From: a virus
DNA length: 64,000 bases
Strand: one strand, 5' to 3'
IMG/VR virus record: IMGVR_UViG_3300025121_000035
Coordinates: 20,044 to 84,043 of that record
Below the pieces are notes generated by a model. It was not told the origin of the DNA. It worked only from the letters and a program-made list of their open reading frames with translations, and made no database searches. A program made the translations under genes and the position numbers. Position 1 is the stretch's first letter, and each line of letters begins with the position of its first letter. Of this stretch, positions 1-64,000 are shown in pieces.

Positions 1-760
1 CAATATTAACACTTTCTCCTGTATTATCAACAGTACTTAATATATTAGTATCATCATGTTCGACTTCTGTTGTAATAGAATCTCGTTCTAATTTAGTTAC
101 ACTATCATTATCAACTATATTAACATGTTTAGATTTAAATGTACTAGATATAGATTTATATTCAGTTATAAGAGCATCTATTTCTGGTTTTAAAATAGGT
201 GCAGCCATATTACCAACTAACGAAGTTGGAATTAATAATTTATCCATAAATTTATCAAACCATTTAAAAAAAGAAGTTCCTAATACTGCTTCTTGTGTTG
301 CACCATCAGTTCCTAAATTAAGAACTTGATTATTATCTTTTAATTCTAAATTAATACCTTCACTTTTAACCATTATTTTATTAAGTAAAAAATCTAATGT
401 AATTCCTTTATGTGCATCTGCATACATTCTTGTTCTATGATCAAATGTTAATGCTATGAAATCAGAATAATCTTCATCTGATAAACTTTCTAACATATCT
501 TGTAAATTTAAATTATATTTATCACTATATACATAACAAGGATGATATATATTTCCATCAAAAAATACATTAACCATTTTTCCAGGATTAGGTATACTAA
601 AAGATTTACCGTCTGGTGTTAAATATGGTGTTGCCCAAGGTATATGTTCTGTTGGAATATCTTGAAATACATTTTGTACTCTAACTTTAATTCTACCTAA
701 TCTTCTAGGATCATTTATATTCTCTACAAATCCCACATATGTTTTACTTATATCAATCAT
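1..760 (-). CDS. Baseplate hub OB-fold protein, T4 gp5-like (3' end outside window)
   Basis: About 253 N-terminal residues are visible; the frame stays open to the window edge, so the C-terminus is missing. I translated it by hand. Residues 8-24 contain GFVENINDPRRLGRIKVRV, followed by an IPWATPYLTPDGKSF stretch and a GKMVNVFFDGN strand. This is the N-terminal OB-fold pattern of T4 gp5 and VgrG-type spike proteins (compare DPLKLGRVRVRV in gp5). In T4 this domain sits on the gp27 trimer and leads to a lysozyme domain and needle; neither is visible before the edge. It is the last visible gene of the minus-strand baseplate cluster and starts 9 bp after its upstream neighbour. The gp5/VgrG OB assignment is firm; a lysozyme activity cannot be judged. 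Confidence 0.8.
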   Translation of the reverse strand, partial: MIDISKTYVGFVENINDPRRLGRIKVRVQNVFQDIPTEHIPWATPYLTPDGKSFSIPNPGKMVNVFFDGNIYHPCYVYSDKYNLNLQDMLESLSDEDYSDFIALTFDHRTRMYADAHKGITLDFLLNKIMVKSEGINLELKDNNQVLNLGTDGATQEAVLGTSFFKWFDKFMDKLLIPTSLVGNMAAPILKPEIDALITEYKSISSTFKSKHVNIVDNDSVTKLERDSITTEVEHDDTNILSTVDNTGESVNI

Positions 761-769
761 TTAATAGTT

Positions 770-3040
770 TTATTTCTTCTTATAGATATTTCCAGTAGGT
801 TGTTTATCATTATCGTTTTTATTTCCATATAAACTACCTGTTGGTTTTTTATCTGTTGCTTTTTCTGTATCTTCTTCTTTTACTTTATAAACATCACCAT
901 TTGGTATTTTTTCATTATAATTACCTGGTTCTTGTAAATCACCATTCGGATATTTTTTATTATATTGACCGTCAGTTTGAACATCTCCCTTTGGTTGTTT
1001 TTCAATATCTATACCTTTTGTATATAATTTTCCCTTTGGGTATTTTTTATTATATTGACCGTCAGATTGAACATCACCGTTTGGAAATTTAGTATTATAT
1101 TGTCCATCAGCTTGTAAATCACCTATTGGGTATTTTAAATTATATTGACCGTCAGATTGAACATCACCATCTGGTAATTTTAAATTATACGTACCATCAG
1201 CTTGTAAATCTCCATCCGGAAATTTTAAATTATATTGACCATCATCTTGTAGATCACCATCTGGTAATTTAATATTGTATGTTCCATCGTCCTGTAAATC
1301 TCCATCAGGTTTTTTATAATGATATGTTCCATCGTCTTGTAAATCTCCATCCGGAAATTTTAAATTATATTGACCATCATCTTGTAGATCACCGTCAGGA
1401 AACTTTTGATTATATTGACCATCAGCGTGTAAATCAGTTGGGTATTCACTAACATATGGTGGTCCACCACCTATTCCATCACTTGTTAAATCTTGTTGGA
1501 AACTACCATCAGCATTTAAAACAGAACTTAAATATCTATTTCTATCTGTTGGGTATTTTTCGTTATAAGTTCCATCAGTTTGTAAATCTCCATCAGGGTA
1601 TTTTTTGTTATAAGTTACATTATCACTGCCACTATTTATATCACTACCTAATCCATGAGATGCATTAATTTCGGGTGTTCTATTTCTATCAAATATCTTA
1701 TCATCTAAAAAATCATTAATAAAACCGCTAGCGTTATCTATTTTATCAGCAATGGTATCATAATATACATTTATCTTAGTAAGAGTTATACCAAATCTTT
1801 CACCTGATGTATTCTGAATATCCCCTATAAATTGACCTACTTCGTTAGATAATTTATTAATAAGTACCGCCCTAATTTCAGATGTTTCATTTTGTAATAA
1901 TTTTTTAGTATTACTAATTTTATTACTAACAAATTTTTGAAATCTACTATTTCTACTAGTTCTTTCTCTTGTGTTATTTATTGGTGGTTCTGTAATTGTA
2001 AAATCGTTTGTAGCTAAATCATTTCTTTCTCTAAAATCAATTATTTTACCATTTTTAATAAGATAAGGTGCAATTGCTTTACTAATTGATTTAAAATTAA
2101 TAGTAAAAGTATTTTTAGCGGGTGTAGAAACAATAGGTGTACCCCAACCATTTACAGTCATATTATCAGTTATAGACTTTGTTTCAAAAAAATTAAATTG
2201 ACAATCATGAAAAGTATAAATTATTTTAGAACTAGTATCAATTTCGTTATTACCAGTAGTTGTATTTATTTCACTTTCAAATTGTAATCTTGGAGTTTTA
2301 AAATTTCTTATATCTTTAATTGTTATTTGGAAATTAAATCTTAATAAGTTTTCAGGAATAAGACATCTTTGAGTATCATAAGAAAATATTAAATTATTAT
2401 ATAATTCAGCTAAATAATGTGATATTAAAGTAATATCCTCTGATAATATAAATGTTATTTTATCTTCTGGATAATTTATAATTTTTTTATTTACTATATC
2501 TAATCCTGAAATAGATTCTATATAATGTCTTTTTAATCCACTACTATCAGAATGGGATTCACTTGGAAATATTTTAAATAATATATTTAAAAATTCTTCA
2601 TATATATTTTGTTGGAATCTTTCATTTAATTCTGGAATATAACTATAATAATTTGTTATGAAATTTCGTAAACCATAATCATTAGATGTAAATAAAGGGC
2701 TTTCGTTTTTTATTAATTTAATATCAAATATTAAAAATGTAGGATCTTCATAATCATCAGTATTATTACTATTATAACCATATAGTGCTTTTTTAAATTG
2801 ATTTGATGGATTATCAAACATACCACCTTCTAAATTTGGTACAGCACCACTAGTTTCACTAAATCCGGTTTCGTGTTTTTTAACTCTATTTAAAAATTCA
2901 TCAGGTCCACCATGTTTTTCTAAATAACTAGAATAACCTTTAATATAGGTAGGTACTGTTATAGAATTATCTCTATCTGATCCTACTAAATTATTAGGAT
3001 CAAACGATGCTACATTTTTTTTAAATAAATCTAATGCCAT
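770..3040 (-). CDS. Probable baseplate/tail protein with C-terminal 15-residue repeats
   Basis: 756 residues in two parts. Residues 1 to about 470 look like a phage structural protein (LLRFNFQITIKDIRNF, IIYTFHDCQFNFFE), without a motif that lets me name it. From about residue 481 to the end there are roughly 15 copies of a 15-residue unit of type PDGDLQDDGQYNLKF, most regular at residues 547-711. The DGD and DDG acidic turns could bind divalent cations, but that is inference. It lies between the gp27-like and gp5-like hub genes, so a virion role in the tail tip is likely. Three 13-bp direct repeats precede its start. The start is the ATG just downstream of these repeats. Function beyond baseplate-associated is not established. 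Confidence 0.65.
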   Translation of the reverse strand: MALDLFKKNVASFDPNNLVGSDRDNSITVPTYIKGYSSYLEKHGGPDEFLNRVKKHETGFSETSGAVPNLEGGMFDNPSNQFKKALYGYNSNNTDDYEDPTFLIFDIKLIKNESPLFTSNDYGLRNFITNYYSYIPELNERFQQNIYEEFLNILFKIFPSESHSDSSGLKRHYIESISGLDIVNKKIINYPEDKITFILSEDITLISHYLAELYNNLIFSYDTQRCLIPENLLRFNFQITIKDIRNFKTPRLQFESEINTTTGNNEIDTSSKIIYTFHDCQFNFFETKSITDNMTVNGWGTPIVSTPAKNTFTINFKSISKAIAPYLIKNGKIIDFRERNDLATNDFTITEPPINNTRERTSRNSRFQKFVSNKISNTKKLLQNETSEIRAVLINKLSNEVGQFIGDIQNTSGERFGITLTKINVYYDTIADKIDNASGFINDFLDDKIFDRNRTPEINASHGLGSDINSGSDNVTYNKKYPDGDLQTDGTYNEKYPTDRNRYLSSVLNADGSFQQDLTSDGIGGGPPYVSEYPTDLHADGQYNQKFPDGDLQDDGQYNLKFPDGDLQDDGTYHYKKPDGDLQDDGTYNIKLPDGDLQDDGQYNLKFPDGDLQADGTYNLKLPDGDVQSDGQYNLKYPIGDLQADGQYNTKFPNGDVQSDGQYNKKYPKGKLYTKGIDIEKQPKGDVQTDGQYNKKYPNGDLQEPGNYNEKIPNGDVYKVKEEDTEKATDKKPTGSLYGNKNDNDKQPTGNIYKKK
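908..1402 (-). repeat. 45-bp tandem coding repeats (11 regular copies)
   Basis: Eleven consecutive 45-bp units, each encoding one PDGDLQ(D/A)DG(Q/T)YN(L/I)K(F/L) module, lie in the 3' part of the 756-residue gene; more degenerate copies flank them up to about 1600 and down to about 780. Near-identity of several units at DNA level suggests recent expansion by slippage or recombination. Confidence 0.9.
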
Positions 3041-3044
3041 TTTT

Positions 3045-3083
3045 ATTTGTATATTTTATTTGTATATTTTATTTGTATATTTT
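3045..3083. repeat. Three 13-bp direct repeats upstream of the repeat protein
   Basis: ATTTGTATATTTT occurs three times in direct succession between two baseplate genes, immediately before the ATG of the downstream minus-strand gene. It could be a regulatory or simple slippage repeat; nothing in it identifies a protein-binding site. Confidence 0.8.
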
Positions 3084-3104
3084 ATTTATATATTTATATA
3101 TTTA

Positions 3105-4505
3105 TTATATCTTATTGAAATCTTCATCATTAAAACCTAATTCTCTTTTTACTAATGTTATATCTTGTGAAAATCCTCCTATTCTATTAAAATTATAATT
3201 AATAGCTGTTATTAACCATTCACCAGTTAATCTTTGATTTAATCTTTTTTCATCATAATCAATATTTTGAGGATTTTTAATAGTATCTTCATTTACTACA
3301 ACTGGTTTATCATCATCATGTAATTCACTTAATTTATAAAATTTTATCATAATTTTTTGAAAACGATATAAATTAAAATTCATTAATTTTAATGATATTT
3401 TAATTTTTACTTTTTGTAAAAAATTAAGATTTTTAGAATTTTGTTGTTCAGCATATAAGAAATTAGGATGTACATTATCTGTATCTAATCTACCCATAAT
3501 ACCTCGAGTAGTTATATTATTTAAATCAACTAATTCATTTATATTACCTTTTAATATTATTTGATTACCATTAGAACTAGTAGTTGATATTGTTTCTAAT
3601 TTAAATTTATAAAATGTATTATTATTCATATCATAATATGATATAAACGTAGCATATCCAATTTGTAAATTAACTTTTGTAGAACTATTAATCAAATTAT
3701 ATTTATTTATATACAAATTACTATTTGATTTATCTGGATGATCAGTTAATATTAAATTAGATAATGGTTCATTATCACCTTTAATTATATTTGATGACGC
3801 CATAACACCTGTTTGTTCTGATATATCTTCATTTAATGCTGTTTCTATATCTACATAATTTAAGTTATAATAAAAATCAACATAAGCATACATAAAACTT
3901 TCATCACTTTTGTAAGAATATTGAACTATTTCTTGCACAAATTCTAATGTTGGTGAAGAACCATTTATCCATACCATTTCATCATTTGTATCATTAATAT
4001 TACTAGCAAACCCTAATTCACAATCAATTGATATTTTTTTTAAAACAGTATAACTTGTTCCTTTATAACTAATAAATGGTGTAAAATATAATGGATTAAC
4101 ATTTAATATACCTATTAATACATAAGTTAATTCTTGATTATCATCGCTTTTATTTTTATTAACATTAAATTCAATTATTTTAAAGTCCATTCTAACAGGC
4201 ATTAATATTTCACTATTTGATTGAATAAATATACTTAATATCTCATTATCTGTTGGAAATAAAGGATCTATTAATCTAAAAGTTGGATCTTTAAAATGTA
4301 CTTCTACTTTAGGTAAAAAATGATTATTATATAATATTATTTTTATTGTATCATTTGTTTGTATAACTATATTTCCTATTTGTAAATAAGGGTATAATCC
4401 TAATGTTTCAGCATACTCATCAGCACCTGAATCTTGTAAAGTTTCATCATAATCAATAGATAATTCTTTTAATACTATTGTTGGTCTTGTTATAACTTCA
4501 ATCAT
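3105..4505 (-). CDS. Probable baseplate hub protein, gp27-like
   Basis: 466 residues. The N-terminal part has hub-like beta segments (VRMDFKIIEFNVN), and the C-terminus has TGEWLITAINYNFNRIGGFSQDITLVKREL. The pattern 'gain-of-W, TAI..., F.Q.I.L.R' near the C-terminus recurs in gp27/gpD-type hub proteins, where it closes the tube-like domain. In T4 gp27 is 391 residues and binds gp5; here the gp5-like gene follows one gene later, which agrees. It begins 1 bp from the end of the small gp53-like gene and is surely cotranscribed with it. I infer the hub role from fold-like patterns and gene order, not from strong sequence identity. Confidence 0.55.
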   Translation of the reverse strand: MIEVITRPTIVLKELSIDYDETLQDSGADEYAETLGLYPYLQIGNIVIQTNDTIKIILYNNHFLPKVEVHFKDPTFRLIDPLFPTDNEILSIFIQSNSEILMPVRMDFKIIEFNVNKNKSDDNQELTYVLIGILNVNPLYFTPFISYKGTSYTVLKKISIDCELGFASNINDTNDEMVWINGSSPTLEFVQEIVQYSYKSDESFMYAYVDFYYNLNYVDIETALNEDISEQTGVMASSNIIKGDNEPLSNLILTDHPDKSNSNLYINKYNLINSSTKVNLQIGYATFISYYDMNNNTFYKFKLETISTTSSNGNQIILKGNINELVDLNNITTRGIMGRLDTDNVHPNFLYAEQQNSKNLNFLQKVKIKISLKLMNFNLYRFQKIMIKFYKLSELHDDDKPVVVNEDTIKNPQNIDYDEKRLNQRLTGEWLITAINYNFNRIGGFSQDITLVKRELGFNDEDFNKI

Positions 4506-4967
4506 TTATCTAAATTTATTTATAATAGTTATTTTCTTTTTATCATAATTGATATCTATTTGCTTTAAATTATCTGGCTTAATAGTTGGGGGAGAACCTA
4601 TTCTATTAACATCTTTTTTAGTGTTTTTCTTTTTATTCATATTTAATATTTGATCTTTATTAGAAAAATCTTCTGGATCAGATTGATATAATAAACCATA
4701 ATTATCTAAATTCTTATAATAATATATTATATTACCTATTTTTATTGAAAATGGATTAATAATACCATTTAATGTCATTAATTCTTCAACTAAATCTGAA
4801 TTACCATGTAAATATCTACAAACTAAATCTATACGACCTTCGTATTCATCTGTAACAACAAAAATACCTATATCAGTTGTTATAAATCTATTTACTAATG
4901 TTCTTTTAAATAAATCATAAAACCCATTTTTTTCTATGTTTAATTTAATAAAGGAATATATATTCAT
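4506..4967 (-). CDS. Small baseplate protein with LysM-like region, gp53-like
   Basis: 153 residues. Residues 30-85 read as a LysM-like module: VTDEYEGRIDLVCRYLHGN, then ELMTLNGIINPFSIKIGN and IIYYY, the usual pattern of a segment that starts with the R-x-D-L turn and ends with 'NPFSI..GD.I.YP'. Among T4-like baseplate proteins, wedge protein gp53 has this kind of domain. The C-terminal 50 residues are basic and probably extended. The stop and start codons of adjacent genes touch or overlap (4505/4506 and 4967), so translation is coupled across the hub operon. The gp53 name is an inference from domain and context. Confidence 0.55.
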   Translation of the reverse strand: MNIYSFIKLNIEKNGFYDLFKRTLVNRFITTDIGIFVVTDEYEGRIDLVCRYLHGNSDLVEELMTLNGIINPFSIKIGNIIYYYKNLDNYGLLYQSDPEDFSNKDQILNMNKKKNTKKDVNRIGSPPTIKPDNLKQIDINYDKKKITIINKFR

Positions 4968-6436
4968 TATGAATTTTCTAATTTTTTATATACTCGTTTG
5001 TAATTTACTCCAAACATATCATATATTTCATTCTTACCCATACTTCTACCTTGTCTCATTTCTACTGTAACATCAATAAACTTAGGTATATCATTATACT
5101 GCATTTCACCATGATATTTAACAGATACATCACTAACATGAACATTATTCATTGAAAATAATGGAGCATATGGATTACCAATAGTTAAATGCCAAGGTGT
5201 AGATGCTTCTCCAGTTAACATTGCAATAGAACCTCTTAATGGCCAAACCCATCTTGCAACAGTAGATGCTAATATTGATTTTAAAATAGTATTATTAACT
5301 AAACTATTTAATATTGTACCTTGATCTGGTGGTGAAGGTTTTTTTGTTTCATTTGCTGCATCTCCTTCTTCAGTTGAAACATCTACTGAATCTTCATCTG
5401 AATCTGATATTAATTCTTTTATTTCACCTGCAATAGCACTTATAAATCCTTTAACTACATTTCTAATTAAATATACCCAAGCACTTATATTTGTAGGATC
5501 ATTATTAGCAGTTCTTAATTTTGCAATAAGATCAGAATCTGATTTTCCTATAAAATTAGTATCCGATGTACCCATTGTTAATAAATTATTTAAAATATCC
5601 ATAGTAGATACTGTCATATCAATATCACCAATATATTTTTGTTCATATACTGTTTCTAATTTAAATGTAAAATTTGAACTTAATCCAAAATCTTCAACTT
5701 CTCTAGTTATTGATTGTTTTAATACATTAGGATCACCAATAGGTATATTAGTTTTATTATAATCTGTTATACCTAATCTATTTAATACACCAAATACAAA
5801 ACCAATACCCCAACCAGGAATAGGTACTATTTGATCCATATGAATTCCAAAACTTTTAGAAATCATATCATTTAACATTAAATGTAACATTTTATCTGAA
5901 CCTTGATTAACCCATACTTCATTAAAATTAAAACTAAGAAAATCATTTTCGTCTTTAACCCAACCTATTACTGTTGATATTGGTTCAGCATTTAACAATT
6001 GTAAATCTTTAGGTACAACTACACCTTCTGCAAATCTTCTTAATATCATTAAACGATTAATAGGATATACACCAATATCTCTTAAATATGAAAAATCTGT
6101 ACTTTTTAATCTTAATGCAGGTGAATCATTATATATTTTATCTTTACCTGGATTACTATTACTTCCACTAAAATCATCTAATAATTGTAAATATGGATTT
6201 TTTTTAGTTGCTTTATATGCTTTATTTACATCAGATTGAATATAATTATCTTTAATACCACTTGAAGTTACTACATATTCGTTTAATTCAAACTCCTTTG
6301 TTTTTTTATTATATTCTCTTCGTTGTTCAACTATTTGGGCTCGATTAGAGTTAGAACTAGCTGTTTTAGTAGTTGTATTAACATTATTTTTAATTTTTAA
6401 ATTAGCTTTAAATAAAAAGCTCATTTCATCAAACAT
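4967..6436 (-). CDS. Probable baseplate tail-tube initiator protein (gp48/gp54 type)
   Basis: 489 residues. The diagnostic part is C-terminal: LTIGNPYAPLFSMNNVHVSD, followed by KYHGEMQYNDIPKFIDVTVE and ending QGRSMGKNEIYDMF. A 'GNP..P..S..N..V..V', 'ND.P..IDV.V....GR..GK.EI' pattern occurs in T4 gp48/gp54-type proteins that start the tail tube on the baseplate. A GDAANETKK acidic linker near residue 380 separates two parts. It overlaps the next gene by 1 bp (ATGA-type coupling). The last nucleotides of the window's baseplate operon make it the second gene from the promoter side. Family name is a moderate-confidence inference. Confidence 0.5.
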   Translation of the reverse strand: MFDEMSFLFKANLKIKNNVNTTTKTASSNSNRAQIVEQRREYNKKTKEFELNEYVVTSSGIKDNYIQSDVNKAYKATKKNPYLQLLDDFSGSNSNPGKDKIYNDSPALRLKSTDFSYLRDIGVYPINRLMILRRFAEGVVVPKDLQLLNAEPISTVIGWVKDENDFLSFNFNEVWVNQGSDKMLHLMLNDMISKSFGIHMDQIVPIPGWGIGFVFGVLNRLGITDYNKTNIPIGDPNVLKQSITREVEDFGLSSNFTFKLETVYEQKYIGDIDMTVSTMDILNNLLTMGTSDTNFIGKSDSDLIAKLRTANNDPTNISAWVYLIRNVVKGFISAIAGEIKELISDSDEDSVDVSTEEGDAANETKKPSPPDQGTILNSLVNNTILKSILASTVARWVWPLRGSIAMLTGEASTPWHLTIGNPYAPLFSMNNVHVSDVSVKYHGEMQYNDIPKFIDVTVEMRQGRSMGKNEIYDMFGVNYKRVYKKLENS

Positions 6437-6501
6437 ATTGATAGTTATTAGATTTTGATTTATATATAAAAAAGATATTTATAATATATATTAAAATATA
6501 A

Positions 6502-6903
6502 TTAATAACTTTTTAATATTTGTGATGCATCAAATATATTCATATTAGATAATATTGATTGATTAATATTATCATCATCTTTAAATTCATCATAAAATAA
6601 TAATATATTAAATTTAGTATTAGATGTAAGTATTTTTTTTATTTTAAATACGTCTTCTATATTAAGAACTTTACTATAAAAATTAGGAATATAATATATA
6701 TCCTTTCCTTTATCTAAGGATTGAGTTATTTTAGTATAAATTAATAAATTAAAATATTCTTTATATTCTAAATAACTTTTAGAAATTTCATATTCATCTA
6801 ATTGTTGATTTATATCTATAATAATTTTATTTTTTATCCTATTAACTTTTACATATTTGTCAAAACGTTTTCTATTTTTAGTAAAAACTAAATAAAAGTT
6901 CAT
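6502..6903 (-). CDS. Hypothetical protein, first gene of the baseplate operon
   Basis: 133 residues; alternating hydrophobic strands and helices (KNKIIIDINQQLDEYEI, KGKDIYYIPNFY, KFNILLFYDEFKDDD) resemble a small alpha/beta protein of the P-loop type but lacking any Walker A. I do not recognise a family. It starts the minus-strand baseplate cluster and faces the divergent uvsX gene across a 233-bp region. Confidence 0.55.
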   Translation of the reverse strand: MNFYLVFTKNRKRFDKYVKVNRIKNKIIIDINQQLDEYEISKSYLEYKEYFNLLIYTKITQSLDKGKDIYYIPNFYSKVLNIEDVFKIKKILTSNTKFNILLFYDEFKDDDNINQSILSNMNIFDASQILKSY

Positions 6904-7136
6904 GCATTTATATTTTTTTTATTTATTACATTTTTAATATATATTGAATTATTTGAGTCGTATTGTAAAAAAAATATAAATCTTTGATTTTTAATATTTC
7001 ATTCCATATAATAGTAGATTATTATTTAGTTTGATGATGATTAATTTTTTATAATTTTTAAACTTATTTAAAAATTTAGCATAAAATTAATAATTGAAAA
7101 ATTTAATTATTTTTTATAAAAACAAATTAAATATGA
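6904..7136. promoter_or_regulatory. Divergent intergenic region between baseplate operon and uvsX
   Basis: 233 bp of very AT-rich sequence separates two divergent operons and must hold promoters for both. TTTAATATATAT at 6933-6944 matches the motif found before many other genes in the window. No clear Shine-Dalgarno precedes either start. Confidence 0.5.
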
Positions 7137-8345
7137 ATGGCAAAAAAGAAATCAACATCATCATATTCAATATCTCAACTATCAAGCCTTATTGATAACT
7201 TAGGAGAAGAATCTAAAATCATGATTGAAAATGAAGAACATAATGGGACTATTGATACTAGTGTTTATATACTTAATGCATTACTTTCTAAAAGTATTTT
7301 TGGTGGAGTAGCAGATGATAGAATTACTATTTTCGCAGGTGATCCAAATACTGGTAAATCTTATATTATGTATAATATTGCCAGAAATGCACAAAAATCT
7401 GGATATTATATTATATTTATTGATACAGAACATTCAATAAATAAAAATACATTATCTGATTTTGGAATTAAAACTGATAAAGAAAGTCTTAAATTAATAA
7501 CATCTAACAAAGTAGAAGATTTAAAAATCTTTTTAACTAAATTTTTAGATGAATTAAAAACTCAAAAAGTTAATGGTATTGAAGTACCTAAAATTATGAT
7601 ACTATTAGATAGTATTGGTCAATTAGCATCTGAAAAAGAAAAACAAGATGCACTAGAAGGTAAAAATAAAGTTGATATGACTAGAGCTAAATCCATTAAA
7701 CAATTTTTTAGAATTATTAATTCTGATATGGGATATTTAGGAATTCCTTTGATTGCTTCTAATCACGTATATGAAGATACTAATTCTTTTTTCCCTACTA
7801 AAATTATGAGTGGTGGTAAAGGTGTTGAATATTCAGCATCAACTATTATATTTTTAAGTACCGCTAAATTAAAAACAGGTCGTGAAGATGATATGGATTT
7901 AAATTCAACTGGTTCAATAATTACAGCTCAAGCTAAGAAAAATAGAATGGCAAAACCTAAAAAAATTAAATTTGAAATTGATCATACTTATGGCACTAAT
8001 AGATATAAAGGATTAGAATATTTCTGTACTATCGAAAATTTTGATAAAGTTGGTATAGCAATTGGTAAAAAAGTTATAAAGGAAAACGGTGAAATTGGAA
8101 TTGAATCAAGTGGAAAAAAATGGTACGTTAAGCATCTTGATAAAACACTTTTTGAAAAACAATTATATAATAATAAAGTTTTTACACAAGAAGTACTAGA
8201 AGCATTAGATCCAATTATCTATAAATATTTTGATTATTCTTCATTCGAAGAAGAACAAAGTTATATAAATGATATAGATAATGTTGATGATAATATTAAT
8301 ATTGATCCTGATTTCGATGATATTGATAATGATGATTTGTTTTAA
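7137..8345 (+). CDS. uvsX: UvsX/RecA-type recombinase
   Basis: 402 residues, close to T4 UvsX (391). Residues 68-75 are the Walker A GDPNTGKS, followed by the IDTEHSIN strand, and residues 153-160 IMILLDSI form the Walker B strand, then a KQFFRIINSDMGYLGIPLIASNHVYE region as in RecA-like recombinases. The acidic C-terminal tail (DDIDNDDLF) is typical of the group. The protein polymerises on single-stranded DNA and drives strand exchange for recombination-dependent replication and repair. It heads the plus-strand replication block and is followed 19 bp later by the helicase gene. No Shine-Dalgarno is visible; the ATG overlaps an out-of-frame ATG five bases upstream. Assignment is firm. Confidence 0.9.
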   Translation: MAKKKSTSSYSISQLSSLIDNLGEESKIMIENEEHNGTIDTSVYILNALLSKSIFGGVADDRITIFAGDPNTGKSYIMYNIARNAQKSGYYIIFIDTEHSINKNTLSDFGIKTDKESLKLITSNKVEDLKIFLTKFLDELKTQKVNGIEVPKIMILLDSIGQLASEKEKQDALEGKNKVDMTRAKSIKQFFRIINSDMGYLGIPLIASNHVYEDTNSFFPTKIMSGGKGVEYSASTIIFLSTAKLKTGREDDMDLNSTGSIITAQAKKNRMAKPKKIKFEIDHTYGTNRYKGLEYFCTIENFDKVGIAIGKKVIKENGEIGIESSGKKWYVKHLDKTLFEKQLYNNKVFTQEVLEALDPIIYKYFDYSSFEEEQSYINDIDNVDDNINIDPDFDDIDNDDLF

Positions 8346-8364
8346 AAAATTATAAAAGTAAAAT

Positions 8365-9087
8365 ATGAGTGAAATTGTAAATACAAACTTAGAAAAATTA
8401 TTTTTTGCTAAAATTTTAGAAGAACCTAGTCAATTTTATAAAGTAGATTCTAACTTTTTTGAAAATGATCAAATACGATTTATATATGATATTATTAGAA
8501 ATACTTATATTGAATCTATAGAAAAAATAGTACCTAGTCCAAAACAAATTTGGGCTATGATACAATTAAATGATACTAAAAAAATAATAACAAAAGAATC
8601 ATTTAAAATTCTTTTTAAAGAATCAACACAAGATATATCTGATGAATGGCTAACTAAAAAATTTAAAGCTTGGAAATCTTCTAAATATACTCGTCAAAAA
8701 ATTTATGAATCCATTGATATTATAAAAGGAATGGAAGAAATAGATTATGATAATGTAATGGATATAGTAAGTAGATTAAAAAATACATTTTCTGAAATTG
8801 ATTCTATATCTAATGACGATGAAGATTTAGGCGATGATTTTGATAATCCTGAAAGTCATAAACAATCTATATCATTAAGAAAAATGTCATCTGGATGGTC
8901 TAATATTGATAAAATATTAAATGGTGGTTGGGATAGAGCTACATTTAATGTTATTATGGGAGAAACTAATGTCGGAAAATGCCAATCCTTTGATACACAG
9001 ATAGTTATAAAAAATAAGATATCCAACAAAACACAAAAAATTAAAATAGGTGATTTGTTTCATTTAATAAAACATAGTAAATCCTAA
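8365..9087 (+). CDS. Replicative helicase gp41/DnaB-like, N-terminal half with N-intein
   Basis: 240 residues. Residues 1-205 are the N-terminal half of a DnaB/gp41-type helicase ending in the Walker A motif GETNVGK at 199-205. Residue 206 is Cys, and the last 35 residues (CQSFDTQIVIKNK...) are intein block A, after which the frame stops. The intein therefore enters between the Lys and Ser of the P-loop. The C-half at 10263 resumes with C-intein, then SMWLQNIAHH, restoring GETNVGKS. In trans splicing would give a helicase of about 447 residues (T4 gp41 has 475). The protein unwinds DNA at the fork. The frame is not a sequencing break, because an endonuclease gene lies between the halves. Confidence 0.88.
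   Translation: MSEIVNTNLEKLFFAKILEEPSQFYKVDSNFFENDQIRFIYDIIRNTYIESIEKIVPSPKQIWAMIQLNDTKKIITKESFKILFKESTQDISDEWLTKKFKAWKSSKYTRQKIYESIDIIKGMEEIDYDNVMDIVSRLKNTFSEIDSISNDDEDLGDDFDNPESHKQSISLRKMSSGWSNIDKILNGGWDRATFNVIMGETNVGKCQSFDTQIVIKNKISNKTQKIKIGDLFHLIKHSKS
8980..9084 (+). other. Split intein N-fragment in helicase (35 residues)
   Basis: Starts at Cys1 (codon 8980) directly after the P-loop Lys. It contains only block A (CQSFDTQIVI) and a short hydrophobic segment; block B is missing and is found on the C-fragment instead. The split is therefore unusually close to the N-terminus. Confidence 0.85.
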
Positions 9088-9101
9088 ATTGGTTTCGCCT
9101 G

Positions 9102-9117
9102 TTTTTATATATAAAAA
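9102..9117. promoter_or_regulatory. 16-bp AT palindrome before the helicase-associated endonuclease
   Basis: TTTTTATATATAAAAA is a perfect inverted repeat just after the N-half stop and 11 bp before the endonuclease ATG. A hairpin in this place could limit endonuclease translation or end transcripts, as hairpins do before T4 homing endonuclease genes; low complexity makes chance possible. Confidence 0.4.
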
Positions 9118-9127
9118 TAAAAAGATT

Positions 9128-10255
9128 ATGAACTGTAAAATATGTAATAAAAATTGTAATGGTTTAAAAGGGTTATCTATTCATTTAAAAAAGAAACATA
9201 ATTATGATGATATTCACCTTAAAGAATATTATGATAAATATATTAAAAAAGAAAATGAAGGTGAATGTTATTTTTGTAATGATAATGCTATATTTTTTGG
9301 ATTTAGTAAAGGTTATCATAGAATATGTAAATCTGAAAAATGTTTAGGCAAAACAAGAGCAACAGGAACATATGAATTTTTAATGTATAAATATAATTTA
9401 TCAAAAGATGATGCTGTAAAATTGATGAATAAAAGATCAAAAAATAGAGGAATTAAAATAAAAGAATCTTTGAATAAGGAATTAGAAAAAAATTCAAATT
9501 TTTATAAAGAAAAATCACACCAAACAAAAGAATACTGGATTAAAAGAGGATTTAACGAAAAAGATGCCATAAATAAATCAAAAGATATTATGGATATGAT
9601 TCATGAAAAAACTTGGGAAAAAAGAAAAAAACATCCTGAATTATACGACAATGTAAACACCACTCAATTGAAATACTGGATCGATAAAGGGTATAATGAA
9701 AATGAATCTATAGAAAAAAGAAAAGAAAGACAAAGTACATTTACATTAGAAAAATGTATTGAAAAATATGGAGAAATAAATGGACTGAAAAAATGGAACA
9801 ACAGACAAATAAATTGGAAAAAATCTATGAAAAAAAGTCTTATAGAAAACGGAAATTATAAAAAAGATTTTTCAAATGTAGAAAAGGATTTAATTAATAA
9901 TTTATTATTATCATTACCATATATAAATGAAAACAATCATTATTCATATATGAATAAACAATTTTTTATTTATGATAAAAAAGAAAAAAGTTTTAATAGT
10001 TATGATTTTGTTTATAAAAATAAAATCATAGAATTTAATGGTGATTACTGGCATTGTAATCCAAAAATATATAAATCCGATTTTTTAAACTTAAGAAAAC
10101 AAATGTATGCATATGAAATTTGGAATTATGATAAAATTAAAATATATAAAGCAAAAAACGAAGGTTATGAAGTTTTGATAATTTGGGAAAATGAATATAA
10201 ACAAAATAAAGAAAAAGTAATACAACAATGTATAAATTTCTTAAAAAATGATTAA
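9128..10255 (+). CDS. Vsr-like (EDxHD family) homing endonuclease in fractured helicase
   Basis: 375 residues from the ATG at 9128; an upstream TTG in frame at 9089 is less likely. The N-terminus holds a C2H2-like finger (CKICNKNCNGLKGLSIHLKK) and a second Cys cluster; the middle is a basic helical DNA-binding region with several 'W..(R/K)G..E.DA' units. The C-terminal 90 residues carry the Vsr-like nuclease core: YDFVYKNKIIEFNGDYWHCNP and EGYEVLIIWENEYK. This family is known from fractured phage genes, where it sits between split-intein halves. It should cut intein-free helicase genes at the P-loop codon. It lies between helicase halves on the same strand. Confidence 0.85.
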   Translation: MNCKICNKNCNGLKGLSIHLKKKHNYDDIHLKEYYDKYIKKENEGECYFCNDNAIFFGFSKGYHRICKSEKCLGKTRATGTYEFLMYKYNLSKDDAVKLMNKRSKNRGIKIKESLNKELEKNSNFYKEKSHQTKEYWIKRGFNEKDAINKSKDIMDMIHEKTWEKRKKHPELYDNVNTTQLKYWIDKGYNENESIEKRKERQSTFTLEKCIEKYGEINGLKKWNNRQINWKKSMKKSLIENGNYKKDFSNVEKDLINNLLLSLPYINENNHYSYMNKQFFIYDKKEKSFNSYDFVYKNKIIEFNGDYWHCNPKIYKSDFLNLRKQMYAYEIWNYDKIKIYKAKNEGYEVLIIWENEYKQNKEKVIQQCINFLKND

Positions 10256-10262
10256 AAAATAA

Positions 10263-10622
10263 ATGATAAATGAAGATACATATAAAAAATTTATAGAAAC
10301 ATTTAAAGTTGATGATTGGGAAGTAGAAACAGATAATGGATGGTCAGATATAAATGAAATAGGTATGACTATAGAATATGATGAATGGATATTAAAAACA
10401 AAAAATACTGAATTAATAAGCGCAGATAAACATATAGTATTTAAATTTGATTATAGTGAGGTATATGTTAAAGATTTAAAAATTGGTGATGAAATTATTA
10501 CCAAATTTGGTACAGAAGAAGTAATATCTGTTTATAAATCAGATAAAAAATCTAATATGTATGATTTATCATTAAATGATAAAAATCATAGATATTATAC
10601 TAATGATATATTATCACATAAT
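10263..10622 (+). other. Split intein C-fragment in helicase (120 residues)
   Basis: Holds the block B His region, block F and the terminal His-Asn before +1 Ser (codon 10623). With the 35-residue N-fragment it makes a complete mini-intein of about 155 residues. Confidence 0.85.
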
Positions 10623-11351
10623 TCAATGTGGTTACAAAATATAGCTCACCATATTGCAGATGAAGGTTATAATGTTGTATTCGTAACATTAGAAATGGCT
10701 TCTTATAAAGTAATGAAAAGAATGGGATCAATGAGATTAAAAATTGATTCTACACAATATGATGATTTAAGCAAAGATTCTACATTTATTAAAAATAAAA
10801 TTAATGAATTAAAATCTATGTCAACTGGTAATAAATTATTTGATACTGGAAAAACAGGTAAAATATTTGTTAAAAAATATCCTACTAGTGATTGTTCAGT
10901 TACTGATTTAGAAAATTATATTAAAAAGTTCGAGCAAAGTAAAAAACTTAAAATAGATGTTATGATTATAGATTATATAAATATTATGTCTATTGAAAAG
11001 GGATTTAATCTAGATACGATGTTATATCTTAAAGGAAAACATTTAGCAGAAGGTATAAGAAGATTAGGTGATAAATATGATATTTGTATGATTACAGCAA
11101 CACAAACAGATAAATCCGTATGGGGAGCAAATGATATAAATCTTGATGATATACCAGAAAGTAAAGCAATCGCGGAAGCTGCTGATAGTGTGTGGGCTAT
11201 TATTAGAAATCCACAAATGAAAAAAGAAAATATTTATAGATTAAAAATTTTAAAACTAAGAGATGGTGAACATCATGAAGAACAAATAAAATTTGATTTT
11301 AATACTAAATATTTAACTATGGAAAACGATATTTTAGTCGGTACAAAATAA
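10263..11351 (+). CDS. Replicative helicase gp41/DnaB-like, C-intein plus C-terminal half
   Basis: 362 residues. The first 120 are C-intein: block B-like LISADKHIVFKF, then DLKIGDEI, block F MYDLSLNDKNHRYYTNDIL and terminal SHN. Ser121 is the +1 residue and the last residue of Walker A. The extein continues SMWLQNIAHHIADEGYNVVFV with VTLEMA, the Walker B strand IDVMIIDYINIM, and the C-terminal DnaB features ITATQTDKS and AIAEAADSVWAI. Residues required for the ATPase core are all present across the two halves. The C-intein is about 120 residues, unlike the 35-45 residues of usual split inteins. It starts 8 bp after the endonuclease gene. Confidence 0.88.
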   Translation: MINEDTYKKFIETFKVDDWEVETDNGWSDINEIGMTIEYDEWILKTKNTELISADKHIVFKFDYSEVYVKDLKIGDEIITKFGTEEVISVYKSDKKSNMYDLSLNDKNHRYYTNDILSHNSMWLQNIAHHIADEGYNVVFVTLEMASYKVMKRMGSMRLKIDSTQYDDLSKDSTFIKNKINELKSMSTGNKLFDTGKTGKIFVKKYPTSDCSVTDLENYIKKFEQSKKLKIDVMIIDYINIMSIEKGFNLDTMLYLKGKHLAEGIRRLGDKYDICMITATQTDKSVWGANDINLDDIPESKAIAEAADSVWAIIRNPQMKKENIYRLKILKLRDGEHHEEQIKFDFNTKYLTMENDILVGTK

Positions 11352-11362
11352 TAATTATAAAT

Positions 11363-12079
11363 ATGTCAAAACCAAAAGATGATAATTACATAAATTTTGA
11401 TGATGAAGAAGATGAAAAAGATTTAATAAAAAATATTATTAATGATAATGATGATATTGAAGATGATGATGATAATATTGATATTATTATAGATTTAGAT
11501 GATGATATTATAGAATTAGAAGAAGATTTTATAAATTCAGATGATGTTGAAGATATAGGTGATGGTGATAGTGATAAATTTGACTTAATGTACAGATTTA
11601 ATACTAATAAACATAAACAAGAAGGTAAACATCGATTACAAAGAGATACTATATTTAAAGGAAAATTAGATAAAAAAGATGAAAATTCAGATATTAATAA
11701 TACATATCAAGATACTTCCAATGAATATGGAGATATAGTTAATTTTCTTAATGATTATGATGATGCTGATGATCATTTAAATCAAAATAATTTAACTAAA
11801 GATGTTTATGATATATTAAAAACAAAAACAGATTTAGATTTCAAACAAAATAGAAGAAAACCTAATAAAGAAACTTTTAATGAATATTATAGTTTATTAT
11901 TAAAAGAATTAGGTTTCAGATATACAAGATCTGAAATATTTGTAGAATTATCCTATTATTTTACAGATAACATTTTTAATATGTTTAAATTATTAGATAA
12001 AAAACCAGCTACAATAATAATTAAAGAATTATTACAAAAAGGATACTTAAAAAATTTAGATGGAATAAATTTTTTATAA
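11363..12079 (+). CDS. Acidic protein of unknown function between helicase and nrdJ
   Basis: 238 residues. The first 75 are almost entirely Asp, Glu, Asn and Ile (DDIEDDDDNIDIIIDLDDD), so probably disordered; the C-terminal 90 residues (FNEYYSLLLKELGFRYTRSEIFVELSYYF) look folded and helical, ending IIIKELLQKGYLKNLDGINFL. I do not recognise a family. Position between the helicase C-half (11 bp gap) and nrdJ (18 bp gap) suggests a replication-related role, for example a helicase partner or an acidic DNA mimic, but this is speculation. Confidence 0.6.
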   Translation: MSKPKDDNYINFDDEEDEKDLIKNIINDNDDIEDDDDNIDIIIDLDDDIIELEEDFINSDDVEDIGDGDSDKFDLMYRFNTNKHKQEGKHRLQRDTIFKGKLDKKDENSDINNTYQDTSNEYGDIVNFLNDYDDADDHLNQNNLTKDVYDILKTKTDLDFKQNRRKPNKETFNEYYSLLLKELGFRYTRSEIFVELSYYFTDNIFNMFKLLDKKPATIIIKELLQKGYLKNLDGINFL

Positions 12080-12097
12080 AAAAATTAAAATTATAAC

Positions 12098-12955
12098 ATG
12101 AATAAATACAATAGAAAAGAGGTAGAAATAGAAGCTCTTAAATATTTTAATGATGATTCATTAGCAAAAGATGTATGGATTAATAAATATGCATTAAAAG
12201 ATTCAATTGGTAATATATATGAATTAACACCAATTGATATGCATAAAAGATTAGCTAAAGAACTTAATAGAATAGAAGAAAAATATCCTAATCCTTTATC
12301 AGAAGAAAAAATCTTTAATCTTATTAAAGATTTTAAATATATTGTACCACAAGGTGGACCAATGTCAGGCATTGGTAATAATTTACAAACTGTATCTTTA
12401 TCTAATTGTTTTGTGATTGGTAATACATCTGATAGTTATGGAGGTATTACTATGACAGATCAACAACAAGTTCAATTAATGAAACGTAGAGGTGGTGTAG
12501 GTCATGATTTATCACATATAAGACCAAAAGGAAGTCCTGTTAAAAACAGTGCTTTAACATCTACTGGTGTAGTTCCATTTATGGAAAGATTTTCTAATTC
12601 TACTAAAGAAGTAGCACAAGATGGAAGAAGAGGTGCCTTAATGTTAAGTTGTTTTGCGCCAGATACTTATGTATTGGTAGATTATGGTTGGGATCAAATT
12701 ATCAATGTTATCCAAAAAATTAAAAATGGTGAAACAATTAAAGCTTGGACACACAATGGATTTGAAAACATCACAGATATACAAGAATTTAAAAATAGAG
12801 ATATTTATGAAATTGAAACAGAAAATGGTAAAAAAATTAAAGTTACACCAGATCATAAATTTATGGTAAGAAATATAATTACAGGTGAAGAATATTTAAA
12901 AGCCATAATTGATGTAGATGTAATAAATGAAGAATTGATTTTTTATTTAGATTAA
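12098..12955 (+). CDS. nrdJ: Class II ribonucleotide reductase NrdJ, N-terminal part with N-intein
   Basis: 285 residues. Residues 1-184 are the start of an adenosylcobalamin-dependent reductase (KEVEIEALKYFNDDSLAKDVW, TPIDMHKRLAKE, LSNCFVIGN, MKRRGGVGHDLSHIRPKGS), ending DGRRGALMLS. Residue 185 is Cys1 of an intein whose N-fragment of 101 residues has block A (CFAPDTYVLV) and block B (KVTPDHKFMV). The protein converts ribonucleotides to deoxyribonucleotides. The break after the intein N-fragment is at the usual endonuclease position. The next parts are at 13006 (endonuclease) and 13998 (C-part). Class II is chosen because of the C-terminal zinc-ribbon motif in the C-part and absence of a nrdB neighbour. 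Confidence 0.88.
   Translation: MNKYNRKEVEIEALKYFNDDSLAKDVWINKYALKDSIGNIYELTPIDMHKRLAKELNRIEEKYPNPLSEEKIFNLIKDFKYIVPQGGPMSGIGNNLQTVSLSNCFVIGNTSDSYGGITMTDQQQVQLMKRRGGVGHDLSHIRPKGSPVKNSALTSTGVVPFMERFSNSTKEVAQDGRRGALMLSCFAPDTYVLVDYGWDQIINVIQKIKNGETIKAWTHNGFENITDIQEFKNRDIYEIETENGKKIKVTPDHKFMVRNIITGEEYLKAIIDVDVINEELIFYLD
12650..12952 (+). other. Split intein N-fragment in NrdJ (101 residues)
   Basis: Starts at Cys1 after ALMLS and includes block A and the block B TPDHKF signature. Together with the 39-residue C-fragment at 13998-14114 it forms a conventional split mini-intein of about 140 residues. Confidence 0.87.
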
Positions 12956-12963
12956 GAAAAAAC

Positions 12964-13001
12964 AGAGTGTTTTATATTTATATATAACAATAAAACACTC
13001 T
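12964..13001. promoter_or_regulatory. 12-bp stem hairpin before NrdJ-associated endonuclease
   Basis: AGAGTGTTTTAT and ATAAAACACTCT form a perfect stem with a 14-nt loop. It lies 8 bp after the N-half stop and ends 4 bp before the endonuclease ATG, so it can hide the endonuclease start or serve as a transcription brake. T4 homing endonuclease genes carry comparable hairpins. Confidence 0.7.
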
Positions 13002-13005
13002 AAAA

Positions 13006-13989
13006 ATGAAAATTAAATTATTGAAAATTAAAGAAAATGAAAAAATAGTTTTATATAAAATAAATCAAGATACTTTTACAATAAATGAAAAAACGTTTAA
13101 ATGTAAAAAAAATACGTCAAATTTAAGTTGTTATTTAAATTCTATAAATTATAGTTTAATTGATTTATTAAATGTTTCAATAGAAAATAATAAATGTTTA
13201 AATTGTAATAATATAATTGACAATAATAGATTTGAAAGAAATACTTTTTTTACTTATAAATTTTGTTCAAAATGTAATAACCATAACATTTTGAAAAAAT
13301 ATAAAAAAACTAAATGTATTATATGTGATAAAATAATTTTTTATAAAGATATTATATATTCAACTTGTGGTAATGACAATTGTTTACAAACTCATAGAAA
13401 TAATATAAATAATAACATTAAAAAAACACATTGGACTAAAAAGGAAAATGTACAAGATATTTATTTTAAAAGAAGTAATAAAAGATTAGATAATGATAAA
13501 AAATTAAATAGAAAATATACAGCTTGGAATAAGGGAAAAATTGGAATATATTCTAAAGAAACAATAGAAAAAATCAGAAATGCTACTATAAAACAAATGA
13601 AAGAAGGAAGAATTAAAAAAACTAAACAAGAAAAAGTATTTGAACAATTTTTAATTCATAATAATATAAAATATATTTATTCATTCATCTATAAAAAAAG
13701 ACAATTTGATTTCTTTTTAAAAGATTATAATTTAATAATAGAATTACAAGGAGATTATTGGCACGCAAATCCTAATTTTTGGGATGTTAATGATGATGAT
13801 GATACAAAGAAAAAATTATACGAAACACAAAAAATGAAAATAAAAGATGATATTATTAAAAAAGAATTAATAAACAAATCTAAATATAGTTTTATTGAAT
13901 TTTGGGAGTATGATATTTATAATAATTTTATAAGTGTTATACAAACTTTAACTAATAATTTTAATATAAAATTAAAAAATAATAATTAA
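13006..13989 (+). CDS. Vsr-like homing endonuclease in fractured nrdJ
   Basis: 327 residues. Several Cys pairs (CLNCNN, CSKCNN, CIICDK) give N-terminal zinc-binding modules, then a basic helical region (TAWNKGKIGIYSKETIEKIR, a NUMOD3-like piece). The C-terminal nuclease core is FDFFLKDYNLIIELQGDYWH and FIEFWEYDI, the same Vsr-like pattern as the helicase-linked enzyme. The two endonucleases are clearly members of one family but differ in the finger regions, as expected for different targets. It lies between the nrdJ halves on the coding strand, 8 bp before the C-part. Confidence 0.85.
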   Translation: MKIKLLKIKENEKIVLYKINQDTFTINEKTFKCKKNTSNLSCYLNSINYSLIDLLNVSIENNKCLNCNNIIDNNRFERNTFFTYKFCSKCNNHNILKKYKKTKCIICDKIIFYKDIIYSTCGNDNCLQTHRNNINNNIKKTHWTKKENVQDIYFKRSNKRLDNDKKLNRKYTAWNKGKIGIYSKETIEKIRNATIKQMKEGRIKKTKQEKVFEQFLIHNNIKYIYSFIYKKRQFDFFLKDYNLIIELQGDYWHANPNFWDVNDDDDTKKKLYETQKMKIKDDIIKKELINKSKYSFIEFWEYDIYNNFISVIQTLTNNFNIKLKNNN

Positions 13990-13997
13990 AAAATAAT

Positions 13998-16900
13998 ATG
14001 AAAAAAACATATAGTAAAATACTAAAAATTAATAAAAAAGGTAAGGGTAATGTATATGATTTTACAGTTCAAAATACACATAGAATTCTAGCTAATAATT
14101 TTTATACATCTAATTGTAGTATTAATCATCCTGATGCAGAAGATTTTATAGATGCTAAATTAGTAGCTGGTAAAGTAACAGGTGCTAATGTATCTGTTAA
14201 ATTAACTGATGAATTTATGAAAGCTGTAAAATCAGATTCAGATTATTATCAAACTTTTCCTATTAATTATGACATATCATCTTATACTGATAGATCTAAT
14301 CTTAAATATGGAGTTATAGAGGAACATAGTTTTCATAATATTGTAAATGATACTTTTGAAAAAGTTCAAGTTAAAAAAATCAAAGCTAAAGATTTATGGG
14401 AAAAAATTATTCATAATGCTTGGAAATCTGCTGAACCTGGTTTAATGTTTTGGGACACTATTGAAAGAGAAGCAATACCAGATTGTTATAAAGAGTTTGG
14501 TTTTAAGACAGTTAGCACAAATCCGTGCATTGTAGGAGATACATTAATTGCAGTTGCTGATGGTCGAAATTATGTATCAATAAAACAATTAGCAGAAGAA
14601 AATAAAGATATTCCAGTATATTCATCAGATGATAATGGCAATCTTGTTATTAAAACTATGAGAAATCCACGAATAACTGGATATAATAAACAAATTTATA
14701 AAATTACAATAGAAGGTGGTCATACAATAAGAGTAACAGATAATCATAAATTTATACTTAAAAGTGGTATTGATAAAGAAGCAAAAGATTTAAAATATGG
14801 TGATAGTTTACAAATATTAAATAAAGTTAATTATTTTGCTAAAAATAATTCAAATTCTTATTATTCACTATCATCTAATGGTAAAGGCTATAAGGAACAT
14901 CATCATATAGCTGAATATAATATTGGTCGTAAATTATTTGAAAATGAAGTTGTTCATCATATAGATTATATTGGTAAAAATAATAACCCAAATAATTTAG
15001 AAGTGATGACTAAAAAAGAACATGATACGTTACATATTAAAGATATGTTAAGTGATAAAAACCCATATCATAAAATGACTGATGATTGGAAATTTAATTT
15101 TGCATCACATCCTGGCGAAACAAATCCTAATTTCAGTGGATTATCAAATAATGATATTAAAAACCATGCAATTTTACTAACAAAAAAATTAAATAGAAGA
15201 TTTAGTAAAAAAGATTGGATTGATTATGCAAAAGAAAATAATTTACCACAATATTTTAGTTCATTTAGGTTATTTGATACAATTATATCATTATCTAAAT
15301 TAGTTGCTAGTGAACTTGATATTAAATTTATACATGATGATCCTAGATTAGTTAAATCTTATAATAATGCTTTAGATAATGGTTATAATGCTGAAATCAA
15401 AGATAATATGGTTATTGTTGAAAAAATATGTGAAAATTGTGAAGAATCATTTTGGGTAGATTACCAAAAAAGAGAAATATCATTTTGTTCACATAAATGT
15501 GCATTAAAATATATTAATAACAATAAAGAAATAGATATTAAAAGATCAAATTCATTAAATAATACTTATAATAAAAAAGGAGAAATAACTAAAGAAACAC
15601 AATTAAAAATTTATTCTGATTTAAAATTCGAATTAGGTAGAACACCTTTATTAAAAGAATGGGAAAATGAATGTAAAAATAATAATGTTCCTTTTAGACT
15701 AAAAACAAAATATGGGTTTAATTCATTTAAAAAAATAAAAGAATCTTCTGATTTTTATAACCATAAAGTAATATCTATTGAATTAGATGGTTTTGAAGAT
15801 GTTTATAACGGGACTGTTGATGATACACATAAATTTTATGCTGGTGGATTTGAAGAAAAAACAAAATCAGGTAAGTCGAAGACAATCAGTGTGTTACAAG
15901 AAAATTGCGGAGAGATTCCGTTAAATCCATATGATTCTTGCCGACTATTAGCTATAAATTTATATTCATATGTTGATAATCCTTTTACAAAAGATGCTAA
16001 ATTTAATTTTAAATTATTTAAAGAACATACTCAATATGCACAAAGATTTATGGATGATATTGTTGATTTAGAAATTGAAAAAATTGATGAAATTTTGAAA
16101 AAAATTGATGCAGATCCTGAACCTGAAGAAATGAAAATTGTTGAAAGAAATCTATGGATAAAAATTAAAGAAAAAGCTATTCAAGGTAGACGAACTGGAT
16201 TAGGTATTACTTCTGAGGGCGATATGTTAGCTGCACTTGGTATTATTTATGGAACACCTGAAGCAACTGAATTTGCAGAAAAAATTCATAAAACATTAAC
16301 AATAGAGGCCTATAAATCTACTATTATTATGGCAGAAGAAAGAGGTGCTTTTTTAGTATGGGATTTTGAAAAAGAATATAATAATCCATTTATTCAAAGA
16401 ATTATGGGTGAATTAGATGAAGATTTTTTACATCGTTATAAAATAAAAGGTAGAAGAAATATAGCATTATTAACTATTGCTCCTACAGGTTCTGTATCCA
16501 TAATGACACAAACTACTTCTGGTATTGAACCAGTATATTTAGTTTCTTATAAAAGAAAAAGAAAAATTAATCCTAATGATAAAAATGCAAGTATTGATTA
16601 TACTGATAGTGAAGGAATAGCTTGGGAAAGATATAATGTATTTCATCCTAAATTTAAAATTTGGGCTGATATTAATGGTTATGATTCAACTAAATTAGAA
16701 AAATTAACATCTGAAGAATTAGATGTAATAATTAAAAAATCACCTTACTATAAAGCTACATCTAATGACGTTGATTGGGTCGAAAAAGTTAAAATGCAAG
16801 GTGCTATTCAAAAATGGGTTGATCATTCAATATCTGTAACAGTTAATTTACCAAATGATGTTACTGAAGATATAGTATCAAAAGTATATCAAACTGGTTG

Positions 16901-17552
16901 GGAATATGGATGTAAAGGTATTACAGTATATCGTGATGGTTCTAGAGATGGTGTTTTAGAAACTAATAAACCTGAACAAAAAGTTAATATTTTTAGAGAA
17001 ATTAATGCACCACGTAGACCTAAAAATCTTAAATGTGAAGTTATAAGATTTAATAATAAAGGTGAAAAATGGATTGGTTTTTTAGGTCTTTTAGAAAATA
17101 AACCTTATGAAGTTTTCAGTGGATTATTAGAAGCTGTTAATATACCTAATTATGTAGATTATGGTGAAATAGTTAAAATAAAAAAAGAAGAAGGTGAAAT
17201 AAATTCTAGATATGATTTTAAATATATTGATAAAGATGGTTATACTCAAACATTTAATGGATTATCTAGAGCATTTAATCGTGAATATTGGAATGTTGGT
17301 CGTATGATAAGTGGAATTTTAAGACACGGTATGCCTTTACCTAATGTTATGAGAATTATTGACAAATTAGATTTTGGAGAAAATTCAAATGATATAACTT
17401 CATGGAAAGCTGGTATTAAGAGAATGTTAAAAAAATACATTAAAGATGGAACTTCTGTTCATGGTTCTAAATGTCCTCAATGTGGAAATACAGAATTGAT
17501 GTTTAAGGAAGGGTGTGTTAGCTGCGAATGTGGTTGGAGTAAATGTGATTAA
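13998..17552 (+). CDS. nrdJ: NrdJ C-part: C-intein, extein, contiguous HNH intein, extein
   Basis: 1184 residues. Residues 1-39 are the C-fragment of the split intein (VYDFTVQNTHRILANNF, YTSN), then extein from CSINHPDAEDFID to STNP at 176. A second intein of 460 residues begins at Cys177 and ends at VLQEN before CGEIPLNPYDSC, so it sits exactly before the catalytic Cys of the TNPCGE motif. It has block B (TDNHKF), an HNH region (EHHHIAEYN, NEVVHHIDYIGKNNNPNNLE) and block F. The extein ends CPQCGNTELMFKEGCVSC and CGWSKCD, the zinc-ribbon tail typical of NrdJ. After both splicing events the enzyme would have about 869 residues. Thioredoxin at 21167 may reduce it. Confidence 0.9.
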   Translation: MKKTYSKILKINKKGKGNVYDFTVQNTHRILANNFYTSNCSINHPDAEDFIDAKLVAGKVTGANVSVKLTDEFMKAVKSDSDYYQTFPINYDISSYTDRSNLKYGVIEEHSFHNIVNDTFEKVQVKKIKAKDLWEKIIHNAWKSAEPGLMFWDTIEREAIPDCYKEFGFKTVSTNPCIVGDTLIAVADGRNYVSIKQLAEENKDIPVYSSDDNGNLVIKTMRNPRITGYNKQIYKITIEGGHTIRVTDNHKFILKSGIDKEAKDLKYGDSLQILNKVNYFAKNNSNSYYSLSSNGKGYKEHHHIAEYNIGRKLFENEVVHHIDYIGKNNNPNNLEVMTKKEHDTLHIKDMLSDKNPYHKMTDDWKFNFASHPGETNPNFSGLSNNDIKNHAILLTKKLNRRFSKKDWIDYAKENNLPQYFSSFRLFDTIISLSKLVASELDIKFIHDDPRLVKSYNNALDNGYNAEIKDNMVIVEKICENCEESFWVDYQKREISFCSHKCALKYINNNKEIDIKRSNSLNNTYNKKGEITKETQLKIYSDLKFELGRTPLLKEWENECKNNNVPFRLKTKYGFNSFKKIKESSDFYNHKVISIELDGFEDVYNGTVDDTHKFYAGGFEEKTKSGKSKTISVLQENCGEIPLNPYDSCRLLAINLYSYVDNPFTKDAKFNFKLFKEHTQYAQRFMDDIVDLEIEKIDEILKKIDADPEPEEMKIVERNLWIKIKEKAIQGRRTGLGITSEGDMLAALGIIYGTPEATEFAEKIHKTLTIEAYKSTIIMAEERGAFLVWDFEKEYNNPFIQRIMGELDEDFLHRYKIKGRRNIALLTIAPTGSVSIMTQTTSGIEPVYLVSYKRKRKINPNDKNASIDYTDSEGIAWERYNVFHPKFKIWADINGYDSTKLEKLTSEELDVIIKKSPYYKATSNDVDWVEKVKMQGAIQKWVDHSISVTVNLPNDVTEDIVSKVYQTGWEYGCKGITVYRDGSRDGVLETNKPEQKVNIFREINAPRRPKNLKCEVIRFNNKGEKWIGFLGLLENKPYEVFSGLLEAVNIPNYVDYGEIVKIKKEEGEINSRYDFKYIDKDGYTQTFNGLSRAFNREYWNVGRMISGILRHGMPLPNVMRIIDKLDFGENSNDITSWKAGIKRMLKKYIKDGTSVHGSKCPQCGNTELMFKEGCVSCECGWSKCD
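14526..15905 (+). other. Contiguous HNH-type intein at NrdJ catalytic Cys (460 residues)
   Basis: Cys1 at codon 14526, C-terminal Gln-Glu-Asn at 15903-15905, +1 Cys is the reductase active-site Cys. Block A (CIVGDTLIAV), block B (RVTDNHKFIL), an inserted HNH endonuclease, a Cys-rich piece (CENCEESFWV, CSHKCALKY) and block F (DVYNGTVDDTHKFYAGG) are all present, so splicing and homing both look possible. The penultimate residue is Glu instead of His. Confidence 0.88.
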
Positions 17553-17574
17553 TTTGATTTTAATAATTATTTTT

Positions 17575-17608
17575 AAGGTCTATTGAATAATTTTCAATAG
17601 ACTTTTTT
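17575..17608 (+). terminator. Intrinsic terminator after nrdJ
   Basis: GTCTATTGAA and TTCAATAGAC form a 10-bp stem with a 4-nt loop followed by six T. It ends the replication and nucleotide operon. Confidence 0.85.
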
Positions 17609-17621
17609 ATATATATGTAAT

Positions 17622-18110
17622 ATGAAAACATTTAAACAATATAACGAGTCAATAAAAGATTTACTTCAACCGAAATCTAATGATGAAATAATTAAAGCAT
17701 TAGAAGGTTTATCTGATTCAGATAAGATAAAACAAATAATTATAAATCAATTAGATTATGATTTATTACCAGAAAATTTAGTTGTTGATGGTGATTTATT
17801 TTGTAATAATAAAAGATTAACTAGTTTACCTGATAATTTAGTTGTTAATGGTTATTTAAATTGTAGTTTTAATGAATTAACTATTTTACCAAAAAATTTA
17901 ACTGTTAATGGTGATTTAGATTGTAGATATAATAAGTTAACTAGTTTGCCTGAAAATTTAGTTGTTGATGGTTATTTAAATTGTAGAAATAATCAATTAA
18001 CTAGTTTGCCTGAAAATTTAGTTGTTGATGGTTATTTAGATTGTAGAAATAATCCTTTACTAGAAGATATTAAAAAACCAAAAGGTGTAACAGGATACTT
18101 TTATAATTAA
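17622..18110 (+). CDS. Leucine-rich-repeat protein with MKTFKQYNES leader
   Basis: 162 residues. It opens with MKTFKQYNES, then the module IKDLLQPKSNDEIIKALEGL, and then about five 20-22-residue repeats of type LTSLPENLVVDGYLNCRNNQ. The repeats form a small LRR-like solenoid. The leader resembles the capsid-targeting sequence of T4 internal proteins (MKTYQEFIAE), which is cut after the Glu by the prohead protease. First of a paralogous row with the genes at 18154, 18644, 21652, 22410 and 24739. Ends in KPKGVTGYFYN, a tail also shared by paralogs. Packaging and injection into the host is inference. Confidence 0.75.
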   Translation: MKTFKQYNESIKDLLQPKSNDEIIKALEGLSDSDKIKQIIINQLDYDLLPENLVVDGDLFCNNKRLTSLPDNLVVNGYLNCSFNELTILPKNLTVNGDLDCRYNKLTSLPENLVVDGYLNCRNNQLTSLPENLVVDGYLDCRNNPLLEDIKKPKGVTGYFYN

Positions 18111-18118
18111 TTTTTGAA

Positions 18119-18130
18119 TTTAATATATAC
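18119..18130 (+). promoter_or_regulatory. TTTAATATATAC motif, candidate promoter element
   Basis: Lies 23 bp before the ATG of the paralog at 18154. The same 12-mer stands at the same distance before 18644, and close variants stand before several other genes on both strands. Confidence 0.45.
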
Positions 18131-18153
18131 ATATGTTAAAACAAGAACTAAAT

Positions 18154-18600
18154 ATGATAAAAACTTTTAAACAATATAATGAAAGTGTAAAAGATTTACT
18201 GATTGGTAAATCTGATGAAGATGTAAAAAAAGGATTAGATAATTTACCTAATAATAAAAAAATAGAAACAATTATTAAGTATCAATTAGATTATTCTTTA
18301 TTACCTAGAAATAGCGAAGGTATTTGTACTTATTATGGTCATTTAGATTGTAGTTTTAATAAATTAACTAGTTTGCCTGACAATTTAACTGTTAATGGTC
18401 ATTTATATTGTTATGATAATCTATTAACTAGTTTGCCTGATAATTTAATTGTTAATGGTTTTTTAAATTGTAGACATAATCAATTAAAAAAATTACCAGA
18501 TAATTTAATTGTTAAAGGTGATTTATATTGTGGTTATAATAATCAATTACCAGAAGGTATTAAAAAACCAAAAGGTGTAAAAGGGAATCTTTATAAATAG
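18154..18600 (+). CDS. Leucine-rich-repeat protein with MIKTFKQYNES leader
   Basis: 148 residues from ATG 18154. An upstream in-frame ATG at 18133 exists, but the corresponding leader before the next paralog is broken by a stop (ATGTTAAAACAATAA), so the second ATG is the real start. Leader MIKTFKQYNES, module VKDLLIGKSDEDVKKGLDNL, then four LTSLPDNLTVNGHLYC-type repeats and the KPKGVKGNLYK tail. Same architecture as the gene at 17622; role unknown, candidate internal virion or injected protein. Confidence 0.75.
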   Translation: MIKTFKQYNESVKDLLIGKSDEDVKKGLDNLPNNKKIETIIKYQLDYSLLPRNSEGICTYYGHLDCSFNKLTSLPDNLTVNGHLYCYDNLLTSLPDNLIVNGFLNCRHNQLKKLPDNLIVKGDLYCGYNNQLPEGIKKPKGVKGNLYK

Positions 18601-18608
18601 TTTCTAAA

Positions 18609-18620
18609 TTTAATATATAC
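18609..18620 (+). promoter_or_regulatory. TTTAATATATAC motif before the 684-residue paralog
   Basis: Identical to the copy at 18119-18130 and at the same distance (23 bp) from the ATG. The surrounding 50 bp are also nearly identical, showing a duplication that copied the promoter with the gene start. Confidence 0.45.
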
Positions 18621-18643
18621 ATATGTTAAAACAATAATTAAAT

Positions 18644-20698
18644 ATGATAAAAACTTTTAAACAATATAATGAAAATATTATAGATTATCTTAAGCCTAAA
18701 TCTAAAGATGAAATTATTAAAAATATTAAAATTTATATAAAAAAATATTATTTAGAAAAAGGTTATATTGTTTTACCACACTCAGAATATATTTGGATCG
18801 GTAAAGATGAAAATAATAATACAAAACTTATTACTTCTTTACATATAGAAGGTGTTCGTGTTTTACTATATAATAAAAATATGATTAAAAAAGATTCTTA
18901 TATAATACCATATGAAGTATTAAGTACTGATATAATAGATAATATAACATCAGCTTTACGATATATAAAAAAACCTATAAATGAGGGAATTACTAATATA
19001 CTAAAAGGAAAATCAAAAGATGATATATTAAAAACTATTAGCAAAATTGATATTAGTAATGATATATTTTATGTTATAAAAAAATATACTGAAGTATATC
19101 CACAAGAAGTAGAATTTTTTGTAGAATTTATTAATAATTATCCGATAAAATCATATTTATATGATGATATATATAATTATTTTTATAATGGATATAATGT
19201 TTTTTCAAGCATTAAACAATATAAAAATATTTTAGATGATAAAGATAAAGTAGAAGATTTAATTAGTGTTTTAGATGCTAGATTAAATAGTTTAGATGAT
19301 GATAATGATTTATTACCAAATTTTGATATAATTATATCATTTATAAAAGATTTACTTAAAACAAGTTGGGCTACAAAAATTATATATGAATCTGTAAAAG
19401 ATTTACTGAAGGGTAAATCAGATGAAGAAATAGAAAAAACATTAAAAGAATTAAATATATTAGAAAAAGTTAAAAAAGTTAAATCATATAATTTAAATGA
19501 TAAATATATGCCATCAGATAAAGAAATTCAAAAAGCATTAGAAGATAATTGGAGAAATGTTAATTTGAAAAATGTTATTTATATTGATGATAAAATTTTA
19601 TTAGATGTATCATTAAAAACTTTAAAATTAGCACATCTTGTAATAAAATATAAATTACCCGAAAATTTTTTTCCACAAGAATATATTGATGTAAAAAACA
19701 AAACAATTTTAAATATTAAAAAATATTATGATAAATTACGTAAATTATTAATAAATAAGAATATAAATAATGAAAATAAATTTTATTTACATTCTGATTT
19801 AAAACAAGATGAATTATTTTTAAGGAATAATGAAGAAGGTGATGAAGAAGGAATAACTGAACATATTATTTATGTATTATATCCTGAACAAGTAGGTGTT
19901 GATTTAATTTTATATGATATTGATGAATCTAAATCATATAAGTTATATTATGAAGATTTGAATCTTTTTATTTTAAAAAAAATTGATGACATATTAACTA
20001 ATGTATTTTATAATTTTAATCAACAAGGACAAACAAAAGAAGATCAAAAAGAAATAAACGAAAATGTTAAAAATTTGTTGAAGGGTAAATCAGATGAAGA
20101 AATAGAAAAAGCATTAAAAGAATTAGATATATTAGAAAAAGTTGAAAAAGTTAAATCATATAATTTGGATGATAAATATATGCCATCAGATGAAGAAGTT
20201 AAAAACTATTTGGATAATTTAGATAAAACAGATATTGAAAAAGTACAATTAATATTTAAATATGAATTATCTGAAAAATTCTTACCTAAAAATTATGAAT
20301 TATATAAAAAAAGGTATATTAAAAATATTAAAAAATTTTTTAAAAAACTATATGATAATCAAATAAAATATAATATTGGACAATCTGAAGATTATTATAA
20401 ACCACCAAATATTGATAATTTTTATTTTAATATTGATGATTTAAATATTAAAAATATTTATTCTTATCGTTTATCGTATAAATATGATATGCATTATATT
20501 AATCGTATATGTTATAATAATATATCTACATCAGTTATAGATGAAGAAGATATGGATGATGATAATATAGATGATAATATAGATAGTTATGAAACTATAC
20601 CTTATGAAAATTTAAATATATTTGATTTAAAAGAAATATATTTACTATTAAAAACATTTATAAATAAAAATATTGTAAAGCAATTCATATATTTTTAA
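18644..20698 (+). CDS. Multi-module protein with four leader-like/GKS modules
   Basis: 684 residues. The N-terminal leader MIKTFKQYNE is followed by NIIDYLKPKSKDEII. The same module recurs inside the protein after Glu114 (PINE, then GITNILKGKSKDD), Glu249 (IIYE, then SVKDLLKGKSDEE) and Glu473 (EINE, then NVKNLLKGKSDEE). Each repeat is preceded by an (I/Y)-x-E tripeptide, which fits the L/I-x-E cleavage consensus of the T4 gp21 prohead protease. Between the modules are charged helical segments (KVKSYNLNDKYMPSDKEI twice). Either this is a polyprotein cut in the head, or fused tandem copies of shorter paralogs. No enzymatic motif is recognised. Confidence 0.65.
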   Translation: MIKTFKQYNENIIDYLKPKSKDEIIKNIKIYIKKYYLEKGYIVLPHSEYIWIGKDENNNTKLITSLHIEGVRVLLYNKNMIKKDSYIIPYEVLSTDIIDNITSALRYIKKPINEGITNILKGKSKDDILKTISKIDISNDIFYVIKKYTEVYPQEVEFFVEFINNYPIKSYLYDDIYNYFYNGYNVFSSIKQYKNILDDKDKVEDLISVLDARLNSLDDDNDLLPNFDIIISFIKDLLKTSWATKIIYESVKDLLKGKSDEEIEKTLKELNILEKVKKVKSYNLNDKYMPSDKEIQKALEDNWRNVNLKNVIYIDDKILLDVSLKTLKLAHLVIKYKLPENFFPQEYIDVKNKTILNIKKYYDKLRKLLINKNINNENKFYLHSDLKQDELFLRNNEEGDEEGITEHIIYVLYPEQVGVDLILYDIDESKSYKLYYEDLNLFILKKIDDILTNVFYNFNQQGQTKEDQKEINENVKNLLKGKSDEEIEKALKELDILEKVEKVKSYNLDDKYMPSDEEVKNYLDNLDKTDIEKVQLIFKYELSEKFLPKNYELYKKRYIKNIKKFFKKLYDNQIKYNIGQSEDYYKPPNIDNFYFNIDDLNIKNIYSYRLSYKYDMHYINRICYNNISTSVIDEEDMDDDNIDDNIDSYETIPYENLNIFDLKEIYLLLKTFINKNIVKQFIYF

Positions 20699-20704
20699 GA
20701 TAAT

Positions 20705-20755
20705 CAATAGTTAAAGAAAACCATTAAATATTTAATTTAATGGACGATTTTTATC
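20705..20755 (+). mobile_element. IS605-like left-end remnant
   Basis: The stretch with TTAAAGAAAACCATTAAAT and TTTAATGGACGA repeats the hairpin found at the left end of the ORF-less element at 40223 and, more distantly, of the tnpB element. No right end follows, so it is a relic or a chance solo hairpin. Confidence 0.45.
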
Positions 20756-20772
20756 AAAACAGGCTTCAATTA

Positions 20773-20784
20773 TTTAATATATAA
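20773..20784 (+). promoter_or_regulatory. TTTAATATATAA motif before histone-like gene
   Basis: Candidate promoter element 32 bp before the ATG at 20817; same motif family as at 18119. Confidence 0.4.
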
Positions 20785-20816
20785 AATAAAACAAAAAAAA
20801 TAATAAATTAGAAATT

Positions 20817-21002
20817 ATGGAAGAACGTATAACATTAGATCAACTTATTGAATTAGTCGAAGAAGTTAGAAAAGATTATGATAAGTTTTATGATAAAGGA
20901 GTTAAAGCTGCCGCTACTCGTCTTAGAAAAGGATTACAAGATATAATCAAAATATCGAAAGATATGAGAGTTCAAGCAATCGAACACAAAAAATCATTAT
21001 AA
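20817..21002 (+). CDS. Histone H1-like (Hc1-family) DNA-binding protein
   Basis: 61 residues: MEERITLDQLIELVEEVRKD, then YDKFYDKGVKAAATRLRKGL and a basic helical end. The pattern 'KD.DKFY.KG.KAA.TR.RK..Q' is that of small Hc1-type histone-like proteins common in Bacteroidetes. It should bind DNA and may compact the phage or host chromosome. Own gene between an IS-like relic and a strong terminator; a TTTAATATATAA motif lies upstream. The family call is good; timing and target are unknown. Confidence 0.8.
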   Translation: MEERITLDQLIELVEEVRKDYDKFYDKGVKAAATRLRKGLQDIIKISKDMRVQAIEHKKSL

Positions 21003-21005
21003 AAG

Positions 21006-21040
21006 AAAAAAAGGGATATATAATTTATATCCCTTTTTTT
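21006..21040. terminator. Strong intrinsic terminator, usable both ways
   Basis: GGGATATA and TATATCCC form the stem with a 5-nt loop, flanked by A7 on the left and T7 on the right, extending the pairing. It ends the histone-like gene, and the A/T flanks let it act on the minus strand too. Confidence 0.9.
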
Positions 21041-21041
21041 G

Positions 21042-21057
21042 TGTTCCACGTGGAACA
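21042..21057. other. parS-like site TGTTCCACGTGGAACA
   Basis: A perfect 16-bp palindrome matching the chromosomal parS consensus TGTTNCACGTGNAACA bound by ParB. A second identical copy lies at 50831-50846, and a Soj-type ParA is encoded at 36647. No parB gene is visible in the window. Confidence 0.8.
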
Positions 21058-21166
21058 ATTATTTAATTTTTATCTTTTTTATATAAATCGTCAAATTCAT
21101 CTATTAAACTAAAGATTTATCGATTTTCTTTGACGTATAATATAAATTATACTCTTTGATAAGTAA

Positions 21167-21520
21167 TTATTCTACTTTTAAAATATCTTTAAACGCTTTT
21201 TTAAAACTTTCTTTTGGCATACCACCATGTGACATTTGAGGTTGTTCGTTCATAGGTATAAATAACAGTGATGGAATACTTTGAATACCAAATGCTGATG
21301 CTAATTCGTGTTCTTCTTCAGTATTAATTTTGTATATATCTATTTTTCCATCATATTCTTTACTTAATTCATCAAGAATAGGCGCAATAGATTTACAGGG
21401 CATACACCAGTCTGCATACCAGTCAATTAAAGTAGGTTTATCACCTTCAAATTTCCAATCTTTATTTTTTTCATAATCGAATACTTTTGTTTTAAATGTT
21501 TCTGTTGTTAAATTTTCCAT
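21167..21520 (-). CDS. trxA: Thioredoxin
   Basis: 117 residues. Active-site WYADWCMPCKSIAPILDELS is the thioredoxin WCxxC motif with CMPC in place of CGPC; later features VYKIN-like strand DIYKINTEEEHELASAFGIQ and the cis-Pro SIPSLLFI are in place. It transfers electrons from thioredoxin reductase to disulfides, and class II NrdJ in this window is the natural partner. Single gene on the minus strand, facing the terminator and parS site downstream. Firm assignment; phage-encoded thioredoxin is also known from T4-like and T7-related contexts. Confidence 0.93.
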   Translation of the reverse strand: MENLTTETFKTKVFDYEKNKDWKFEGDKPTLIDWYADWCMPCKSIAPILDELSKEYDGKIDIYKINTEEEHELASAFGIQSIPSLLFIPMNEQPQMSHGGMPKESFKKAFKDILKVE

Positions 21521-21634
21521 AATTTTATAATTATTTTTTTAGTTATATGTTTCCTTAACATATCAATTATAATGCCTAATAATTAAATCGGCAACATTGT
21601 CATATTTATATAGTTTTAAATTTGTAAAGTTTAA

Positions 21635-21646
21635 TTTAATATATAA
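21635..21646 (+). promoter_or_regulatory. TTTAATATATAA motif before 21652 gene
   Basis: Ends 5 bp before the ATG; same motif family as at 18119 and 18609. Confidence 0.4.
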
Positions 21647-21651
21647 TAGAT

Positions 21652-22413
21652 ATGAAAACATTTAAACAATTTAATGAAAGTGTAAAAGATTTACTGATTG
21701 GTAAATCTGATGAAGAAATTATTAGATTATTAAATAGATTATCACCAAATGAAATGTTGATTACTTCTATTCAAAATAATTATATTTATGGTGTAAAAAA
21801 ATCTATAGAATTAGGTGCTTCCATTGACACCGAAGAATCTAAACCAATTAAGATAGCGAGTGAAAAGGGATATGTAGATATAGTTAAAATATTACTAAAT
21901 AATAATGCTAATCCATTTAAAGTACATATTATAAATAGTGAAAAATATGATGAAATATATAATTTAATTTCTAAATATAGAAATAAGTCAGTTAATGAAT
22001 CAGTAAGAGATCTACTTCAACCAAAATCTGATGATGAAATGATTAAAGCATTAGAAGGTTTATCTGATTCAGATAAGATTATACAAATAATTAAATATCA
22101 ATTAGATTATGATTTACTACCTAGAAATAGTGAAGGTATTTGTACTTTTTATGGTCATTTAGATTGTGAACAGAACCAATTAACTAGTTTACCTGATAAT
22201 TTAGTTGTAAATGGTGATTTATATTGTTATCATAATCAATTAACTAGTTTACCAGAAAACTTAGTTGTTAAAGGTAATTTAGATTGTAGTTATAATGAAT
22301 TAAAAAGTTTACCCGAAAATTTAGTTGTTAAAGGTGATTTATATTGTAGAGATAATCCGTTACCAAAAAATATTAAAAAACCAAAAGGTGTAAAAGGAGA
22401 ACTTATATTATGA
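21652..22413 (+). CDS. Ankyrin/LRR fusion with two leader modules
   Basis: 253 residues. Leader MKTFKQFNES and module VKDLLIGKSDEEII, then an ankyrin-like unit (IELGASIDTEESKPIKIASE, GYVDIVKILLNNNANPF). At residues 112-118 the leader core returns as KSVNESVRDLLQPKSDDEMI, then LRR units of the LTSLPENLVVKGNLDC type and the KPKGVKGELIL tail. So it looks like two family members joined head to tail, with a V-N-E site at the junction. Its stop overlaps the start of the next gene by 4 bp (ATGA), so the two are translationally coupled. Function unknown. Confidence 0.72.
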   Translation: MKTFKQFNESVKDLLIGKSDEEIIRLLNRLSPNEMLITSIQNNYIYGVKKSIELGASIDTEESKPIKIASEKGYVDIVKILLNNNANPFKVHIINSEKYDEIYNLISKYRNKSVNESVRDLLQPKSDDEMIKALEGLSDSDKIIQIIKYQLDYDLLPRNSEGICTFYGHLDCEQNQLTSLPDNLVVNGDLYCYHNQLTSLPENLVVKGNLDCSYNELKSLPENLVVKGDLYCRDNPLPKNIKKPKGVKGELIL

Positions 22414-23048
22414 TAAAAACATATAAACAATATAATGAGTCAGTAAAAGATTTACTTAAAGGCAAGTCCGATGAAGATGTAAAAAAAGGGTTAGAAGGAT
22501 TATCTGATTTAGATAAAATATCTACTATCAGTAGATATAATATAAATCAAAAATTTTTACCTTCAGATGAAAATATTAAAAAAATTTTAAGCAAATTTAA
22601 ATTATTTGATATATTATTTTTTGTAAAAGGAAACAATCTACCTATTAGATTTATGCCATCAGATGAAGAAATAGAAAAAGAATTAGATAAATTAACATAT
22701 AAAAAAAGAATAGATACAATAGAAAGATTTAAATTATCAGATAAATTTTTACCAAAAAGAGCAAAAACTCAAAGATTACAAACTATACAAAAAATTCGTG
22801 AAATAATAAAACAACGCGGATCATTTAATAACTTTAAAAGTACATATATTTTAGATAGATTCATTTGGTGGGATAATAATTATGATGCACTTTTATTAGC
22901 AGAAATAGGATATAATGGAATAGTATGTTATGGTTATATTAATCAAATAGATAATAAAATTAAATATAAATATGATGATTTGGATTATTTTACAGTTAAT
23001 TTTATTATGAAAGTATTAAAAAATCAAATTAAAGAAGGTAGATTTTAA
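22410..23048 (+). CDS. Leader-module family protein without LRR
   Basis: 212 residues. Leader MIKTYKQYNES, module VKDLLKGKSDEDVKKGLEGL, then a repeated short motif (YNINQKFLPSDENIKK, NNLPIRFMPSDEEIEKEL, FKLSDKFLPKRAK) also found in the 684-residue paralog, and a C-terminal alpha/beta domain (YDALLLAEIGYNGIVCYGYI). No known family recognised. Coupled by ATGA overlap to the gene at 21652. Confidence 0.68.
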   Translation: MIKTYKQYNESVKDLLKGKSDEDVKKGLEGLSDLDKISTISRYNINQKFLPSDENIKKILSKFKLFDILFFVKGNNLPIRFMPSDEEIEKELDKLTYKKRIDTIERFKLSDKFLPKRAKTQRLQTIQKIREIIKQRGSFNNFKSTYILDRFIWWDNNYDALLLAEIGYNGIVCYGYINQIDNKIKYKYDDLDYFTVNFIMKVLKNQIKEGRF

Positions 23049-23049
23049 C

Positions 23050-23098
23050 CTAAATCATGAACTATCAACTACACTAAATATGCTTTGTTAGTCAAAAA
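23050..23098 (-). mobile_element. IS605-like right-end remnant
   Basis: Read on the minus strand it gives TATTTAGTGTAGTTGATAGTTCATG, close to the right ends of the tnpB element and the ORF-less element (both ending GTAGTTCAT). No left end is adjacent. Confidence 0.35.
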
Positions 23099-23123
23099 AT
23101 TTTAAACAGATTTATAAAAATAT

Positions 23124-23783
23124 TTAATAACTTAATATAAAATTTACATATACAACATAAGATACTTTAACACACTTTCCTCTTTGTTTTCCTGGAATAT
23201 AGTCTGGTAAATTATTGATAACTCTTAATGCTTCTTTATCTAAATTTGGATCTACACCTTTTAATATTTTAACATTAGATACTTTACCTTTTTCATTTAC
23301 AACAAATTGAACATATACTTTACCTTGTATATTATTTTCTTTACATATTTCCGGATATTTAATATTTTTTGTTATATATGTATGAACATTACCTTGTGTA
23401 AATATTGGCATTTCTTCCACAATAATAAACGGAACATCTGATATTTCTTCTTCATCATCTAATTCAGGTATATTAATTTCTATATCTTCATTTGATTCTG
23501 TATTTTCTATTTCCAATTCTTCTTTTATTTCTATATTATCTGCAACTATATTTATAACTTCTATAACTTTTGGTATAGGGGGTTTTATCTTTTCAGTTCT
23601 TGTAATAGGAATTATTTCTTCGTCAATTATAGTTATAGGTAATTCACCTAAATCATGTATAGTTTTAGTACTATTCCATTCAAAAGCAATTAACATTAAT
23701 ACTAATGCAATTACAAAACCTATTTGTAAAAAAATACTTCTTTGGTTTTCTAAATTTACTTTATCTGATTTTTTCTGTTCCAT
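23124..23783 (-). CDS. TonB-like energy-transducing protein, Bacteroidetes type
   Basis: 219 residues. Short cytoplasmic N-terminus (MEQKKSDKVNLENQRSIFLQ), one membrane helix (IGFVIALVLMLIAFEW), a Glu/Pro/Ile-rich periplasmic spacer (about 50-125), and a C-terminal TonB domain: HTYITKNIKYPEICKENNIQ, GKVYVQFVVNEKGKVSNV and ILKGVDPNLDKEALRVI, ending PGKQRGKCVKVSYVVYVNFI. This matches Bacteroidetes TonB paralogs in layout. Such proteins pass proton-motive energy to outer-membrane transporters. In a phage it might alter receptor status or host nutrient uptake. Single gene, no ExbB/D partners. Likely acquired from a host. Confidence 0.9.
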   Translation of the reverse strand: MEQKKSDKVNLENQRSIFLQIGFVIALVLMLIAFEWNSTKTIHDLGELPITIIDEEIIPITRTEKIKPPIPKVIEVINIVADNIEIKEELEIENTESNEDIEINIPELDDEEEISDVPFIIVEEMPIFTQGNVHTYITKNIKYPEICKENNIQGKVYVQFVVNEKGKVSNVKILKGVDPNLDKEALRVINNLPDYIPGKQRGKCVKVSYVVYVNFILSY

Positions 23784-23824
23784 AATTTTTAATTTTTATT
23801 ATAATAAAACAAAAACCATACCAA

Positions 23825-24664
23825 TTATAGACTATCAAAATATGTCATATCACTGATACTTGAATCATCTGACCAGTGAGCTGATGTAAATTTACCTTTC
23901 GGAGATACAGTAACACCAATTAAATGTCTTTTATCAGATATAGATTTTGTAAAATCATATATAAAATACTGATTAGTAAATGGATTAACATAACTATTCC
24001 ACATACTTTCAGATGTACTAATACACCAATGTTTTGATCCAATTGCACAAGATGCTTTATAATTATTTACTTGTAATACTAATAATTCTGGTGTAGATAT
24101 TTTAATTTCTATATCACCGTTTTCTACAAAACTATCTATTTTTTTTAACATTGTTTCTAAATTATAATTACCAGATAAATTAGTGATTAGTGATTTAGTA
24201 TCATTAATTAAGTCATGTACATTTTTATATTTACCACCTTTTTTAGAATAGAAATCTATAATATTTTTAGACCATTGGCTATTTAATTTAATTAATGATT
24301 TTAATTCATCATTAGCTAATTCTCTTGTTCTTGATGGTAATGCTTTTAATACTTGATTAATCTTTGTATTAATTTCAAAATCTTGTATATAATCAAATAA
24401 ATCTTCAAACTTTTTAAAAGTATCTACTGGTTTATCTATTTTAATTTCATCTAATAATTTTAATAATTCTTCTAAACGACTAATATCAATTCTTTCTTCA
24501 AAATACCATTCGGTAAATTTTCCTAAATATCCGGGATTATTTTTAAATAATTCCTTTAATTTTAAGAATCTTTCATCATTTTCTTTAATATGATGTTTTC
24601 TTAATACTGTTAAAGCTTTCTGCTTATTTTCGAATATTTTATATGTTGCTAAATTTTTAAACAT
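23825..24664 (-). CDS. Phage protein of unknown function with C-terminal WCIS region
   Basis: 279 residues. Helical N-terminal two thirds, then a compact C-terminal domain: YKASCAIGSKHWCISTSESM, NSYVNPFTNQYFIYDFTKSI and HLIGVTVSPKGKFTSAHWSDD. This 'GS..WCI....W..Y....QYFIYD' pattern is familiar from uncharacterised phage proteins, but I know no function. The N-terminus MFKNLATYKIFENK has an I-F-E before Asn, possibly another capsid-targeting-like leader. Tandem AT-rich 21-bp repeats precede its start at about 24690-24732. Confidence 0.6.
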   Translation of the reverse strand: MFKNLATYKIFENKQKALTVLRKHHIKENDERFLKLKELFKNNPGYLGKFTEWYFEERIDISRLEELLKLLDEIKIDKPVDTFKKFEDLFDYIQDFEINTKINQVLKALPSRTRELANDELKSLIKLNSQWSKNIIDFYSKKGGKYKNVHDLINDTKSLITNLSGNYNLETMLKKIDSFVENGDIEIKISTPELLVLQVNNYKASCAIGSKHWCISTSESMWNSYVNPFTNQYFIYDFTKSISDKRHLIGVTVSPKGKFTSAHWSDDSSISDMTYFDSL

Positions 24665-24738
24665 TTTGAATATATTTATTTTTATTATTATATATTAATT
24701 TTTATTTTTATATATTAATTTTTATTTTTAAAAAATTG

Positions 24739-25350
24739 TTAAAGTTTACCGTTTATATCATCTTTATAAAATTCATTACTATCTTGATATATCTTTTTTA
24801 ATATAATGACACTTTCTGGTATTTTTACAAATTCTTCGTATTGTTGATTAAAACAAGCAAACCAACCATGTACAATCAAATCGTCAGGTACTTCTTTGAT
24901 ATAATTTTCTGAAACATCTAAATTACCATAAACTGTAAATTGTTTAGGCAATTCTGTTAATAAATTTTCTGATAAAAAAATATCATTACCTACTTTAAGA
25001 GATTTTGGTATGTTTCTAATATTATTTCGGCAACAATAGAAATTTTTATCAACTGTTATATTTTTACCTATTTTTTTCATTCCTGTAAAATTAACTTTTA
25101 CTGAACCATGAACGTGTAAATTATTAGGTAGTTCTTCTACTATTTGTTCTTCTATATTTAAATCTTCATGAATATGACAAATGCCATTTTCGTCTCTTGG
25201 TAATAATTCAAATGGTAAATTATATTTAATAATTTCTATTTTCTTCTCTTCATCATTTAAATGTTTTAATTTATCTAATATATATTCATATGATTTACCT
25301 TGAAGTGAATCATATATATTCTCATTTATAAATTCTTTAAAATTTTTCAT
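24739..25350 (-). CDS. LRR protein with MKNFKEFINE leader
   Basis: 203 residues. Leader MKNFKEFINE (I-N-E before NIYDSLQGKSYEYI) then PFELLPRDENGICH, which matches the PRNSEGIC segment of the plus-strand paralogs, and about five LRR-like units (IPKSLKVGNDIFLSENLL, LPKQFTVYGNLDVSEN). It is a divergent member of the same family but encoded on the opposite strand, so the family has spread by transposition or inversion rather than only by tandem duplication. Confidence 0.7.
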   Translation of the reverse strand: MKNFKEFINENIYDSLQGKSYEYILDKLKHLNDEEKKIEIIKYNLPFELLPRDENGICHIHEDLNIEEQIVEELPNNLHVHGSVKVNFTGMKKIGKNITVDKNFYCCRNNIRNIPKSLKVGNDIFLSENLLTELPKQFTVYGNLDVSENYIKEVPDDLIVHGWFACFNQQYEEFVKIPESVIILKKIYQDSNEFYKDDINGKL

Positions 25351-25380
25351 AAAACTATATATAAATAATTGAAAATTATA

Positions 25381-25728
25381 TTATTCATTTAGTTCTATAC
25401 GTTGATTTTCATTGTTTAATAATTCTTCTGTTTGTTTAGGTGTAGTTATATATCCAAACCCTATAGTTGGAATAGTACTTGCTATAGTTCCTTCTAATTT
25501 TCCATAATCAATATCTTCATATTTAATCAAAATATATCCATCACCATATTTTTTTATTACTTTAAATCGCCTTGGATTACAAATACAACTATGAGTAAGT
25601 GAATATGTTTTTGATTCCCAACAATCATACGATAAACCTTCTATAATTAAAGGTCTTAGATATTTACCATCATTTAATGACCATAACCCATCTGTTCTAA
25701 CACCGTATTTTTTTTGTTCCATTTTCAT
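25381..25728 (-). CDS. Hypothetical protein
   Basis: 115 residues, with a Cys/His feature (YDCWESKTYSLTHSCICNPR) and C-terminal acidic tail. No family recognised. Its start overlaps the stop of the upstream gene by 4 bp, so the two are coupled. Confidence 0.6.
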   Translation of the reverse strand: MKMEQKKYGVRTDGLWSLNDGKYLRPLIIEGLSYDCWESKTYSLTHSCICNPRRFKVIKKYGDGYILIKYEDIDYGKLEGTIASTIPTIGFGYITTPKQTEELLNNENQRIELNE

Positions 25729-26351
25729 AATATTCTTTTATTTAATGGATAGTCCACTTGAATTCCAATAATATCACCTTTTTTACAAATAGTTTTATGA
25801 AAACTTTCTACATTTTTAACATCATAGATTTCTCCATCAATTTCTACTTTCGGGTAAAGATCATCAAATTGTCCAGGCTTTCTTATCATATCATTTTTAA
25901 CACTAAATACAGTATGATTATTAGCAGTATATTTATTTATTGATTTAAATTTCTTAATATTTTTAGTTTCACCGTAATATAAATTCATACATATTATTTT
26001 AAATAATTCCCGGTCTCCGTTTTCTGGTGATCTTATTTTAAAACCAAACCCATAATCATTTTCATCACCTCCCATTTGGTCAATATATCTATCACTTGGT
26101 TCTATACTACATAACCAATTATATACAAAATCAAAACAAATATTTTCATTTATAGGATTTTGAAAATATTCTGCATTTTCTTTTTTACCCCAATATAATA
26201 TTAATTCGTTTTTATATTTAATAAAACAAGTTGCTTTATTATGTGTAGAAAATGCAATTTTAATAGCATTATTTAATACTTCAATAGAGTCAGATTTTAT
26301 ATCGAATGAATTTATAATTGCATTCTTATATAATTTATTTTCGTTTATCAT
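25725..26351 (-). CDS. Hypothetical protein
   Basis: 208 residues, soluble, mixed composition (NELILYWGKKENAEYFQNPI, QMGGDENDYGFGFKIRSPEN). No recognised motif. First gene of a two-gene unit with 25381; ends with TGA in an ATGA overlap, which also shows that TGA is a real stop in this genome. Confidence 0.6.
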   Translation of the reverse strand: MINENKLYKNAIINSFDIKSDSIEVLNNAIKIAFSTHNKATCFIKYKNELILYWGKKENAEYFQNPINENICFDFVYNWLCSIEPSDRYIDQMGGDENDYGFGFKIRSPENGDRELFKIICMNLYYGETKNIKKFKSINKYTANNHTVFSVKNDMIRKPGQFDDLYPKVEIDGEIYDVKNVESFHKTICKKGDIIGIQVDYPLNKRIL

Positions 26352-26367
26352 GATATTAATTATATAA

Positions 26368-26529
26368 TCAAAAACAAAGAAAGTTATATTCCTAAAAAAA
26401 TATTTATCTAATGAAAAAAACGGGTTTTATGGTAAAAAACATAGTGAAGAAACTAAATTAAAAATGACAGAAACTCGAAAAAGAAAAAAAGAATTATTAA
26501 AAAATAAAAGGAATTTAAAAAACGTGTAG
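26368..26529 (+). pseudogene. Homing endonuclease fragment with NUMOD3-like motif
   Basis: An open stretch without a sensible in-frame start encodes NEKNGFYGKKHSEETKLKMT, which is a NUMOD3 DNA-binding motif found in GIY-YIG and HNH homing endonucleases, followed by a short basic tail and TAG. The catalytic domain is missing. I read this as a decayed remnant between 25725 and dnaK. Confidence 0.65.
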
Positions 26530-26538
26530 GATGATATA

Positions 26539-26568
26539 AAAAAAAGGGGATTTAAAATCCCCTTTTTT
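26539..26568. terminator. Bidirectional terminator between pseudogene and dnaK
   Basis: AAAGGGGATTT and AAATCCCCTTTTTT form a strong stem with A and T flanks; it lies just after the dnaK stop on the minus strand. Confidence 0.88.
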
Positions 26569-26571
26569 GTT

Positions 26572-28705
26572 TTACTTTATTTCCTCGAAATCTACATCTT
26601 CTGCACTATTATCTGGTTTTGGTTCAGATGTCTGTTCAGTTTGAGTTTGTTGATACATTTTAGTTGAAACTTCATTCCACAAAGCAGTTAAACTTTCCAT
26701 ATCGGTTTTGATTTTATCTAAATCTTTTGCTTTATGAGATTCTTTTAAGATATCTACTTTTTCTTGTAATTTTGTTTTTTCATTATCAGATATTTTATCA
26801 CCAAACTCTTTAATTTGTTTTTCAGTTTGGAAAATCATAGAATCTGCATTATTTAATAATTCAACTTCTTCTTTAGCTTTTTTATCAGCTTCGGCATTAT
26901 TTTCAGCATCTTTCTTCATTGTTTCTATTTCTGTATCAGATAAATTAGAAGATCCTTCAATTCTAATAGATTGTTTTTTATTAGTTCCTTTATCTTCCGC
27001 TGTTACGTTCAATATACCGTTTACATCCAAATCAAATGATACTTCTATTTGCGGAGTTCCTCGAAATGCTGGTGGGATACCGTCTAAATGAAATCTTCCT
27101 AAACTTTTATTATCTCTTGCCATTGGTCGTTCTCCTACCAAAATATTAATTTCTACAGATGGCTGATTATCAGATGCTGTAGAAAAAATTTGAGATTTAG
27201 TTGTTGGAATAGTTGTATTAGCTTCTATTATTTTAGTGGAAACACCGCCCATAGTTTCAATAGATAGTGATAATGGTGTAACATCTAAAAGTAATACATC
27301 ATTAACATCACCACTTAAAATTCCTCCCATTATTGCTGCCCCAATAGCAACTGATTCATCAGGATTAATTGCCTTAGATGGATCTTTACCAAATACTTCT
27401 TTAACAATTGCTTGAACTGCTGGAATTCTTGAAGAACCACCAACTAATAAAATTTCATCAATATCAGATGCTTTAAAACCAGAATCTTTTAATGCTTTAA
27501 TACAAGGTTGTTTTAAACGTTGTAACAAAGAATCTGATATTTTTTCAAAATCTGATCGACTTATTGTTCTTACTAAATGTTTAGGCATTCCATCAACTGG
27601 AATAATATATGGTAAATTTACTTCTGTTGAAGATGAAGATGATAATTCAACTTTAGCTTTTTCGGCTGCTTCTTTTAATCTTTGATAAGCCATTTTATCT
27701 TTTCTTAAATCAACACCATATTCTTTTTGAAAATCATCTGCTAAAAAATCGATAAGTAAATCATCGAAATTATCACCACCTAAATTAACATCACCATTAG
27801 TTGATTTTACTTCGAATACACCATCACCTAATTCCAATATAGAAACATCATATGTACCACCACCAAGATCGAACACAACGATTTTTTTATCTGATTTATC
27901 TTTATCTACTCCATAAGCTAAAGATGCGGCAGTTGGTTCATTAATAATTCTTAATACATTAAGTCCTGCTATTTTTCCAGCTTCTTTAGTAGCTGTTCTT
28001 TCAGCATCATTAAAATATGCCGGAACAGTAATAACGGCATCTGTTACATCTACACCTAGATATTCTTCCGCAGTTTTCTTCATTTTTTGAAGAACCATTG
28101 CAGATATTTCTTGAGGTGTATATTTATTATCGCCTATTTGAACAACAGCTAATCCATTATTTCCTTCGACTATTTTAAATGGTAATTTAATATTTTTAAC
28201 ATCTTTATATTTTTTACCAATTATTCTTTTTATACTGTAAATAGTATCTGGATTTGTAATCATTTGTCTTTTAGCTGGTTCTCCAACTTTTCTTTCACCA
28301 TCTTTTAAAAAAGATATAATTGAAGGTGTCGTTCTTTTACCTTCACTATTAGCTATTACTATTGGTTGTCCTGCTTCAATTACTGATACACAAGAATTTG
28401 TTGTTCCTAAATCACTTTACCACGCTTAATTTCTTAAGCCAATTTTACTTGTTGTAGTCTGGACTATACCATCATCCTATAAGGATGGAGTTATTATAGT
28501 CTCTGAACCTTCACCATATTTTAACAACTTAGGTGCTTGGATGCTGATTGCCCAATATTATATTTTTTCAAACTTTCACAACTATCGTTTCCAATTTTGT
28601 TGTAGTAATATAATCTTAAGGGGTTTCCAGCAGTTTAAACTCTTTAACCATTATATGTTACCATATAAAGGGGACTGGTATGTTAATCCCGATTGTTTTT
28701 CTCAT
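26572..28705 (-). CDS. dnaK: DnaK (Hsp70) chaperone, interrupted by group I intron
   Basis: Two exons: 28686-28705 (20 nt) and 26572-28414, joined across 28415-28685. Splicing gives ATG AGA AAA ACA ATC GGG AT|T GAT TTA, protein [20 protein letters not shown]..., about 620 residues, normal DnaK length. Without splicing only a truncated product from an internal Met at 28263 would form. Motifs: DLGTTNSC (phosphate 1), [37 protein letters not shown], then substrate-binding domain and the DVDFEEIK end. It refolds proteins using ATP. No DnaJ or GrpE is in the window, so host cochaperones would be needed. Promoter at 28761; hsp20 has the same promoter type. Confidence 0.93.
28415..28685 (-). ncRNA. 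Group I intron in dnaK (271 nt)
   Basis: On the minus strand the insert shows group I core elements: P7/S-like GGTTCAGAGACTAT at 28496-28509, a following TATAGTCCAGACTA, and a Q/R-like AATCAGCATCCAAGC. The 5' exon end GGGAT pairs with GTCCC just inside the intron, placing the expected U-G wobble at the splice site, and the intron ends in G at 28415. Exact removal restores the DnaK frame. No ORF is inside; the HNH gene at 28790 is a likely partner. Confidence 0.88.
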
Positions 28706-28760
28706 AATTTTTAATTTTTAATTTTTTTAATTTTTTATTTATTTTAATTGTTTTTATATT

Positions 28761-28803
28761 ATCAAAACGTATGCCATTCAAAATATGTGTCATACTGTCA
28801 TAT
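28761..28803 (-). promoter_or_regulatory. -24/-12-like promoter with TGTCA repeats before dnaK
   Basis: Minus strand: TGGCATACGTTTTGAT at 28776-28761, with TATGACAGTATGACAC upstream at 28803-28788. The spacing of TGGCA and TTG fits a sigma-54-type -24/-12 element, with A for C at -12. The hsp20 gene has TGGCATACAAATTGAT in the same arrangement. The upstream repeats overlap the end of the HNH gene. Confidence 0.6.
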
Positions 28804-29521
28804 TTTTTATTTTATTATTTAACATTAATTCCCAATCTTGTCTATTGTAATTAGTTATACTATGACAATTATAACATAAGGATATTAAATTTGTTTCTAA
28901 TATATTTGTCTTATTATAATCTATATGATGTATTGCTAATTTTTGAGTTTGTTTATTACATATACAACATTTATAATTATCTCTTTTTTTAATTTTTTCT
29001 TTTAAATTTTTATTAAATTCAAAAGGATATGGTTCATTAGAAATACCACCTTTCCAATTAGGATGATTTTCACCTTTTGGTGTATTTTCTAACAATTTAT
29101 TATATCCATCTATATCATAAGACCATTTACTTTCTCTTGATTTTCTTGCCCATTGCTTATATTCTTCTGTATGTTCTTTTCCATAAAAAGGATTTTTTTC
29201 ACCACATCTAGGATTATCTATTAAATATTTTTTTAAACTATTTGATACTTTTTTGGCAACATTTTCATTTTTTGTTGGGTTTTTATCTCCTTTTACTCTA
29301 ACACTTGTTTCTTCTCTTATTCTATCTGCTACTTCTTTACCTACTCTATCTTCCCATTTAATTTGGCGTTGCCATTTATTTTGACATTTCAAAGAACAAA
29401 ATCTTCTATTTTCTTGTGATTTAACTATTTTACCATAATTTTTTCTATATTTATTAGTTACTAAGGTAAGTTCTATCATATTATCACATAATTCACATTT
29501 TCTATATCTATATTTTTCCAT
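28790..29521 (-). CDS. HNH homing endonuclease upstream of dnaK
   Basis: 243 residues. N-terminal Cys cluster (CELCDNMIEL, CSLKCQNKW), two NUMOD3-type motifs (CGEKNPFYGKEHTEEYKQWA), and a C-terminal HNH: RDNYKCCICNKQTQKLAIHH, IDYNKTN, ETNLISLCYNCH. All metal-binding residues look present. It is outside the intron, directly upstream of the dnaK promoter, so it might cut intron-less dnaK and mobilise the intron in trans, or be an independent element. A 13-bp hairpin at 29557-29587 lies in its leader. Confidence 0.85.
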   Translation of the reverse strand: MEKYRYRKCELCDNMIELTLVTNKYRKNYGKIVKSQENRRFCSLKCQNKWQRQIKWEDRVGKEVADRIREETSVRVKGDKNPTKNENVAKKVSNSLKKYLIDNPRCGEKNPFYGKEHTEEYKQWARKSRESKWSYDIDGYNKLLENTPKGENHPNWKGGISNEPYPFEFNKNLKEKIKKRDNYKCCICNKQTQKLAIHHIDYNKTNILETNLISLCYNCHSITNYNRQDWELMLNNKIKNMTV

Positions 29522-29556
29522 ATTTAATATTTTTATATTTATATATTAAATATCAA

Positions 29557-29587
29557 AACCCCAAAAATATACATTATTTTTGGGGTT
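29557..29587. promoter_or_regulatory. 13-bp stem hairpin in HNH leader
   Basis: AACCCCAAAAATA and TATTTTTGGGGTT pair perfectly with a 5-nt loop. On the minus strand it is followed by TTTTGAT, so it may be a terminator or a leader hairpin before the HNH ATG at 29521. The palindrome TGTCATTATGACA at 29606-29618 lies next to it and recalls the TGTCA repeats before the heat-shock genes. Confidence 0.7.
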
Positions 29588-29712
29588 GTCTTGTTTTAAT
29601 TTTTATGTCATTATGACAGTTTAATATGTTATATATGATGCTAAAAGAATAACTATAAAAAAAGCGGACTAAATATTTTTTTATATATAAATAAAAAAAA
29701 TAAAAGTCTATT

Positions 29713-31500
29713 ATGAATAAAAAATCGATATTAAATTTATTTAATGAGAAGCAACGAAGAAAATTTTATATAGAAAAACATCAACCTGATTTATATTCTG
29801 AATTATTATTTTATAATTTAAAGTTGGGTATAAATAATTTTACTCAATTATGTTATCATTTTGATAATAATATTAGTAATATTCCTTTATGTAAAATATG
29901 TCAAAAAAAAGAATTAAAATTTAAAGGATTTAATCAAGGATATACTAAATATTGTTCTACTAAATGTGCTATGAATGATGAAGAATTAATTAATAATAGA
30001 AATAAAATAACAATAAAAACTAATTTAGAAAAATATGGTGTAGATAATCCTATGAAATTAAATGAAATTAAAGATAAAGTTAAAAAAACTAATTTAGAAA
30101 AATATGGTGTAGATAATCCTATGAAGTTAAATGAAATTAAAAATAAAGTTAAAAAAACTAATTTAGAAAAATACGATACTGAATATTATTTTCAAACCGA
30201 TGAATTTAAAACTAAAGTTAAATTGTATAGTATTAACAAATATGGTATTAATCATTATAATCAACATAATGATATAATAAACAAAAAAAATAAAACTAAT
30301 TTAGAAAAATATGGTGTAGATAATCCTATGAAATTAGATAAAATTAAAGATAAAATTAAAAAAACTAATTTACAAAAATATGGTTATGATCATCATATGA
30401 AATATAAAAAATCATTAGGCTTATTAGAATATTTTTTTGACAAACAAACATATAATTATTATAATAAACATATCAATAAACAAAAATATCATTTATTATC
30501 AATTAAAAATAAAAAATTAAAAATTAAACATAATAGTTGTAATAAAGTATTTTTTATAGATAAACAATTATTTTATTTAAGAGATAAGATAAAATGTGAA
30601 ATATGTACAGAATGTAATCCAACTATTGGAAAAAATATTTCGTATATGGAAAAAGATTTATTAAAATTTATAGAAGAAAATTATAACAGTAATATTTTAA
30701 AAAATATTAAAAAAATTATAAAACCATACGAATTAGATATTTATTTACCTGATTTAAAATTAGCATTCGAATTTAATGGATTATATTGGCATAATGAAAT
30801 TAATAAATCAAACGATTACCATATAAATAAAACTAATTTATGTGAAGAAAATGGAATTCAACTTATACATATTTATGAAGATGATTGGATTTATAAACAA
30901 GATATAGTTAAATCAATGATATTAAATAAATTAAATATTACATTAAATAAAATTTATGCAAGAAAAACTGAAGTAAAAGAAATAACAGATAATAAATTAG
31001 TTAGAAAATTTCTGAATGAAAATCATATTCAAGGTTTTGTTGGTTCAAAAGTTAAAATAGGTTTATTTTATAAAAATGAATTAATTAGTTTAATGACTTT
31101 TGGTAAAATAAGAAAACCACTAGGTCAAACATCAAATGAAAATGATTGGGAAATGTTAAGGTTTTGTAATAAGCTAAATACAAATGTTATAGGCGGTGCA
31201 AGTAAACTGTTTAAATATTTTATTAAAAATTATAAATATAATAGTATAATAACATATGCAGATAGGAGTTATTCAACTGGTAAATTATATGAAATATTAG
31301 GATTTATATATTCACATACATCTAAACCAAATTATAATTATATTATAGATAAAGTTAAATATCATAGATTTGGATTTAGAAAAGATATTTTAGTTAAAGA
31401 AGGATACGATGCTAATAAAACAGAACATGAAATTATGTTAGAAAGAGGAATTTATAGAATTTATAATTCTGGTAATTTAAAATATACATATGAAAATTAA
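29713..31500 (+). CDS. Large homing endonuclease-like protein with NLEKYG repeats
   Basis: 595 residues. N-terminal Cys motif (CKICQKKELKFKGF, CSTKCAMN), then five or more units of type TNLEKYGVDNPMKLNEIKDK, a repeat typical of phage homing endonuclease DNA-binding arms. Then a Cys pair, and a Vsr/PD-(D/E)xK-like core: ELDIYLPDLKLAFEFNGLYW followed by NGIQLIHIYEDDW. The C-terminal 180 residues (VREFL-like region, NTNVIGGASKLFKYFIK) form an additional domain that I cannot name. It stands free between the dnaK and hsp20 genes, so it may be linked to the spread of the heat-shock block. Terminator follows immediately. Confidence 0.75.
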   Translation: MNKKSILNLFNEKQRRKFYIEKHQPDLYSELLFYNLKLGINNFTQLCYHFDNNISNIPLCKICQKKELKFKGFNQGYTKYCSTKCAMNDEELINNRNKITIKTNLEKYGVDNPMKLNEIKDKVKKTNLEKYGVDNPMKLNEIKNKVKKTNLEKYDTEYYFQTDEFKTKVKLYSINKYGINHYNQHNDIINKKNKTNLEKYGVDNPMKLDKIKDKIKKTNLQKYGYDHHMKYKKSLGLLEYFFDKQTYNYYNKHINKQKYHLLSIKNKKLKIKHNSCNKVFFIDKQLFYLRDKIKCEICTECNPTIGKNISYMEKDLLKFIEENYNSNILKNIKKIIKPYELDIYLPDLKLAFEFNGLYWHNEINKSNDYHINKTNLCEENGIQLIHIYEDDWIYKQDIVKSMILNKLNITLNKIYARKTEVKEITDNKLVRKFLNENHIQGFVGSKVKIGLFYKNELISLMTFGKIRKPLGQTSNENDWEMLRFCNKLNTNVIGGASKLFKYFIKNYKYNSIITYADRSYSTGKLYEILGFIYSHTSKPNYNYIIDKVKYHRFGFRKDILVKEGYDANKTEHEIMLERGIYRIYNSGNLKYTYEN

Positions 31501-31527
31501 AGGTGATAACTTCAAGTTATCACCTTT
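31499..31527. terminator. Bidirectional terminator between endonuclease and hsp20
   Basis: AAAGGTGATAACTT and AAGTTATCACCTTT form a perfect 14-bp stem around one base; it separates two convergent genes. Confidence 0.9.
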
Positions 31528-31531
31528 AATT

Positions 31532-31969
31532 TTATTTTATATCAATTTTTTTAATTGGTTTATTTTCTTCCATTTTTTCATACTTATTTAAAGTAAGTAT
31601 TAATATACCATTTTTCATTTCGGCATCAATCTTATCTTTATCTACATTTTCTGGAATATAAAAACTCTTTTCAAATGATGATTTATAAAATTCTTTTCTG
31701 ATATAATTTTCATCATTTTGTTCATTTGTTTTTTCAACATCACTTTTAATTGTGATTCGGTCATCGTTAATTTCAATATCAATATCTTTTTTATCAAAAC
31801 CTGGTAAAGATAATGATATTTCATAGTTTTTTTCATTTTCTTTAGTATTAGATAATACTGAACCAAAGAAATTGTTTTCAAACAACTTAAATGGATTTCC
31901 ACCAAAAAATTCATTTGCGAAGCTATCCATAGTTGGTAATACTGAATTTTTTAATCTTAATAGTGTCAT
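31532..31969 (-). CDS. Small heat-shock protein Hsp20
   Basis: 145 residues. Alpha-crystallin domain from about residue 40: NYEISLSLPGFDKKDIDIEI, DDRITIKSDVE, then FYIPENVDKDKIDAEMKNGI and LILTLNKYE, ending KPIKKIDIK (IxI-type C-terminal tail). The N-terminus has SFANEFFGGNPF typical of bacterial Hsp20. It holds unfolded proteins for refolding by DnaK, which is encoded nearby. Own promoter with the same -24/-12-like element as dnaK at 32014-32029. Confidence 0.92.
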   Translation of the reverse strand: MTLLRLKNSVLPTMDSFANEFFGGNPFKLFENNFFGSVLSNTKENEKNYEISLSLPGFDKKDIDIEINDDRITIKSDVEKTNEQNDENYIRKEFYKSSFEKSFYIPENVDKDKIDAEMKNGILILTLNKYEKMEENKPIKKIDIK

Positions 31970-32013
31970 AATTATAAAATTTATTTTTTAATTGTTAATT
32001 TATTAATACATTT

Positions 32014-32055
32014 ATCAATTTGTATGCCACTACATATTTTATGACAAAATGACAC
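32014..32055 (-). promoter_or_regulatory. -24/-12-like promoter with TGTCAT repeats before hsp20
   Basis: Minus strand TGGCATACAAATTGAT (32029-32014) with GTGTCATTTTGTCAT upstream (32055-32041). The same core and the same repeat type precede dnaK, indicating coregulation of both chaperones. Confidence 0.6.
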
Positions 32056-32123
32056 AAAAATCTGTTTCATTTGACAATTTATGTAAAAATTTCATTTAGT
32101 ATATTATGAAATATTATTAGATA

Positions 32124-33463
32124 ATGAACTACAACTAAACTAAAGATTTAGTTGTTTCTTGGGCTGAACCTGTAACCAGTTTCATATCTCCACAAGCGTA
32201 TATTTCTGCTGTTCCAGCAGTATTATTTTTTACAAAACTAAACTTTTTAATATTTGTTGCTGCATTTTGATCCCTATTGTGTTTTGTATTACAATTAGGA
32301 CAAATCCATTCCCTATCAGATAATTTCAAATTTGATTTAATATACCCACAACAAGAACACATTTTAGAAGAAGGTTCAAATTGACCAATTCTAATGATAT
32401 TACAACCATACCATTCACTTTTGTAATCCAAATACAAATTGAAATTACTAATTGATATATCAGATAATGATTGTGATAATTTATGGTTTTTAATCATATT
32501 AGATGGTTTTAATGTTTCTAAACATATTGTATCATATGTGGTTACTAATTCTTTTGATACTTTATGTAAAAAATCATTCCTTTTATTTGAAACTTTTTCA
32601 TGAATAATAGATAATTTTTTTACATATTTTTTTCTATTATTTGATCCTTTTACTTTTTTTGAAACTTTCCTTTGAATCCTTTTTAATTTTTTTAATGACT
32701 TTTTAAGATTCTTTGGATTTTCAATTTCAGTTCCATTTGATAATACAGCAAATGTTTTAATTCCCAAATCAATTCCAACTGCTTTATCTTCACTAATTGG
32801 TTTCTTTTTTGGTAATTCACTTGGTATTTCTACTAAAATAGAAATGAAATACTTACCTGTTGATGTTCTTGTTATTGTTGATTTTTTAGTTATTCCTTCA
32901 AATATTCTATCAATTTTAATTTTAATTGATGATTTGAACTTCGGTATATCTAATTTTTCATTTTCAAAATCCACATAAGTATTTTGTGGTATTCCAAATG
33001 ATTGTTTATTATCTTTTTTTGATTTGAACTTTGGAAATCCACCTTGCTTTTTGAAAAACTTTGTATATGCGTTATCAAGATTTTCTAAACTATATTGTAA
33101 AGATTGGCTATTTACTTCTTTTAACCAAGATGTTTCTTCTTGTTTTTTAAGAATTGGTAAATCTTTTTGTATATCAAATCTTGATAATCCTACACCAGTT
33201 TCTTGATATGTTTTGTTTTTTTTGTTCAACGCATAATTGTATATCCATCTTGCACAACCAAAATGTTGATGTATCAATTCTTTTTGAATTGAATTAGGAT
33301 ATATCCTATATTTGTAAGTTTTCAAAATCATATCTATTATACTATATATTTTAGAATTAGTTTCATTTTTTTCTAAAATTATTTTCAACTTTAGAATAAT
33401 TATATATAATTATTATTACAATTCATCTACCTAAACTGAAGATTTAGGGGATTTCTTGTAAAA
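32124..33463 (-). mobile_element. IS200/IS605-type element with tnpB only
   Basis: Left end (near 33463): AAGAAATCCCCTAAATCTTC then AGTTTAGGTAGATGAATTG. Right end (near 32124): AACTAAATCTTTAGTTTAGT then TGTAGTTCAT. Both ends are subterminal hairpins, as in IS200/IS605. No TnpA transposase is present, so mobility would depend on an enzyme supplied in trans. Related ends recur at 20705, 23050, 40223-40581 and 41060. Confidence 0.75.
32135..33331 (-). CDS. tnpB: TnpB RNA-guided nuclease (IS605 accessory protein)
   Basis: 398 residues from the Met at 33331; the longer form starting at 33388 adds 19 untypical residues, while MILKTYKYRIYPNSIQKELI is the usual TnpB beginning. RuvC acidic residues are present: AVGIDLGIKTFAVLSNG (Asp), ICLETLKPSNM (Glu) and NRDQNAATNI (Asp). 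The zinc finger is CSCCGYIKSNLKLSDREWIC with CPNC. So the protein looks catalytically complete. TnpB uses an omega RNA made from the 3' end of the element to cut DNA, keeping copies of the element in place. The right end and omega RNA should overlap the gene 3' end. Confidence 0.9.
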   Translation of the reverse strand: MILKTYKYRIYPNSIQKELIHQHFGCARWIYNYALNKKNKTYQETGVGLSRFDIQKDLPILKKQEETSWLKEVNSQSLQYSLENLDNAYTKFFKKQGGFPKFKSKKDNKQSFGIPQNTYVDFENEKLDIPKFKSSIKIKIDRIFEGITKKSTITRTSTGKYFISILVEIPSELPKKKPISEDKAVGIDLGIKTFAVLSNGTEIENPKNLKKSLKKLKRIQRKVSKKVKGSNNRKKYVKKLSIIHEKVSNKRNDFLHKVSKELVTTYDTICLETLKPSNMIKNHKLSQSLSDISISNFNLYLDYKSEWYGCNIIRIGQFEPSSKMCSCCGYIKSNLKLSDREWICPNCNTKHNRDQNAATNIKKFSFVKNNTAGTAEIYACGDMKLVTGSAQETTKSLV

Positions 33464-33475
33464 GAATAATTAAAT

Positions 33476-33487
33476 TTTAATATATAG
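33476..33487 (+). promoter_or_regulatory. TTTAATATATAG motif before lysozyme gene
   Basis: Same motif family as at 18119, 21 bp before the ATG at 33509. Confidence 0.4.
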
Positions 33488-33508
33488 AAAAAAATATATA
33501 TATTATAT

Positions 33509-34390
33509 ATGATTTCTAAATATAATGATTTTCAATTATTGAATGAAGCAATACTAAATGAAGAATTTGATTTTAATCAAATTAAAAATTCTATAAAAAA
33601 TGTTGCCGATAAAAATAAAGTATTAAACTATTTAATCAATAAATTTAACAAAGCCAAAAATCAACCTTTTAAAAAACATATAGCTACATTATTAATTGCG
33701 GTTTTCTTAATAAATTTCGGATTAAAATCAAATAAGTGGGCAAATAGATTATCTGATGAAAAAATTCAAGAATTAACTACTAAAATAGCTGCACAAGAAA
33801 TTTTATCACAAGAAAATATGGTTCAATTTTTTAATACTAATCTATATACAAATGAAATAGATAATGTAGATGAATCAGAACCTCGTAAATCTATATTTGA
33901 TAATCAGGTATTTGTAGATGCGACAAATTTACATACATCAGAAAAAGCAATAAAACTTATTAAAAAACACGAAAAGTTAAGATTAAAAGCTTATAATATA
34001 GGGGATAACAGAATTACAATTGGATATGGTCATGCTGAACCAATTCAAACATCAAGATATAAAATAGGTGATAGAATAACTAGGGAACAAGCAGAAAAAT
34101 TATTTAAAAAGGATTTAGAAATTGCAGAAAAAGGAATTAAAAGAATGTTTGTTCGTTGGAAAAGTGCCGGAATTAAGATAGAATTAACACAAAGTATGTT
34201 TGATGCTATGGTATCTATGACATTTAATATGGGAGTTTATGGAATGGCTACAACTAATTTTATTCAATACATTAAACAAGGTGATTTTGAAGCAGCAGCC
34301 GATTCCATAAAAACAACAAAAATAAACGATAAGTTTCCTGGTTTAGAAAATAGACGAGAAGATGAATATGAATTGTTTATAGGTACTTAA
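33509..34390 (+). CDS. GH24 T4-type lysozyme with membrane segment and leader
   Basis: 293 residues. A membrane helix at about 58-75 (IATLLIAVFLINFGL) is followed by a linker and a C-terminal GH24 domain: HEKLRLKAYNIGDNRITIGY, GHAEPIQT, GDRITREQAEKLFKKDL and MVSMTFNMG. The catalytic Glu (HEKL) and Thr (ITIGYGH) align with T4 Glu11 and Thr26; the position of Asp20 is Ile, with Asn and Asp close by. It cleaves peptidoglycan. The N-terminus MISKYNDFQLLNEA resembles the leader family (L-N-E before Ala), so it may be a virion-associated rather than free endolysin. Confidence 0.82.
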   Translation: MISKYNDFQLLNEAILNEEFDFNQIKNSIKNVADKNKVLNYLINKFNKAKNQPFKKHIATLLIAVFLINFGLKSNKWANRLSDEKIQELTTKIAAQEILSQENMVQFFNTNLYTNEIDNVDESEPRKSIFDNQVFVDATNLHTSEKAIKLIKKHEKLRLKAYNIGDNRITIGYGHAEPIQTSRYKIGDRITREQAEKLFKKDLEIAEKGIKRMFVRWKSAGIKIELTQSMFDAMVSMTFNMGVYGMATTNFIQYIKQGDFEAAADSIKTTKINDKFPGLENRREDEYELFIGT

Positions 34391-34400
34391 ACTAATAACT

Positions 34401-34610
34401 TTAATAATCCGTTCCACTATTTGCGGTAACAGTCATTTTCTTTTTACAGTAGGGGCATTTAGGCACTTTTGCTTTTGGATTTAATTCTTTTGAAAGCATT
34501 ATATCACTTACTACTGTCCATTGTCTTTTACCTGTTCTACCTTGCTTTTCCCATTCTTTTTGGTTACATTCATCATTATAACAATAACAATTCCATCCTA
34601 ATTCTTTCAT
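34401..34610 (-). CDS. Small zinc-ribbon protein
   Basis: 69 residues with two Cys pairs (WNCYCYNDECN and KCPYCKKKM), probably one zinc site. No family recognised. It is convergent with the lysozyme gene, 10 bp apart. Confidence 0.55.
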   Translation of the reverse strand: MKELGWNCYCYNDECNQKEWEKQGRTGKRQWTVVSDIMLSKELNPKAKVPKCPYCKKKMTVTANSGTDY

Positions 34611-34644
34611 TTTTCAATAAATTTTAATACGTTAGTAATAATAA

Positions 34645-34878
34645 TTAATCTTCTTCGAAAGATAGTGGTGAATCATATTTTGCTTTTATATAAAATGTTT
34701 TACCACTTTGAGTCTTTACTACTAATCTATAATCAGTATAATCATCCATATCAAAATCTGATATATACATATCAACAACTTTATCTTTTGTAGAATTACT
34801 CTCATTAATATCAGATATATTCAAGTTTTCGTGATGTTCATTGAACTTTTGTATGTGTTTATTATCTATCATCTTCAT
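34645..34878 (-). CDS. Small leader-family protein
   Basis: 77 residues. The N-terminus HIQKFNEHHENLNISDINES matches the next gene (HIQKFNEHQENIYISD) and the F-N-E type leader. The remainder (DDYTDYRLVVKTQSGKTFYI) is a short beta domain. Function unknown. Confidence 0.55.
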   Translation of the reverse strand: MKMIDNKHIQKFNEHHENLNISDINESNSTKDKVVDMYISDFDMDDYTDYRLVVKTQSGKTFYIKAKYDSPLSFEED

Positions 34879-34912
34879 ATTTTATTTTTAGTGTATATTT
34901 AAAATAAAAAAA

Positions 34913-35311
34913 TTATCTTATTCTATTATGTAAATTTTCTACCCCATCTAATGATGTTAAATTTGGCAAATCTTCTGACGAACCTTTTATATTAGATGGC
35001 AAACCTTTCAATGATGTCAGTTTTACATCTTCTAACGAACCTTTTATATTAGATGGTACACCTTTCAATGATGTCAGTTTTACATCTTCTAACGAACCTT
35101 TTATATTAGATGGTACACCTTTCAATGATGTCAATTTTACATTTTTCAACTCACTATCATCTAACATTAGAAAATTTACCAAATCGTATATTTCCTTATT
35201 AGACCATCCTAAATCTTTTAATGTATTAATTTTTTCACTACTTATGACATCAGATATATATATATTTTCTTGATGCTCGTTGAACTTTTGTATATGTATT
35301 TTATCTTTCAT
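34913..35311 (-). CDS. Leader-family protein with 19-residue LRR-like repeats
   Basis: 132 residues. Leader MKDKIHIQKFNEHQEN, a helical segment, then three nearly identical 19-residue units VKLTSLKGVPSNIKGSLED (57-bp DNA repeats at 34970-35142) and a closing TSLDGVENLHNRIR. The repeat spaces Leu and Ile as in LRR solenoids. DNA-level identity shows recent expansion. A TTTAATATATAC motif lies before it at 35331-35342. Confidence 0.62.
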   Translation of the reverse strand: MKDKIHIQKFNEHQENIYISDVISSEKINTLKDLGWSNKEIYDLVNFLMLDDSELKNVKLTSLKGVPSNIKGSLEDVKLTSLKGVPSNIKGSLEDVKLTSLKGLPSNIKGSSEDLPNLTSLDGVENLHNRIR

Positions 35312-35330
35312 TATATTAAATTGTTTTTTA

Positions 35331-35342
35331 GTATATATTAAA
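35331..35342 (-). promoter_or_regulatory. TTTAATATATAC motif before 34913 gene
   Basis: Minus-strand copy of the motif, 19 bp before the ATG at 35311. Confidence 0.4.
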
Positions 35343-35372
35343 AATAAAACCTAAATATATTTAATTAAAAAA

Positions 35373-35678
35373 TTATTTTGATATTTCTAATTTAAAATCA
35401 TTAGGAAACTCAAGTTTATTTAATTTATTTTTTGACACAGGAAATGACACATTTCTTGATACACCAAACTTATTTCTTGTCTGATATATTTTACCATTTA
35501 ATAAATATTCATTATCTATTCTTGTGTGATGTTGAAAACCTAAATCATAGTTTTCTTCAAATGGAAGTTTTTGTTTAAGAATCTCAATATCGTTTAAAAA
35601 ATAAATTAAATAAGACCTACTCTTATTATCTTTACCTCTTTTATTTAACTGATATTTATATGTTAATTTATATTCCAT
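35373..35678 (-). CDS. Hypothetical protein
   Basis: 101 residues, basic, strand-rich (MEYKLTYKYQLNKRGKDNKS, YLLNGKIYQTRNKFGVSRNV). No family recognised. Separate unit with its own upstream spacer of about 100 bp. Confidence 0.5.
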   Translation of the reverse strand: MEYKLTYKYQLNKRGKDNKSRSYLIYFLNDIEILKQKLPFEENYDLGFQHHTRIDNEYLLNGKIYQTRNKFGVSRNVSFPVSKNKLNKLEFPNDFKLEISK

Positions 35679-35780
35679 GATTTTATTTTTAATTGATTTA
35701 TCTAATTTTTATTATCATATTTTCAACCGTTATACACTATCACTATATTATAGTTACAATTTAGCATTTGTGTTTAAAAA

Positions 35781-36386
35781 TTAAAATTTAATCAACCCAC
35801 TTAAAAAAGAAATAGGTAGTTCTGTATAATTAATTATTCCACTATCAGAATGTTCTTCAACTATTTTGTTTTGTTTTTTTAATCTACAATCATCTAACCA
35901 ATTAATAACAGATTGAATTACTTCTTCTTTTGTATCTATTGTTTCGAATTTACCAATTGAACAATCAGAACAATCCATATCAAACCAAAAGAACATATAT
36001 TTTCCAATTTCGTCATTTTCAGTTTCTATTTCAGAAAGAATAACTATATCATCACCAAAACAATCTAAACTAGTATGATACATTTTAATTTCACCAGATA
36101 TTATTTTATCTTTTAATTCTTTCTTTGTACCGTCAAATTTTAACCATTCTCTTTCATCTTTGTTTTGGTAACTGATATTTCTATCACCAATATTTTTATT
36201 ATCTGGTGTATATCTATCAAGTAAAAAACAACAGATAGGTTTCACATAATTAATGAATCCATTTAAAAATGTTGATGATACGTAAGTCCAAACAGTTCCA
36301 TAAGGTATTGGATTGCGTGCTATTTCTTTCGGATATTCCGAATAATCTTCAAAATAGTCCCAAATTTTTTTCTTTTCTTCTATCAT
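35781..36386 (-). CDS. Hypothetical protein
   Basis: 201 residues, acidic and soluble, with aromatic clusters (YMFFWFDMDCSDCSIGKFET) and a Cys pair. I see no known motif. It is in a run of small minus-strand genes upstream of the methyltransferase. Confidence 0.55.
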   Translation of the reverse strand: MIEEKKKIWDYFEDYSEYPKEIARNPIPYGTVWTYVSSTFLNGFINYVKPICCFLLDRYTPDNKNIGDRNISYQNKDEREWLKFDGTKKELKDKIISGEIKMYHTSLDCFGDDIVILSEIETENDEIGKYMFFWFDMDCSDCSIGKFETIDTKEEVIQSVINWLDDCRLKKQNKIVEEHSDSGIINYTELPISFLSGLIKF

Positions 36387-36457
36387 TTTAATTTTTTATT
36401 TGTGTTTCAATTTAAGTTTCATAGTAATATCAAAATTTTTAGTTAGCAAACATAAAA

Positions 36458-36598
36458 CTACCGTAACCATAAAATGTTGTAGTAACATATTTGATTATCT
36501 GTCAAATTGCTTACCCATTCTTCAAAATATTTTTGATATTTAGGTAAATTGTTATTCTTCCATTCGTCTTGTAAATATTCATATAATTTATCATTCAT
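36458..36598 (-). CDS. Small ORF, 46 residues
   Basis: MNDKLYEYLQDEWKNNNLPK then YQKYFEEWVSNLTDNQI, an amphipathic helical peptide. It fills the gap between parA and the 201-residue gene in the same orientation. Coding is plausible from its composition, not proven. Confidence 0.4.
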   Translation of the reverse strand: MNDKLYEYLQDEWKNNNLPKYQKYFEEWVSNLTDNQICYYNILWLR

Positions 36599-36646
36599 GA
36601 AATTACGTTTATTAATTTTAATTTCTGTATGTTATTTTACAACATA

Positions 36647-37420
36647 TTAAAAAACCAATAGATTATTTTTAATAACTTCTTTTGCCAAGTTTAAATAACT
36701 TACAGCACCTTTTGATGCTGCATCAGAAACAATTACTGGTTTTCCAAGACTAGGTGCTTCACAAATTTTATTATTACGCTGTATAACACTTTTGAAAACC
36801 ATATCATGAAAGTGTTTACGAACATCATTAGCAACTTGGTTAGATAAATCTAATCGTGGTTCATACATTGTAAGTAAAAATCCCTCAATATCAAGTTCTG
36901 GATTTAAACGATTTTGTACAAGTTTTATGGTATTTAATAATTTACCTAAACTTTCTAATGCAAAAAATTCACATTGTACAGGAATAATAACTGAATCTGC
37001 GGCAGTGAGTGCATTTATTGTAAGCAAATCTAAATTTGGAGAACAATCAATAAAGATAAAATCATAATTATCTTTAACTTTATTAATTAATATTTTTAAT
37101 ATTTCTTCCCGATTTGGCTTATCAAGAAATTCTATATTAGCAGTAGATAAACTTATATTTGAAGGTATGATATCCATTCCATCAATTTCAGTTTTTAAAA
37201 TAATTTCTTTTGGATTAATATCTTCAATAATACTATCATAAATACTTATTTTGATTTCTTTAACATCAAATCCTATACCTGATGTAGAATTTGCTTGTGG
37301 ATCAGCGTCTATTAATAATACTTTTTTATCTAAAACAGCTAAACTAGCTGCTAAATTTATTGCGGTTGTAGTTTTTCCTACACCTCCTTTTTGGCTTGAT
37401 ATTGCTATAACTTTTCCCAT
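36647..37420 (-). CDS. parA: ParA/Soj-type partition ATPase
   Basis: 257 residues. Deviant Walker A KGGVGKTTTAINLAASLA at residues 11-28, Walker A' LLIDADPQANST and Walker B FIFIDCSPNLDLLT are intact; no N-terminal DNA-binding extension, so it is the chromosomal Soj class. ATP-bound ParA binds DNA nonspecifically and moves ParB-parS complexes. Two perfect parS-like sites lie at 21042 and 50831, but no ParB is seen. It could use the host ParB, or interfere with host segregation. Followed upstream by a 51-residue ORF 2 bp away. Confidence 0.92.
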   Translation of the reverse strand: MGKVIAISSQKGGVGKTTTAINLAASLAVLDKKVLLIDADPQANSTSGIGFDVKEIKISIYDSIIEDINPKEIILKTEIDGMDIIPSNISLSTANIEFLDKPNREEILKILINKVKDNYDFIFIDCSPNLDLLTINALTAADSVIIPVQCEFFALESLGKLLNTIKLVQNRLNPELDIEGFLLTMYEPRLDLSNQVANDVRKHFHDMVFKSVIQRNNKICEAPSLGKPVIVSDAASKGAVSYLNLAKEVIKNNLLVF

Positions 37421-37421
37421 T

Positions 37422-37577
37422 TTAATCTAATACTTTTACTTGTGAATTAAAAACTGTCATACATTGATAATCATTAATATATAAATCTGTCATTGTCGGT
37501 GGATTATCCAACGCTTTTCCTTTATAAATATAACCACATTTAGGGTGATTTTTGTCAATTATAATATATTCTTTCAT
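37422..37577 (-). CDS. Small ORF upstream of parA, 51 residues
   Basis: MKEYIIIDKNHPKCGYIYKG, then a C-terminus VKVLD. Its stop is 1 bp before the parA start, and it begins 3 bp after the 66-residue gene stop, so it fits tightly in the operon. Family not recognised. Confidence 0.5.
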   Translation of the reverse strand: MKEYIIIDKNHPKCGYIYKGKALDNPPTMTDLYINDYQCMTVFNSQVKVLD

Positions 37578-37580
37578 AAA

Positions 37581-37781
37581 TTATTTTCGTTTAAAATGTT
37601 CAGTATCTTCTATATTAATTATTCCATTATTGTTATATTCTGTATAATATCCATATCCATAATAAAAAGATATAACTGGATTACCGTTACTATCACAATG
37701 AACTCTAATTTTTTTACCTACATATTGATAATACCAACTACTTGATATCTCACAACCAGATATTTTTACAACTGCGTACAT
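37581..37781 (-). CDS. Small hypothetical protein, 66 residues
   Basis: Strand-rich small domain (MYAVVKISGCEISSSWYYQY, VGKKIRVHCDSNGNPVISF) of SH3/OB-like appearance. No family assigned. Part of the tight operon leading to parA. Confidence 0.5.
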   Translation of the reverse strand: MYAVVKISGCEISSSWYYQYVGKKIRVHCDSNGNPVISFYYGYGYYTEYNNNGIINIEDTEHFKRK

Positions 37782-37787
37782 AATATG

Positions 37788-37994
37788 TTATATCCAATAT
37801 ATTAATTGTATTAATAATAAAAAAAATATATGTTCTACCAATCCCCATTTATATAACGACATCGTTTTAATAGATTTTATTTCTTCTTGCACATCTTCTA
37901 ATTTATATTTTATTAATACAATTATAGTAGCTATTAACTTATAAATAAAGTACAAAGATAATAAAATAAATGCAATTAATTGTATAATTTTCAT
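37788..37994 (-). CDS. Small membrane protein, 68 residues
   Basis: Two hydrophobic segments (LIAFILLSLYFIYKLIATII and VEHIFFLLLIQLIYWI) joined by a charged KLEDVQEEIKSIK loop. Holin-like topology is possible, but a lysozyme gene is 3.4 kb away on the other strand. Starts overlapping the upstream gene stop (ATGA). Confidence 0.5.
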   Translation of the reverse strand: MKIIQLIAFILLSLYFIYKLIATIIVLIKYKLEDVQEEIKSIKTMSLYKWGLVEHIFFLLLIQLIYWI

Positions 37995-38425
37995 ATTTTT
38001 ATTTTTTTAACTATTTCTATTAATTTTTTTAAACACATTAAATTTGCTTTTTCTTCAGTATCATAATCACCCACATATTCATATTCTATGATAGAATCTA
38101 AAATATATACAGTATTCCATTTATTCCATATATCAGGTCTGATATAAAATTTCATGTTATATTTATCTTTAAACCATTGTAATGCCTGTTGGTATGTAGG
38201 AGCAGAAGTTGCCCATTGTGGAAGATTCGAATTTCTATTATCTATTTTATATAATTTTGGTCGTTTTTGTTGTTCGGATGTTAATGTAGTATTATTATAA
38301 TTAATTACCAAAATTTCTTTTTCGTGAAAAGAATTAGGATTTTCAAAATATCCAAAGCATTGTTCATTAAACCCTAATTTTTTTAAATCTAATGCTTGTT
38401 CGTATGGTATAAATTGATTTTCCAT
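37991..38425 (-). CDS. Bacteroidetes phage/prophage-type hypothetical protein
   Basis: 144 residues from the Met at 38425 (MENQFIPYEQALDLKKLGFN, EQCFGYFENP, PTYQQALQWFKDKYNMKF). An in-frame Met eight codons upstream would overlap the previous gene, while the TAATG at 38425 gives normal coupling. The 'FIPYEQAL.LK.LGF.E.C' pattern occurs in many uncharacterised proteins of Bacteroidetes and their phages. No function known. Confidence 0.6.
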   Translation of the reverse strand: MENQFIPYEQALDLKKLGFNEQCFGYFENPNSFHEKEILVINYNNTTLTSEQQKRPKLYKIDNRNSNLPQWATSAPTYQQALQWFKDKYNMKFYIRPDIWNKWNTVYILDSIIEYEYVGDYDTEEKANLMCLKKLIEIVKKIKI

Positions 38426-38556
38426 TATTTTATTACTTCGTCTGCCCATAATATTTCTGTATAATAACTAACACAATAATCACTATCCTTTTGTTTATAA
38501 TGGTTTTTTATTTTTTCTTTTACTTCATCTTTATCTATAGCTTCAACAATATGCAT
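38425..38556 (-). CDS. Small ORF, 43 residues, possibly truncated
   Basis: MHIVEAIDKDEVKEKIKNHY, ending EILWADEVIK with stop overlapping the next ATG. The frame continues upstream of this Met with YYPDGKKSYEK up to a stop but without a start, so the gene may have lost its N-terminus. Confidence 0.4.
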   Translation of the reverse strand: MHIVEAIDKDEVKEKIKNHYKQKDSDYCVSYYTEILWADEVIK

Positions 38557-38731
38557 TTTTTCATATGATTTTTTACCATCTGGATAATATGATTTTTATA
38601 TTAAAACATTTACTAAATATAACATAATTACCTATAATTTATATAAAATTTCAACTACAAAGGTAAGCAACATTTTTGTAATATACAAATATTTAAATTT
38701 TTTTTTAATATGTCATCAAATTCTATTTCAT

Positions 38732-40228
38732 TCATAATTCTATTTGGCTTAAAACTTCTAAACATAATTCGTTAGGTACAATGGATCTTTGTTCAGCTCC
38801 TTTTAGTCCTTGTGTTCCTGTTTTACTTCCTCTTGGTGCAGCAATGTGACAAGTCATACCATTTTTACACATTGGTCTAGGTGTCCATAATTCATTATTA
38901 GTCCAGATATCTGTCGGTTTCATGCGATCATCCCCATACTGACAATATGTAACTGTATTTCTAATTGGTAAATCTATCATAATAGGGAATTTTCTTAACA
39001 TACCTCTAGGGTTTTCGATGTACCAATATTTAGGTTTAAAATAATTAATTAATTCTATTGTTTTTTCAACTAATTTATAACCAATTAAAGCTGTTTCAGA
39101 TTTAGGTTCTCTTTCTTTTGTCCAATGATGTGATACAGAAGCAATTGAGAAGGACGTACAGTTATGTACTATTAAATTTTTAACAGTATATGTATTGTCT
39201 TCTTCTACTTCTAAATTATATGTTTTTAATGATACATTTAATTTTTCTTTTTTATCAAATTGTAACCATATGTAATTATTATCAATATCATATTTTATAT
39301 TTTTACAATTTATACTAAATTTAATATTATAAAGTTTATTTGTTCTATCATCTATAATCAAAGTTGTTGGTATTTTATATACTTTATTTATACAATATTG
39401 AATACCGTATGCTAATTTTTCACTAGTTGTTGATAAATTATATTTTCCTTTTTTTATAGTATGACCATCAGAATCTATATAACCGTTTATAAATGAAATT
39501 AAATATTCATTTGGTAAATTGAATATATCAGATGTTAATTCTTTATTTGGTGATCCTATTCCAAATCGTTTAAAATAATGATATAATTCTTTATTATAAA
39601 AAATAAATTGGTTTACCGTTTTTTTAGTTTTAGATAAATTATATTTATTAAAAACTAATTTTATTTTATTTTCTAAATAATCTGTTTTTTTTTTATTACA
39701 ACATATATTAACTTCTTCACACCCATTATCTTTATGTATACTTATCCACCCATCACCAATAAATCTTCCTACAATATACCAAAAATTAATATCATTAATA
39801 GGTAGGGTATTAATTAATTTTTTAATATTATTTTGTTTTTGGTATTGGTTACTTATACCTTGTTCATAATAACAACCTTTGTATATTGGTAGTGATTGTT
39901 CTTTATTTAAAGGAATAGCAACGTATGGTGATTCTATAATTGCTTTACTTTTATTTTTACTTATATTTACTTCTATATCACCTACATTAACCCAATCTGG
40001 TTCTGTAAAATAATATTCATATTTTCTTAATTTATTATTCCATTTACGTTTTTTGTATTTAATATAATACGGGTGATTTCCAGTTACTATTGTGTTTTTA
40101 GTTTGTCTTGTATTAAAATTATAACAATCATTAGAATGATTTTCATATATTTTTGTTACTTTTCTAAATCTATTTTTATGTGTTAATACTTGATCACCAA
40201 CTACAATATTTTTTATATGTTCCGTCAA
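38732..40228 (-). CDS. DNA cytosine methyltransferase C-part with DOD intein
   Basis: 498 residues from a TTG. Residues 4-356 are intein: HIKNIVVGDQVLTHKNRFRK, block B (VTGNHPYYI), LAGLIDADG motifs FWYIVGRFIGDGWIS and LISFINGYIDSDGH, block F/G YNLEVEEDNTYTVKNLIVHN. Residue 357 is Cys, first of the extein CTSFSIASVSHHW. The extein continues with KYWYIENPRGML (motif VI-like), TVTYCQYGDDRMKPTDIWTN, and PRGSKTGTQGLKG, all familiar from phage C5-type methyltransferases. The intein N-terminus lies in the fragment at 40555, separated by an ORF-less IS605-like element. Splicing in trans or RNA-level removal would be needed for a working enzyme. Confidence 0.85.
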   Translation of the reverse strand: MTEHIKNIVVGDQVLTHKNRFRKVTKIYENHSNDCYNFNTRQTKNTIVTGNHPYYIKYKKRKWNNKLRKYEYYFTEPDWVNVGDIEVNISKNKSKAIIESPYVAIPLNKEQSLPIYKGCYYEQGISNQYQKQNNIKKLINTLPINDINFWYIVGRFIGDGWISIHKDNGCEEVNICCNKKKTDYLENKIKLVFNKYNLSKTKKTVNQFIFYNKELYHYFKRFGIGSPNKELTSDIFNLPNEYLISFINGYIDSDGHTIKKGKYNLSTTSEKLAYGIQYCINKVYKIPTTLIIDDRTNKLYNIKFSINCKNIKYDIDNNYIWLQFDKKEKLNVSLKTYNLEVEEDNTYTVKNLIVHNCTSFSIASVSHHWTKEREPKSETALIGYKLVEKTIELINYFKPKYWYIENPRGMLRKFPIMIDLPIRNTVTYCQYGDDRMKPTDIWTNNELWTPRPMCKNGMTCHIAAPRGSKTGTQGLKGAEQRSIVPNELCLEVLSQIEL

Positions 40229-40581
40229 AGAAAACCATTAAATCTTCAGTTTAATGGATGAATTTGACTAAAATGGACTTTAAATATTTAATATATATAT
40301 ATAATAATTAAATAAAAGTTCTTTGAAATGATTTAATGGTTTTGATCTACAAACCTAGATCAAGTAAAATCATTGAGGTTCAAGTATGTAAATACTTGAT
40401 AGTTAAGTATCTATACGAAAACCAAGGTAGATGCAAAATATAAAAAATGTTTAAAAATATTTTTTAACTGTGGAGCGAGTGACCGAATTCGCAGTCTAAA
40501 CAAAAAAACGGTGAGGCGTCAACATTAGTTGAGTCTATGAAACGTTGAAACACATTAATATTTATTTAATGTGTAGTTCAT
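40223..40581 (+). mobile_element. ORF-less IS605-like element inserted in intein gene
   Basis: Left end GTCAAAGAAAACCATTAAAT, then CTTCAGTTTAATGGATGAAT; right end ACATTAATATTTATTTAATG, then TGTAGTTCAT. Both match the tnpB element ends in arrangement. Removing it joins ATATGTTC to TTTATAACC and restores the intein frame as NGYKEHIKNIVVGD. TTC flanks both sides, so boundaries are uncertain by three bases. The interior has a structured, less AT-rich region (GTGGAGCGAGTGACCG, GGTGAGGCGTCAAC) that may be an omega-like RNA. Confidence 0.75.
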
Positions 40582-40827
40582 TTCTTTATAACCATTATTT
40601 GTTAATACTAATTCATCTTCTCCAAAACAAGGCGGAGATGCCCATATAATATCTGGTTGCCAGGGAACTTTATTAACATCAAATTCTAATAAATCAACTG
40701 TATAATCAGTTTTAAATTTTTCTAAATAGTCTGATGAAAATACTTCATAACCAAGTTCTTTTGCAGCTTTCCCTATTGATTTAGTACCAGCAAATAATTC
40801 TAGTACTTTTATTTTATGAATTTCCAT
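40555..40827 (-). CDS. DNA cytosine methyltransferase N-part with intein start
   Basis: 90 residues. Motif I is KVLELFAGTKSIGKAAKELG, then IIWASPP at residues 60-66; the next residue is Cys1 of the intein (CFGEDELVLTNNGYKE), after which eight residues come from the inserted element before the stop. The catalytic Cys of motif IV (PPC) is supplied by the +1 Cys of the C-part (PP|CTSFS). So the intein sits exactly at the methyltransferase active site. Spliced enzyme about 208 residues. Whether the 24-residue N-fragment can splice in trans is unknown. Confidence 0.85.
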   Translation of the reverse strand: MEIHKIKVLELFAGTKSIGKAAKELGYEVFSSDYLEKFKTDYTVDLLEFDVNKVPWQPDIIWASPPCFGEDELVLTNNGYKEMNYTLNKY

Positions 40828-40978
40828 TTATTAATATCCTTCTTATTTTTGCATAAACTTCTAAGTCTCCTGGCTTTTCAGTATCTATAACTACTTTGTC
40901 TACTAGAATGGATATTATTAATTTTAAATCTTCGACTGTATTAACTAAATCCCAATTAATATCATACGTTTTAATCAC
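40814..40978 (-). CDS. Small ORF before the methyltransferase, 54 residues
   Basis: Starts at GTG: VIKTYDINWDLVNTVEDLKL, then DTEKPGDLEVYAKIRRILIN. It overlaps the methyltransferase start by 14 bp in another frame, so it is probably the coupled upstream gene. Family not recognised. Confidence 0.5.
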   Translation of the reverse strand: MIKTYDINWDLVNTVEDLKLIISILVDKVVIDTEKPGDLEVYAKIRRILINGNS

Positions 40979-41059
40979 TATGAAAAATTATTTTTTATAA
41001 TATAAATAGTTTCTTATTTATAATATAGACAATAAATTATAATTTGTTTATATTGTCCC

Positions 41060-41105
41060 TTAAAAGAAAACCGTTAAATTGTTAGTTTGTGTGTAGTTCA
41101 TAAAA
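41060..41105 (+). mobile_element. Fused left/right end remnant of IS605-like element
   Basis: AAAAGAAAACCGTTAAATTG followed directly by GTTAGTTTGTGTGTAGTTCAT, so a left-end-like hairpin arm and a right-end GTAGTTCAT are joined with no interior. Looks like an internal-deletion footprint. Confidence 0.5.
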
Positions 41106-41118
41106 TTACAAAATAAAT

Positions 41119-41556
41119 TTAAAGATTTTTTATAATAATTTTAATTTTTTTGTTTCTTTCTATCATTTGTCTATCATTTAATATAGATTCTATTACATTT
41201 ATATATAAATTGATTTTATCTGTTTTTAATCTACTTTTTTGAACTGTTAAAATATTTTCTAAATGATTAGTTGTACAATTAATTAATTTAACCCATTTTA
41301 AAGAATTATGTTCTAAATTATTCGATATACCATATGTACCCCAAACTAATTTTTCTTTAAGTTCTGATAAAGAAGAATCATCATATAAATCTAATAATTT
41401 TATTTTATCTTCACAATTCACAGGGCAACCATATCTTATATAATCATTACCACCATCAACATAATATCAATCTTTTTCTATATAATCATGTACAGATCTT
41501 GAAATTAAAATTGTACCGTCTGGTAATTCTATTGCATTTTGTATAATTTGTTCCAT
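41119..41556 (-). pseudogene. Hypothetical gene split by an in-frame TGA
   Basis: The frame from ATG 41556 gives MEQIIQNAIELPDGTILISR, then SVHDYIEKD, a TGA at 41469-41467, then continues in the same frame YYVDGGNDYIRYGCPVNCED and 100 more residues to 41119. Coding character is continuous on both sides, so the TGA is probably a Trp-to-stop change. TGA serves as a normal stop elsewhere in this genome (ATGA overlaps). Readthrough is possible but not shown. No family recognised. Confidence 0.6.
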
Positions 41557-41601
41557 TATATTAAAAATAAAAATGGTAAGACTAAATTATCTTACCGTTT
41601 G

Positions 41602-41977
41602 TGGAAAAGCAGGGAATCGAACCCTGGTGTTTACTAAATTAAAATTAATATTCTACATGCTTATAATATTTTTTAATAATTCGATACTTTACAAAATATT
41701 CAAACATACAAGTATAAAATAATTGTTACACTATAAAATATCGATTTCACAATCATTATCAATAAGTTTTTGGTTAATTTCTATTACACTGCTACAAGTT
41801 CACCTTCTTGTAAAACAGATTCGTTTCCAAATCCGACAGTCAATGCGTCACTAATCTTATTAGCCGCATTAAATAAATTCGCGTTTGCGTTTATTGTTTT
41901 GCCTTTTTTAAAGTGTTCTGACAAACACTACATGCTAATTAACCCCGTTTTAATAAGTCGATGCCATTTTCTTTCCC
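41602..41977 (-). ncRNA. ssrA: Transfer-messenger RNA (tmRNA)
   Basis: Minus strand, 376 nt. The 5' end GGGAAAG pairs with 3' CTTTTCC (then discriminator A), giving a 7-bp acceptor stem with the G3-U wobble used for alanine charging. The T arm is CAGGG, TTCGATT, CCCTG. After the acceptor comes AAAATGGCATCGACTT, like the conserved TGGxxTCGAC. GCATG and a hairpin precede the resume region ending GCAAACGCG, which aligns with the E. coli GCAAACGAC resume site. CCA is not encoded. The tag frame reads ANANLFNAAN and runs on to 34 residues, ending ELVAV and TAATAG. Pseudoknot-like GC-richer segments follow. It rescues stalled ribosomes. Confidence 0.85.
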
Positions 41978-42058
41978 ATAAAATTAAAGAACTTTTCACT
42001 ATATATTATATATAGTAAATTAAAAAAGTTTATTTTTTCTAAATACAAATATAATAAA

Positions 42059-42475
42059 TTATTGATCTAAATCAAAATTTTCTAATGTTTTTTTCTTTAA
42101 TTTTTTAAATTTTTCATCAATGTCAATAATACTAGCTATTAATTCTTTTTGCATTTCTTCATCAGTAATACCTATATGTTTTTCTTTAATATTAGTATAT
42201 AACGTTCTTTGATCTTTATCTAATTTTTTAATATTATTATCATATTCAATAATATATTTTTTTAATTGTTCTATATTTTTACTAAGTTTAAAAGTTTTTT
42301 CTTTATATGCTTTATCATTTTTAATAATATCTTCATCATTTAGTTCATCTTTAATGGTTTCTATTATCGTTAAATATTCTTTCATTTCTCCTTCTTTTTC
42401 AACAATATAAAATAAGTTAGTTAAATATTCTTTTCTTATTCGTCTTGCTTCATTAATATATAATTGATCTATCAT
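42059..42475 (-). CDS. Coiled-coil protein of unknown function
   Basis: 138 residues from Met at 42475; a longer form from 42526 would be read only through the antiphase of the neighbour's EDKN repeats. MIDQLYINEARRIRKEYLTN, then long charged heptad-like helices (KLSKNIEQLKKYIIEYDNNI, DEKFKKLKKKTLENFDLDQ). It lies 4 bp after the 372-residue gene and may be a scaffold or core-like partner. Confidence 0.55.
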   Translation of the reverse strand: MIDQLYINEARRIRKEYLTNLFYIVEKEGEMKEYLTIIETIKDELNDEDIIKNDKAYKEKTFKLSKNIEQLKKYIIEYDNNIKKLDKDQRTLYTNIKEKHIGITDEEMQKELIASIIDIDEKFKKLKKKTLENFDLDQ

Positions 42476-42479
42476 AATT

Positions 42480-43598
42480 CTATTTATCTTCGTTTTTATC
42501 TTCGTTTTTATCTTCGTTTTTATCAACAGATGCTTTCTTAGTATATTTTCTTTTTGATTTTTTTTCTTGTTCGTTTTTCATATCATCATCAGTTTCTTCT
42601 TTAAGATATTCATCTGGAATATCATCTCCAAAAATTTCTTTAATTATTTGTTTTTCAACTTGTTCTTCAATAATTTTAATATTTGTATATATATTATTAA
42701 TAATTATTTTTTTATAATATTGTACAATATCACCCTCCATATTTTCAACCATCATTTTAACAAATTCTGGTTTACCTATTTTATCTTTAAATTCTATATT
42801 TACAGAAATATCGTGTTTTCTTTTAAATGTACTGAAAACCATTTCATTAGGATCCAATTGTGATTGTTGTACTTGTGGTTGATTAAGATTATTTGTTTGT
42901 TGTGATTGAGAAACACTTGTAGGTTGTCTTTGTAATCTTTTCAACCTTCTTTTATTTGCTTCTTCTTCTCCATATGCCAATTTTTCATTTTCATATAATT
43001 CATCTATATTTACTATTGGTTTAATAATTGGTTGTGGTTTAGGTTGTGTTTTATTTTGTTGATTTAAAAAATCTTGGTAGGCATCATCATCATTATCATA
43101 TACCTTATATTGTGATACATTTGTATTAGTATTATTTGGTATTTGTTGAGGACTATTATCTTGTCTTATTATAGCTGATTCATTCATATTAGGTATAAAT
43201 TGGTTTTGTATAGGTTGATTTTGCACTATATTGGATTGTGCTACCTTAGTTTTATTTGTAGTATTTTTAAGTATTTCTGAACCAATATTTTCATTTTTAA
43301 CTTTACTTATATCAACAGATTTAATTTTATTTAAAATATCCGTATTTACTGCACTTGTTCTTAAAAATGCTTCTGGATCAATTTCATTTGATTGAACATT
43401 TGATTGAACATTTGATTGAACATTTGATTGAACATTTGTTGATTCACTAACTACATTATCAAGTATACCATAATATTTTGAAAAAATATTTTTTTTAATC
43501 ATTTGACCGTCTGATAGTTGATAAAATGCTTCTTCAATATTATCTTTAGCTATTGTAACTGCTTTATGAGTAGGATCATCTTTTCTATAATAATGCAT
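42480..43598 (-). CDS. N/Q-rich protein of unknown function
   Basis: 372 residues. Low-complexity Asn/Gln/Ser-rich middle (NVQS four times, QNQPIQNQFIPN, VSQSQQTNNLNQ), a more ordered region (FSTFKRKHDISVNIEFKDKI, GKPEFVKMMVENMEGDIVQY) and a Lys/Glu-rich tail (KRKYTKKASVDKNEDKNEDK). Composition suggests a flexible virion or assembly protein. No family recognised. Confidence 0.55.
   Translation of the reverse strand: MHYYRKDDPTHKAVTIAKDNIEEAFYQLSDGQMIKKNIFSKYYGILDNVVSESTNVQSNVQSNVQSNVQSNEIDPEAFLRTSAVNTDILNKIKSVDISKVKNENIGSEILKNTTNKTKVAQSNIVQNQPIQNQFIPNMNESAIIRQDNSPQQIPNNTNTNVSQYKVYDNDDDAYQDFLNQQNKTQPKPQPIIKPIVNIDELYENEKLAYGEEEANKRRLKRLQRQPTSVSQSQQTNNLNQPQVQQSQLDPNEMVFSTFKRKHDISVNIEFKDKIGKPEFVKMMVENMEGDIVQYYKKIIINNIYTNIKIIEEQVEKQIIKEIFGDDIPDEYLKEETDDDMKNEQEKKSKRKYTKKASVDKNEDKNEDKNEDK
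43385..43432 (-). repeat. Four 12-bp tandem repeats encoding NVQS
   Basis: CATTTGATTGAA is repeated four times in the plus-strand orientation, giving four in-frame NVQS units; a slippage-prone coding microsatellite. Confidence 0.9.
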
Positions 43599-43643
43599 AA
43601 TTAATTTGTTTATTATTTTTTTTTTACTTATCTTGTGATATAT

Positions 43644-43655
43644 TTTAATATATAG
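43644..43655 (+). promoter_or_regulatory. TTTAATATATAG motif before the ankyrin cluster
   Basis: Stands 42 bp before the ATG at 43698 in the divergent spacer; candidate promoter for the plus-strand cluster up to 48.5 kb. Confidence 0.4.
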
Positions 43656-43697
43656 TTAAAAATGTAATTAAAGTTCAAAAAATAATCGTTTTTAATT

Positions 43698-44081
43698 ATG
43701 ATTAAAAGATTTAACGAGTTTAATAAAAATCAAAGTATAGAAAGTGAAAGACTAGCAATGGAAAGAGAATTGATAGCACGTAAAATTGCTAGAAATTTTG
43801 ATGAAGGAAATTTAGAAAATGATATATCAGTTGCAGATATAGTTGAACTAATTACATTTGAAATAACTCATAACGGAAATTTTCATATATCAGTTAGTAA
43901 TGAAGATTCACTCTATATGCAATATGAAAGTGAAAATATAGGAAGATTAAAAGTATTTAAACCAGAAGATATTGCAACAATCGGAGTAATAGATTTAAAT
44001 GGAATACTATATGAAAAAGATATCGACTTAATAAGAAAATTGTATTTAATATTAAAGAATCATTTAAAAAGTAATATGTAA
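43698..44081 (+). CDS. Hypothetical protein, first gene of ankyrin cluster
   Basis: 127 residues. N-terminus MIKRFNEFNKNQSIES has an F-N-E leader-like piece; a globular remainder (VADIVELITFEITHNGNFHI, FKPEDIATIGVIDLNGILYE) follows. No family recognised. Its TAATG overlap with the next ankyrin gene shows translational coupling. Confidence 0.6.
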   Translation: MIKRFNEFNKNQSIESERLAMERELIARKIARNFDEGNLENDISVADIVELITFEITHNGNFHISVSNEDSLYMQYESENIGRLKVFKPEDIATIGVIDLNGILYEKDIDLIRKLYLILKNHLKSNM

Positions 44082-45016
44082 TGAATCATAAATTTAAACA
44101 AGCGTGTATAAATAATGATATAAATCTTGTAAAGGACTTGTTAAAAACTAAAAATTTTCGTAGTAAAATTAATATAAATCAACGTCATAATATTTTAACA
44201 GAAGTATGTATATCTTCTAATAATTTTGAATTAGCAAAGATATTATTAAAAGATAATAAATTTGATGCTAAAAAATATGATTATATTATTTTTAAAAAAT
44301 TAATAGAAGATAATAAATTAGAAATGTTTAAAATAGTATATGAAAATACTTTAAATATTAATATTAAAACAGAACATTATATTTTATTTAATTCTGCTAT
44401 ATATTTCAATAAATTAGATATATTTAAATTCTTATTACAACAAAATGATACTATTATTAATGATATGTTAAGTGTTGTAGAATATGCAGTAATTAGAAGT
44501 AATAAAATTATGATATCAGAATTTATTAACCATAAATATTTAAATGTAGAATTTTTAAAATATATATTAATACTAATTATTGATAAACCAGAATTTACAG
44601 ACATAGTTAAAAAAATATTAGATTTAAACAAAATCGATATTAGTTATAATAATAATATATTATTAAAACGTTCTTGTAGAAATTTTTCAAATATTCAAAC
44701 AATTAAACTCATATTATCAGATAAAAAAGTTGATCCTGGTACTAATAACTATGAAATTATTAAGGGATTATTATTATTTGGTCATACTCATACAGAATTA
44801 GTAAAACTATTTATTTATGATAAAAGATTGGATTTATCATTTGATAGAAATTTTATTATAAGAAGATTAATATTAAATAATCAAATAGAATTAGCTCGTT
44901 ATGTTATAAATGATAAAAGGGTTAGAAAAAAATTAACTAAATCTATAACAAAAGATTTAATAAATAATAAAATAATCCCTTATTATAAATCTCGTAGTCA
45001 AGCATTAGTACTTTAA
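44081..45016 (+). CDS. Ankyrin-repeat protein 1
   Basis: 311 residues, about eight ankyrin-like units of the type LAKILLKDNKFDAKKYDYII and TIKLILSDKKVDPGTNNYEI. C-terminus IIPYYKSRSQALVL is like those of the three following paralogs. The 'LL.D.R.DPS' repeat type is common in eukaryotic giant viruses and in bacteria living with protists. Likely protein-protein interaction module; target unknown. Confidence 0.7.
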   Translation: MNHKFKQACINNDINLVKDLLKTKNFRSKININQRHNILTEVCISSNNFELAKILLKDNKFDAKKYDYIIFKKLIEDNKLEMFKIVYENTLNINIKTEHYILFNSAIYFNKLDIFKFLLQQNDTIINDMLSVVEYAVIRSNKIMISEFINHKYLNVEFLKYILILIIDKPEFTDIVKKILDLNKIDISYNNNILLKRSCRNFSNIQTIKLILSDKKVDPGTNNYEIIKGLLLFGHTHTELVKLFIYDKRLDLSFDRNFIIRRLILNNQIELARYVINDKRVRKKLTKSITKDLINNKIIPYYKSRSQALVL

Positions 45017-45046
45017 AAAACAAGTGATTATTATATTTTTTGATTA

Positions 45047-46132
45047 ATGAAACGAATAATTAAAATTTTTAAGAAATTCAAAAAAAAGTTTCAAATCATT
45101 TTTAAGAAATTAAAAAATGATTTGAAACTTTTTATACAAGTCTATTTTTATGAAAACTGGAATAGACAAGTATATATTGGTGCTATATCTGATAATCCTG
45201 ATGAATTTTTTAAATTAATGACAAAATGGAAAACTAATTTAAAATACAATTATAATTATTATATTAAATGGGCATCAACGAAAGGATATACTACAATTGT
45301 CAAATATCTTCTGAAATCAAATGAAGTTGATCCAAGTGTTAGTAATGATTTTTCATTAAATATAGCAGCAAAAGAAGGACATTTAGATATAGTTAAATTA
45401 TTATTAAATGATAAAAGAGTGAATATTGATACTTCTAGACAACCTATTATTACATCTATGGATAATCATAAATATGATATAACTAAATATCTACTAAATA
45501 AAATATATCATAGAAAGAAAAATATAAATAATACCCAATATAGAAGACGAGGTAATTTTTATACTGATCATTTTTATCCAATAAATTTTAAATATTTTCA
45601 ATACGCCTGTAATAATGGTCATATTGAAATTGTTGAATATTTATTAACTAAATCTTATTTAACTTTAAGTTTTTCTTTTTTAGTTGATGTATATAACCAT
45701 GAAGTATTTAGAGTATTATTAAAAGATAAAAGATTTAATCCTGATTATGATAATAATTATATTTTAAAAACAGCAGTATCAAGAAATCAAACAGAAATCG
45801 TAAAAGTTTTATTAGAAGATCCAAGAGTTGATCCAACAGTTGACAGATATATTATTCTAAAACGTATTATTGCTAATAAAAATATAGAATTATTAAAAAT
45901 TTTATTAAATGATAAAAGAATAGATCCATCAGTTTTTAATAATACATTATTAAAGTCAATAGATAATAGATTAGCTTCGAGTGAAAATAAAACAATAATT
46001 AATTTATTATTAAAAGACGATAGAGTATTATCAAAAATATCAGATAAAAAAAATATTAAAGAGTTAACAATTAGGAATATATTACCTAATTATAATTCTA
46101 AAAAAAAAATTATAAATAAAAAATATAGATAA
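45047..46132 (+). CDS. Ankyrin-repeat protein 2
   Basis: 361 residues. Very basic amphipathic N-terminus (MKRIIKIFKKFKKKFQIIFK), then ankyrin units (YLLKSNEVDPSVSNDFSLNI, AAKEGHLDIVKLLLNDKRV, ILLNDKRIDPSVFNNTLLKS), ending ILPNYNSKKKIINKKYR. The DNA encoding the N-terminus holds a perfect 20-bp inverted repeat (45084-45132). Overlaps the next gene by 1 bp. Function unknown. Confidence 0.7.
   Translation: MKRIIKIFKKFKKKFQIIFKKLKNDLKLFIQVYFYENWNRQVYIGAISDNPDEFFKLMTKWKTNLKYNYNYYIKWASTKGYTTIVKYLLKSNEVDPSVSNDFSLNIAAKEGHLDIVKLLLNDKRVNIDTSRQPIITSMDNHKYDITKYLLNKIYHRKKNINNTQYRRRGNFYTDHFYPINFKYFQYACNNGHIEIVEYLLTKSYLTLSFSFLVDVYNHEVFRVLLKDKRFNPDYDNNYILKTAVSRNQTEIVKVLLEDPRVDPTVDRYIILKRIIANKNIELLKILLNDKRIDPSVFNNTLLKSIDNRLASSENKTIINLLLKDDRVLSKISDKKNIKELTIRNILPNYNSKKKIINKKYR
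45084..45132. repeat. Perfect 20-bp inverted repeat inside ankyrin gene 2
   Basis: AAAAGTTTCAAATCATTTTT and its exact complement AAAAATGATTTGAAACTTTT are separated by 9 nt. It would form a strong hairpin in mRNA 37 nt after the ATG, followed by TTAT; it could attenuate transcription or translation between ankyrin genes 1 and 2. Confidence 0.85.
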
Positions 46133-46893
46133 TGTATATGTATACTGAAAAAAGTTTAATACAAGCAGCTATTAATAACGAAAATGAATTATTTATAAAA
46201 ATTTTTTATAAACCATATATTAATGTTATATATAATAACTGTGAAATTATGTTACATTTATGTGAAAACGGAAACGTAGAATTAGTTAAAATGGTATTAG
46301 ATGATAAAAGAATAAATCCTATGGTATCTGATGGTTATCCATTAGGTAAAGCTTGTCAGTTTGGTCATATAGAAATAGTAAAATTACTTTTAGCTGATTC
46401 AAGAGTACAACCTAATACTTGTTATGAAGAACCTATTAGAATGGCAGCCATGTATAATCATCCTGAAATAGTTAAAATATTATTAGAAGATGGTAGAGTT
46501 AATCCATTTTTTAATGGAAATATGGCTATTTCTAATATGATTAGTGAAAGATACAGTAGAACAATTAATTATGATATTATAAAAATGCTATTTGATTATA
46601 AAAAAGAAAAATTAATTAAAAATTCAAATGATATAATATATTATAGTTCTATGATAGCGTCAGATTTATTTGATTTATTTAAATTTGTATTAAGTATTGA
46701 TTGGGATTATGCAATAAAATTAACAAATAAAATTATAAAACTATGTTTACAATATAAAAGATCAATTTTTATCAAATATTTAATAAGTAATAATTTTATT
46801 AAAATAAATAATTTAAATAAAGATGATATATTAAGATTTAAAGAAATGAAAATATTACCCGATTATACACCACGAAAAAAAATTATTTCATAA
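46132..46893 (+). CDS. Ankyrin-repeat protein 3
   Basis: 253 residues. Clear ankyrin units at 45-130: LVKMVLDDKRINPMVSDGYP, LGKACQFGHIEIVKLLLADS, AAMYNHPEIVKILLEDGRVN. C-terminal helices then ILPDYTPRKKIIS. Start overlaps the previous stop by 1 bp (TAATG). Paralog of 44081, 45047 and 47390. Confidence 0.72.
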   Translation: MYMYTEKSLIQAAINNENELFIKIFYKPYINVIYNNCEIMLHLCENGNVELVKMVLDDKRINPMVSDGYPLGKACQFGHIEIVKLLLADSRVQPNTCYEEPIRMAAMYNHPEIVKILLEDGRVNPFFNGNMAISNMISERYSRTINYDIIKMLFDYKKEKLIKNSNDIIYYSSMIASDLFDLFKFVLSIDWDYAIKLTNKIIKLCLQYKRSIFIKYLISNNFIKINNLNKDDILRFKEMKILPDYTPRKKIIS

Positions 46894-46929
46894 ATTTATA
46901 TATATGTTTATAAAATAATTTACATTAAT

Positions 46930-47328
46930 ATGGAAAAATATAAAGAATTAAAATATGAAGGTAAAACTTATACAGAAAGATATCAAATTGAAGAAATTTT
47001 AGTTAAAGAAAAATGTGTATGGTTTATTGATGCAGAAACAGAATTAGCTAGAATCGAAATCAAACATAATATATTAATATTTAATGGTGGTAGGAAATTT
47101 GGAGTTTTCAGAAACGGAGAATTCAAATTTGGAAAATTTGATGATGGCGTTATTTTTAATGGTGTGTTTAAAGGTGGTCTTTTTAAAAACGGTTATATTT
47201 ATAATGGTACATTTATAGATTGCCAATTTTTAAATGTTGTGTTAAAAAAATTTAATCAAAACGGATCAGAAACTATGCAAGATTTTATTAATTGTGATAT
47301 ATCTCCTAATGTGAAAAAAGAAAAATGA
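46930..47328 (+). CDS. Repeat protein with MORN/pentapeptide-like NGxFxxG units
   Basis: 132 residues. Residues 55-105 are a run of short units GVFRNGEFKFGKFDDGVIFN, GVFKGGLFKNGYIYNGTFID, with Asn-Gly turns every 8-10 residues, like small beta-solenoid or MORN-type repeats in phages. A leading helix (TERYQIEEILVKEKC) and short tail flank them. Lies inside the ankyrin cluster. Function unknown. Confidence 0.62.
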   Translation: MEKYKELKYEGKTYTERYQIEEILVKEKCVWFIDAETELARIEIKHNILIFNGGRKFGVFRNGEFKFGKFDDGVIFNGVFKGGLFKNGYIYNGTFIDCQFLNVVLKKFNQNGSETMQDFINCDISPNVKKEK

Positions 47329-47389
47329 AAATTATAAATTTGTTTAATTAATTAATAATTATTAACTTTACTCGATAATACAATCAAAT

Positions 47390-48520
47390 ATGTTTAAAAA
47401 ATTAATAAACAGGCATAAAATGATATTACAAAATCGTTTTTATACTGTTTGTGTAAAAGGTTATGATTATAAAAAGTTTAAAAGGTTATTAAATAATAGG
47501 TTTGTTGATCCATTTATTAATGATAAAGCTTTAACTGTTTGCGTTATGCAAAATAATGTGAGTTTTATTAGAGAATTTATGTTAGTTCGAAAATTAAATA
47601 ATTCTAATACTGTATTTGGAAAAATATCCGGGTATAATGATTTTAATAATATACTTGAGGCAGCTATTGTTTATGGATCTATTGAGGCAGTAAAGGAATT
47701 AATGAATTTTAGAACATATAATTCTTTTACAATATCATATTTAATTTTTCTTTGTGCTAAATATAATCAAATAGAAATAGCTAAAATATTATTAGATATA
47801 TGGGAAGAAGATACTCACAATAAAAATATAATATTATATGATATTACTAAACCAAATATTTTATCTCAATATATAACATCAGAATCTTCTGAATTAGCAT
47901 TTGGTGAAATTATTAAACATATGATAAAATTAAAATTTGATTTTGCATATGATCATAATTCAATACTTAAAACATTTGTTAAAAATAATTTTATATCATT
48001 AGTTAAAATACTATTAGATTATTCGTCTGTTAGTTCTATGTTTAAACATAGTTATATATTTAGTGATGTTTGTAATGATGGTAATTTAGATATGTTGGAT
48101 TTATTATTAAAAGATGGTAGATATAATCCATGTTTTAATGATAATGAAGCTTTAAAAATAGCTTGTAAACGAGGATATTTAAATATAGTTAAAAGATTAT
48201 TAGAAGATAATAGAGTTAAAGATATTTTTATGAAAAACCAATCATCTACATATAGAATTGTATGTGATGTTTTAAATATTGATATATTTAAATATTTTGT
48301 TGATAATCATAATTTAATACCTTCATTTAAAAATAATTATATGTTAGATACATTGTTATTTAATATATTGTCGTATAATTATAAATCATATATTCCTTTT
48401 ATAAAATATTTACTTCAACAATCAAGTGTAATAAAAAATTTAAATATTAAACAAAAAAATAAATTAGAAAAATTAAATTTAATACCAGATTATAAATCAA
48501 AAAAAAATAAAATTAGTTAG
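47390..48520 (+). CDS. Ankyrin-repeat protein 4
   Basis: 376 residues. Ankyrin-like units through its length: FKRLLNNRFVDPFINDKALT, LDLLLKDGRYNPCFNDNEAL, KIACKRGYLNIVKRLLEDNR. Basic N-terminus MFKKLINRHKMILQNRF and the family tail LIPDYKSKKNKIS. Converges with the next minus-strand gene, overlapping it by 8 bp at the ends. Confidence 0.7.
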   Translation: MFKKLINRHKMILQNRFYTVCVKGYDYKKFKRLLNNRFVDPFINDKALTVCVMQNNVSFIREFMLVRKLNNSNTVFGKISGYNDFNNILEAAIVYGSIEAVKELMNFRTYNSFTISYLIFLCAKYNQIEIAKILLDIWEEDTHNKNIILYDITKPNILSQYITSESSELAFGEIIKHMIKLKFDFAYDHNSILKTFVKNNFISLVKILLDYSSVSSMFKHSYIFSDVCNDGNLDMLDLLLKDGRYNPCFNDNEALKIACKRGYLNIVKRLLEDNRVKDIFMKNQSSTYRIVCDVLNIDIFKYFVDNHNLIPSFKNNYMLDTLLFNILSYNYKSYIPFIKYLLQQSSVIKNLNIKQKNKLEKLNLIPDYKSKKNKIS

Positions 48521-48902
48521 TAGTTTCTTTAAGAAAATCATATAATACACTAAATGTTAATACATCAAAAAATCCTAATTCTAATATATCTTCAATAGCA
48601 AGTCCTCTTGTTTTTAATGTATGAATATATAATGGCATAATATTATAAGTCATTAAATTAAAATTAATATCATAATCATCTAATAAAGATATATTAAATT
48701 TTTCTTCTTCATAAAACATTGAAAATGCAACAATAACAATTTCATTTGGTTTGATAATTGTATATTGATTTTCTATATCTAATAAAGGTAATCCATCAAG
48801 AATATTATCATCATATATTATAAACAAAAGTGGTTGTTCATCTATGATAGCAATACATCCTAAATAATCCATATCATATTTCGCCATATAATCATATATC
48901 AT
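48513..48902 (-). CDS. Hypothetical protein downstream of clamp loader
   Basis: 129 residues, acidic alpha/beta (YLGCIAIIDEQPLLFIIYDD, TIIKPNEIVIVAFSMFYEEE). It follows the clamp-loader ATPase by 23 bp on the same strand. In T4 the small clamp-loader subunit gp62 follows gene 44, but I see no sequence support for that name. TTTAATATATAC at 48908-48919 precedes its ATG. Confidence 0.55.
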   Translation of the reverse strand: MIYDYMAKYDMDYLGCIAIIDEQPLLFIIYDDNILDGLPLLDIENQYTIIKPNEIVIVAFSMFYEEEKFNISLLDDYDINFNLMTYNIMPLYIHTLKTRGLAIEDILELGFFDVLTFSVLYDFLKETTN

Positions 48903-48907
48903 AAAAA

Positions 48908-48919
48908 GTATATATTAAA
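48908..48919 (-). promoter_or_regulatory. TTTAATATATAC motif before 48513 gene
   Basis: Minus-strand copy only 5 bp before the ATG at 48902, overlapping the space after the clamp-loader gene. Confidence 0.35.
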
Positions 48920-48925
48920 AAAATG

Positions 48926-49870
48926 TTATCCTTTTAAAATATATTTTATGTTTAAAACATAGTTAACTAGGTGAATAATAGGATCCATAGTAGTTACAAA
49001 TCCTAAATTATATTGTGTTTGAATTTCTAAAATTGATCCACCTTTTGATAATACAATATCCAAATGATATTCTTTTAAATAATCAAAAAATGGTCTACCT
49101 AAATAATTTATTGCTTCATAAAAATTAGTAAAAAAATTATTCATTATGTAATCATAATTTGTAACTGGATTTATATCACCATTTAAAATAAATTTAAAAA
49201 AATCTAATCTATCTGAACCATAATCAGTATTAATTAATGACATATCACCTGTTAATAATATTAGTTGAACAGTTTGTATTGAACGTCTTAAATCTGGAAA
49301 ATTTTTATTAACGATTTTTTTGAATGGTTCAATTTCTTTATAAATTCCTAATCCTTCTCGTTTAGATACAGCTCTTAAATATTTTATTTGATTATCATAC
49401 ATAAATTTTCGTTCTTCTGAATTCAATGGATCAAAACAAACTTCAGTAAACCTCGACTTTAATTCAGGTGTAATCTTATCAATATGATTAGTAGTAAATA
49501 TAAATCTTGTATTGTGTTCATATGTTTCCATAAATCCTTTTAACTCTTCTTGTAATTGTGAAGAAGCTCTATCGAATTCATCAAGGTATATAACTTTCAT
49601 ACCTTCTTTAAATGATAATGTTTTACAATGGTTTTCTATTTTAGTTCTTAAAATATCTACACCAAGTTTACTACTTAATTTTAATGTATTGTATTCTTCT
49701 GATAATATATTCGCTAATGTTGATTTACCTGTTCCTGGAGTTCCATAAAAAATGAAATTAAGATGAATTCCATCTTTTATAAGAAGATGTATTCTAGGTA
49801 ATAGTACCATTTGTTTTATTATTTTTGGTCTGTATTTCTCCCAAAATAATTTATCTTTTAAAGTTGTCAT
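48926..49870 (-). CDS. Sliding clamp loader ATPase, gp44/RFC-like
   Basis: 314 residues (T4 gp44 has 319). N-terminal WEKYRPKIIKQMVL, Walker A YGTPGTGKS at 42-50, Walker B VIYLDEFDRASSQLQEEL, sensor 1 RFIFTTNHIDKI, SRC-like arginine finger ELKSRFTEV, then the lid and C-terminal collar. It loads the DNA polymerase clamp onto primed DNA. Clamp and polymerase are not in the window. Its start overlaps the preceding gene by 4 bp. Confidence 0.88.
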   Translation of the reverse strand: MTTLKDKLFWEKYRPKIIKQMVLLPRIHLLIKDGIHLNFIFYGTPGTGKSTLANILSEEYNTLKLSSKLGVDILRTKIENHCKTLSFKEGMKVIYLDEFDRASSQLQEELKGFMETYEHNTRFIFTTNHIDKITPELKSRFTEVCFDPLNSEERKFMYDNQIKYLRAVSKREGLGIYKEIEPFKKIVNKNFPDLRRSIQTVQLILLTGDMSLINTDYGSDRLDFFKFILNGDINPVTNYDYIMNNFFTNFYEAINYLGRPFFDYLKEYHLDIVLSKGGSILEIQTQYNLGFVTTMDPIIHLVNYVLNIKYILKG

Positions 49871-50223
49871 ATTTTGTTTTCTTCTATTATTGTTATTGAA
49901 TTATAATTATCGTATATAAAATACATCAAAAATGTTTTAATCTTATCTTTATAATTAATTATATTTTTATTCTTGATTTGATTAATTTTTATCTCTCTCA
50001 TATATAATTTAAATTGATTAATGTCTGTTAAAATTTCAATTAATTTTTCTTTTTTCATAATATTATCAAATACATAATATATATTGTCTTCAAGATTAGT
50101 ATACCAGGGTAATAACAAAGTTTTACAATGATATATTTTTGGTATTTCTGATCCATTCATAACCCTAATTATAGTATAATTTGGAATTATAGGTATTTTT
50201 TTTGTATGTTTTTTCTTTCTCAT
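49867..50223 (-). CDS. Hypothetical protein coupled to clamp loader
   Basis: 118 residues, basic N-terminus (MRKKKHTKKIPIIPNYTIIR) and a helical C-terminal part (YKDKIKTFLMYFIYDNYNSI). Four-base overlap with the clamp-loader start. No family recognised; a small regulator or loader accessory is possible. Confidence 0.5.
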   Translation of the reverse strand: MRKKKHTKKIPIIPNYTIIRVMNGSEIPKIYHCKTLLLPWYTNLEDNIYYVFDNIMKKEKLIEILTDINQFKLYMREIKINQIKNKNIINYKDKIKTFLMYFIYDNYNSITIIEENKI

Positions 50224-50523
50224 TCATCTAAGTGTTCCGTTATATTCTAATGATGTTATTAAATCTATCTTATCATTTTGATAAATATAAAAATATAGAA
50301 ACATATCGTTATTTGTAATTTTATAATTATTAAGTATTTTATTTATTTTTAACCTTCTAAAAAATAATTTCATTTTATTGAAATCTTGCTTTCTAATAGT
50401 TTCATATAATATATTAGATATTTCATATGAATAAACAGTTCTACCGTCTATTCTCGATTTGTTTAAATATTTAAAATCAAGATTAGGCAATTCACCACTA
50501 TATTTAAATATTATCTTTTCCAT
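50224..50523 (-). CDS. Hypothetical protein
   Basis: 99 residues, basic (FNKMKLFFRRLKINKILNNY). Starts within the end of the upstream gene (20-bp overlap) and ends directly before the next gene. No known family. Confidence 0.5.
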   Translation of the reverse strand: MEKIIFKYSGELPNLDFKYLNKSRIDGRTVYSYEISNILYETIRKQDFNKMKLFFRRLKINKILNNYKITNNDMFLYFYIYQNDKIDLITSLEYNGTLR

Positions 50524-50815
50524 TTATATTATTCATTAATTTTTTTAATTTTTCAAATCTTCTTTTCATAATAACATCATTGAATATATCTATCCATTCT
50601 TCTACCCACACTTTGTATACAAGTGTTCCATTATTTTGTACCAAGTCATTAATAGCATATATAATATTAGCATCAGTCATATCTTTTAGTTTGATAGCAC
50701 TTCTTTCTTTATCCATATCATAAATTAAATCTAATCCTTTAATTTTATAACTTTGTAATAATGTCTTAGGACTATGCCAATCATGGGTTGCTGTTTTTTT
50801 ATTAATTAATGTCAT
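50504..50815 (-). CDS. Small phage protein, paralog of 50846
   Basis: 103 residues with IKLKDMTDANIIYAINDLVQ and WIDIFNDVIMKRRFEKLKKL. This 'L.DM.D.HI..AIN.L' plus 'W...F.DV..RR' layout is common in small proteins of Bacteroidetes phages. Shares it with the gene at 50846. Function unknown. A parS-like site lies just upstream. Confidence 0.55.
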   Translation of the reverse strand: MTLINKKTATHDWHSPKTLLQSYKIKGLDLIYDMDKERSAIKLKDMTDANIIYAINDLVQNNGTLVYKVWVEEWIDIFNDVIMKRRFEKLKKLMNNINGKDNI

Positions 50816-50830
50816 AGTTCTGTATTTTTT

Positions 50831-50846
50831 GTTCCACGTGGAACAT
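50831..50846. other. parS-like site TGTTCCACGTGGAACA, second copy
   Basis: Perfect 16-bp palindrome identical to the site at 21042-21057, in the 30-bp space between two small genes. See ParA at 36647. Confidence 0.8.
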
Positions 50847-51100
50847 TATTTATTTTTTATATTTTTTTGTATTTTATTAATTTTTAAACATCTTCTTTTC
50901 ATAAAAACATCTTCTAATACATAAATCCAATCTAACCTTATTTGACTAGATTCATTTCTTTTAAGCATATTAATACAATTTTTAATATGACTATCTTTCA
51001 TATTTTTTAGAAGGATAGGTGTACCATCTTTCATTGTCCATTCCATATCCATTCCTAATACTTTATATTGTGTTATTATTTCTGTTTGTCTTATTTTCAT
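50846..51100 (-). CDS. Small phage protein, paralog of 50504
   Basis: 84 residues: MEWTMKDGTPILLKNMKDSH, IKNCINMLKRNESSQIRLDW, then IYVLEDVFMKRRCLK. Same arrangement as 50504. Its stop codon touches the parS-like palindrome. Confidence 0.55.
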   Translation of the reverse strand: MKIRQTEIITQYKVLGMDMEWTMKDGTPILLKNMKDSHIKNCINMLKRNESSQIRLDWIYVLEDVFMKRRCLKINKIQKNIKNK

Positions 51101-51115
51101 TTCATTTGAAATTAT

Positions 51116-51264
51116 TAATTAACAATGCCATTTAATAGCAATAGCATCTTTTCCATCCCACCCTGCGTCTTTTTCAACATATAAATCAGATGTCATCATT
51201 AACATACCCTGATTAAAAAGTGGTCCAATTATATTAGGGTGGTCTTTTTCTAATTCATCTAATT
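51116..51264 (-). pseudogene. Coding remnant following 51259 in another frame
   Basis: An open stretch reads LDELEKDHPNIIGPLFNQGM, then TSDLYVEKDAGWDGKDAIAI and KWHC stop. It has protein-like composition but no plausible start; it begins where the 51259 gene stops, in a shifted frame. It may be a C-terminal part lost by frameshift, or a short gene starting at an internal ATG. Confidence 0.45.
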
Positions 51265-51540
51265 TTTATCATCATATATTTTAGATATTTTTAAAACTCT
51301 ATACCACATTTTTAAATTCAATTCTATATGATAATATTTTCTATTATAATCTATTATTTCAATTAAATCATTATTTAATATATTATCTTTAATTCTTGTT
51401 TTCTTTTCAATATAAAAATTATCTATACTAGATGAATGAAAAAAACCTAACTGATTTATCAAATCTTCAACTTGTTCTCTTGTAACAGAACATTCAAGTG
51501 TATGTGTTCCTAATTGTACACTTTTAGTAGTTAAATTCAT
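51259..51540 (-). CDS. Hypothetical protein, 93 residues
   Basis: MNLTTKSVQLGTHTLECSVT, then EQVEDLINQLGF and YYHIELNLKMWYRVLKISKI. No family recognised. Overlaps the helicase stop by one base (TAATG), so coupled to it. See the adjacent remnant at 51116, which may once have been its C-terminus. Confidence 0.52.
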   Translation of the reverse strand: MNLTTKSVQLGTHTLECSVTREQVEDLINQLGFFHSSSIDNFYIEKKTRIKDNILNNDLIEIIDYNRKYYHIELNLKMWYRVLKISKIYDDKN

Positions 51541-53171
51541 TATGTTCTTTTTTGTTTTAATTCACTAATAGCATTTATAAACCAAATAGGTAAAAGTTTA
51601 TAACTTCTCTGTAAAATATTACTAAAATTTGAGTCTAATATATAAGTAATTGCATAATCATCATCACTTCTAATTGATCGACCATAACTTTGAATTAAAT
51701 CTGCTACTGTTTTATAACTATACCAATCTTTATAATCATTCATTCTTTTTTTAACTCTATTTGATTTTAAATTCGGATATGGCATTTTCAATATAACTTG
51801 AAATCTAGATAAATCATCTTTTAAATCTACTCCATTCATCATTGATGGTGAAACTAATATAGTTGGTTTTTTTGATTGAATATGTTTAAGTAAAATAGCA
51901 TCTTTATCTTCGACTGTTGGAAATAAAAATTTTTCATTTTTACCATATTTTTCTTTTAACCATTCCGCAAGTTCATAATTTCCAGTATGAATAATACCTT
52001 TTTCGTTTTTATGTTTATTAAATATTTTTTCTAAAACTGATTGTTGTTTTAACCAGGTTTCTTTTTTTTCATTAAAAGACATTTTACCAACTTTTATATA
52101 TTTCACTCTTCTATTTTTTATAGCAAAAGGGGAATCTACATTAAAATATGTACATAGATTAGGTTCTAACCCATTTAAGTAAGCAAACATATTTTTATCT
52201 AATATTGTACCACTCATAAATATAATATGATCATATTTATCATAAATTATTTTTTTAAGATAATTATATGCCCAAACTGGTTGAATATTAAATATTTTTT
52301 GAAATAATGTAAATTTCTTATCTACTTCAATATCTAATACCCAATTATCCGGATTAATAGAATAATCTTCTATTAATTTTTTGAAAGATAAACGACTAGA
52401 TTCAATATTTGCTAATTCTTTACTTAATTTTATTTTTTCGTTTGTAGATATGGATTGATTTCCAATTCTATTTGTATGTGCTTCTTCTAATTTTTCTAAA
52501 TAATGAGTTAATTCATCTTCAATATATTTAATAAATTGATTAGTATTTTTAATACCATTCATTTCTTTATCTATTTTATTAATACTAGCATCATTAAATC
52601 CTAATTTTTTTAAAGTTCTTTGTGATACTTTATTAGATATAAAATCACATAATACTGCTTCAAAGTCATGTGCTTCATCTATTATTAAAACATTACACCT
52701 ATTTTCTATTACATTAGGTAAAAATAAATGTAATGTGATGAATAAATGAAAATTAGTTAATGATATATCAGATTTTTCCCAACTAGACATTGCTAATGTA
52801 TAAGGACAAGCTGTACATGTCTTTTTTAAAGCTTTATTTAATTCTTTTCCATCTTGACAATTAGAATTATAGGTAGAACAGCTATAATTTGCTTTTCCTT
52901 TTAAACTTGATATAAATGGAAATTCTCTGACATATTGACTTTGAAGAACTTTACTGTTTGTTAATAAATCAATTTTAGCATTTGAATTTATATAATTTTT
53001 GTACCAATTGGCAACCATTATACTAAATAATGATTTTCCTACACCAGTAGGTGCATTCATCAGAAAATATTTTTTACCTCTTCTAATATGATGTTTGATA
53101 TGATTTAACATATCTATTTGAATTTGCCTTGGTTCGTGTTTAACAGGGAAATATATTTGGTTTTTGTACAT
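51540..53171 (-). CDS. DinG/XPD-like superfamily 2 helicase
   Basis: 543 residues. Walker A NAPTGVGKSLFSIMVANW near residue 40; Fe-S-type Cys cluster (ANYSCSTYNSNCQD and KKTCTACPY); DEAH box NVLIIDEAHDFEAVL; motif III-like IIFMSGTILDK; C-terminal motifs TILVSPSMMNGVDLKDD and SYGRSIRSDDDYAI. This is the DinG/XPD layout, an Fe-S 5'-3' helicase acting on branched DNA, G4 or R-loops. Found in phages as a replication or repair helicase. A homing endonuclease gene follows its 5' side. Confidence 0.88.
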   Translation of the reverse strand: MYKNQIYFPVKHEPRQIQIDMLNHIKHHIRRGKKYFLMNAPTGVGKSLFSIMVANWYKNYINSNAKIDLLTNSKVLQSQYVREFPFISSLKGKANYSCSTYNSNCQDGKELNKALKKTCTACPYTLAMSSWEKSDISLTNFHLFITLHLFLPNVIENRCNVLIIDEAHDFEAVLCDFISNKVSQRTLKKLGFNDASINKIDKEMNGIKNTNQFIKYIEDELTHYLEKLEEAHTNRIGNQSISTNEKIKLSKELANIESSRLSFKKLIEDYSINPDNWVLDIEVDKKFTLFQKIFNIQPVWAYNYLKKIIYDKYDHIIFMSGTILDKNMFAYLNGLEPNLCTYFNVDSPFAIKNRRVKYIKVGKMSFNEKKETWLKQQSVLEKIFNKHKNEKGIIHTGNYELAEWLKEKYGKNEKFLFPTVEDKDAILLKHIQSKKPTILVSPSMMNGVDLKDDLSRFQVILKMPYPNLKSNRVKKRMNDYKDWYSYKTVADLIQSYGRSIRSDDDYAITYILDSNFSNILQRSYKLLPIWFINAISELKQKRT

Positions 53172-53203
53172 ATAATATAGTTTTACTTTTAAATAATATA
53201 TGA

Positions 53204-54103
53204 TTAAGATTTCAAATAGTTTTTTATTTTATTTTCTATATTTTCATTATATTTTATTCTTAATAAACCTATACCACTATTTTTACAAAAATTATTTTTA
53301 ATTATATCTAATTTTTTTCTATTTTTTAATCCTTCTTTTCCTCCAAAAAAATTCAGTGGTTTAAAATGTTGTTCTCCATCATATTCTATTATTAAATTTA
53401 TATTAGGTAAATAAAAATCAAATGGCAATTGGTTTTTATTTCTACAATTTTTAAATTTTTTCTGTGTTTCAAAAATTATATTATTTTGTTCTAATAAAAT
53501 TCTAATTTCTTTTTCTCCGTGACTTTCTTTACAAAATGGACAACCAATACCTCTTATATGATCATCTGGTCTTTGTTCAAATTCCCCATGAATAGGACAA
53601 TCAATTTTAATTTTAGTTTTATTATTTATATAATTTGTATTTGGATAACTATATTTATTATTATGAATATTTTTTACTTTTTCAATAAATTCTTCGGTAG
53701 TAAAAATTTTATATGAACATTTTGGGCAACCTTTACCATTTAAATGATTATTAGGCAATTGTTCAAATATTCCATGTTCTTTACATATAATTTTAATTTT
53801 TGTTCTAGCGTTAACATAATTTACTAAAAGATAACCAAAATTATCACCATGAACTTTTTTAGCATCTATGATAAATTTATTAGTAGTTTTAGTTTGATTT
53901 ACTGCTTTTTTCAAATATGAACAAATAGGGCATCCACTACCAGATAAATGGTCACTTGGTCTTTGTTTAAACTCTCCGTGTTCAAGACAATTTATTTTAA
54001 TTTTTGTTGAATTATTTATATAATTCAACAACGAATAATCATATTTATCGCCTTGTACTTTTATTGCTTTTTCAATAAATTCATTAGTTGTTAGTTTTTT
54101 CAT
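53204..54103 (-). CDS. Free-standing homing endonuclease-like protein (triple DUF723-type repeat plus Vsr-like core)
   Basis: 299 residues. Three copies of a zinc-bearing repeat: KYDYSLLNYINNSTKIKINC and LEHGEFKQRPSDHLSGSGCP, repeated at about 75 and 138. The C-terminal core FDFYLPNINLIIEYDGEQHF and SGIGLLRIKYNENI is PD-(D/E)xK/Vsr-like, as in phage Hef-type nucleases. No intron or intein is adjacent, so it likely homes as a free gene into the space before the DinG-like gene. It overlaps the next small gene by 20 bp. Confidence 0.78.
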   Translation of the reverse strand: MKKLTTNEFIEKAIKVQGDKYDYSLLNYINNSTKIKINCLEHGEFKQRPSDHLSGSGCPICSYLKKAVNQTKTTNKFIIDAKKVHGDNFGYLLVNYVNARTKIKIICKEHGIFEQLPNNHLNGKGCPKCSYKIFTTEEFIEKVKNIHNNKYSYPNTNYINNKTKIKIDCPIHGEFEQRPDDHIRGIGCPFCKESHGEKEIRILLEQNNIIFETQKKFKNCRNKNQLPFDFYLPNINLIIEYDGEQHFKPLNFFGGKEGLKNRKKLDIIKNNFCKNSGIGLLRIKYNENIENKIKNYLKS

Positions 54104-54239
54104 TTAATTTATTAATTTTTTTTGTTAATTCATTTTCTATCCAAGTATTTAATATTAAGGATTTATCTACACAATATAATTTGATTTTTTTGTGCAATTC
54201 AGGCGAAATTTTAATTGTTTTATATTCATTCATTTTCAT
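54084..54239 (-). CDS. Small ribbon-helix-helix-like protein
   Basis: 51 residues: MKMNEYKTIKISPELHKKIK, then LYCVDKSLILNTWIENEL and a Lys-rich tail. The strand KTIKIS followed by two helices matches the ribbon-helix-helix fold of small repressors and antitoxins. It overlaps the endonuclease start and may control it. A Met two codons later is also possible as start. Confidence 0.5.
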   Translation of the reverse strand: MKMNEYKTIKISPELHKKIKLYCVDKSLILNTWIENELTKKINKLNEKTNN

Positions 54240-54322
54240 ATCTAATATCTTTTTATTTTATATATAAAATTTTAAAAGTGTAATTTTACTATTTATTTTT
54301 CATCATATATACGAATAGTTTT

Positions 54323-54334
54323 TTTAATATATAA
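54323..54334 (+). promoter_or_regulatory. TTTAATATATAA motif before 54357 gene
   Basis: Copy of the window-wide motif, 22 bp before the ATG at 54357. Confidence 0.4.
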
Positions 54335-54356
54335 ATTAAAATAATATTATTATTAA

Positions 54357-55064
54357 ATGAAAAATATTAAAGATTTTTTAATTGGTAAATCAGAAGAAGA
54401 TATCAAGAAAGTTATGAATAAATTAGAACCAATTAAACAATTAGATAAAATGATTGAATATGATACGAAACTTTTATCTGATGATGAACTTATAAATTTT
54501 TTAAATAACTTAAAACCCAATCCAAATACAACAAAAAATATTATCGAAACACAAATACATTATGCTTGTAGATATGGATCAGCAAAAGCTGTAAAATATT
54601 TTTTAGATAAAGGTGCTAAATATGATGATAATAACTATCAAAAAGTACTATTAACATTTAGAAATAATCAAACAGATATAGCCAAAGTATTTATAGAAAA
54701 GATGAAAGAAGATGGTGTTGAAAATAAATTAACGATAGTAAGTAATTATTGTTTAAGACGCGCTTGTAAAAATGGGAATTTAATATTAGTAAAAGAATTA
54801 TCTAAAAATAATGTACCATTAGAATATCCTTATAATGATCCATTTAAATATGCTTGTAAAAGTGGAAATGTAGAATTAGTTAAATTTTTATTACAAGACA
54901 AAAAAATAAATGCTTCTTCTGGAAATAATGCTGCGTTATATAATGCATTTAACGATAAATCTTATGATATAGTTAAATTATTATTACAAGATGAAAAAGT
55001 AATTGAAAAATTAAAAAATGATACTACATTAGAAAAAATGATAAAAAATGTAGGATTATTATAA
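54357..55064 (+). CDS. Ankyrin-repeat protein with GKS module
   Basis: 235 residues. N-terminus MKNIKDFLIGKSEEDIKKVM is the VKDLLxGKSDEE module of the leader family, but without the preceding QYNES leader. Then ankyrin units (HYACRYGSAKAVKYFLDKGA, RRACKNGNLILVKELSKNNV, YACKSGNVELVKFLLQDKKI). It links the GKS-module family at 18-24 kb and the ankyrin cluster at 44-48 kb. Function unknown. Confidence 0.7.
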   Translation: MKNIKDFLIGKSEEDIKKVMNKLEPIKQLDKMIEYDTKLLSDDELINFLNNLKPNPNTTKNIIETQIHYACRYGSAKAVKYFLDKGAKYDDNNYQKVLLTFRNNQTDIAKVFIEKMKEDGVENKLTIVSNYCLRRACKNGNLILVKELSKNNVPLEYPYNDPFKYACKSGNVELVKFLLQDKKINASSGNNAALYNAFNDKSYDIVKLLLQDEKVIEKLKNDTTLEKMIKNVGLL

Positions 55065-55072
55065 TGAGGTAA

Positions 55073-55084
55073 TTTAATATATAC
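55073..55084 (+). promoter_or_regulatory. TTTAATATATAC motif before 55152 gene
   Basis: Exact copy of the 12-mer, 67 bp upstream of the ATG; the spacing is longer than usual. Confidence 0.4.
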
Positions 55085-55151
55085 TTATGAATAACATATC
55101 AAATAAATATTATTAAATATTTAAAATTAAAAATGATTAAAATTAAATTTA

Positions 55152-56195
55152 ATGAGAAACATTTATTATAAACAAACCCCTATAAATCTGAGAAAATTTG
55201 GAGTAAATTCTGATGCATATAATGCAGTCATACAGAATTACATAAGTAAAATTAAATCAAATATGATACATTTTTTACAAAAAAATAAAAATTTAGATGA
55301 AGATAAAGCATTTGATTTTGTTGAAGATATGTTTAATATGGGTTATGAAAGAACTCATAAAATAATAAATGAGATAAAAGATTATTATCAACAAAAAGTA
55401 TCAACAGTTGATGCTGCTAAAAAATTAATGGATAAATATTATAAAATAGCAGTATTGAATAGTGAAAATCCTATTTATTCTCAAGCAGAAGTAGTAGAAG
55501 TTACAGAGAGTATTGATACAACAGATAAAAAACTTGTATCTAAAAAATTGTTTTGGTTATTTATTATTAAATTAAATGATATAAATATAAAATTTAATTT
55601 AAATACTCATTATATAAAAGGAATTGATAATTCATTAAATAATAATTATTTTCTTAATATGGAATCTAACAAAATAAATGTTCAGGATGTCATATATGAA
55701 TTTAAATATAGTAAGATATTTTCGTCATTTTTAAAATTTATTGAAGATAAAAATGAAATATCATTTTTTTTAAATATTAATGATAATAATATGCTACAAT
55801 TTGGTTATATGGTTAATACTAAAAAATATGAATTAGGATATTATAATTATACTAATATTGACATAGGAAAATTAGATTTTATCATAGAAAAAACTAATAG
55901 TGATATAAGTTTCAGAGAATTATCTAGAGGATTTAAGACAAATTTAGCAATAACTTATCAAATAAAAAAAACACTAATAGCATATTTAAATAAATATGAT
56001 GATATAGATTTTTATATAAATATTTTAAAAAATGAGTTTACTATTATAATTGAATCTAATAATAGTGATGTATTAAATAAAAAATATCTTGAACAAATTA
56101 TAAGTAATCATTTATCTAAATTAGAATATAAACGAGTAAGTATCATAAATAAAAAAATAGATAATGGTGATGTATATTATATTTCAATTATATAA
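55152..56195 (+). CDS. Hypothetical protein upstream of tail genes
   Basis: 347 residues. Helical N-terminal third (YISKIKSNMIHFLQKNKNLD), a linker, then a strand-rich part (FFLNINDNNMLQFGYMVNTK). No recognisable motif. It leads the plus-strand group of large tail or baseplate genes, so a virion role is likely but unproven. Confidence 0.55.
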   Translation: MRNIYYKQTPINLRKFGVNSDAYNAVIQNYISKIKSNMIHFLQKNKNLDEDKAFDFVEDMFNMGYERTHKIINEIKDYYQQKVSTVDAAKKLMDKYYKIAVLNSENPIYSQAEVVEVTESIDTTDKKLVSKKLFWLFIIKLNDINIKFNLNTHYIKGIDNSLNNNYFLNMESNKINVQDVIYEFKYSKIFSSFLKFIEDKNEISFFLNINDNNMLQFGYMVNTKKYELGYYNYTNIDIGKLDFIIEKTNSDISFRELSRGFKTNLAITYQIKKTLIAYLNKYDDIDFYINILKNEFTIIIESNNSDVLNKKYLEQIISNHLSKLEYKRVSIINKKIDNGDVYYISII

Positions 56196-56306
56196 GATAC
56201 ACATTTAAATGAATAATTATTTTATATATAATTGAAATATAATATACCTTTAATACCTTTAAATTTTTTATATATAATTCTAAATTAAAAAAAAATAAAT
56301 TTATAA

Positions 56307-59300
56307 ATGGCTGTGCAAAAAAATTCGTTTGTTCAGATTGCCGAACAAATACAATTACTAAACAACAATAATGTTGAAGTATTAACTAAAATAAATGATA
56401 TAGTTGTAGGAGAAGATTCATCGGTAAATGTAACACAATTAGATGAACAAGGTAATGAAACTACGTATTCTTTACCAACTGTAGGTAAATTACAAAAAGA
56501 TATTAATAATCTTAATAATAATGTTAAAACATTAGCAGGATTAAATAATAATACAGTACATATAATTGATGGAAATACTACTAAAAAAATATTTATATCT
56601 GATTTAAATAGAGAACCTAATAAAATAGATAATTTGAGTACTGTTACTCAATTTGATTCTAATAATAATTGGTTTTTTGAATCTCTTATGAATCCATCGT
56701 TAACTATAAATTATGATTTATCTGATAAAGTAGGAAATGATGTAGATGGTGTTATATCAAGAAGATATATAGTTAAATTTAAGAAAGATGAAAACGGCAA
56801 TTATACTGAGGATGGTGCAAAATATTTAGATCAATTTAATAGTTTATTTCTTGGAAAGAATGATATAAATTTACAAGATTTTTTAGATTGGCATACGAAC
56901 CCTACAAATACTGGTATTTATAGAGGTAGTAATCCAATTTATGATGAAGAATATTTTAAATTTGATTTTCAAGATGTAGATGAATATGGTTTGTTTTCTG
57001 TTGTAAAACAAGAAGTTGATACAATTAATAATAAATTATGGTTTCATATATATCCATCAAGATATACATCTATTACAGATGGTCAAAAAATATTAGCAGT
57101 AGATGATCAATTAATTTTGAATAGTCAAGAATCAGTTACAAGATGGAAAATTATTGAAACAAGTACAGCATCATCAGAATTTAGAGTTAGATTAGAAAGA
57201 TTAGAAGGTTATGATCCTATTGTAACAGGAGCTAATGTTTTAAAAATATATGGTAGTAGTATTGCTAAAAAAATTGTTAAGGTTACTGTTGGTTTTGATG
57301 AAAATTTAGTAGTTTTTATGAAAGCTACAAATAGTAAAAATAATTTAAAAGGAAGTACTTGGTCAAATGGAACAGGGTTATATACAAATAATTTAGTATT
57401 AGATACTGATACTAATTTAACAATGTCACAATATTATTTAGATTATGTTGAGGATTATGGTAAAATATTAAATGATATGATTCAAAAAGTTATACCATCT
57501 AATTTAGGATTACCGCCAAATAAACCTATTTTAGATAGTACTAATTTTAATGTTGTTCAAATTAATAAACATTTAACAGATACCGATAATAGTAAAGTTC
57601 TAAAAGATTTACATTCTGAAAAAACAAAAGTTAAAACAAAATTAGAACAAGTAAATGCTGCAATAGTTCAAAAAAATAAAGAATTATCAGTAACTAGATT
57701 CGCATCAATTGGTGAAAAAACTAAATCACAAAATGAATTAGGTAAATTATCAGGAGAACAAGAAAATTTATCTAAATTATTATATTCTATAACAAGACAA
57801 ATTAAAAGCAAAACTGATACAACAACAACAGTAGATGCTAAGTTTAGAGTTAGGGGATTTTGGGATATACCAGAAGCAAAACAAGATTATGGTTATAGAC
57901 CACAAGAAATAATTCAATTTGAAATACAACATAGATATTCTTCTAAAACTGGTGTAGAAAATCAAACAGAAGGATTTAAATTAGAATCATCTGATGGAAC
58001 AAAGAAAAATGCATATTTTGCAAATTGGGTTTCAATTACATCAGATTTAAGAAAAAGAACATATAATAAAGATACATCAACTTGGACTTGGGATATAGAA
58101 GATGTTTCAGATGCAGATACACCAAATATTAATCAATTAGATATTTCTATTAGTGCAGACGAAAAAGTTGAAATAAGAGTTAGATCAATATCAGAAGTAG
58201 GATATCCAGATTCAAAAATTTATAGTGATTGGTCAGATACTTTAAGTGTAGAATTTCCTGATAATTTAAAAAATGTATTAGGTGAAAATGATTTCATATT
58301 ACAAGAAGCTAAAGATGATAATACAATGCTTGAATTTGAACAATCATTAGATGCTAAAGGTGTTATTAAACATATAAATGAATCTTATTTTAATCAAGAT
58401 GAATATGTAGCACATTTAGATAAAAGTATAATAACAAATTACAAAGATGATACTGGTACAGCATTTGATTTAAGAGAATATTTAGATTATTTAACAAAAA
58501 AAATAGTTTCATTAGAAAATATTATTTATTCAGCTAAAGGATTACTTAAAGTATATGTATTCAATGGTTCTGAAGAAGTAGAAATTGCTAATAATAGTAA
58601 TATAAAAATAGATTTTACATGTGAAAATGCAGGAAATACATCAGATGGTGTTACATTTGATAATAATATATATATTAATGGAGATTATTATATAAAAATT
58701 CAAAATATATCTGAAAACTCACAATTAAATTTCTTAATAAGAGATAATTATAGTTATACACCTAGTAATGCTTATAGAACAGGAGTAAATAATTTACCTT
58801 GTTTAGTAGACGTAAATAATAAATTTGTTGTTCAAGAAGCTAATCAATTTATATATTTTATGGATAGTGCGGGTGGTAATTTATTATATACTGGTAATAC
58901 TTCTTATGATACATCATTATATTCTAGTTCAGATTATACTTGGTTATATCAAAATTTAACTGGTTCTACAACAATAAATGGTTTAAGTGGAGATTATATT
59001 AATTTAAATAGAAGTAGTAATCCTAATAATTATTCATATAGTGCATTAGGTCAAGATACGGGTAGTGGTTATGATTGGGATAAATCTGGTGGATTTAGTA
59101 CATTAATTTGTCCAGTTGTAGATTCAATAGATGATATAGTTATATCTGAATCACAAGATTTTAAATCGTTAGCTTTTAATGAAGAAATTATATTCCCTAT
59201 TAACATTTATTGGAAATTTGTTGGAAATTCAGCAACAACAATAGATATTACAACATTAAATTATATAACACATGTTAAATCAATTAAAGTTCGTTTAAGA

Positions 59301-59405
59301 CCATTATCTATAGATGGATTTTTTGATTTTACAATAACATTTAATATAAAAAATGTTAATTTAACAACAACTACAGGTAGTTCAGTGCCATCTGGTCTTT
59401 CTTAA
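56307..59405 (+). CDS. Large tail/baseplate structural protein with coiled coil and FnIII-like part
   Basis: 1032 residues. N-terminal helical region with NLNNNVKTLAGLNNN, a large beta-rich middle, a coiled-coil-like stretch at about 435-500 (SEKTKVKTKLEQVNAAIVQK), then a segment with KVEIRVRSISEVGYPDSKIY and SDWSDTLSVEFP that looks like a fibronectin type III domain, and a Ser/Asn/Thr-rich C-terminus. The length equals that of T4 gp7, but I see no motif to prove it is gp7. Tail or baseplate location follows from size, composition and the giant neighbour at 59427. Confidence 0.6.
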   Translation: MAVQKNSFVQIAEQIQLLNNNNVEVLTKINDIVVGEDSSVNVTQLDEQGNETTYSLPTVGKLQKDINNLNNNVKTLAGLNNNTVHIIDGNTTKKIFISDLNREPNKIDNLSTVTQFDSNNNWFFESLMNPSLTINYDLSDKVGNDVDGVISRRYIVKFKKDENGNYTEDGAKYLDQFNSLFLGKNDINLQDFLDWHTNPTNTGIYRGSNPIYDEEYFKFDFQDVDEYGLFSVVKQEVDTINNKLWFHIYPSRYTSITDGQKILAVDDQLILNSQESVTRWKIIETSTASSEFRVRLERLEGYDPIVTGANVLKIYGSSIAKKIVKVTVGFDENLVVFMKATNSKNNLKGSTWSNGTGLYTNNLVLDTDTNLTMSQYYLDYVEDYGKILNDMIQKVIPSNLGLPPNKPILDSTNFNVVQINKHLTDTDNSKVLKDLHSEKTKVKTKLEQVNAAIVQKNKELSVTRFASIGEKTKSQNELGKLSGEQENLSKLLYSITRQIKSKTDTTTTVDAKFRVRGFWDIPEAKQDYGYRPQEIIQFEIQHRYSSKTGVENQTEGFKLESSDGTKKNAYFANWVSITSDLRKRTYNKDTSTWTWDIEDVSDADTPNINQLDISISADEKVEIRVRSISEVGYPDSKIYSDWSDTLSVEFPDNLKNVLGENDFILQEAKDDNTMLEFEQSLDAKGVIKHINESYFNQDEYVAHLDKSIITNYKDDTGTAFDLREYLDYLTKKIVSLENIIYSAKGLLKVYVFNGSEEVEIANNSNIKIDFTCENAGNTSDGVTFDNNIYINGDYYIKIQNISENSQLNFLIRDNYSYTPSNAYRTGVNNLPCLVDVNNKFVVQEANQFIYFMDSAGGNLLYTGNTSYDTSLYSSSDYTWLYQNLTGSTTINGLSGDYINLNRSSNPNNYSYSALGQDTGSGYDWDKSGGFSTLICPVVDSIDDIVISESQDFKSLAFNEEIIFPINIYWKFVGNSATTIDITTLNYITHVKSIKVRLRPLSIDGFFDFTITFNIKNVNLTTTTGSSVPSGLS

Positions 59406-59426
59406 AAATATAATTAATTATTAAAA

Positions 59427-62400
59427 TTGAATAAAAGTTTTCAAATAATACGAACTAATCCAAGATTAACAACAAATATAAAAATAGTTGTAGATAATGA
59501 CTATAATTTATATTTAGAAAGTTTTAATAGTAGTAAAGATTTAAACGATGATAAATTTAAACATATTATATTAAATACTGAAGCATCAATTGAAGATGAA
59601 GTTCCAAAATTTTATGACAAAATACCTAAAAATATAGCATTTTCACCTAAAAATGATAATGATGTAGATATTATGTATAACACATATGAAAATCAATTTG
59701 ATGAAATTTATCATTCTGGTGCTAATGAAGTAGAAGATCAATGGTATTCAGAAGAATTTGAATATTTTGCTCCATTATATTTACAAAAAAATAATATTCC
59801 TAAACAATTTATAATTTTAAGAGTTGATGACCCTGCAATATATGAATTAAAAGGTGATACATATACTATCGGTAAATTAACAAAAGATAATTTTAGAAGT
59901 GAAATAATCGATAAATGGAAATGTGTAAAAGTATTTGATTTAACAGAAAATACAAATCTTGGAAAATTTATTAAAAGAAATATAACTGATAATAATAGAT
60001 TTCCTGAATTTTCTTTTTTCTTTGATACTAAAAAATATAATTACTCTAAATGGGGTGGAATGGATTATAAATCAGGAGTTTATACAACAAAAGAATTATT
60101 TATAAATGATAAATTATATTATGAAAATAATCATTTTGAATTTGAACAATTTATAACAAAAGGATTTGAAGATAATAATATAATATATCCTTTTATTTGG
60201 AATTTTAAATTTCTATATGATGATAATCCAGCTACACCAATTAAATTTAATAAATATTCTTCTAATAGATATTTTGGTTTTTATACAGAAGAAATGGAAT
60301 TAGTTAAAATATTAACATCTTATAAATTAGATGCATTAAATCCTATTGCTACAATAAAAAATAATATTTTTTATGTTGATGGTGTAATTGCTAATCCTTT
60401 TGTTAATCAACTAACTACAACAGGATGGGTACAAATTGATAATGAAATTTATAAAATAAATAGATTAAGTAATTTACAATATCAAATTTTTAGTAATAAA
60501 GATTTAACAAATTATAGTGTTTCTACTTTTAATCAAAATGAATGTGAAATTACATATACAGATGATAAAAATCGTATAAGTTATACTGGAATTATAGATG
60601 AATATATAAATACAATCGGTGAAAATAAAAATATGTATGCTGATTTATATTTAATTGATATAGATGGAATATTCCATGTTCTCAAAAAAGATACTATTGG
60701 ATATTATATACAAACAGATTATGCTATAATTTCTAATTTCAAAGAATTACATTATTGGAAAGGTGGTTTAAATAATGAATATGATATTAAAAAATCAATA
60801 TTAAATGACGATGGTTCACCTATTACATATAAAATATATCGTGTAAAATTTAATTCTATAAAAGACTTTGATTTTGATAGAATTAATACAAAATATGCTG
60901 ATTTTGATTATGAAAAATATACTTATTATTATACACCAGAAGTAAAATTATATGCTAATGAGTATTTAGATGATAGTATGCCTATTCGTAAAAAAACACA
61001 TGATATTAGTTATGACGGTCAATATAGTTTAATGGATATTTCATCTGAATATATTGCTGATGATGAAGCATTTGAAATACAAAGAAATTTAAAAAACGGT
61101 AACTTAAATCAATTATGGACAAAAAATCAAACAATTTGTAAATGGGGATATGATAGTTCAATAAGTCATTCAGATTATACATATAAATTAAATAATTCAT
61201 ATGAACATGGTGGTGCTTTTAATAGAACTACTAATACTGATATTAAAAAAGCTATTATTAAAGAAAAATCTCTAGATTATTTTTATAGAATTGGTAATTT
61301 TTATGAAAATGCATCAACAATTTATATAAGTGAACCATATATTAGTAATGATTGGATAAGTAACGAATTAAATATTTGGAATGTATATTCAACTTATATT
61401 GATGCTGAATGGGATTATATAACACCAACATATTTAACATATTTAGTAGAACCACTAATAATTGGAGATGAATATGATATAGTATTAAGTGCTGAAGTGT
61501 ATAATAATTTTGGTGGAGGAACAGTAGGTGTTGATCTAAATTCTTTTGATGATGCAACAGGGACTGCACTAGCTGGATATAATGTAGAAATAAATGTTAC
61601 ATCAACTGCTAAATCAAGTGTATTTAAATTAGAATTAATTAATATGAATGTTAGAATAACTAATATTTCAATAACTAAAAAAATTCAAAATAAATATTAT
61701 TTAAATCAATCTACAAATATACAAACATCCTTACATAAAAAATACGATACTTTAATTGAACCTAAATTTAATTTACAACATTATATGAATTCAGAATTTG
61801 ATTATTTTGATTTCTTTTTCAAAAATATAATGTATTATAATAATAATGGACAATATTTTGAAAAACCGTATTTAAAATACTCAATATTTGGTGGAGGTGA
61901 TACTGAATTACCAGCGTCTTCTTTATTTAAAGGATTAGAATATAATATATATTCAGTTGATAATATTACATTTAATATTAATTCTAATGGTACGGAAACT
62001 ATTAAAAGTATAATTAAAAGCAATGGCAAATTTTATAACGGTTATAAAATGGCTGTTATATTAAGTGAAAATTATACTAATTATAGTTTTGATGGGGATT
62101 ATGATAACGGCTATTCAAATGCAAGTTGGATATCTAGTGAAAATAAATCAATAGCATATTCAAATTTACTACAATCCATTGATCAAAACGGAATTCATGT
62201 TATATTAAACGAAAAATTTAAAAATTTATTAATTATAATAAATGTAAATTTATCTATTAATTCAGAATGGGGTTCATTAAATAATGTAGGTATATTTGGT
62301 GAAAATAATGGATTATATTATGGTAAAACAAAAGATAATAAATATAATTTATTCCCTATTACTCCAACTATCGAAAAAATATATAATCCTGATAATTTAA

Positions 62401-64000
62401 CTGCTAATTATTTTTTAACTAATGTGAATAATTTAAATACTACTGTTATATATGATAGACCAGTTACATATTATTATATTGATGAAAACGGAAACAAAGG
62501 TCAAGTTAATATGGGTAATTTTGCTGATACATCTAATACAATTAATTTGAAAAATAAATTAGGTGGTACTGCAATTTGGGATAAAAAATATCCACCATTT
62601 TATATTCAAATTAATACTCCATCATCTATACAATTAAAGAAAAAATCATATGTGACAAATTCAATTCGTGGACCACAATATAATATTTATGATAAATATA
62701 TAGTTTATAGTAATAATAAACCATTAGAAGGTTCATATATTAAAGAACCATTAGCAAGAGAAATAAATATACATAGAAAAGATGATGTTAGAAATAAAAT
62801 ACTTGGTAGAGAAAATTTAGATAATTATAAAAATATAAACAGATTTGTTGGTTATTATGAACCAATATTTACTGATATAACTATGTTTAAACCTACTTAT
62901 TATTGGTGGGATGAATCAGAATCAAAATATAAATATTATTCTGGAAATTATACTTTTGGTGATGATTTAGAGCAATTTGGAAAAATAAATGAAATGATGT
63001 ATTCAAAAGTAAACCAAGATGGTAATTATTTAAAATTAAGAAATCAAGATATTGATAAAAGTATTTATCCTATGGTAGACGAAATTGGATTATCACAAAC
63101 CGAAAGAAATATACTATTATCATCTTGGGATGAAGAATTTTATATTAAAACACTTAATCAACAAACATTGTTAGAAGATTATGTTGAAATACCAGAATTT
63201 TTAATTATTTATCCATCATTTGCAGCAATTATTTCTGTTGAAGTAATACCTGGTAAAATAGTTAGTTCTAATTATTATACAGGTATAAATTATTATGGTT
63301 ATAATAAAGCTATAATAGAGGATCATCAAACTGGTATGACATATAATGTTACTGTCAGAAATAATTCAGAATCAGTAAAATCATTTGATGTTACTATTAA
63401 ATATAGTTCTCCTGATTATCCAACTACAACAGAGTTAGGAAGACAAACAATAATATTAAACCCTAGTGGATATACTGGTGATGAAATAGATGTAACCTTT
63501 ACGGATATTAAACTACCATATGAACAAAATGATTCGTCTGCAAAAGAATATACTCTATATTATGTTAAATTTGATATATGGGATAATAATGAAAATATTG
63601 CTACTGATAGTCAAGTATCATTTAATATATTTAATAATTTAGTTTTTTATTCTATACCTACTATCACTACACCATATGGAATCACTACTACATATTATAT
63701 AGTATCAGGTGTTGATGCTGTAACATATAATTTTAGTGTAGGAGTTGTTCATATTAATCCTAAAATAAATAGTACTTTTTATAATGCAAAATTTTATATA
63801 AGTGTTGATCAAGGTGTTTATGAACAAATAGGGCAAACTATTTCACCAGGTACTATTATAAGCAAAAACGGTACAACTACTTTAACTTTTAATGATGTAG
63901 AATTAAAAGCAGTAACTGGTTTAGGCAATAATATTATTACACAACAAGAATTAAAATGTATTATATCGTATAGATATTATATAGAAAATTCACCTAAAAT
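59427..64000 (+). CDS. Giant baseplate/tail protein, 3' end outside window
   Basis: More than 1520 residues, read from a TTG because no ATG is near; frame open to the edge. Start LNKSFQIIRTNPRLTTNIKI, then VDNDYNLYLESFNSSKDLND, ENQFDEIYHSGANEVEDQWY, LQKNNIPKQFIILRVDDPAI. The mixture of beta-strands and repeated Y/N-rich loops is like large wedge proteins of T4-type phages and Bacteroidetes jumbo phages. Towards the window end Ig-like or FnIII-like segments appear (GMTYNVTVRNNSESVKSFDV). Follows the 1032-residue gene by 21 bp and is surely cotranscribed. Confidence 0.7.
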   Translation, partial: MNKSFQIIRTNPRLTTNIKIVVDNDYNLYLESFNSSKDLNDDKFKHIILNTEASIEDEVPKFYDKIPKNIAFSPKNDNDVDIMYNTYENQFDEIYHSGANEVEDQWYSEEFEYFAPLYLQKNNIPKQFIILRVDDPAIYELKGDTYTIGKLTKDNFRSEIIDKWKCVKVFDLTENTNLGKFIKRNITDNNRFPEFSFFFDTKKYNYSKWGGMDYKSGVYTTKELFINDKLYYENNHFEFEQFITKGFEDNNIIYPFIWNFKFLYDDNPATPIKFNKYSSNRYFGFYTEEMELVKILTSYKLDALNPIATIKNNIFYVDGVIANPFVNQLTTTGWVQIDNEIYKINRLSNLQYQIFSNKDLTNYSVSTFNQNECEITYTDDKNRISYTGIIDEYINTIGENKNMYADLYLIDIDGIFHVLKKDTIGYYIQTDYAIISNFKELHYWKGGLNNEYDIKKSILNDDGSPITYKIYRVKFNSIKDFDFDRINTKYADFDYEKYTYYYTPEVKLYANEYLDDSMPIRKKTHDISYDGQYSLMDISSEYIADDEAFEIQRNLKNGNLNQLWTKNQTICKWGYDSSISHSDYTYKLNNSYEHGGAFNRTTNTDIKKAIIKEKSLDYFYRIGNFYENASTIYISEPYISNDWISNELNIWNVYSTYIDAEWDYITPTYLTYLVEPLIIGDEYDIVLSAEVYNNFGGGTVGVDLNSFDDATGTALAGYNVEINVTSTAKSSVFKLELINMNVRITNISITKKIQNKYYLNQSTNIQTSLHKKYDTLIEPKFNLQHYMNSEFDYFDFFFKNIMYYNNNGQYFEKPYLKYSIFGGGDTELPASSLFKGLEYNIYSVDNITFNINSNGTETIKSIIKSNGKFYNGYKMAVILSENYTNYSFDGDYDNGYSNASWISSENKSIAYSNLLQSIDQNGIHVILNEKFKNLLIIINVNLSINSEWGSLNNVGIFGENNGLYYGKTKDNKYNLFPITPTIEKIYNPDNLTANYFLTNVNNLNTTVIYDRPVTYYYIDENGNKGQVNMGNFADTSNTINLKNKLGGTAIWDKKYPPFYIQINTPSSIQLKKKSYVTNSIRGPQYNIYDKYIVYSNNKPLEGSYIKEPLAREINIHRKDDVRNKILGRENLDNYKNINRFVGYYEPIFTDITMFKPTYYWWDESESKYKYYSGNYTFGDDLEQFGKINEMMYSKVNQDGNYLKLRNQDIDKSIYPMVDEIGLSQTERNILLSSWDEEFYIKTLNQQTLLEDYVEIPEFLIIYPSFAAIISVEVIPGKIVSSNYYTGINYYGYNKAIIEDHQTGMTYNVTVRNNSESVKSFDVTIKYSSPDYPTTTELGRQTIILNPSGYTGDEIDVTFTDIKLPYEQNDSSAKEYTLYYVKFDIWDNNENIATDSQVSFNIFNNLVFYSIPTITTPYGITTTYYIVSGVDAVTYNFSVGVVHINPKINSTFYNAKFYISVDQGVYEQIGQTISPGTIISKNGTTTLTFNDVELKAVTGLGNNIITQQELKCIISYRYYIENSPK

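Follow-up and report, generated by a model that had tools for sequence, protein, structure and literature searches.

The standard one-piece bacterial tmRNA (Rfam family RF00023) combines a tRNA-like domain with a G3-U pair, the pseudoknot PK1, a resume codon and a tag reading frame that is terminated by a stop codon. Earlier listings include tags as long as about 35 residues. In the 2025 tmRNA database, the most frequent tag length is 10 residues, and tags of 2 residues represent the short extreme (PMC11915505). A marked deviation is known from Mesoplasma florum, where a long ssrA tag of unusual sequence is linked to a change of protease, Lon taking the place of ClpXP as its reader (PMC8138137). 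Phages also possess tmRNAs, which ARAGORN detected in 402 of 18,146 phages (PMC9004378). For the huge phages, Al-Shayeb et al. 2020 mention both tmRNA and SmpB and place the largest genomes in the Mahaphage clade with predicted Bacteroidetes hosts; the text passages covered do not describe the tags (PMC7162821). Whereas tmRNA and SmpB in huge phages are therefore already known, long conserved tags appear to be new: in the openly searchable article texts, we found no account of a phage lineage with conserved long tags.

Here, we analysed a 64,000-nucleotide stretch of viral DNA (hereafter the window) from a virus record of 84,043 bases. Its proteins are most similar to those of the metagenomic huge phages LR756501 (735 kb), LR756502, LR745206 and LR756504, followed by the Lak phages, and the window phage appears to be a relative of Mahaphage-group phages with genomes of 634-735 kb. 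Several other readings were noted along the window. A DnaB-type helicase reading is apparently split into two halves, which are separated by an intein-like segment and an endonuclease-like frame (8365-11351), and a reading of the large subunit of ribonucleotide reductase contains more than one apparent intein-like insertion (12098-17552). An HNH endonuclease-like frame lies just upstream of a DnaK-like frame in which the usual N-terminal start is missing, as if the gene were interrupted (26572-29521). By eye, a frame at 32135-33388 resembles a TnpB/OrfB transposon protein. A DNA methyltransferase-like gene with an intein-like insertion lies at 38732-40827, where Pfam assigns a LAGLIDADG_3 domain to the downstream frame, and a plus-strand cluster of ankyrin-repeat-like proteins, which is unusual for a phage, occupies 44081-48520.

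The preliminary description of this DNA had read an acceptor stem with a G3-U pair, a T arm and a resume region as a phage-encoded tmRNA, and had proposed a covariance search as a check. In the Rfam search, the minus strand from 41977 to 41599 matched RF00023 with 60.4 bits (E = 3.9e-21; gathering score 47) over the whole model (positions 1-374), which bears out this reading. The positions given before, 41602 to 41977, hold as well; they have to be read on the minus strand, and the end at 41602 is the discriminator A. The acceptor stem forms all seven pairs (GC, GC, GU, AU, AU, AU and GC), the third being the G3-U pair that marks alanine identity, and the T arm is canonical. CCA is not encoded at the 3' end, where CAA follows the discriminator, and the mature 3' end is probably A41602 with added CCA. 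Both stems of PK1 were located by inspection upstream of the resume codon, the first (AGUGUU/AACACU) pairing 41924-41929 with 41912-41917 and the second (UGUC/GGCA) pairing 41920-41923 with 41900-41903. The window RNA thus shares with the standard form the tRNA-like domain, the G3-U pair, PK1, the resume codon and a tag with a terminal stop. ARAGORN did not detect the window tmRNA. The features are listed in Table 1.

Table 1 Features of the tmRNA locus in the window (positions are those of the window)
Feature	Position	Strand	Basis
tmRNA (ssrA) gene, 379 nt by Rfam match	41599..41977	minus	RF00023
Acceptor stem 5' strand GGGAAAG, third pair G3-U	41971..41977	minus	7/7 pairs
Pseudoknot PK1	41900..41929	minus	inspection
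Tag frame, 34 codons from resume codon GCA, ANANLFNAANKISDALTVGFGNESVLQEGELVAV	41787..41888	minus	homologous tags
Helix UUAAUGCG/CGCAUUGA, within tag frame, helix 5 position	41840..41872	minus	RF00023 alignment
Hairpin UACAAG-AAGGUGAA-CUUGUA, within QEGELV codons	41793..41812	minus	inspection
Tandem stops UAA UAG	41781..41786	minus	
T arm CAGGG-UUCGAUU-CCCUG, canonical	41610..41626	minus	RF00023 alignment and sequence
Acceptor stem 3' strand CUUUUCC	41603..41609	minus	
Neighbouring gene, upstream of tmRNA on same strand	42059..42526	minus	tblastn

The window tmRNA departs from the standard form in its tag. Starting at the resume codon (41888-41886), the frame runs for 34 codons, compared to the usual length of 10 (PMC11915505), and ends in VAV; a short tag of about 8-12 residues with an Ala-Ala end was not found. 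An unusually long tag without Ala-Ala, reaching to UAA UAG, is what the preliminary description had reported, and this was confirmed. The remaining two frames stay open for only 15 and 5 codons. The 34-codon frame alone is weak evidence, since a frame of this length stays open by chance with a probability of 0.034 in shuffled sequence, and the earlier doubt about the frame was fair for the same reason. The decisive evidence comes from the relatives, and a frame open by chance is rejected. Searches with the tag itself were less productive. A tblastn search with the 34 residues gave no match in phages and, in plasmids, only matches with E of about 3, while no match was obtained with an exact degenerate pattern for ANANLFNA. 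A tag-anchored tmRNA pattern run over viral contigs yielded 17 stretches, and none of the 14 that were scanned reached any Rfam gathering score.

We therefore turn to the relatives, for which the nearest huge phages and 40 related IMG/VR records were searched with RF00023, with a pattern scan and with a sequence model built here. Long-tag tmRNAs, with tags of 24-33 codons, occurred in 14 other records or contigs, where the identical tmRNAs of L103 and L104 are counted once. The closest relative found is L102, whose contig is also closest to the window by a 1032-residue protein. Its tag, ANANLMNASGLVASALAGFNMFETVQEGELVSA, has 33 codons in the same frame as the window tag, and 17 of 33 aligned residues are identical (z = 9 against shuffled peptides). 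The tag of the 735 kb phage LR756501, GDYKMNAEDMMSIPTSLTGKVATESFVEDLVLA, likewise has 33 codons; its similarity to the window tag is weak and was reached by 103 of 1000 shuffles. Homologues of the neighbouring gene are found beside the tmRNA in both L102 (44% identity) and LR756501 (38%; tblastn), so that the three tmRNAs share a locus. A search by this gene again returned the L102 contig alone. The LR756501 tmRNA (L057:1660-2232) is interrupted in its T loop by 229 nt that match Intron_gpI with 96.1 bits and in this respect resembles the known intron-form tmRNAs; the window tmRNA has an intact T loop and no group I intron. Weak matches to model positions 82-140 in LR756501 at 58675 and in LR756502 at 68075, where the rest of a tmRNA is absent, were dismissed as ordinary sequence, and weak matches to the R1 model in L182, L183, L186 and L192 were attributed to chance.

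The comparison with L102 also bears on a lost base. The preliminary description had suggested that one T might be missing from a canonical nine-codon tag, ANANLFNAA followed by UAAUAA, through mutation or assembly error, and a single base inserted before UAAUAA would indeed give an Ala-Ala tag with tandem stops in the helix 5 loop. However, L102 has no UAAUAA at the expected stop site, differs from the window tag by one whole codon only and keeps homologous residues in the same frame, and the other relatives keep long frames as well, with 33 codons in LR756501 and 24-30 codons in 12 further relatives. These findings contradict the loss of a base, which we consider extremely improbable and reject. 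Not all of the likeness between the window and L102 tags needs to reflect the peptide. With a dN/dS of only 0.67, and with some of the identical residues (QEGELV) encoded within an RNA hairpin whose stem is mostly retained in L102 (ACAAG/CUUGU), part of the conservation may concern the RNA. In place of the window PK1 stem UGUC/GGCA, L102 has GUUC/GAAC.

Beside the window tag ANANLFNAANKISDALTVGFGNESVLQEGELVAV, these phages possess a further tag type, GNTNEVASKEDLVFALRNN..., which makes up a second family. It comprises 11 of the 12 further tags of 24-30 codons, namely those of L103 (identical in L104), L133, L105, L106, L107, L138, LR756502 (L173), LR745206 (L174), L178, L179 and L180, with 28-30 codons each and the general form G-N-x-N-E-V-x-S-x-E-D-L-V-x-A-L-x-N-N-I-L...A-x-A. 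The tag of LR756504, DNVNSFEQSILNELFAPVEMAVAA, has 24 codons. Seven residues are invariant across the 11 family members, the interior motif ExxxxEDLVxALxNN being among the most conserved parts, and variable columns number 16, 16 and 23 at codon positions 1, 2 and 3 (excess at third positions, p = 0.001, permutation). Pairwise dN/dS among six members was mostly 0.1-0.5. As judged from the aligned sequences, purifying selection acts on the second-family tags as peptides. Their RNAs have the fold of a tmRNA, with two-sided compensated changes in 27 of 50 predicted pairs, including P2 and the hairpin before its 3' part, and PK1 stem 1 is predicted from the alignment as well. When the family pattern was run over 84,980 bacterial and archaeal genomes, a single chance match in an unrelated frame occurred. 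Window-type and second-family (GNTNE-type) tags show no significant similarity, so that long tags may have had several origins or a single one followed by extensive divergence.

The longer tags did not lead to longer RNAs. All long-tag RNAs measure 349-387 nt, with 168-196 nt from the tag stop to the 3' end. In the window this distance is 185 nt, compared to 279 nt in the short-tag phage LR756500 (GNNAEMRMAA, 10 codons), making the post-tag region about 90 nt shorter. As the RNA length is unchanged, the tag has been extended into space that is usually held by pseudoknots. The tmRNAs of L173, L174, L179 and L180 additionally have T loops like GGGCAGUAC rather than UUCGANU, carried on covarying T stems. 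These odd T loops may explain why Rfam misses these four tmRNAs. Several tmRNAs of the huge phages score below the Rfam cut-off, namely those of LR756502, LR745206 and LR756501. Because ARAGORN and, for several genomes, the Rfam cut-off miss such tmRNAs, current counts of phage tmRNAs are too low.

The relatives often encode putative protein partners. SmpB was found in 15 of 26 records scanned, and the three proteins that were tested score above the NCBIfam SmpB cut-offs. Proteins with a ClpP fold are present in 12 of 21 records, several retaining the motif G(L/M)AASM(A/G)AV at the site expected to hold the catalytic serine, and Clp unfoldases with two ATPase domains in 11 of 17. The unfoldases of LR756502 and of the L104 phage have a UVR domain as in ClpC, together with the tripeptide VGF or LGF at the position of the ClpP loop, where that of LR756504 has VGF. 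The Clp ATPase of LR756501 is ClpB-like, with no such tripeptide after the second ATPase motif. ClpP was not found in LR756501; as this phage nevertheless has a long tag, ClpP is not obligatory. The Lak phages have SmpB and ClpP together with short tags. No Lon was found in these phages, and neither SmpB nor ClpP nor a Clp ATPase was detected in the window's 84 kb record, which is possibly a fragment. By eye, a frame of L192 (record G020) resembles the C-terminal part of ClpX.

Taken together, the most probable explanation is that the window encodes a functional one-piece huge-phage tmRNA whose long tag is an extended C-terminal signal for degradation, perhaps recognised by a Clp machine of phage origin. 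Following established tmRNA biology, the RNA would be charged with alanine and enter stalled ribosomes together with SmpB, which is phage-encoded in relatives. The ribosome would then translate the 34 codons and release a product with a 35-residue tail (alanine plus 34) that ends in LVAV. Less certainly, this tail may serve as a C-terminal degradation signal, in which about 20 extra residues might change or widen the reader. The likeliest reader would be the Clp unfoldase and ClpP of the phage lineage, and the conserved interior block would set specificity. The change of protease in Mesoplasma provides a working precedent for a changed reader (PMC8138137); there, the system is bacterial, while in these phages, where Lon was not found, the candidate reader is ClpC-ClpP. 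A fully private route, in which phage tmRNA and phage SmpB add a long tag that is read by phage ClpC-ClpP and not by host ClpXP, is a tentative extension that we hold to be less than probable.

Small hydrophobic ends are in the character of C-terminal degradation signals, and the ssrA variants LVA and AAV are known degradation ends. The long tags end in VAV, VSA, VLA, AVA, AFA or ATV, and in some relatives AVV, the last residue being Ala or Val in all window-type and second-family tags. Since the relatives also carry Clp proteases, these ends suggest that the tail is read as a degradation signal. The preliminary description had proposed the opposite, that a tag without Ala-Ala frees ribosomes while sparing phage proteins from proteases. 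The window indeed has no Ala-Ala end and some relatives end in ATV or AVV, but most ends are A-x-A or L-V-x, near known degradation ends. With small, hydrophobic ends and relatives that encode ClpP and Clp unfoldases, directed degradation is at least as likely as protection; the protective role is not supported and appears doubtful.

The C-terminal Ala or Val would equally suit the host's own ClpXP, with the additional residues being merely tolerated or tuning the rate. The lack of SmpB, ClpP and Clp ATPase in the window record and of a detected ClpP in LR756501 fits such a dependence on the host. However, the strong conservation of the second family's interior motif would be unexpected for tolerated filler, and we regard this alternative as less than probable, on a par with the private phage route. 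A different role is suggested by phage DS6A, whose tRNA-like tmRNA remnant has been proposed to inhibit host tmRNA by titrating SmpB (PMC11915505; PMC4131195). If the window RNA acted in this way, its reading frame would be incidental. Yet DS6A lacks the mRNA part, which in the window is complete and enlarged, and selected frames and phage-encoded SmpB in relatives also speak against this explanation, making it very unlikely. We thus favor an extended degradation tag.

Few known coding sequences are as short and uniform as tmRNA tags. A phage lineage that has retained tags 24-34 residues long, apparently at the cost of pseudoknots and often alongside SmpB, ClpP and a Clp unfoldase of its own, provides new candidate pairs of degron and protease and represents a testable case of viral redirection of ribosome rescue and quality control.
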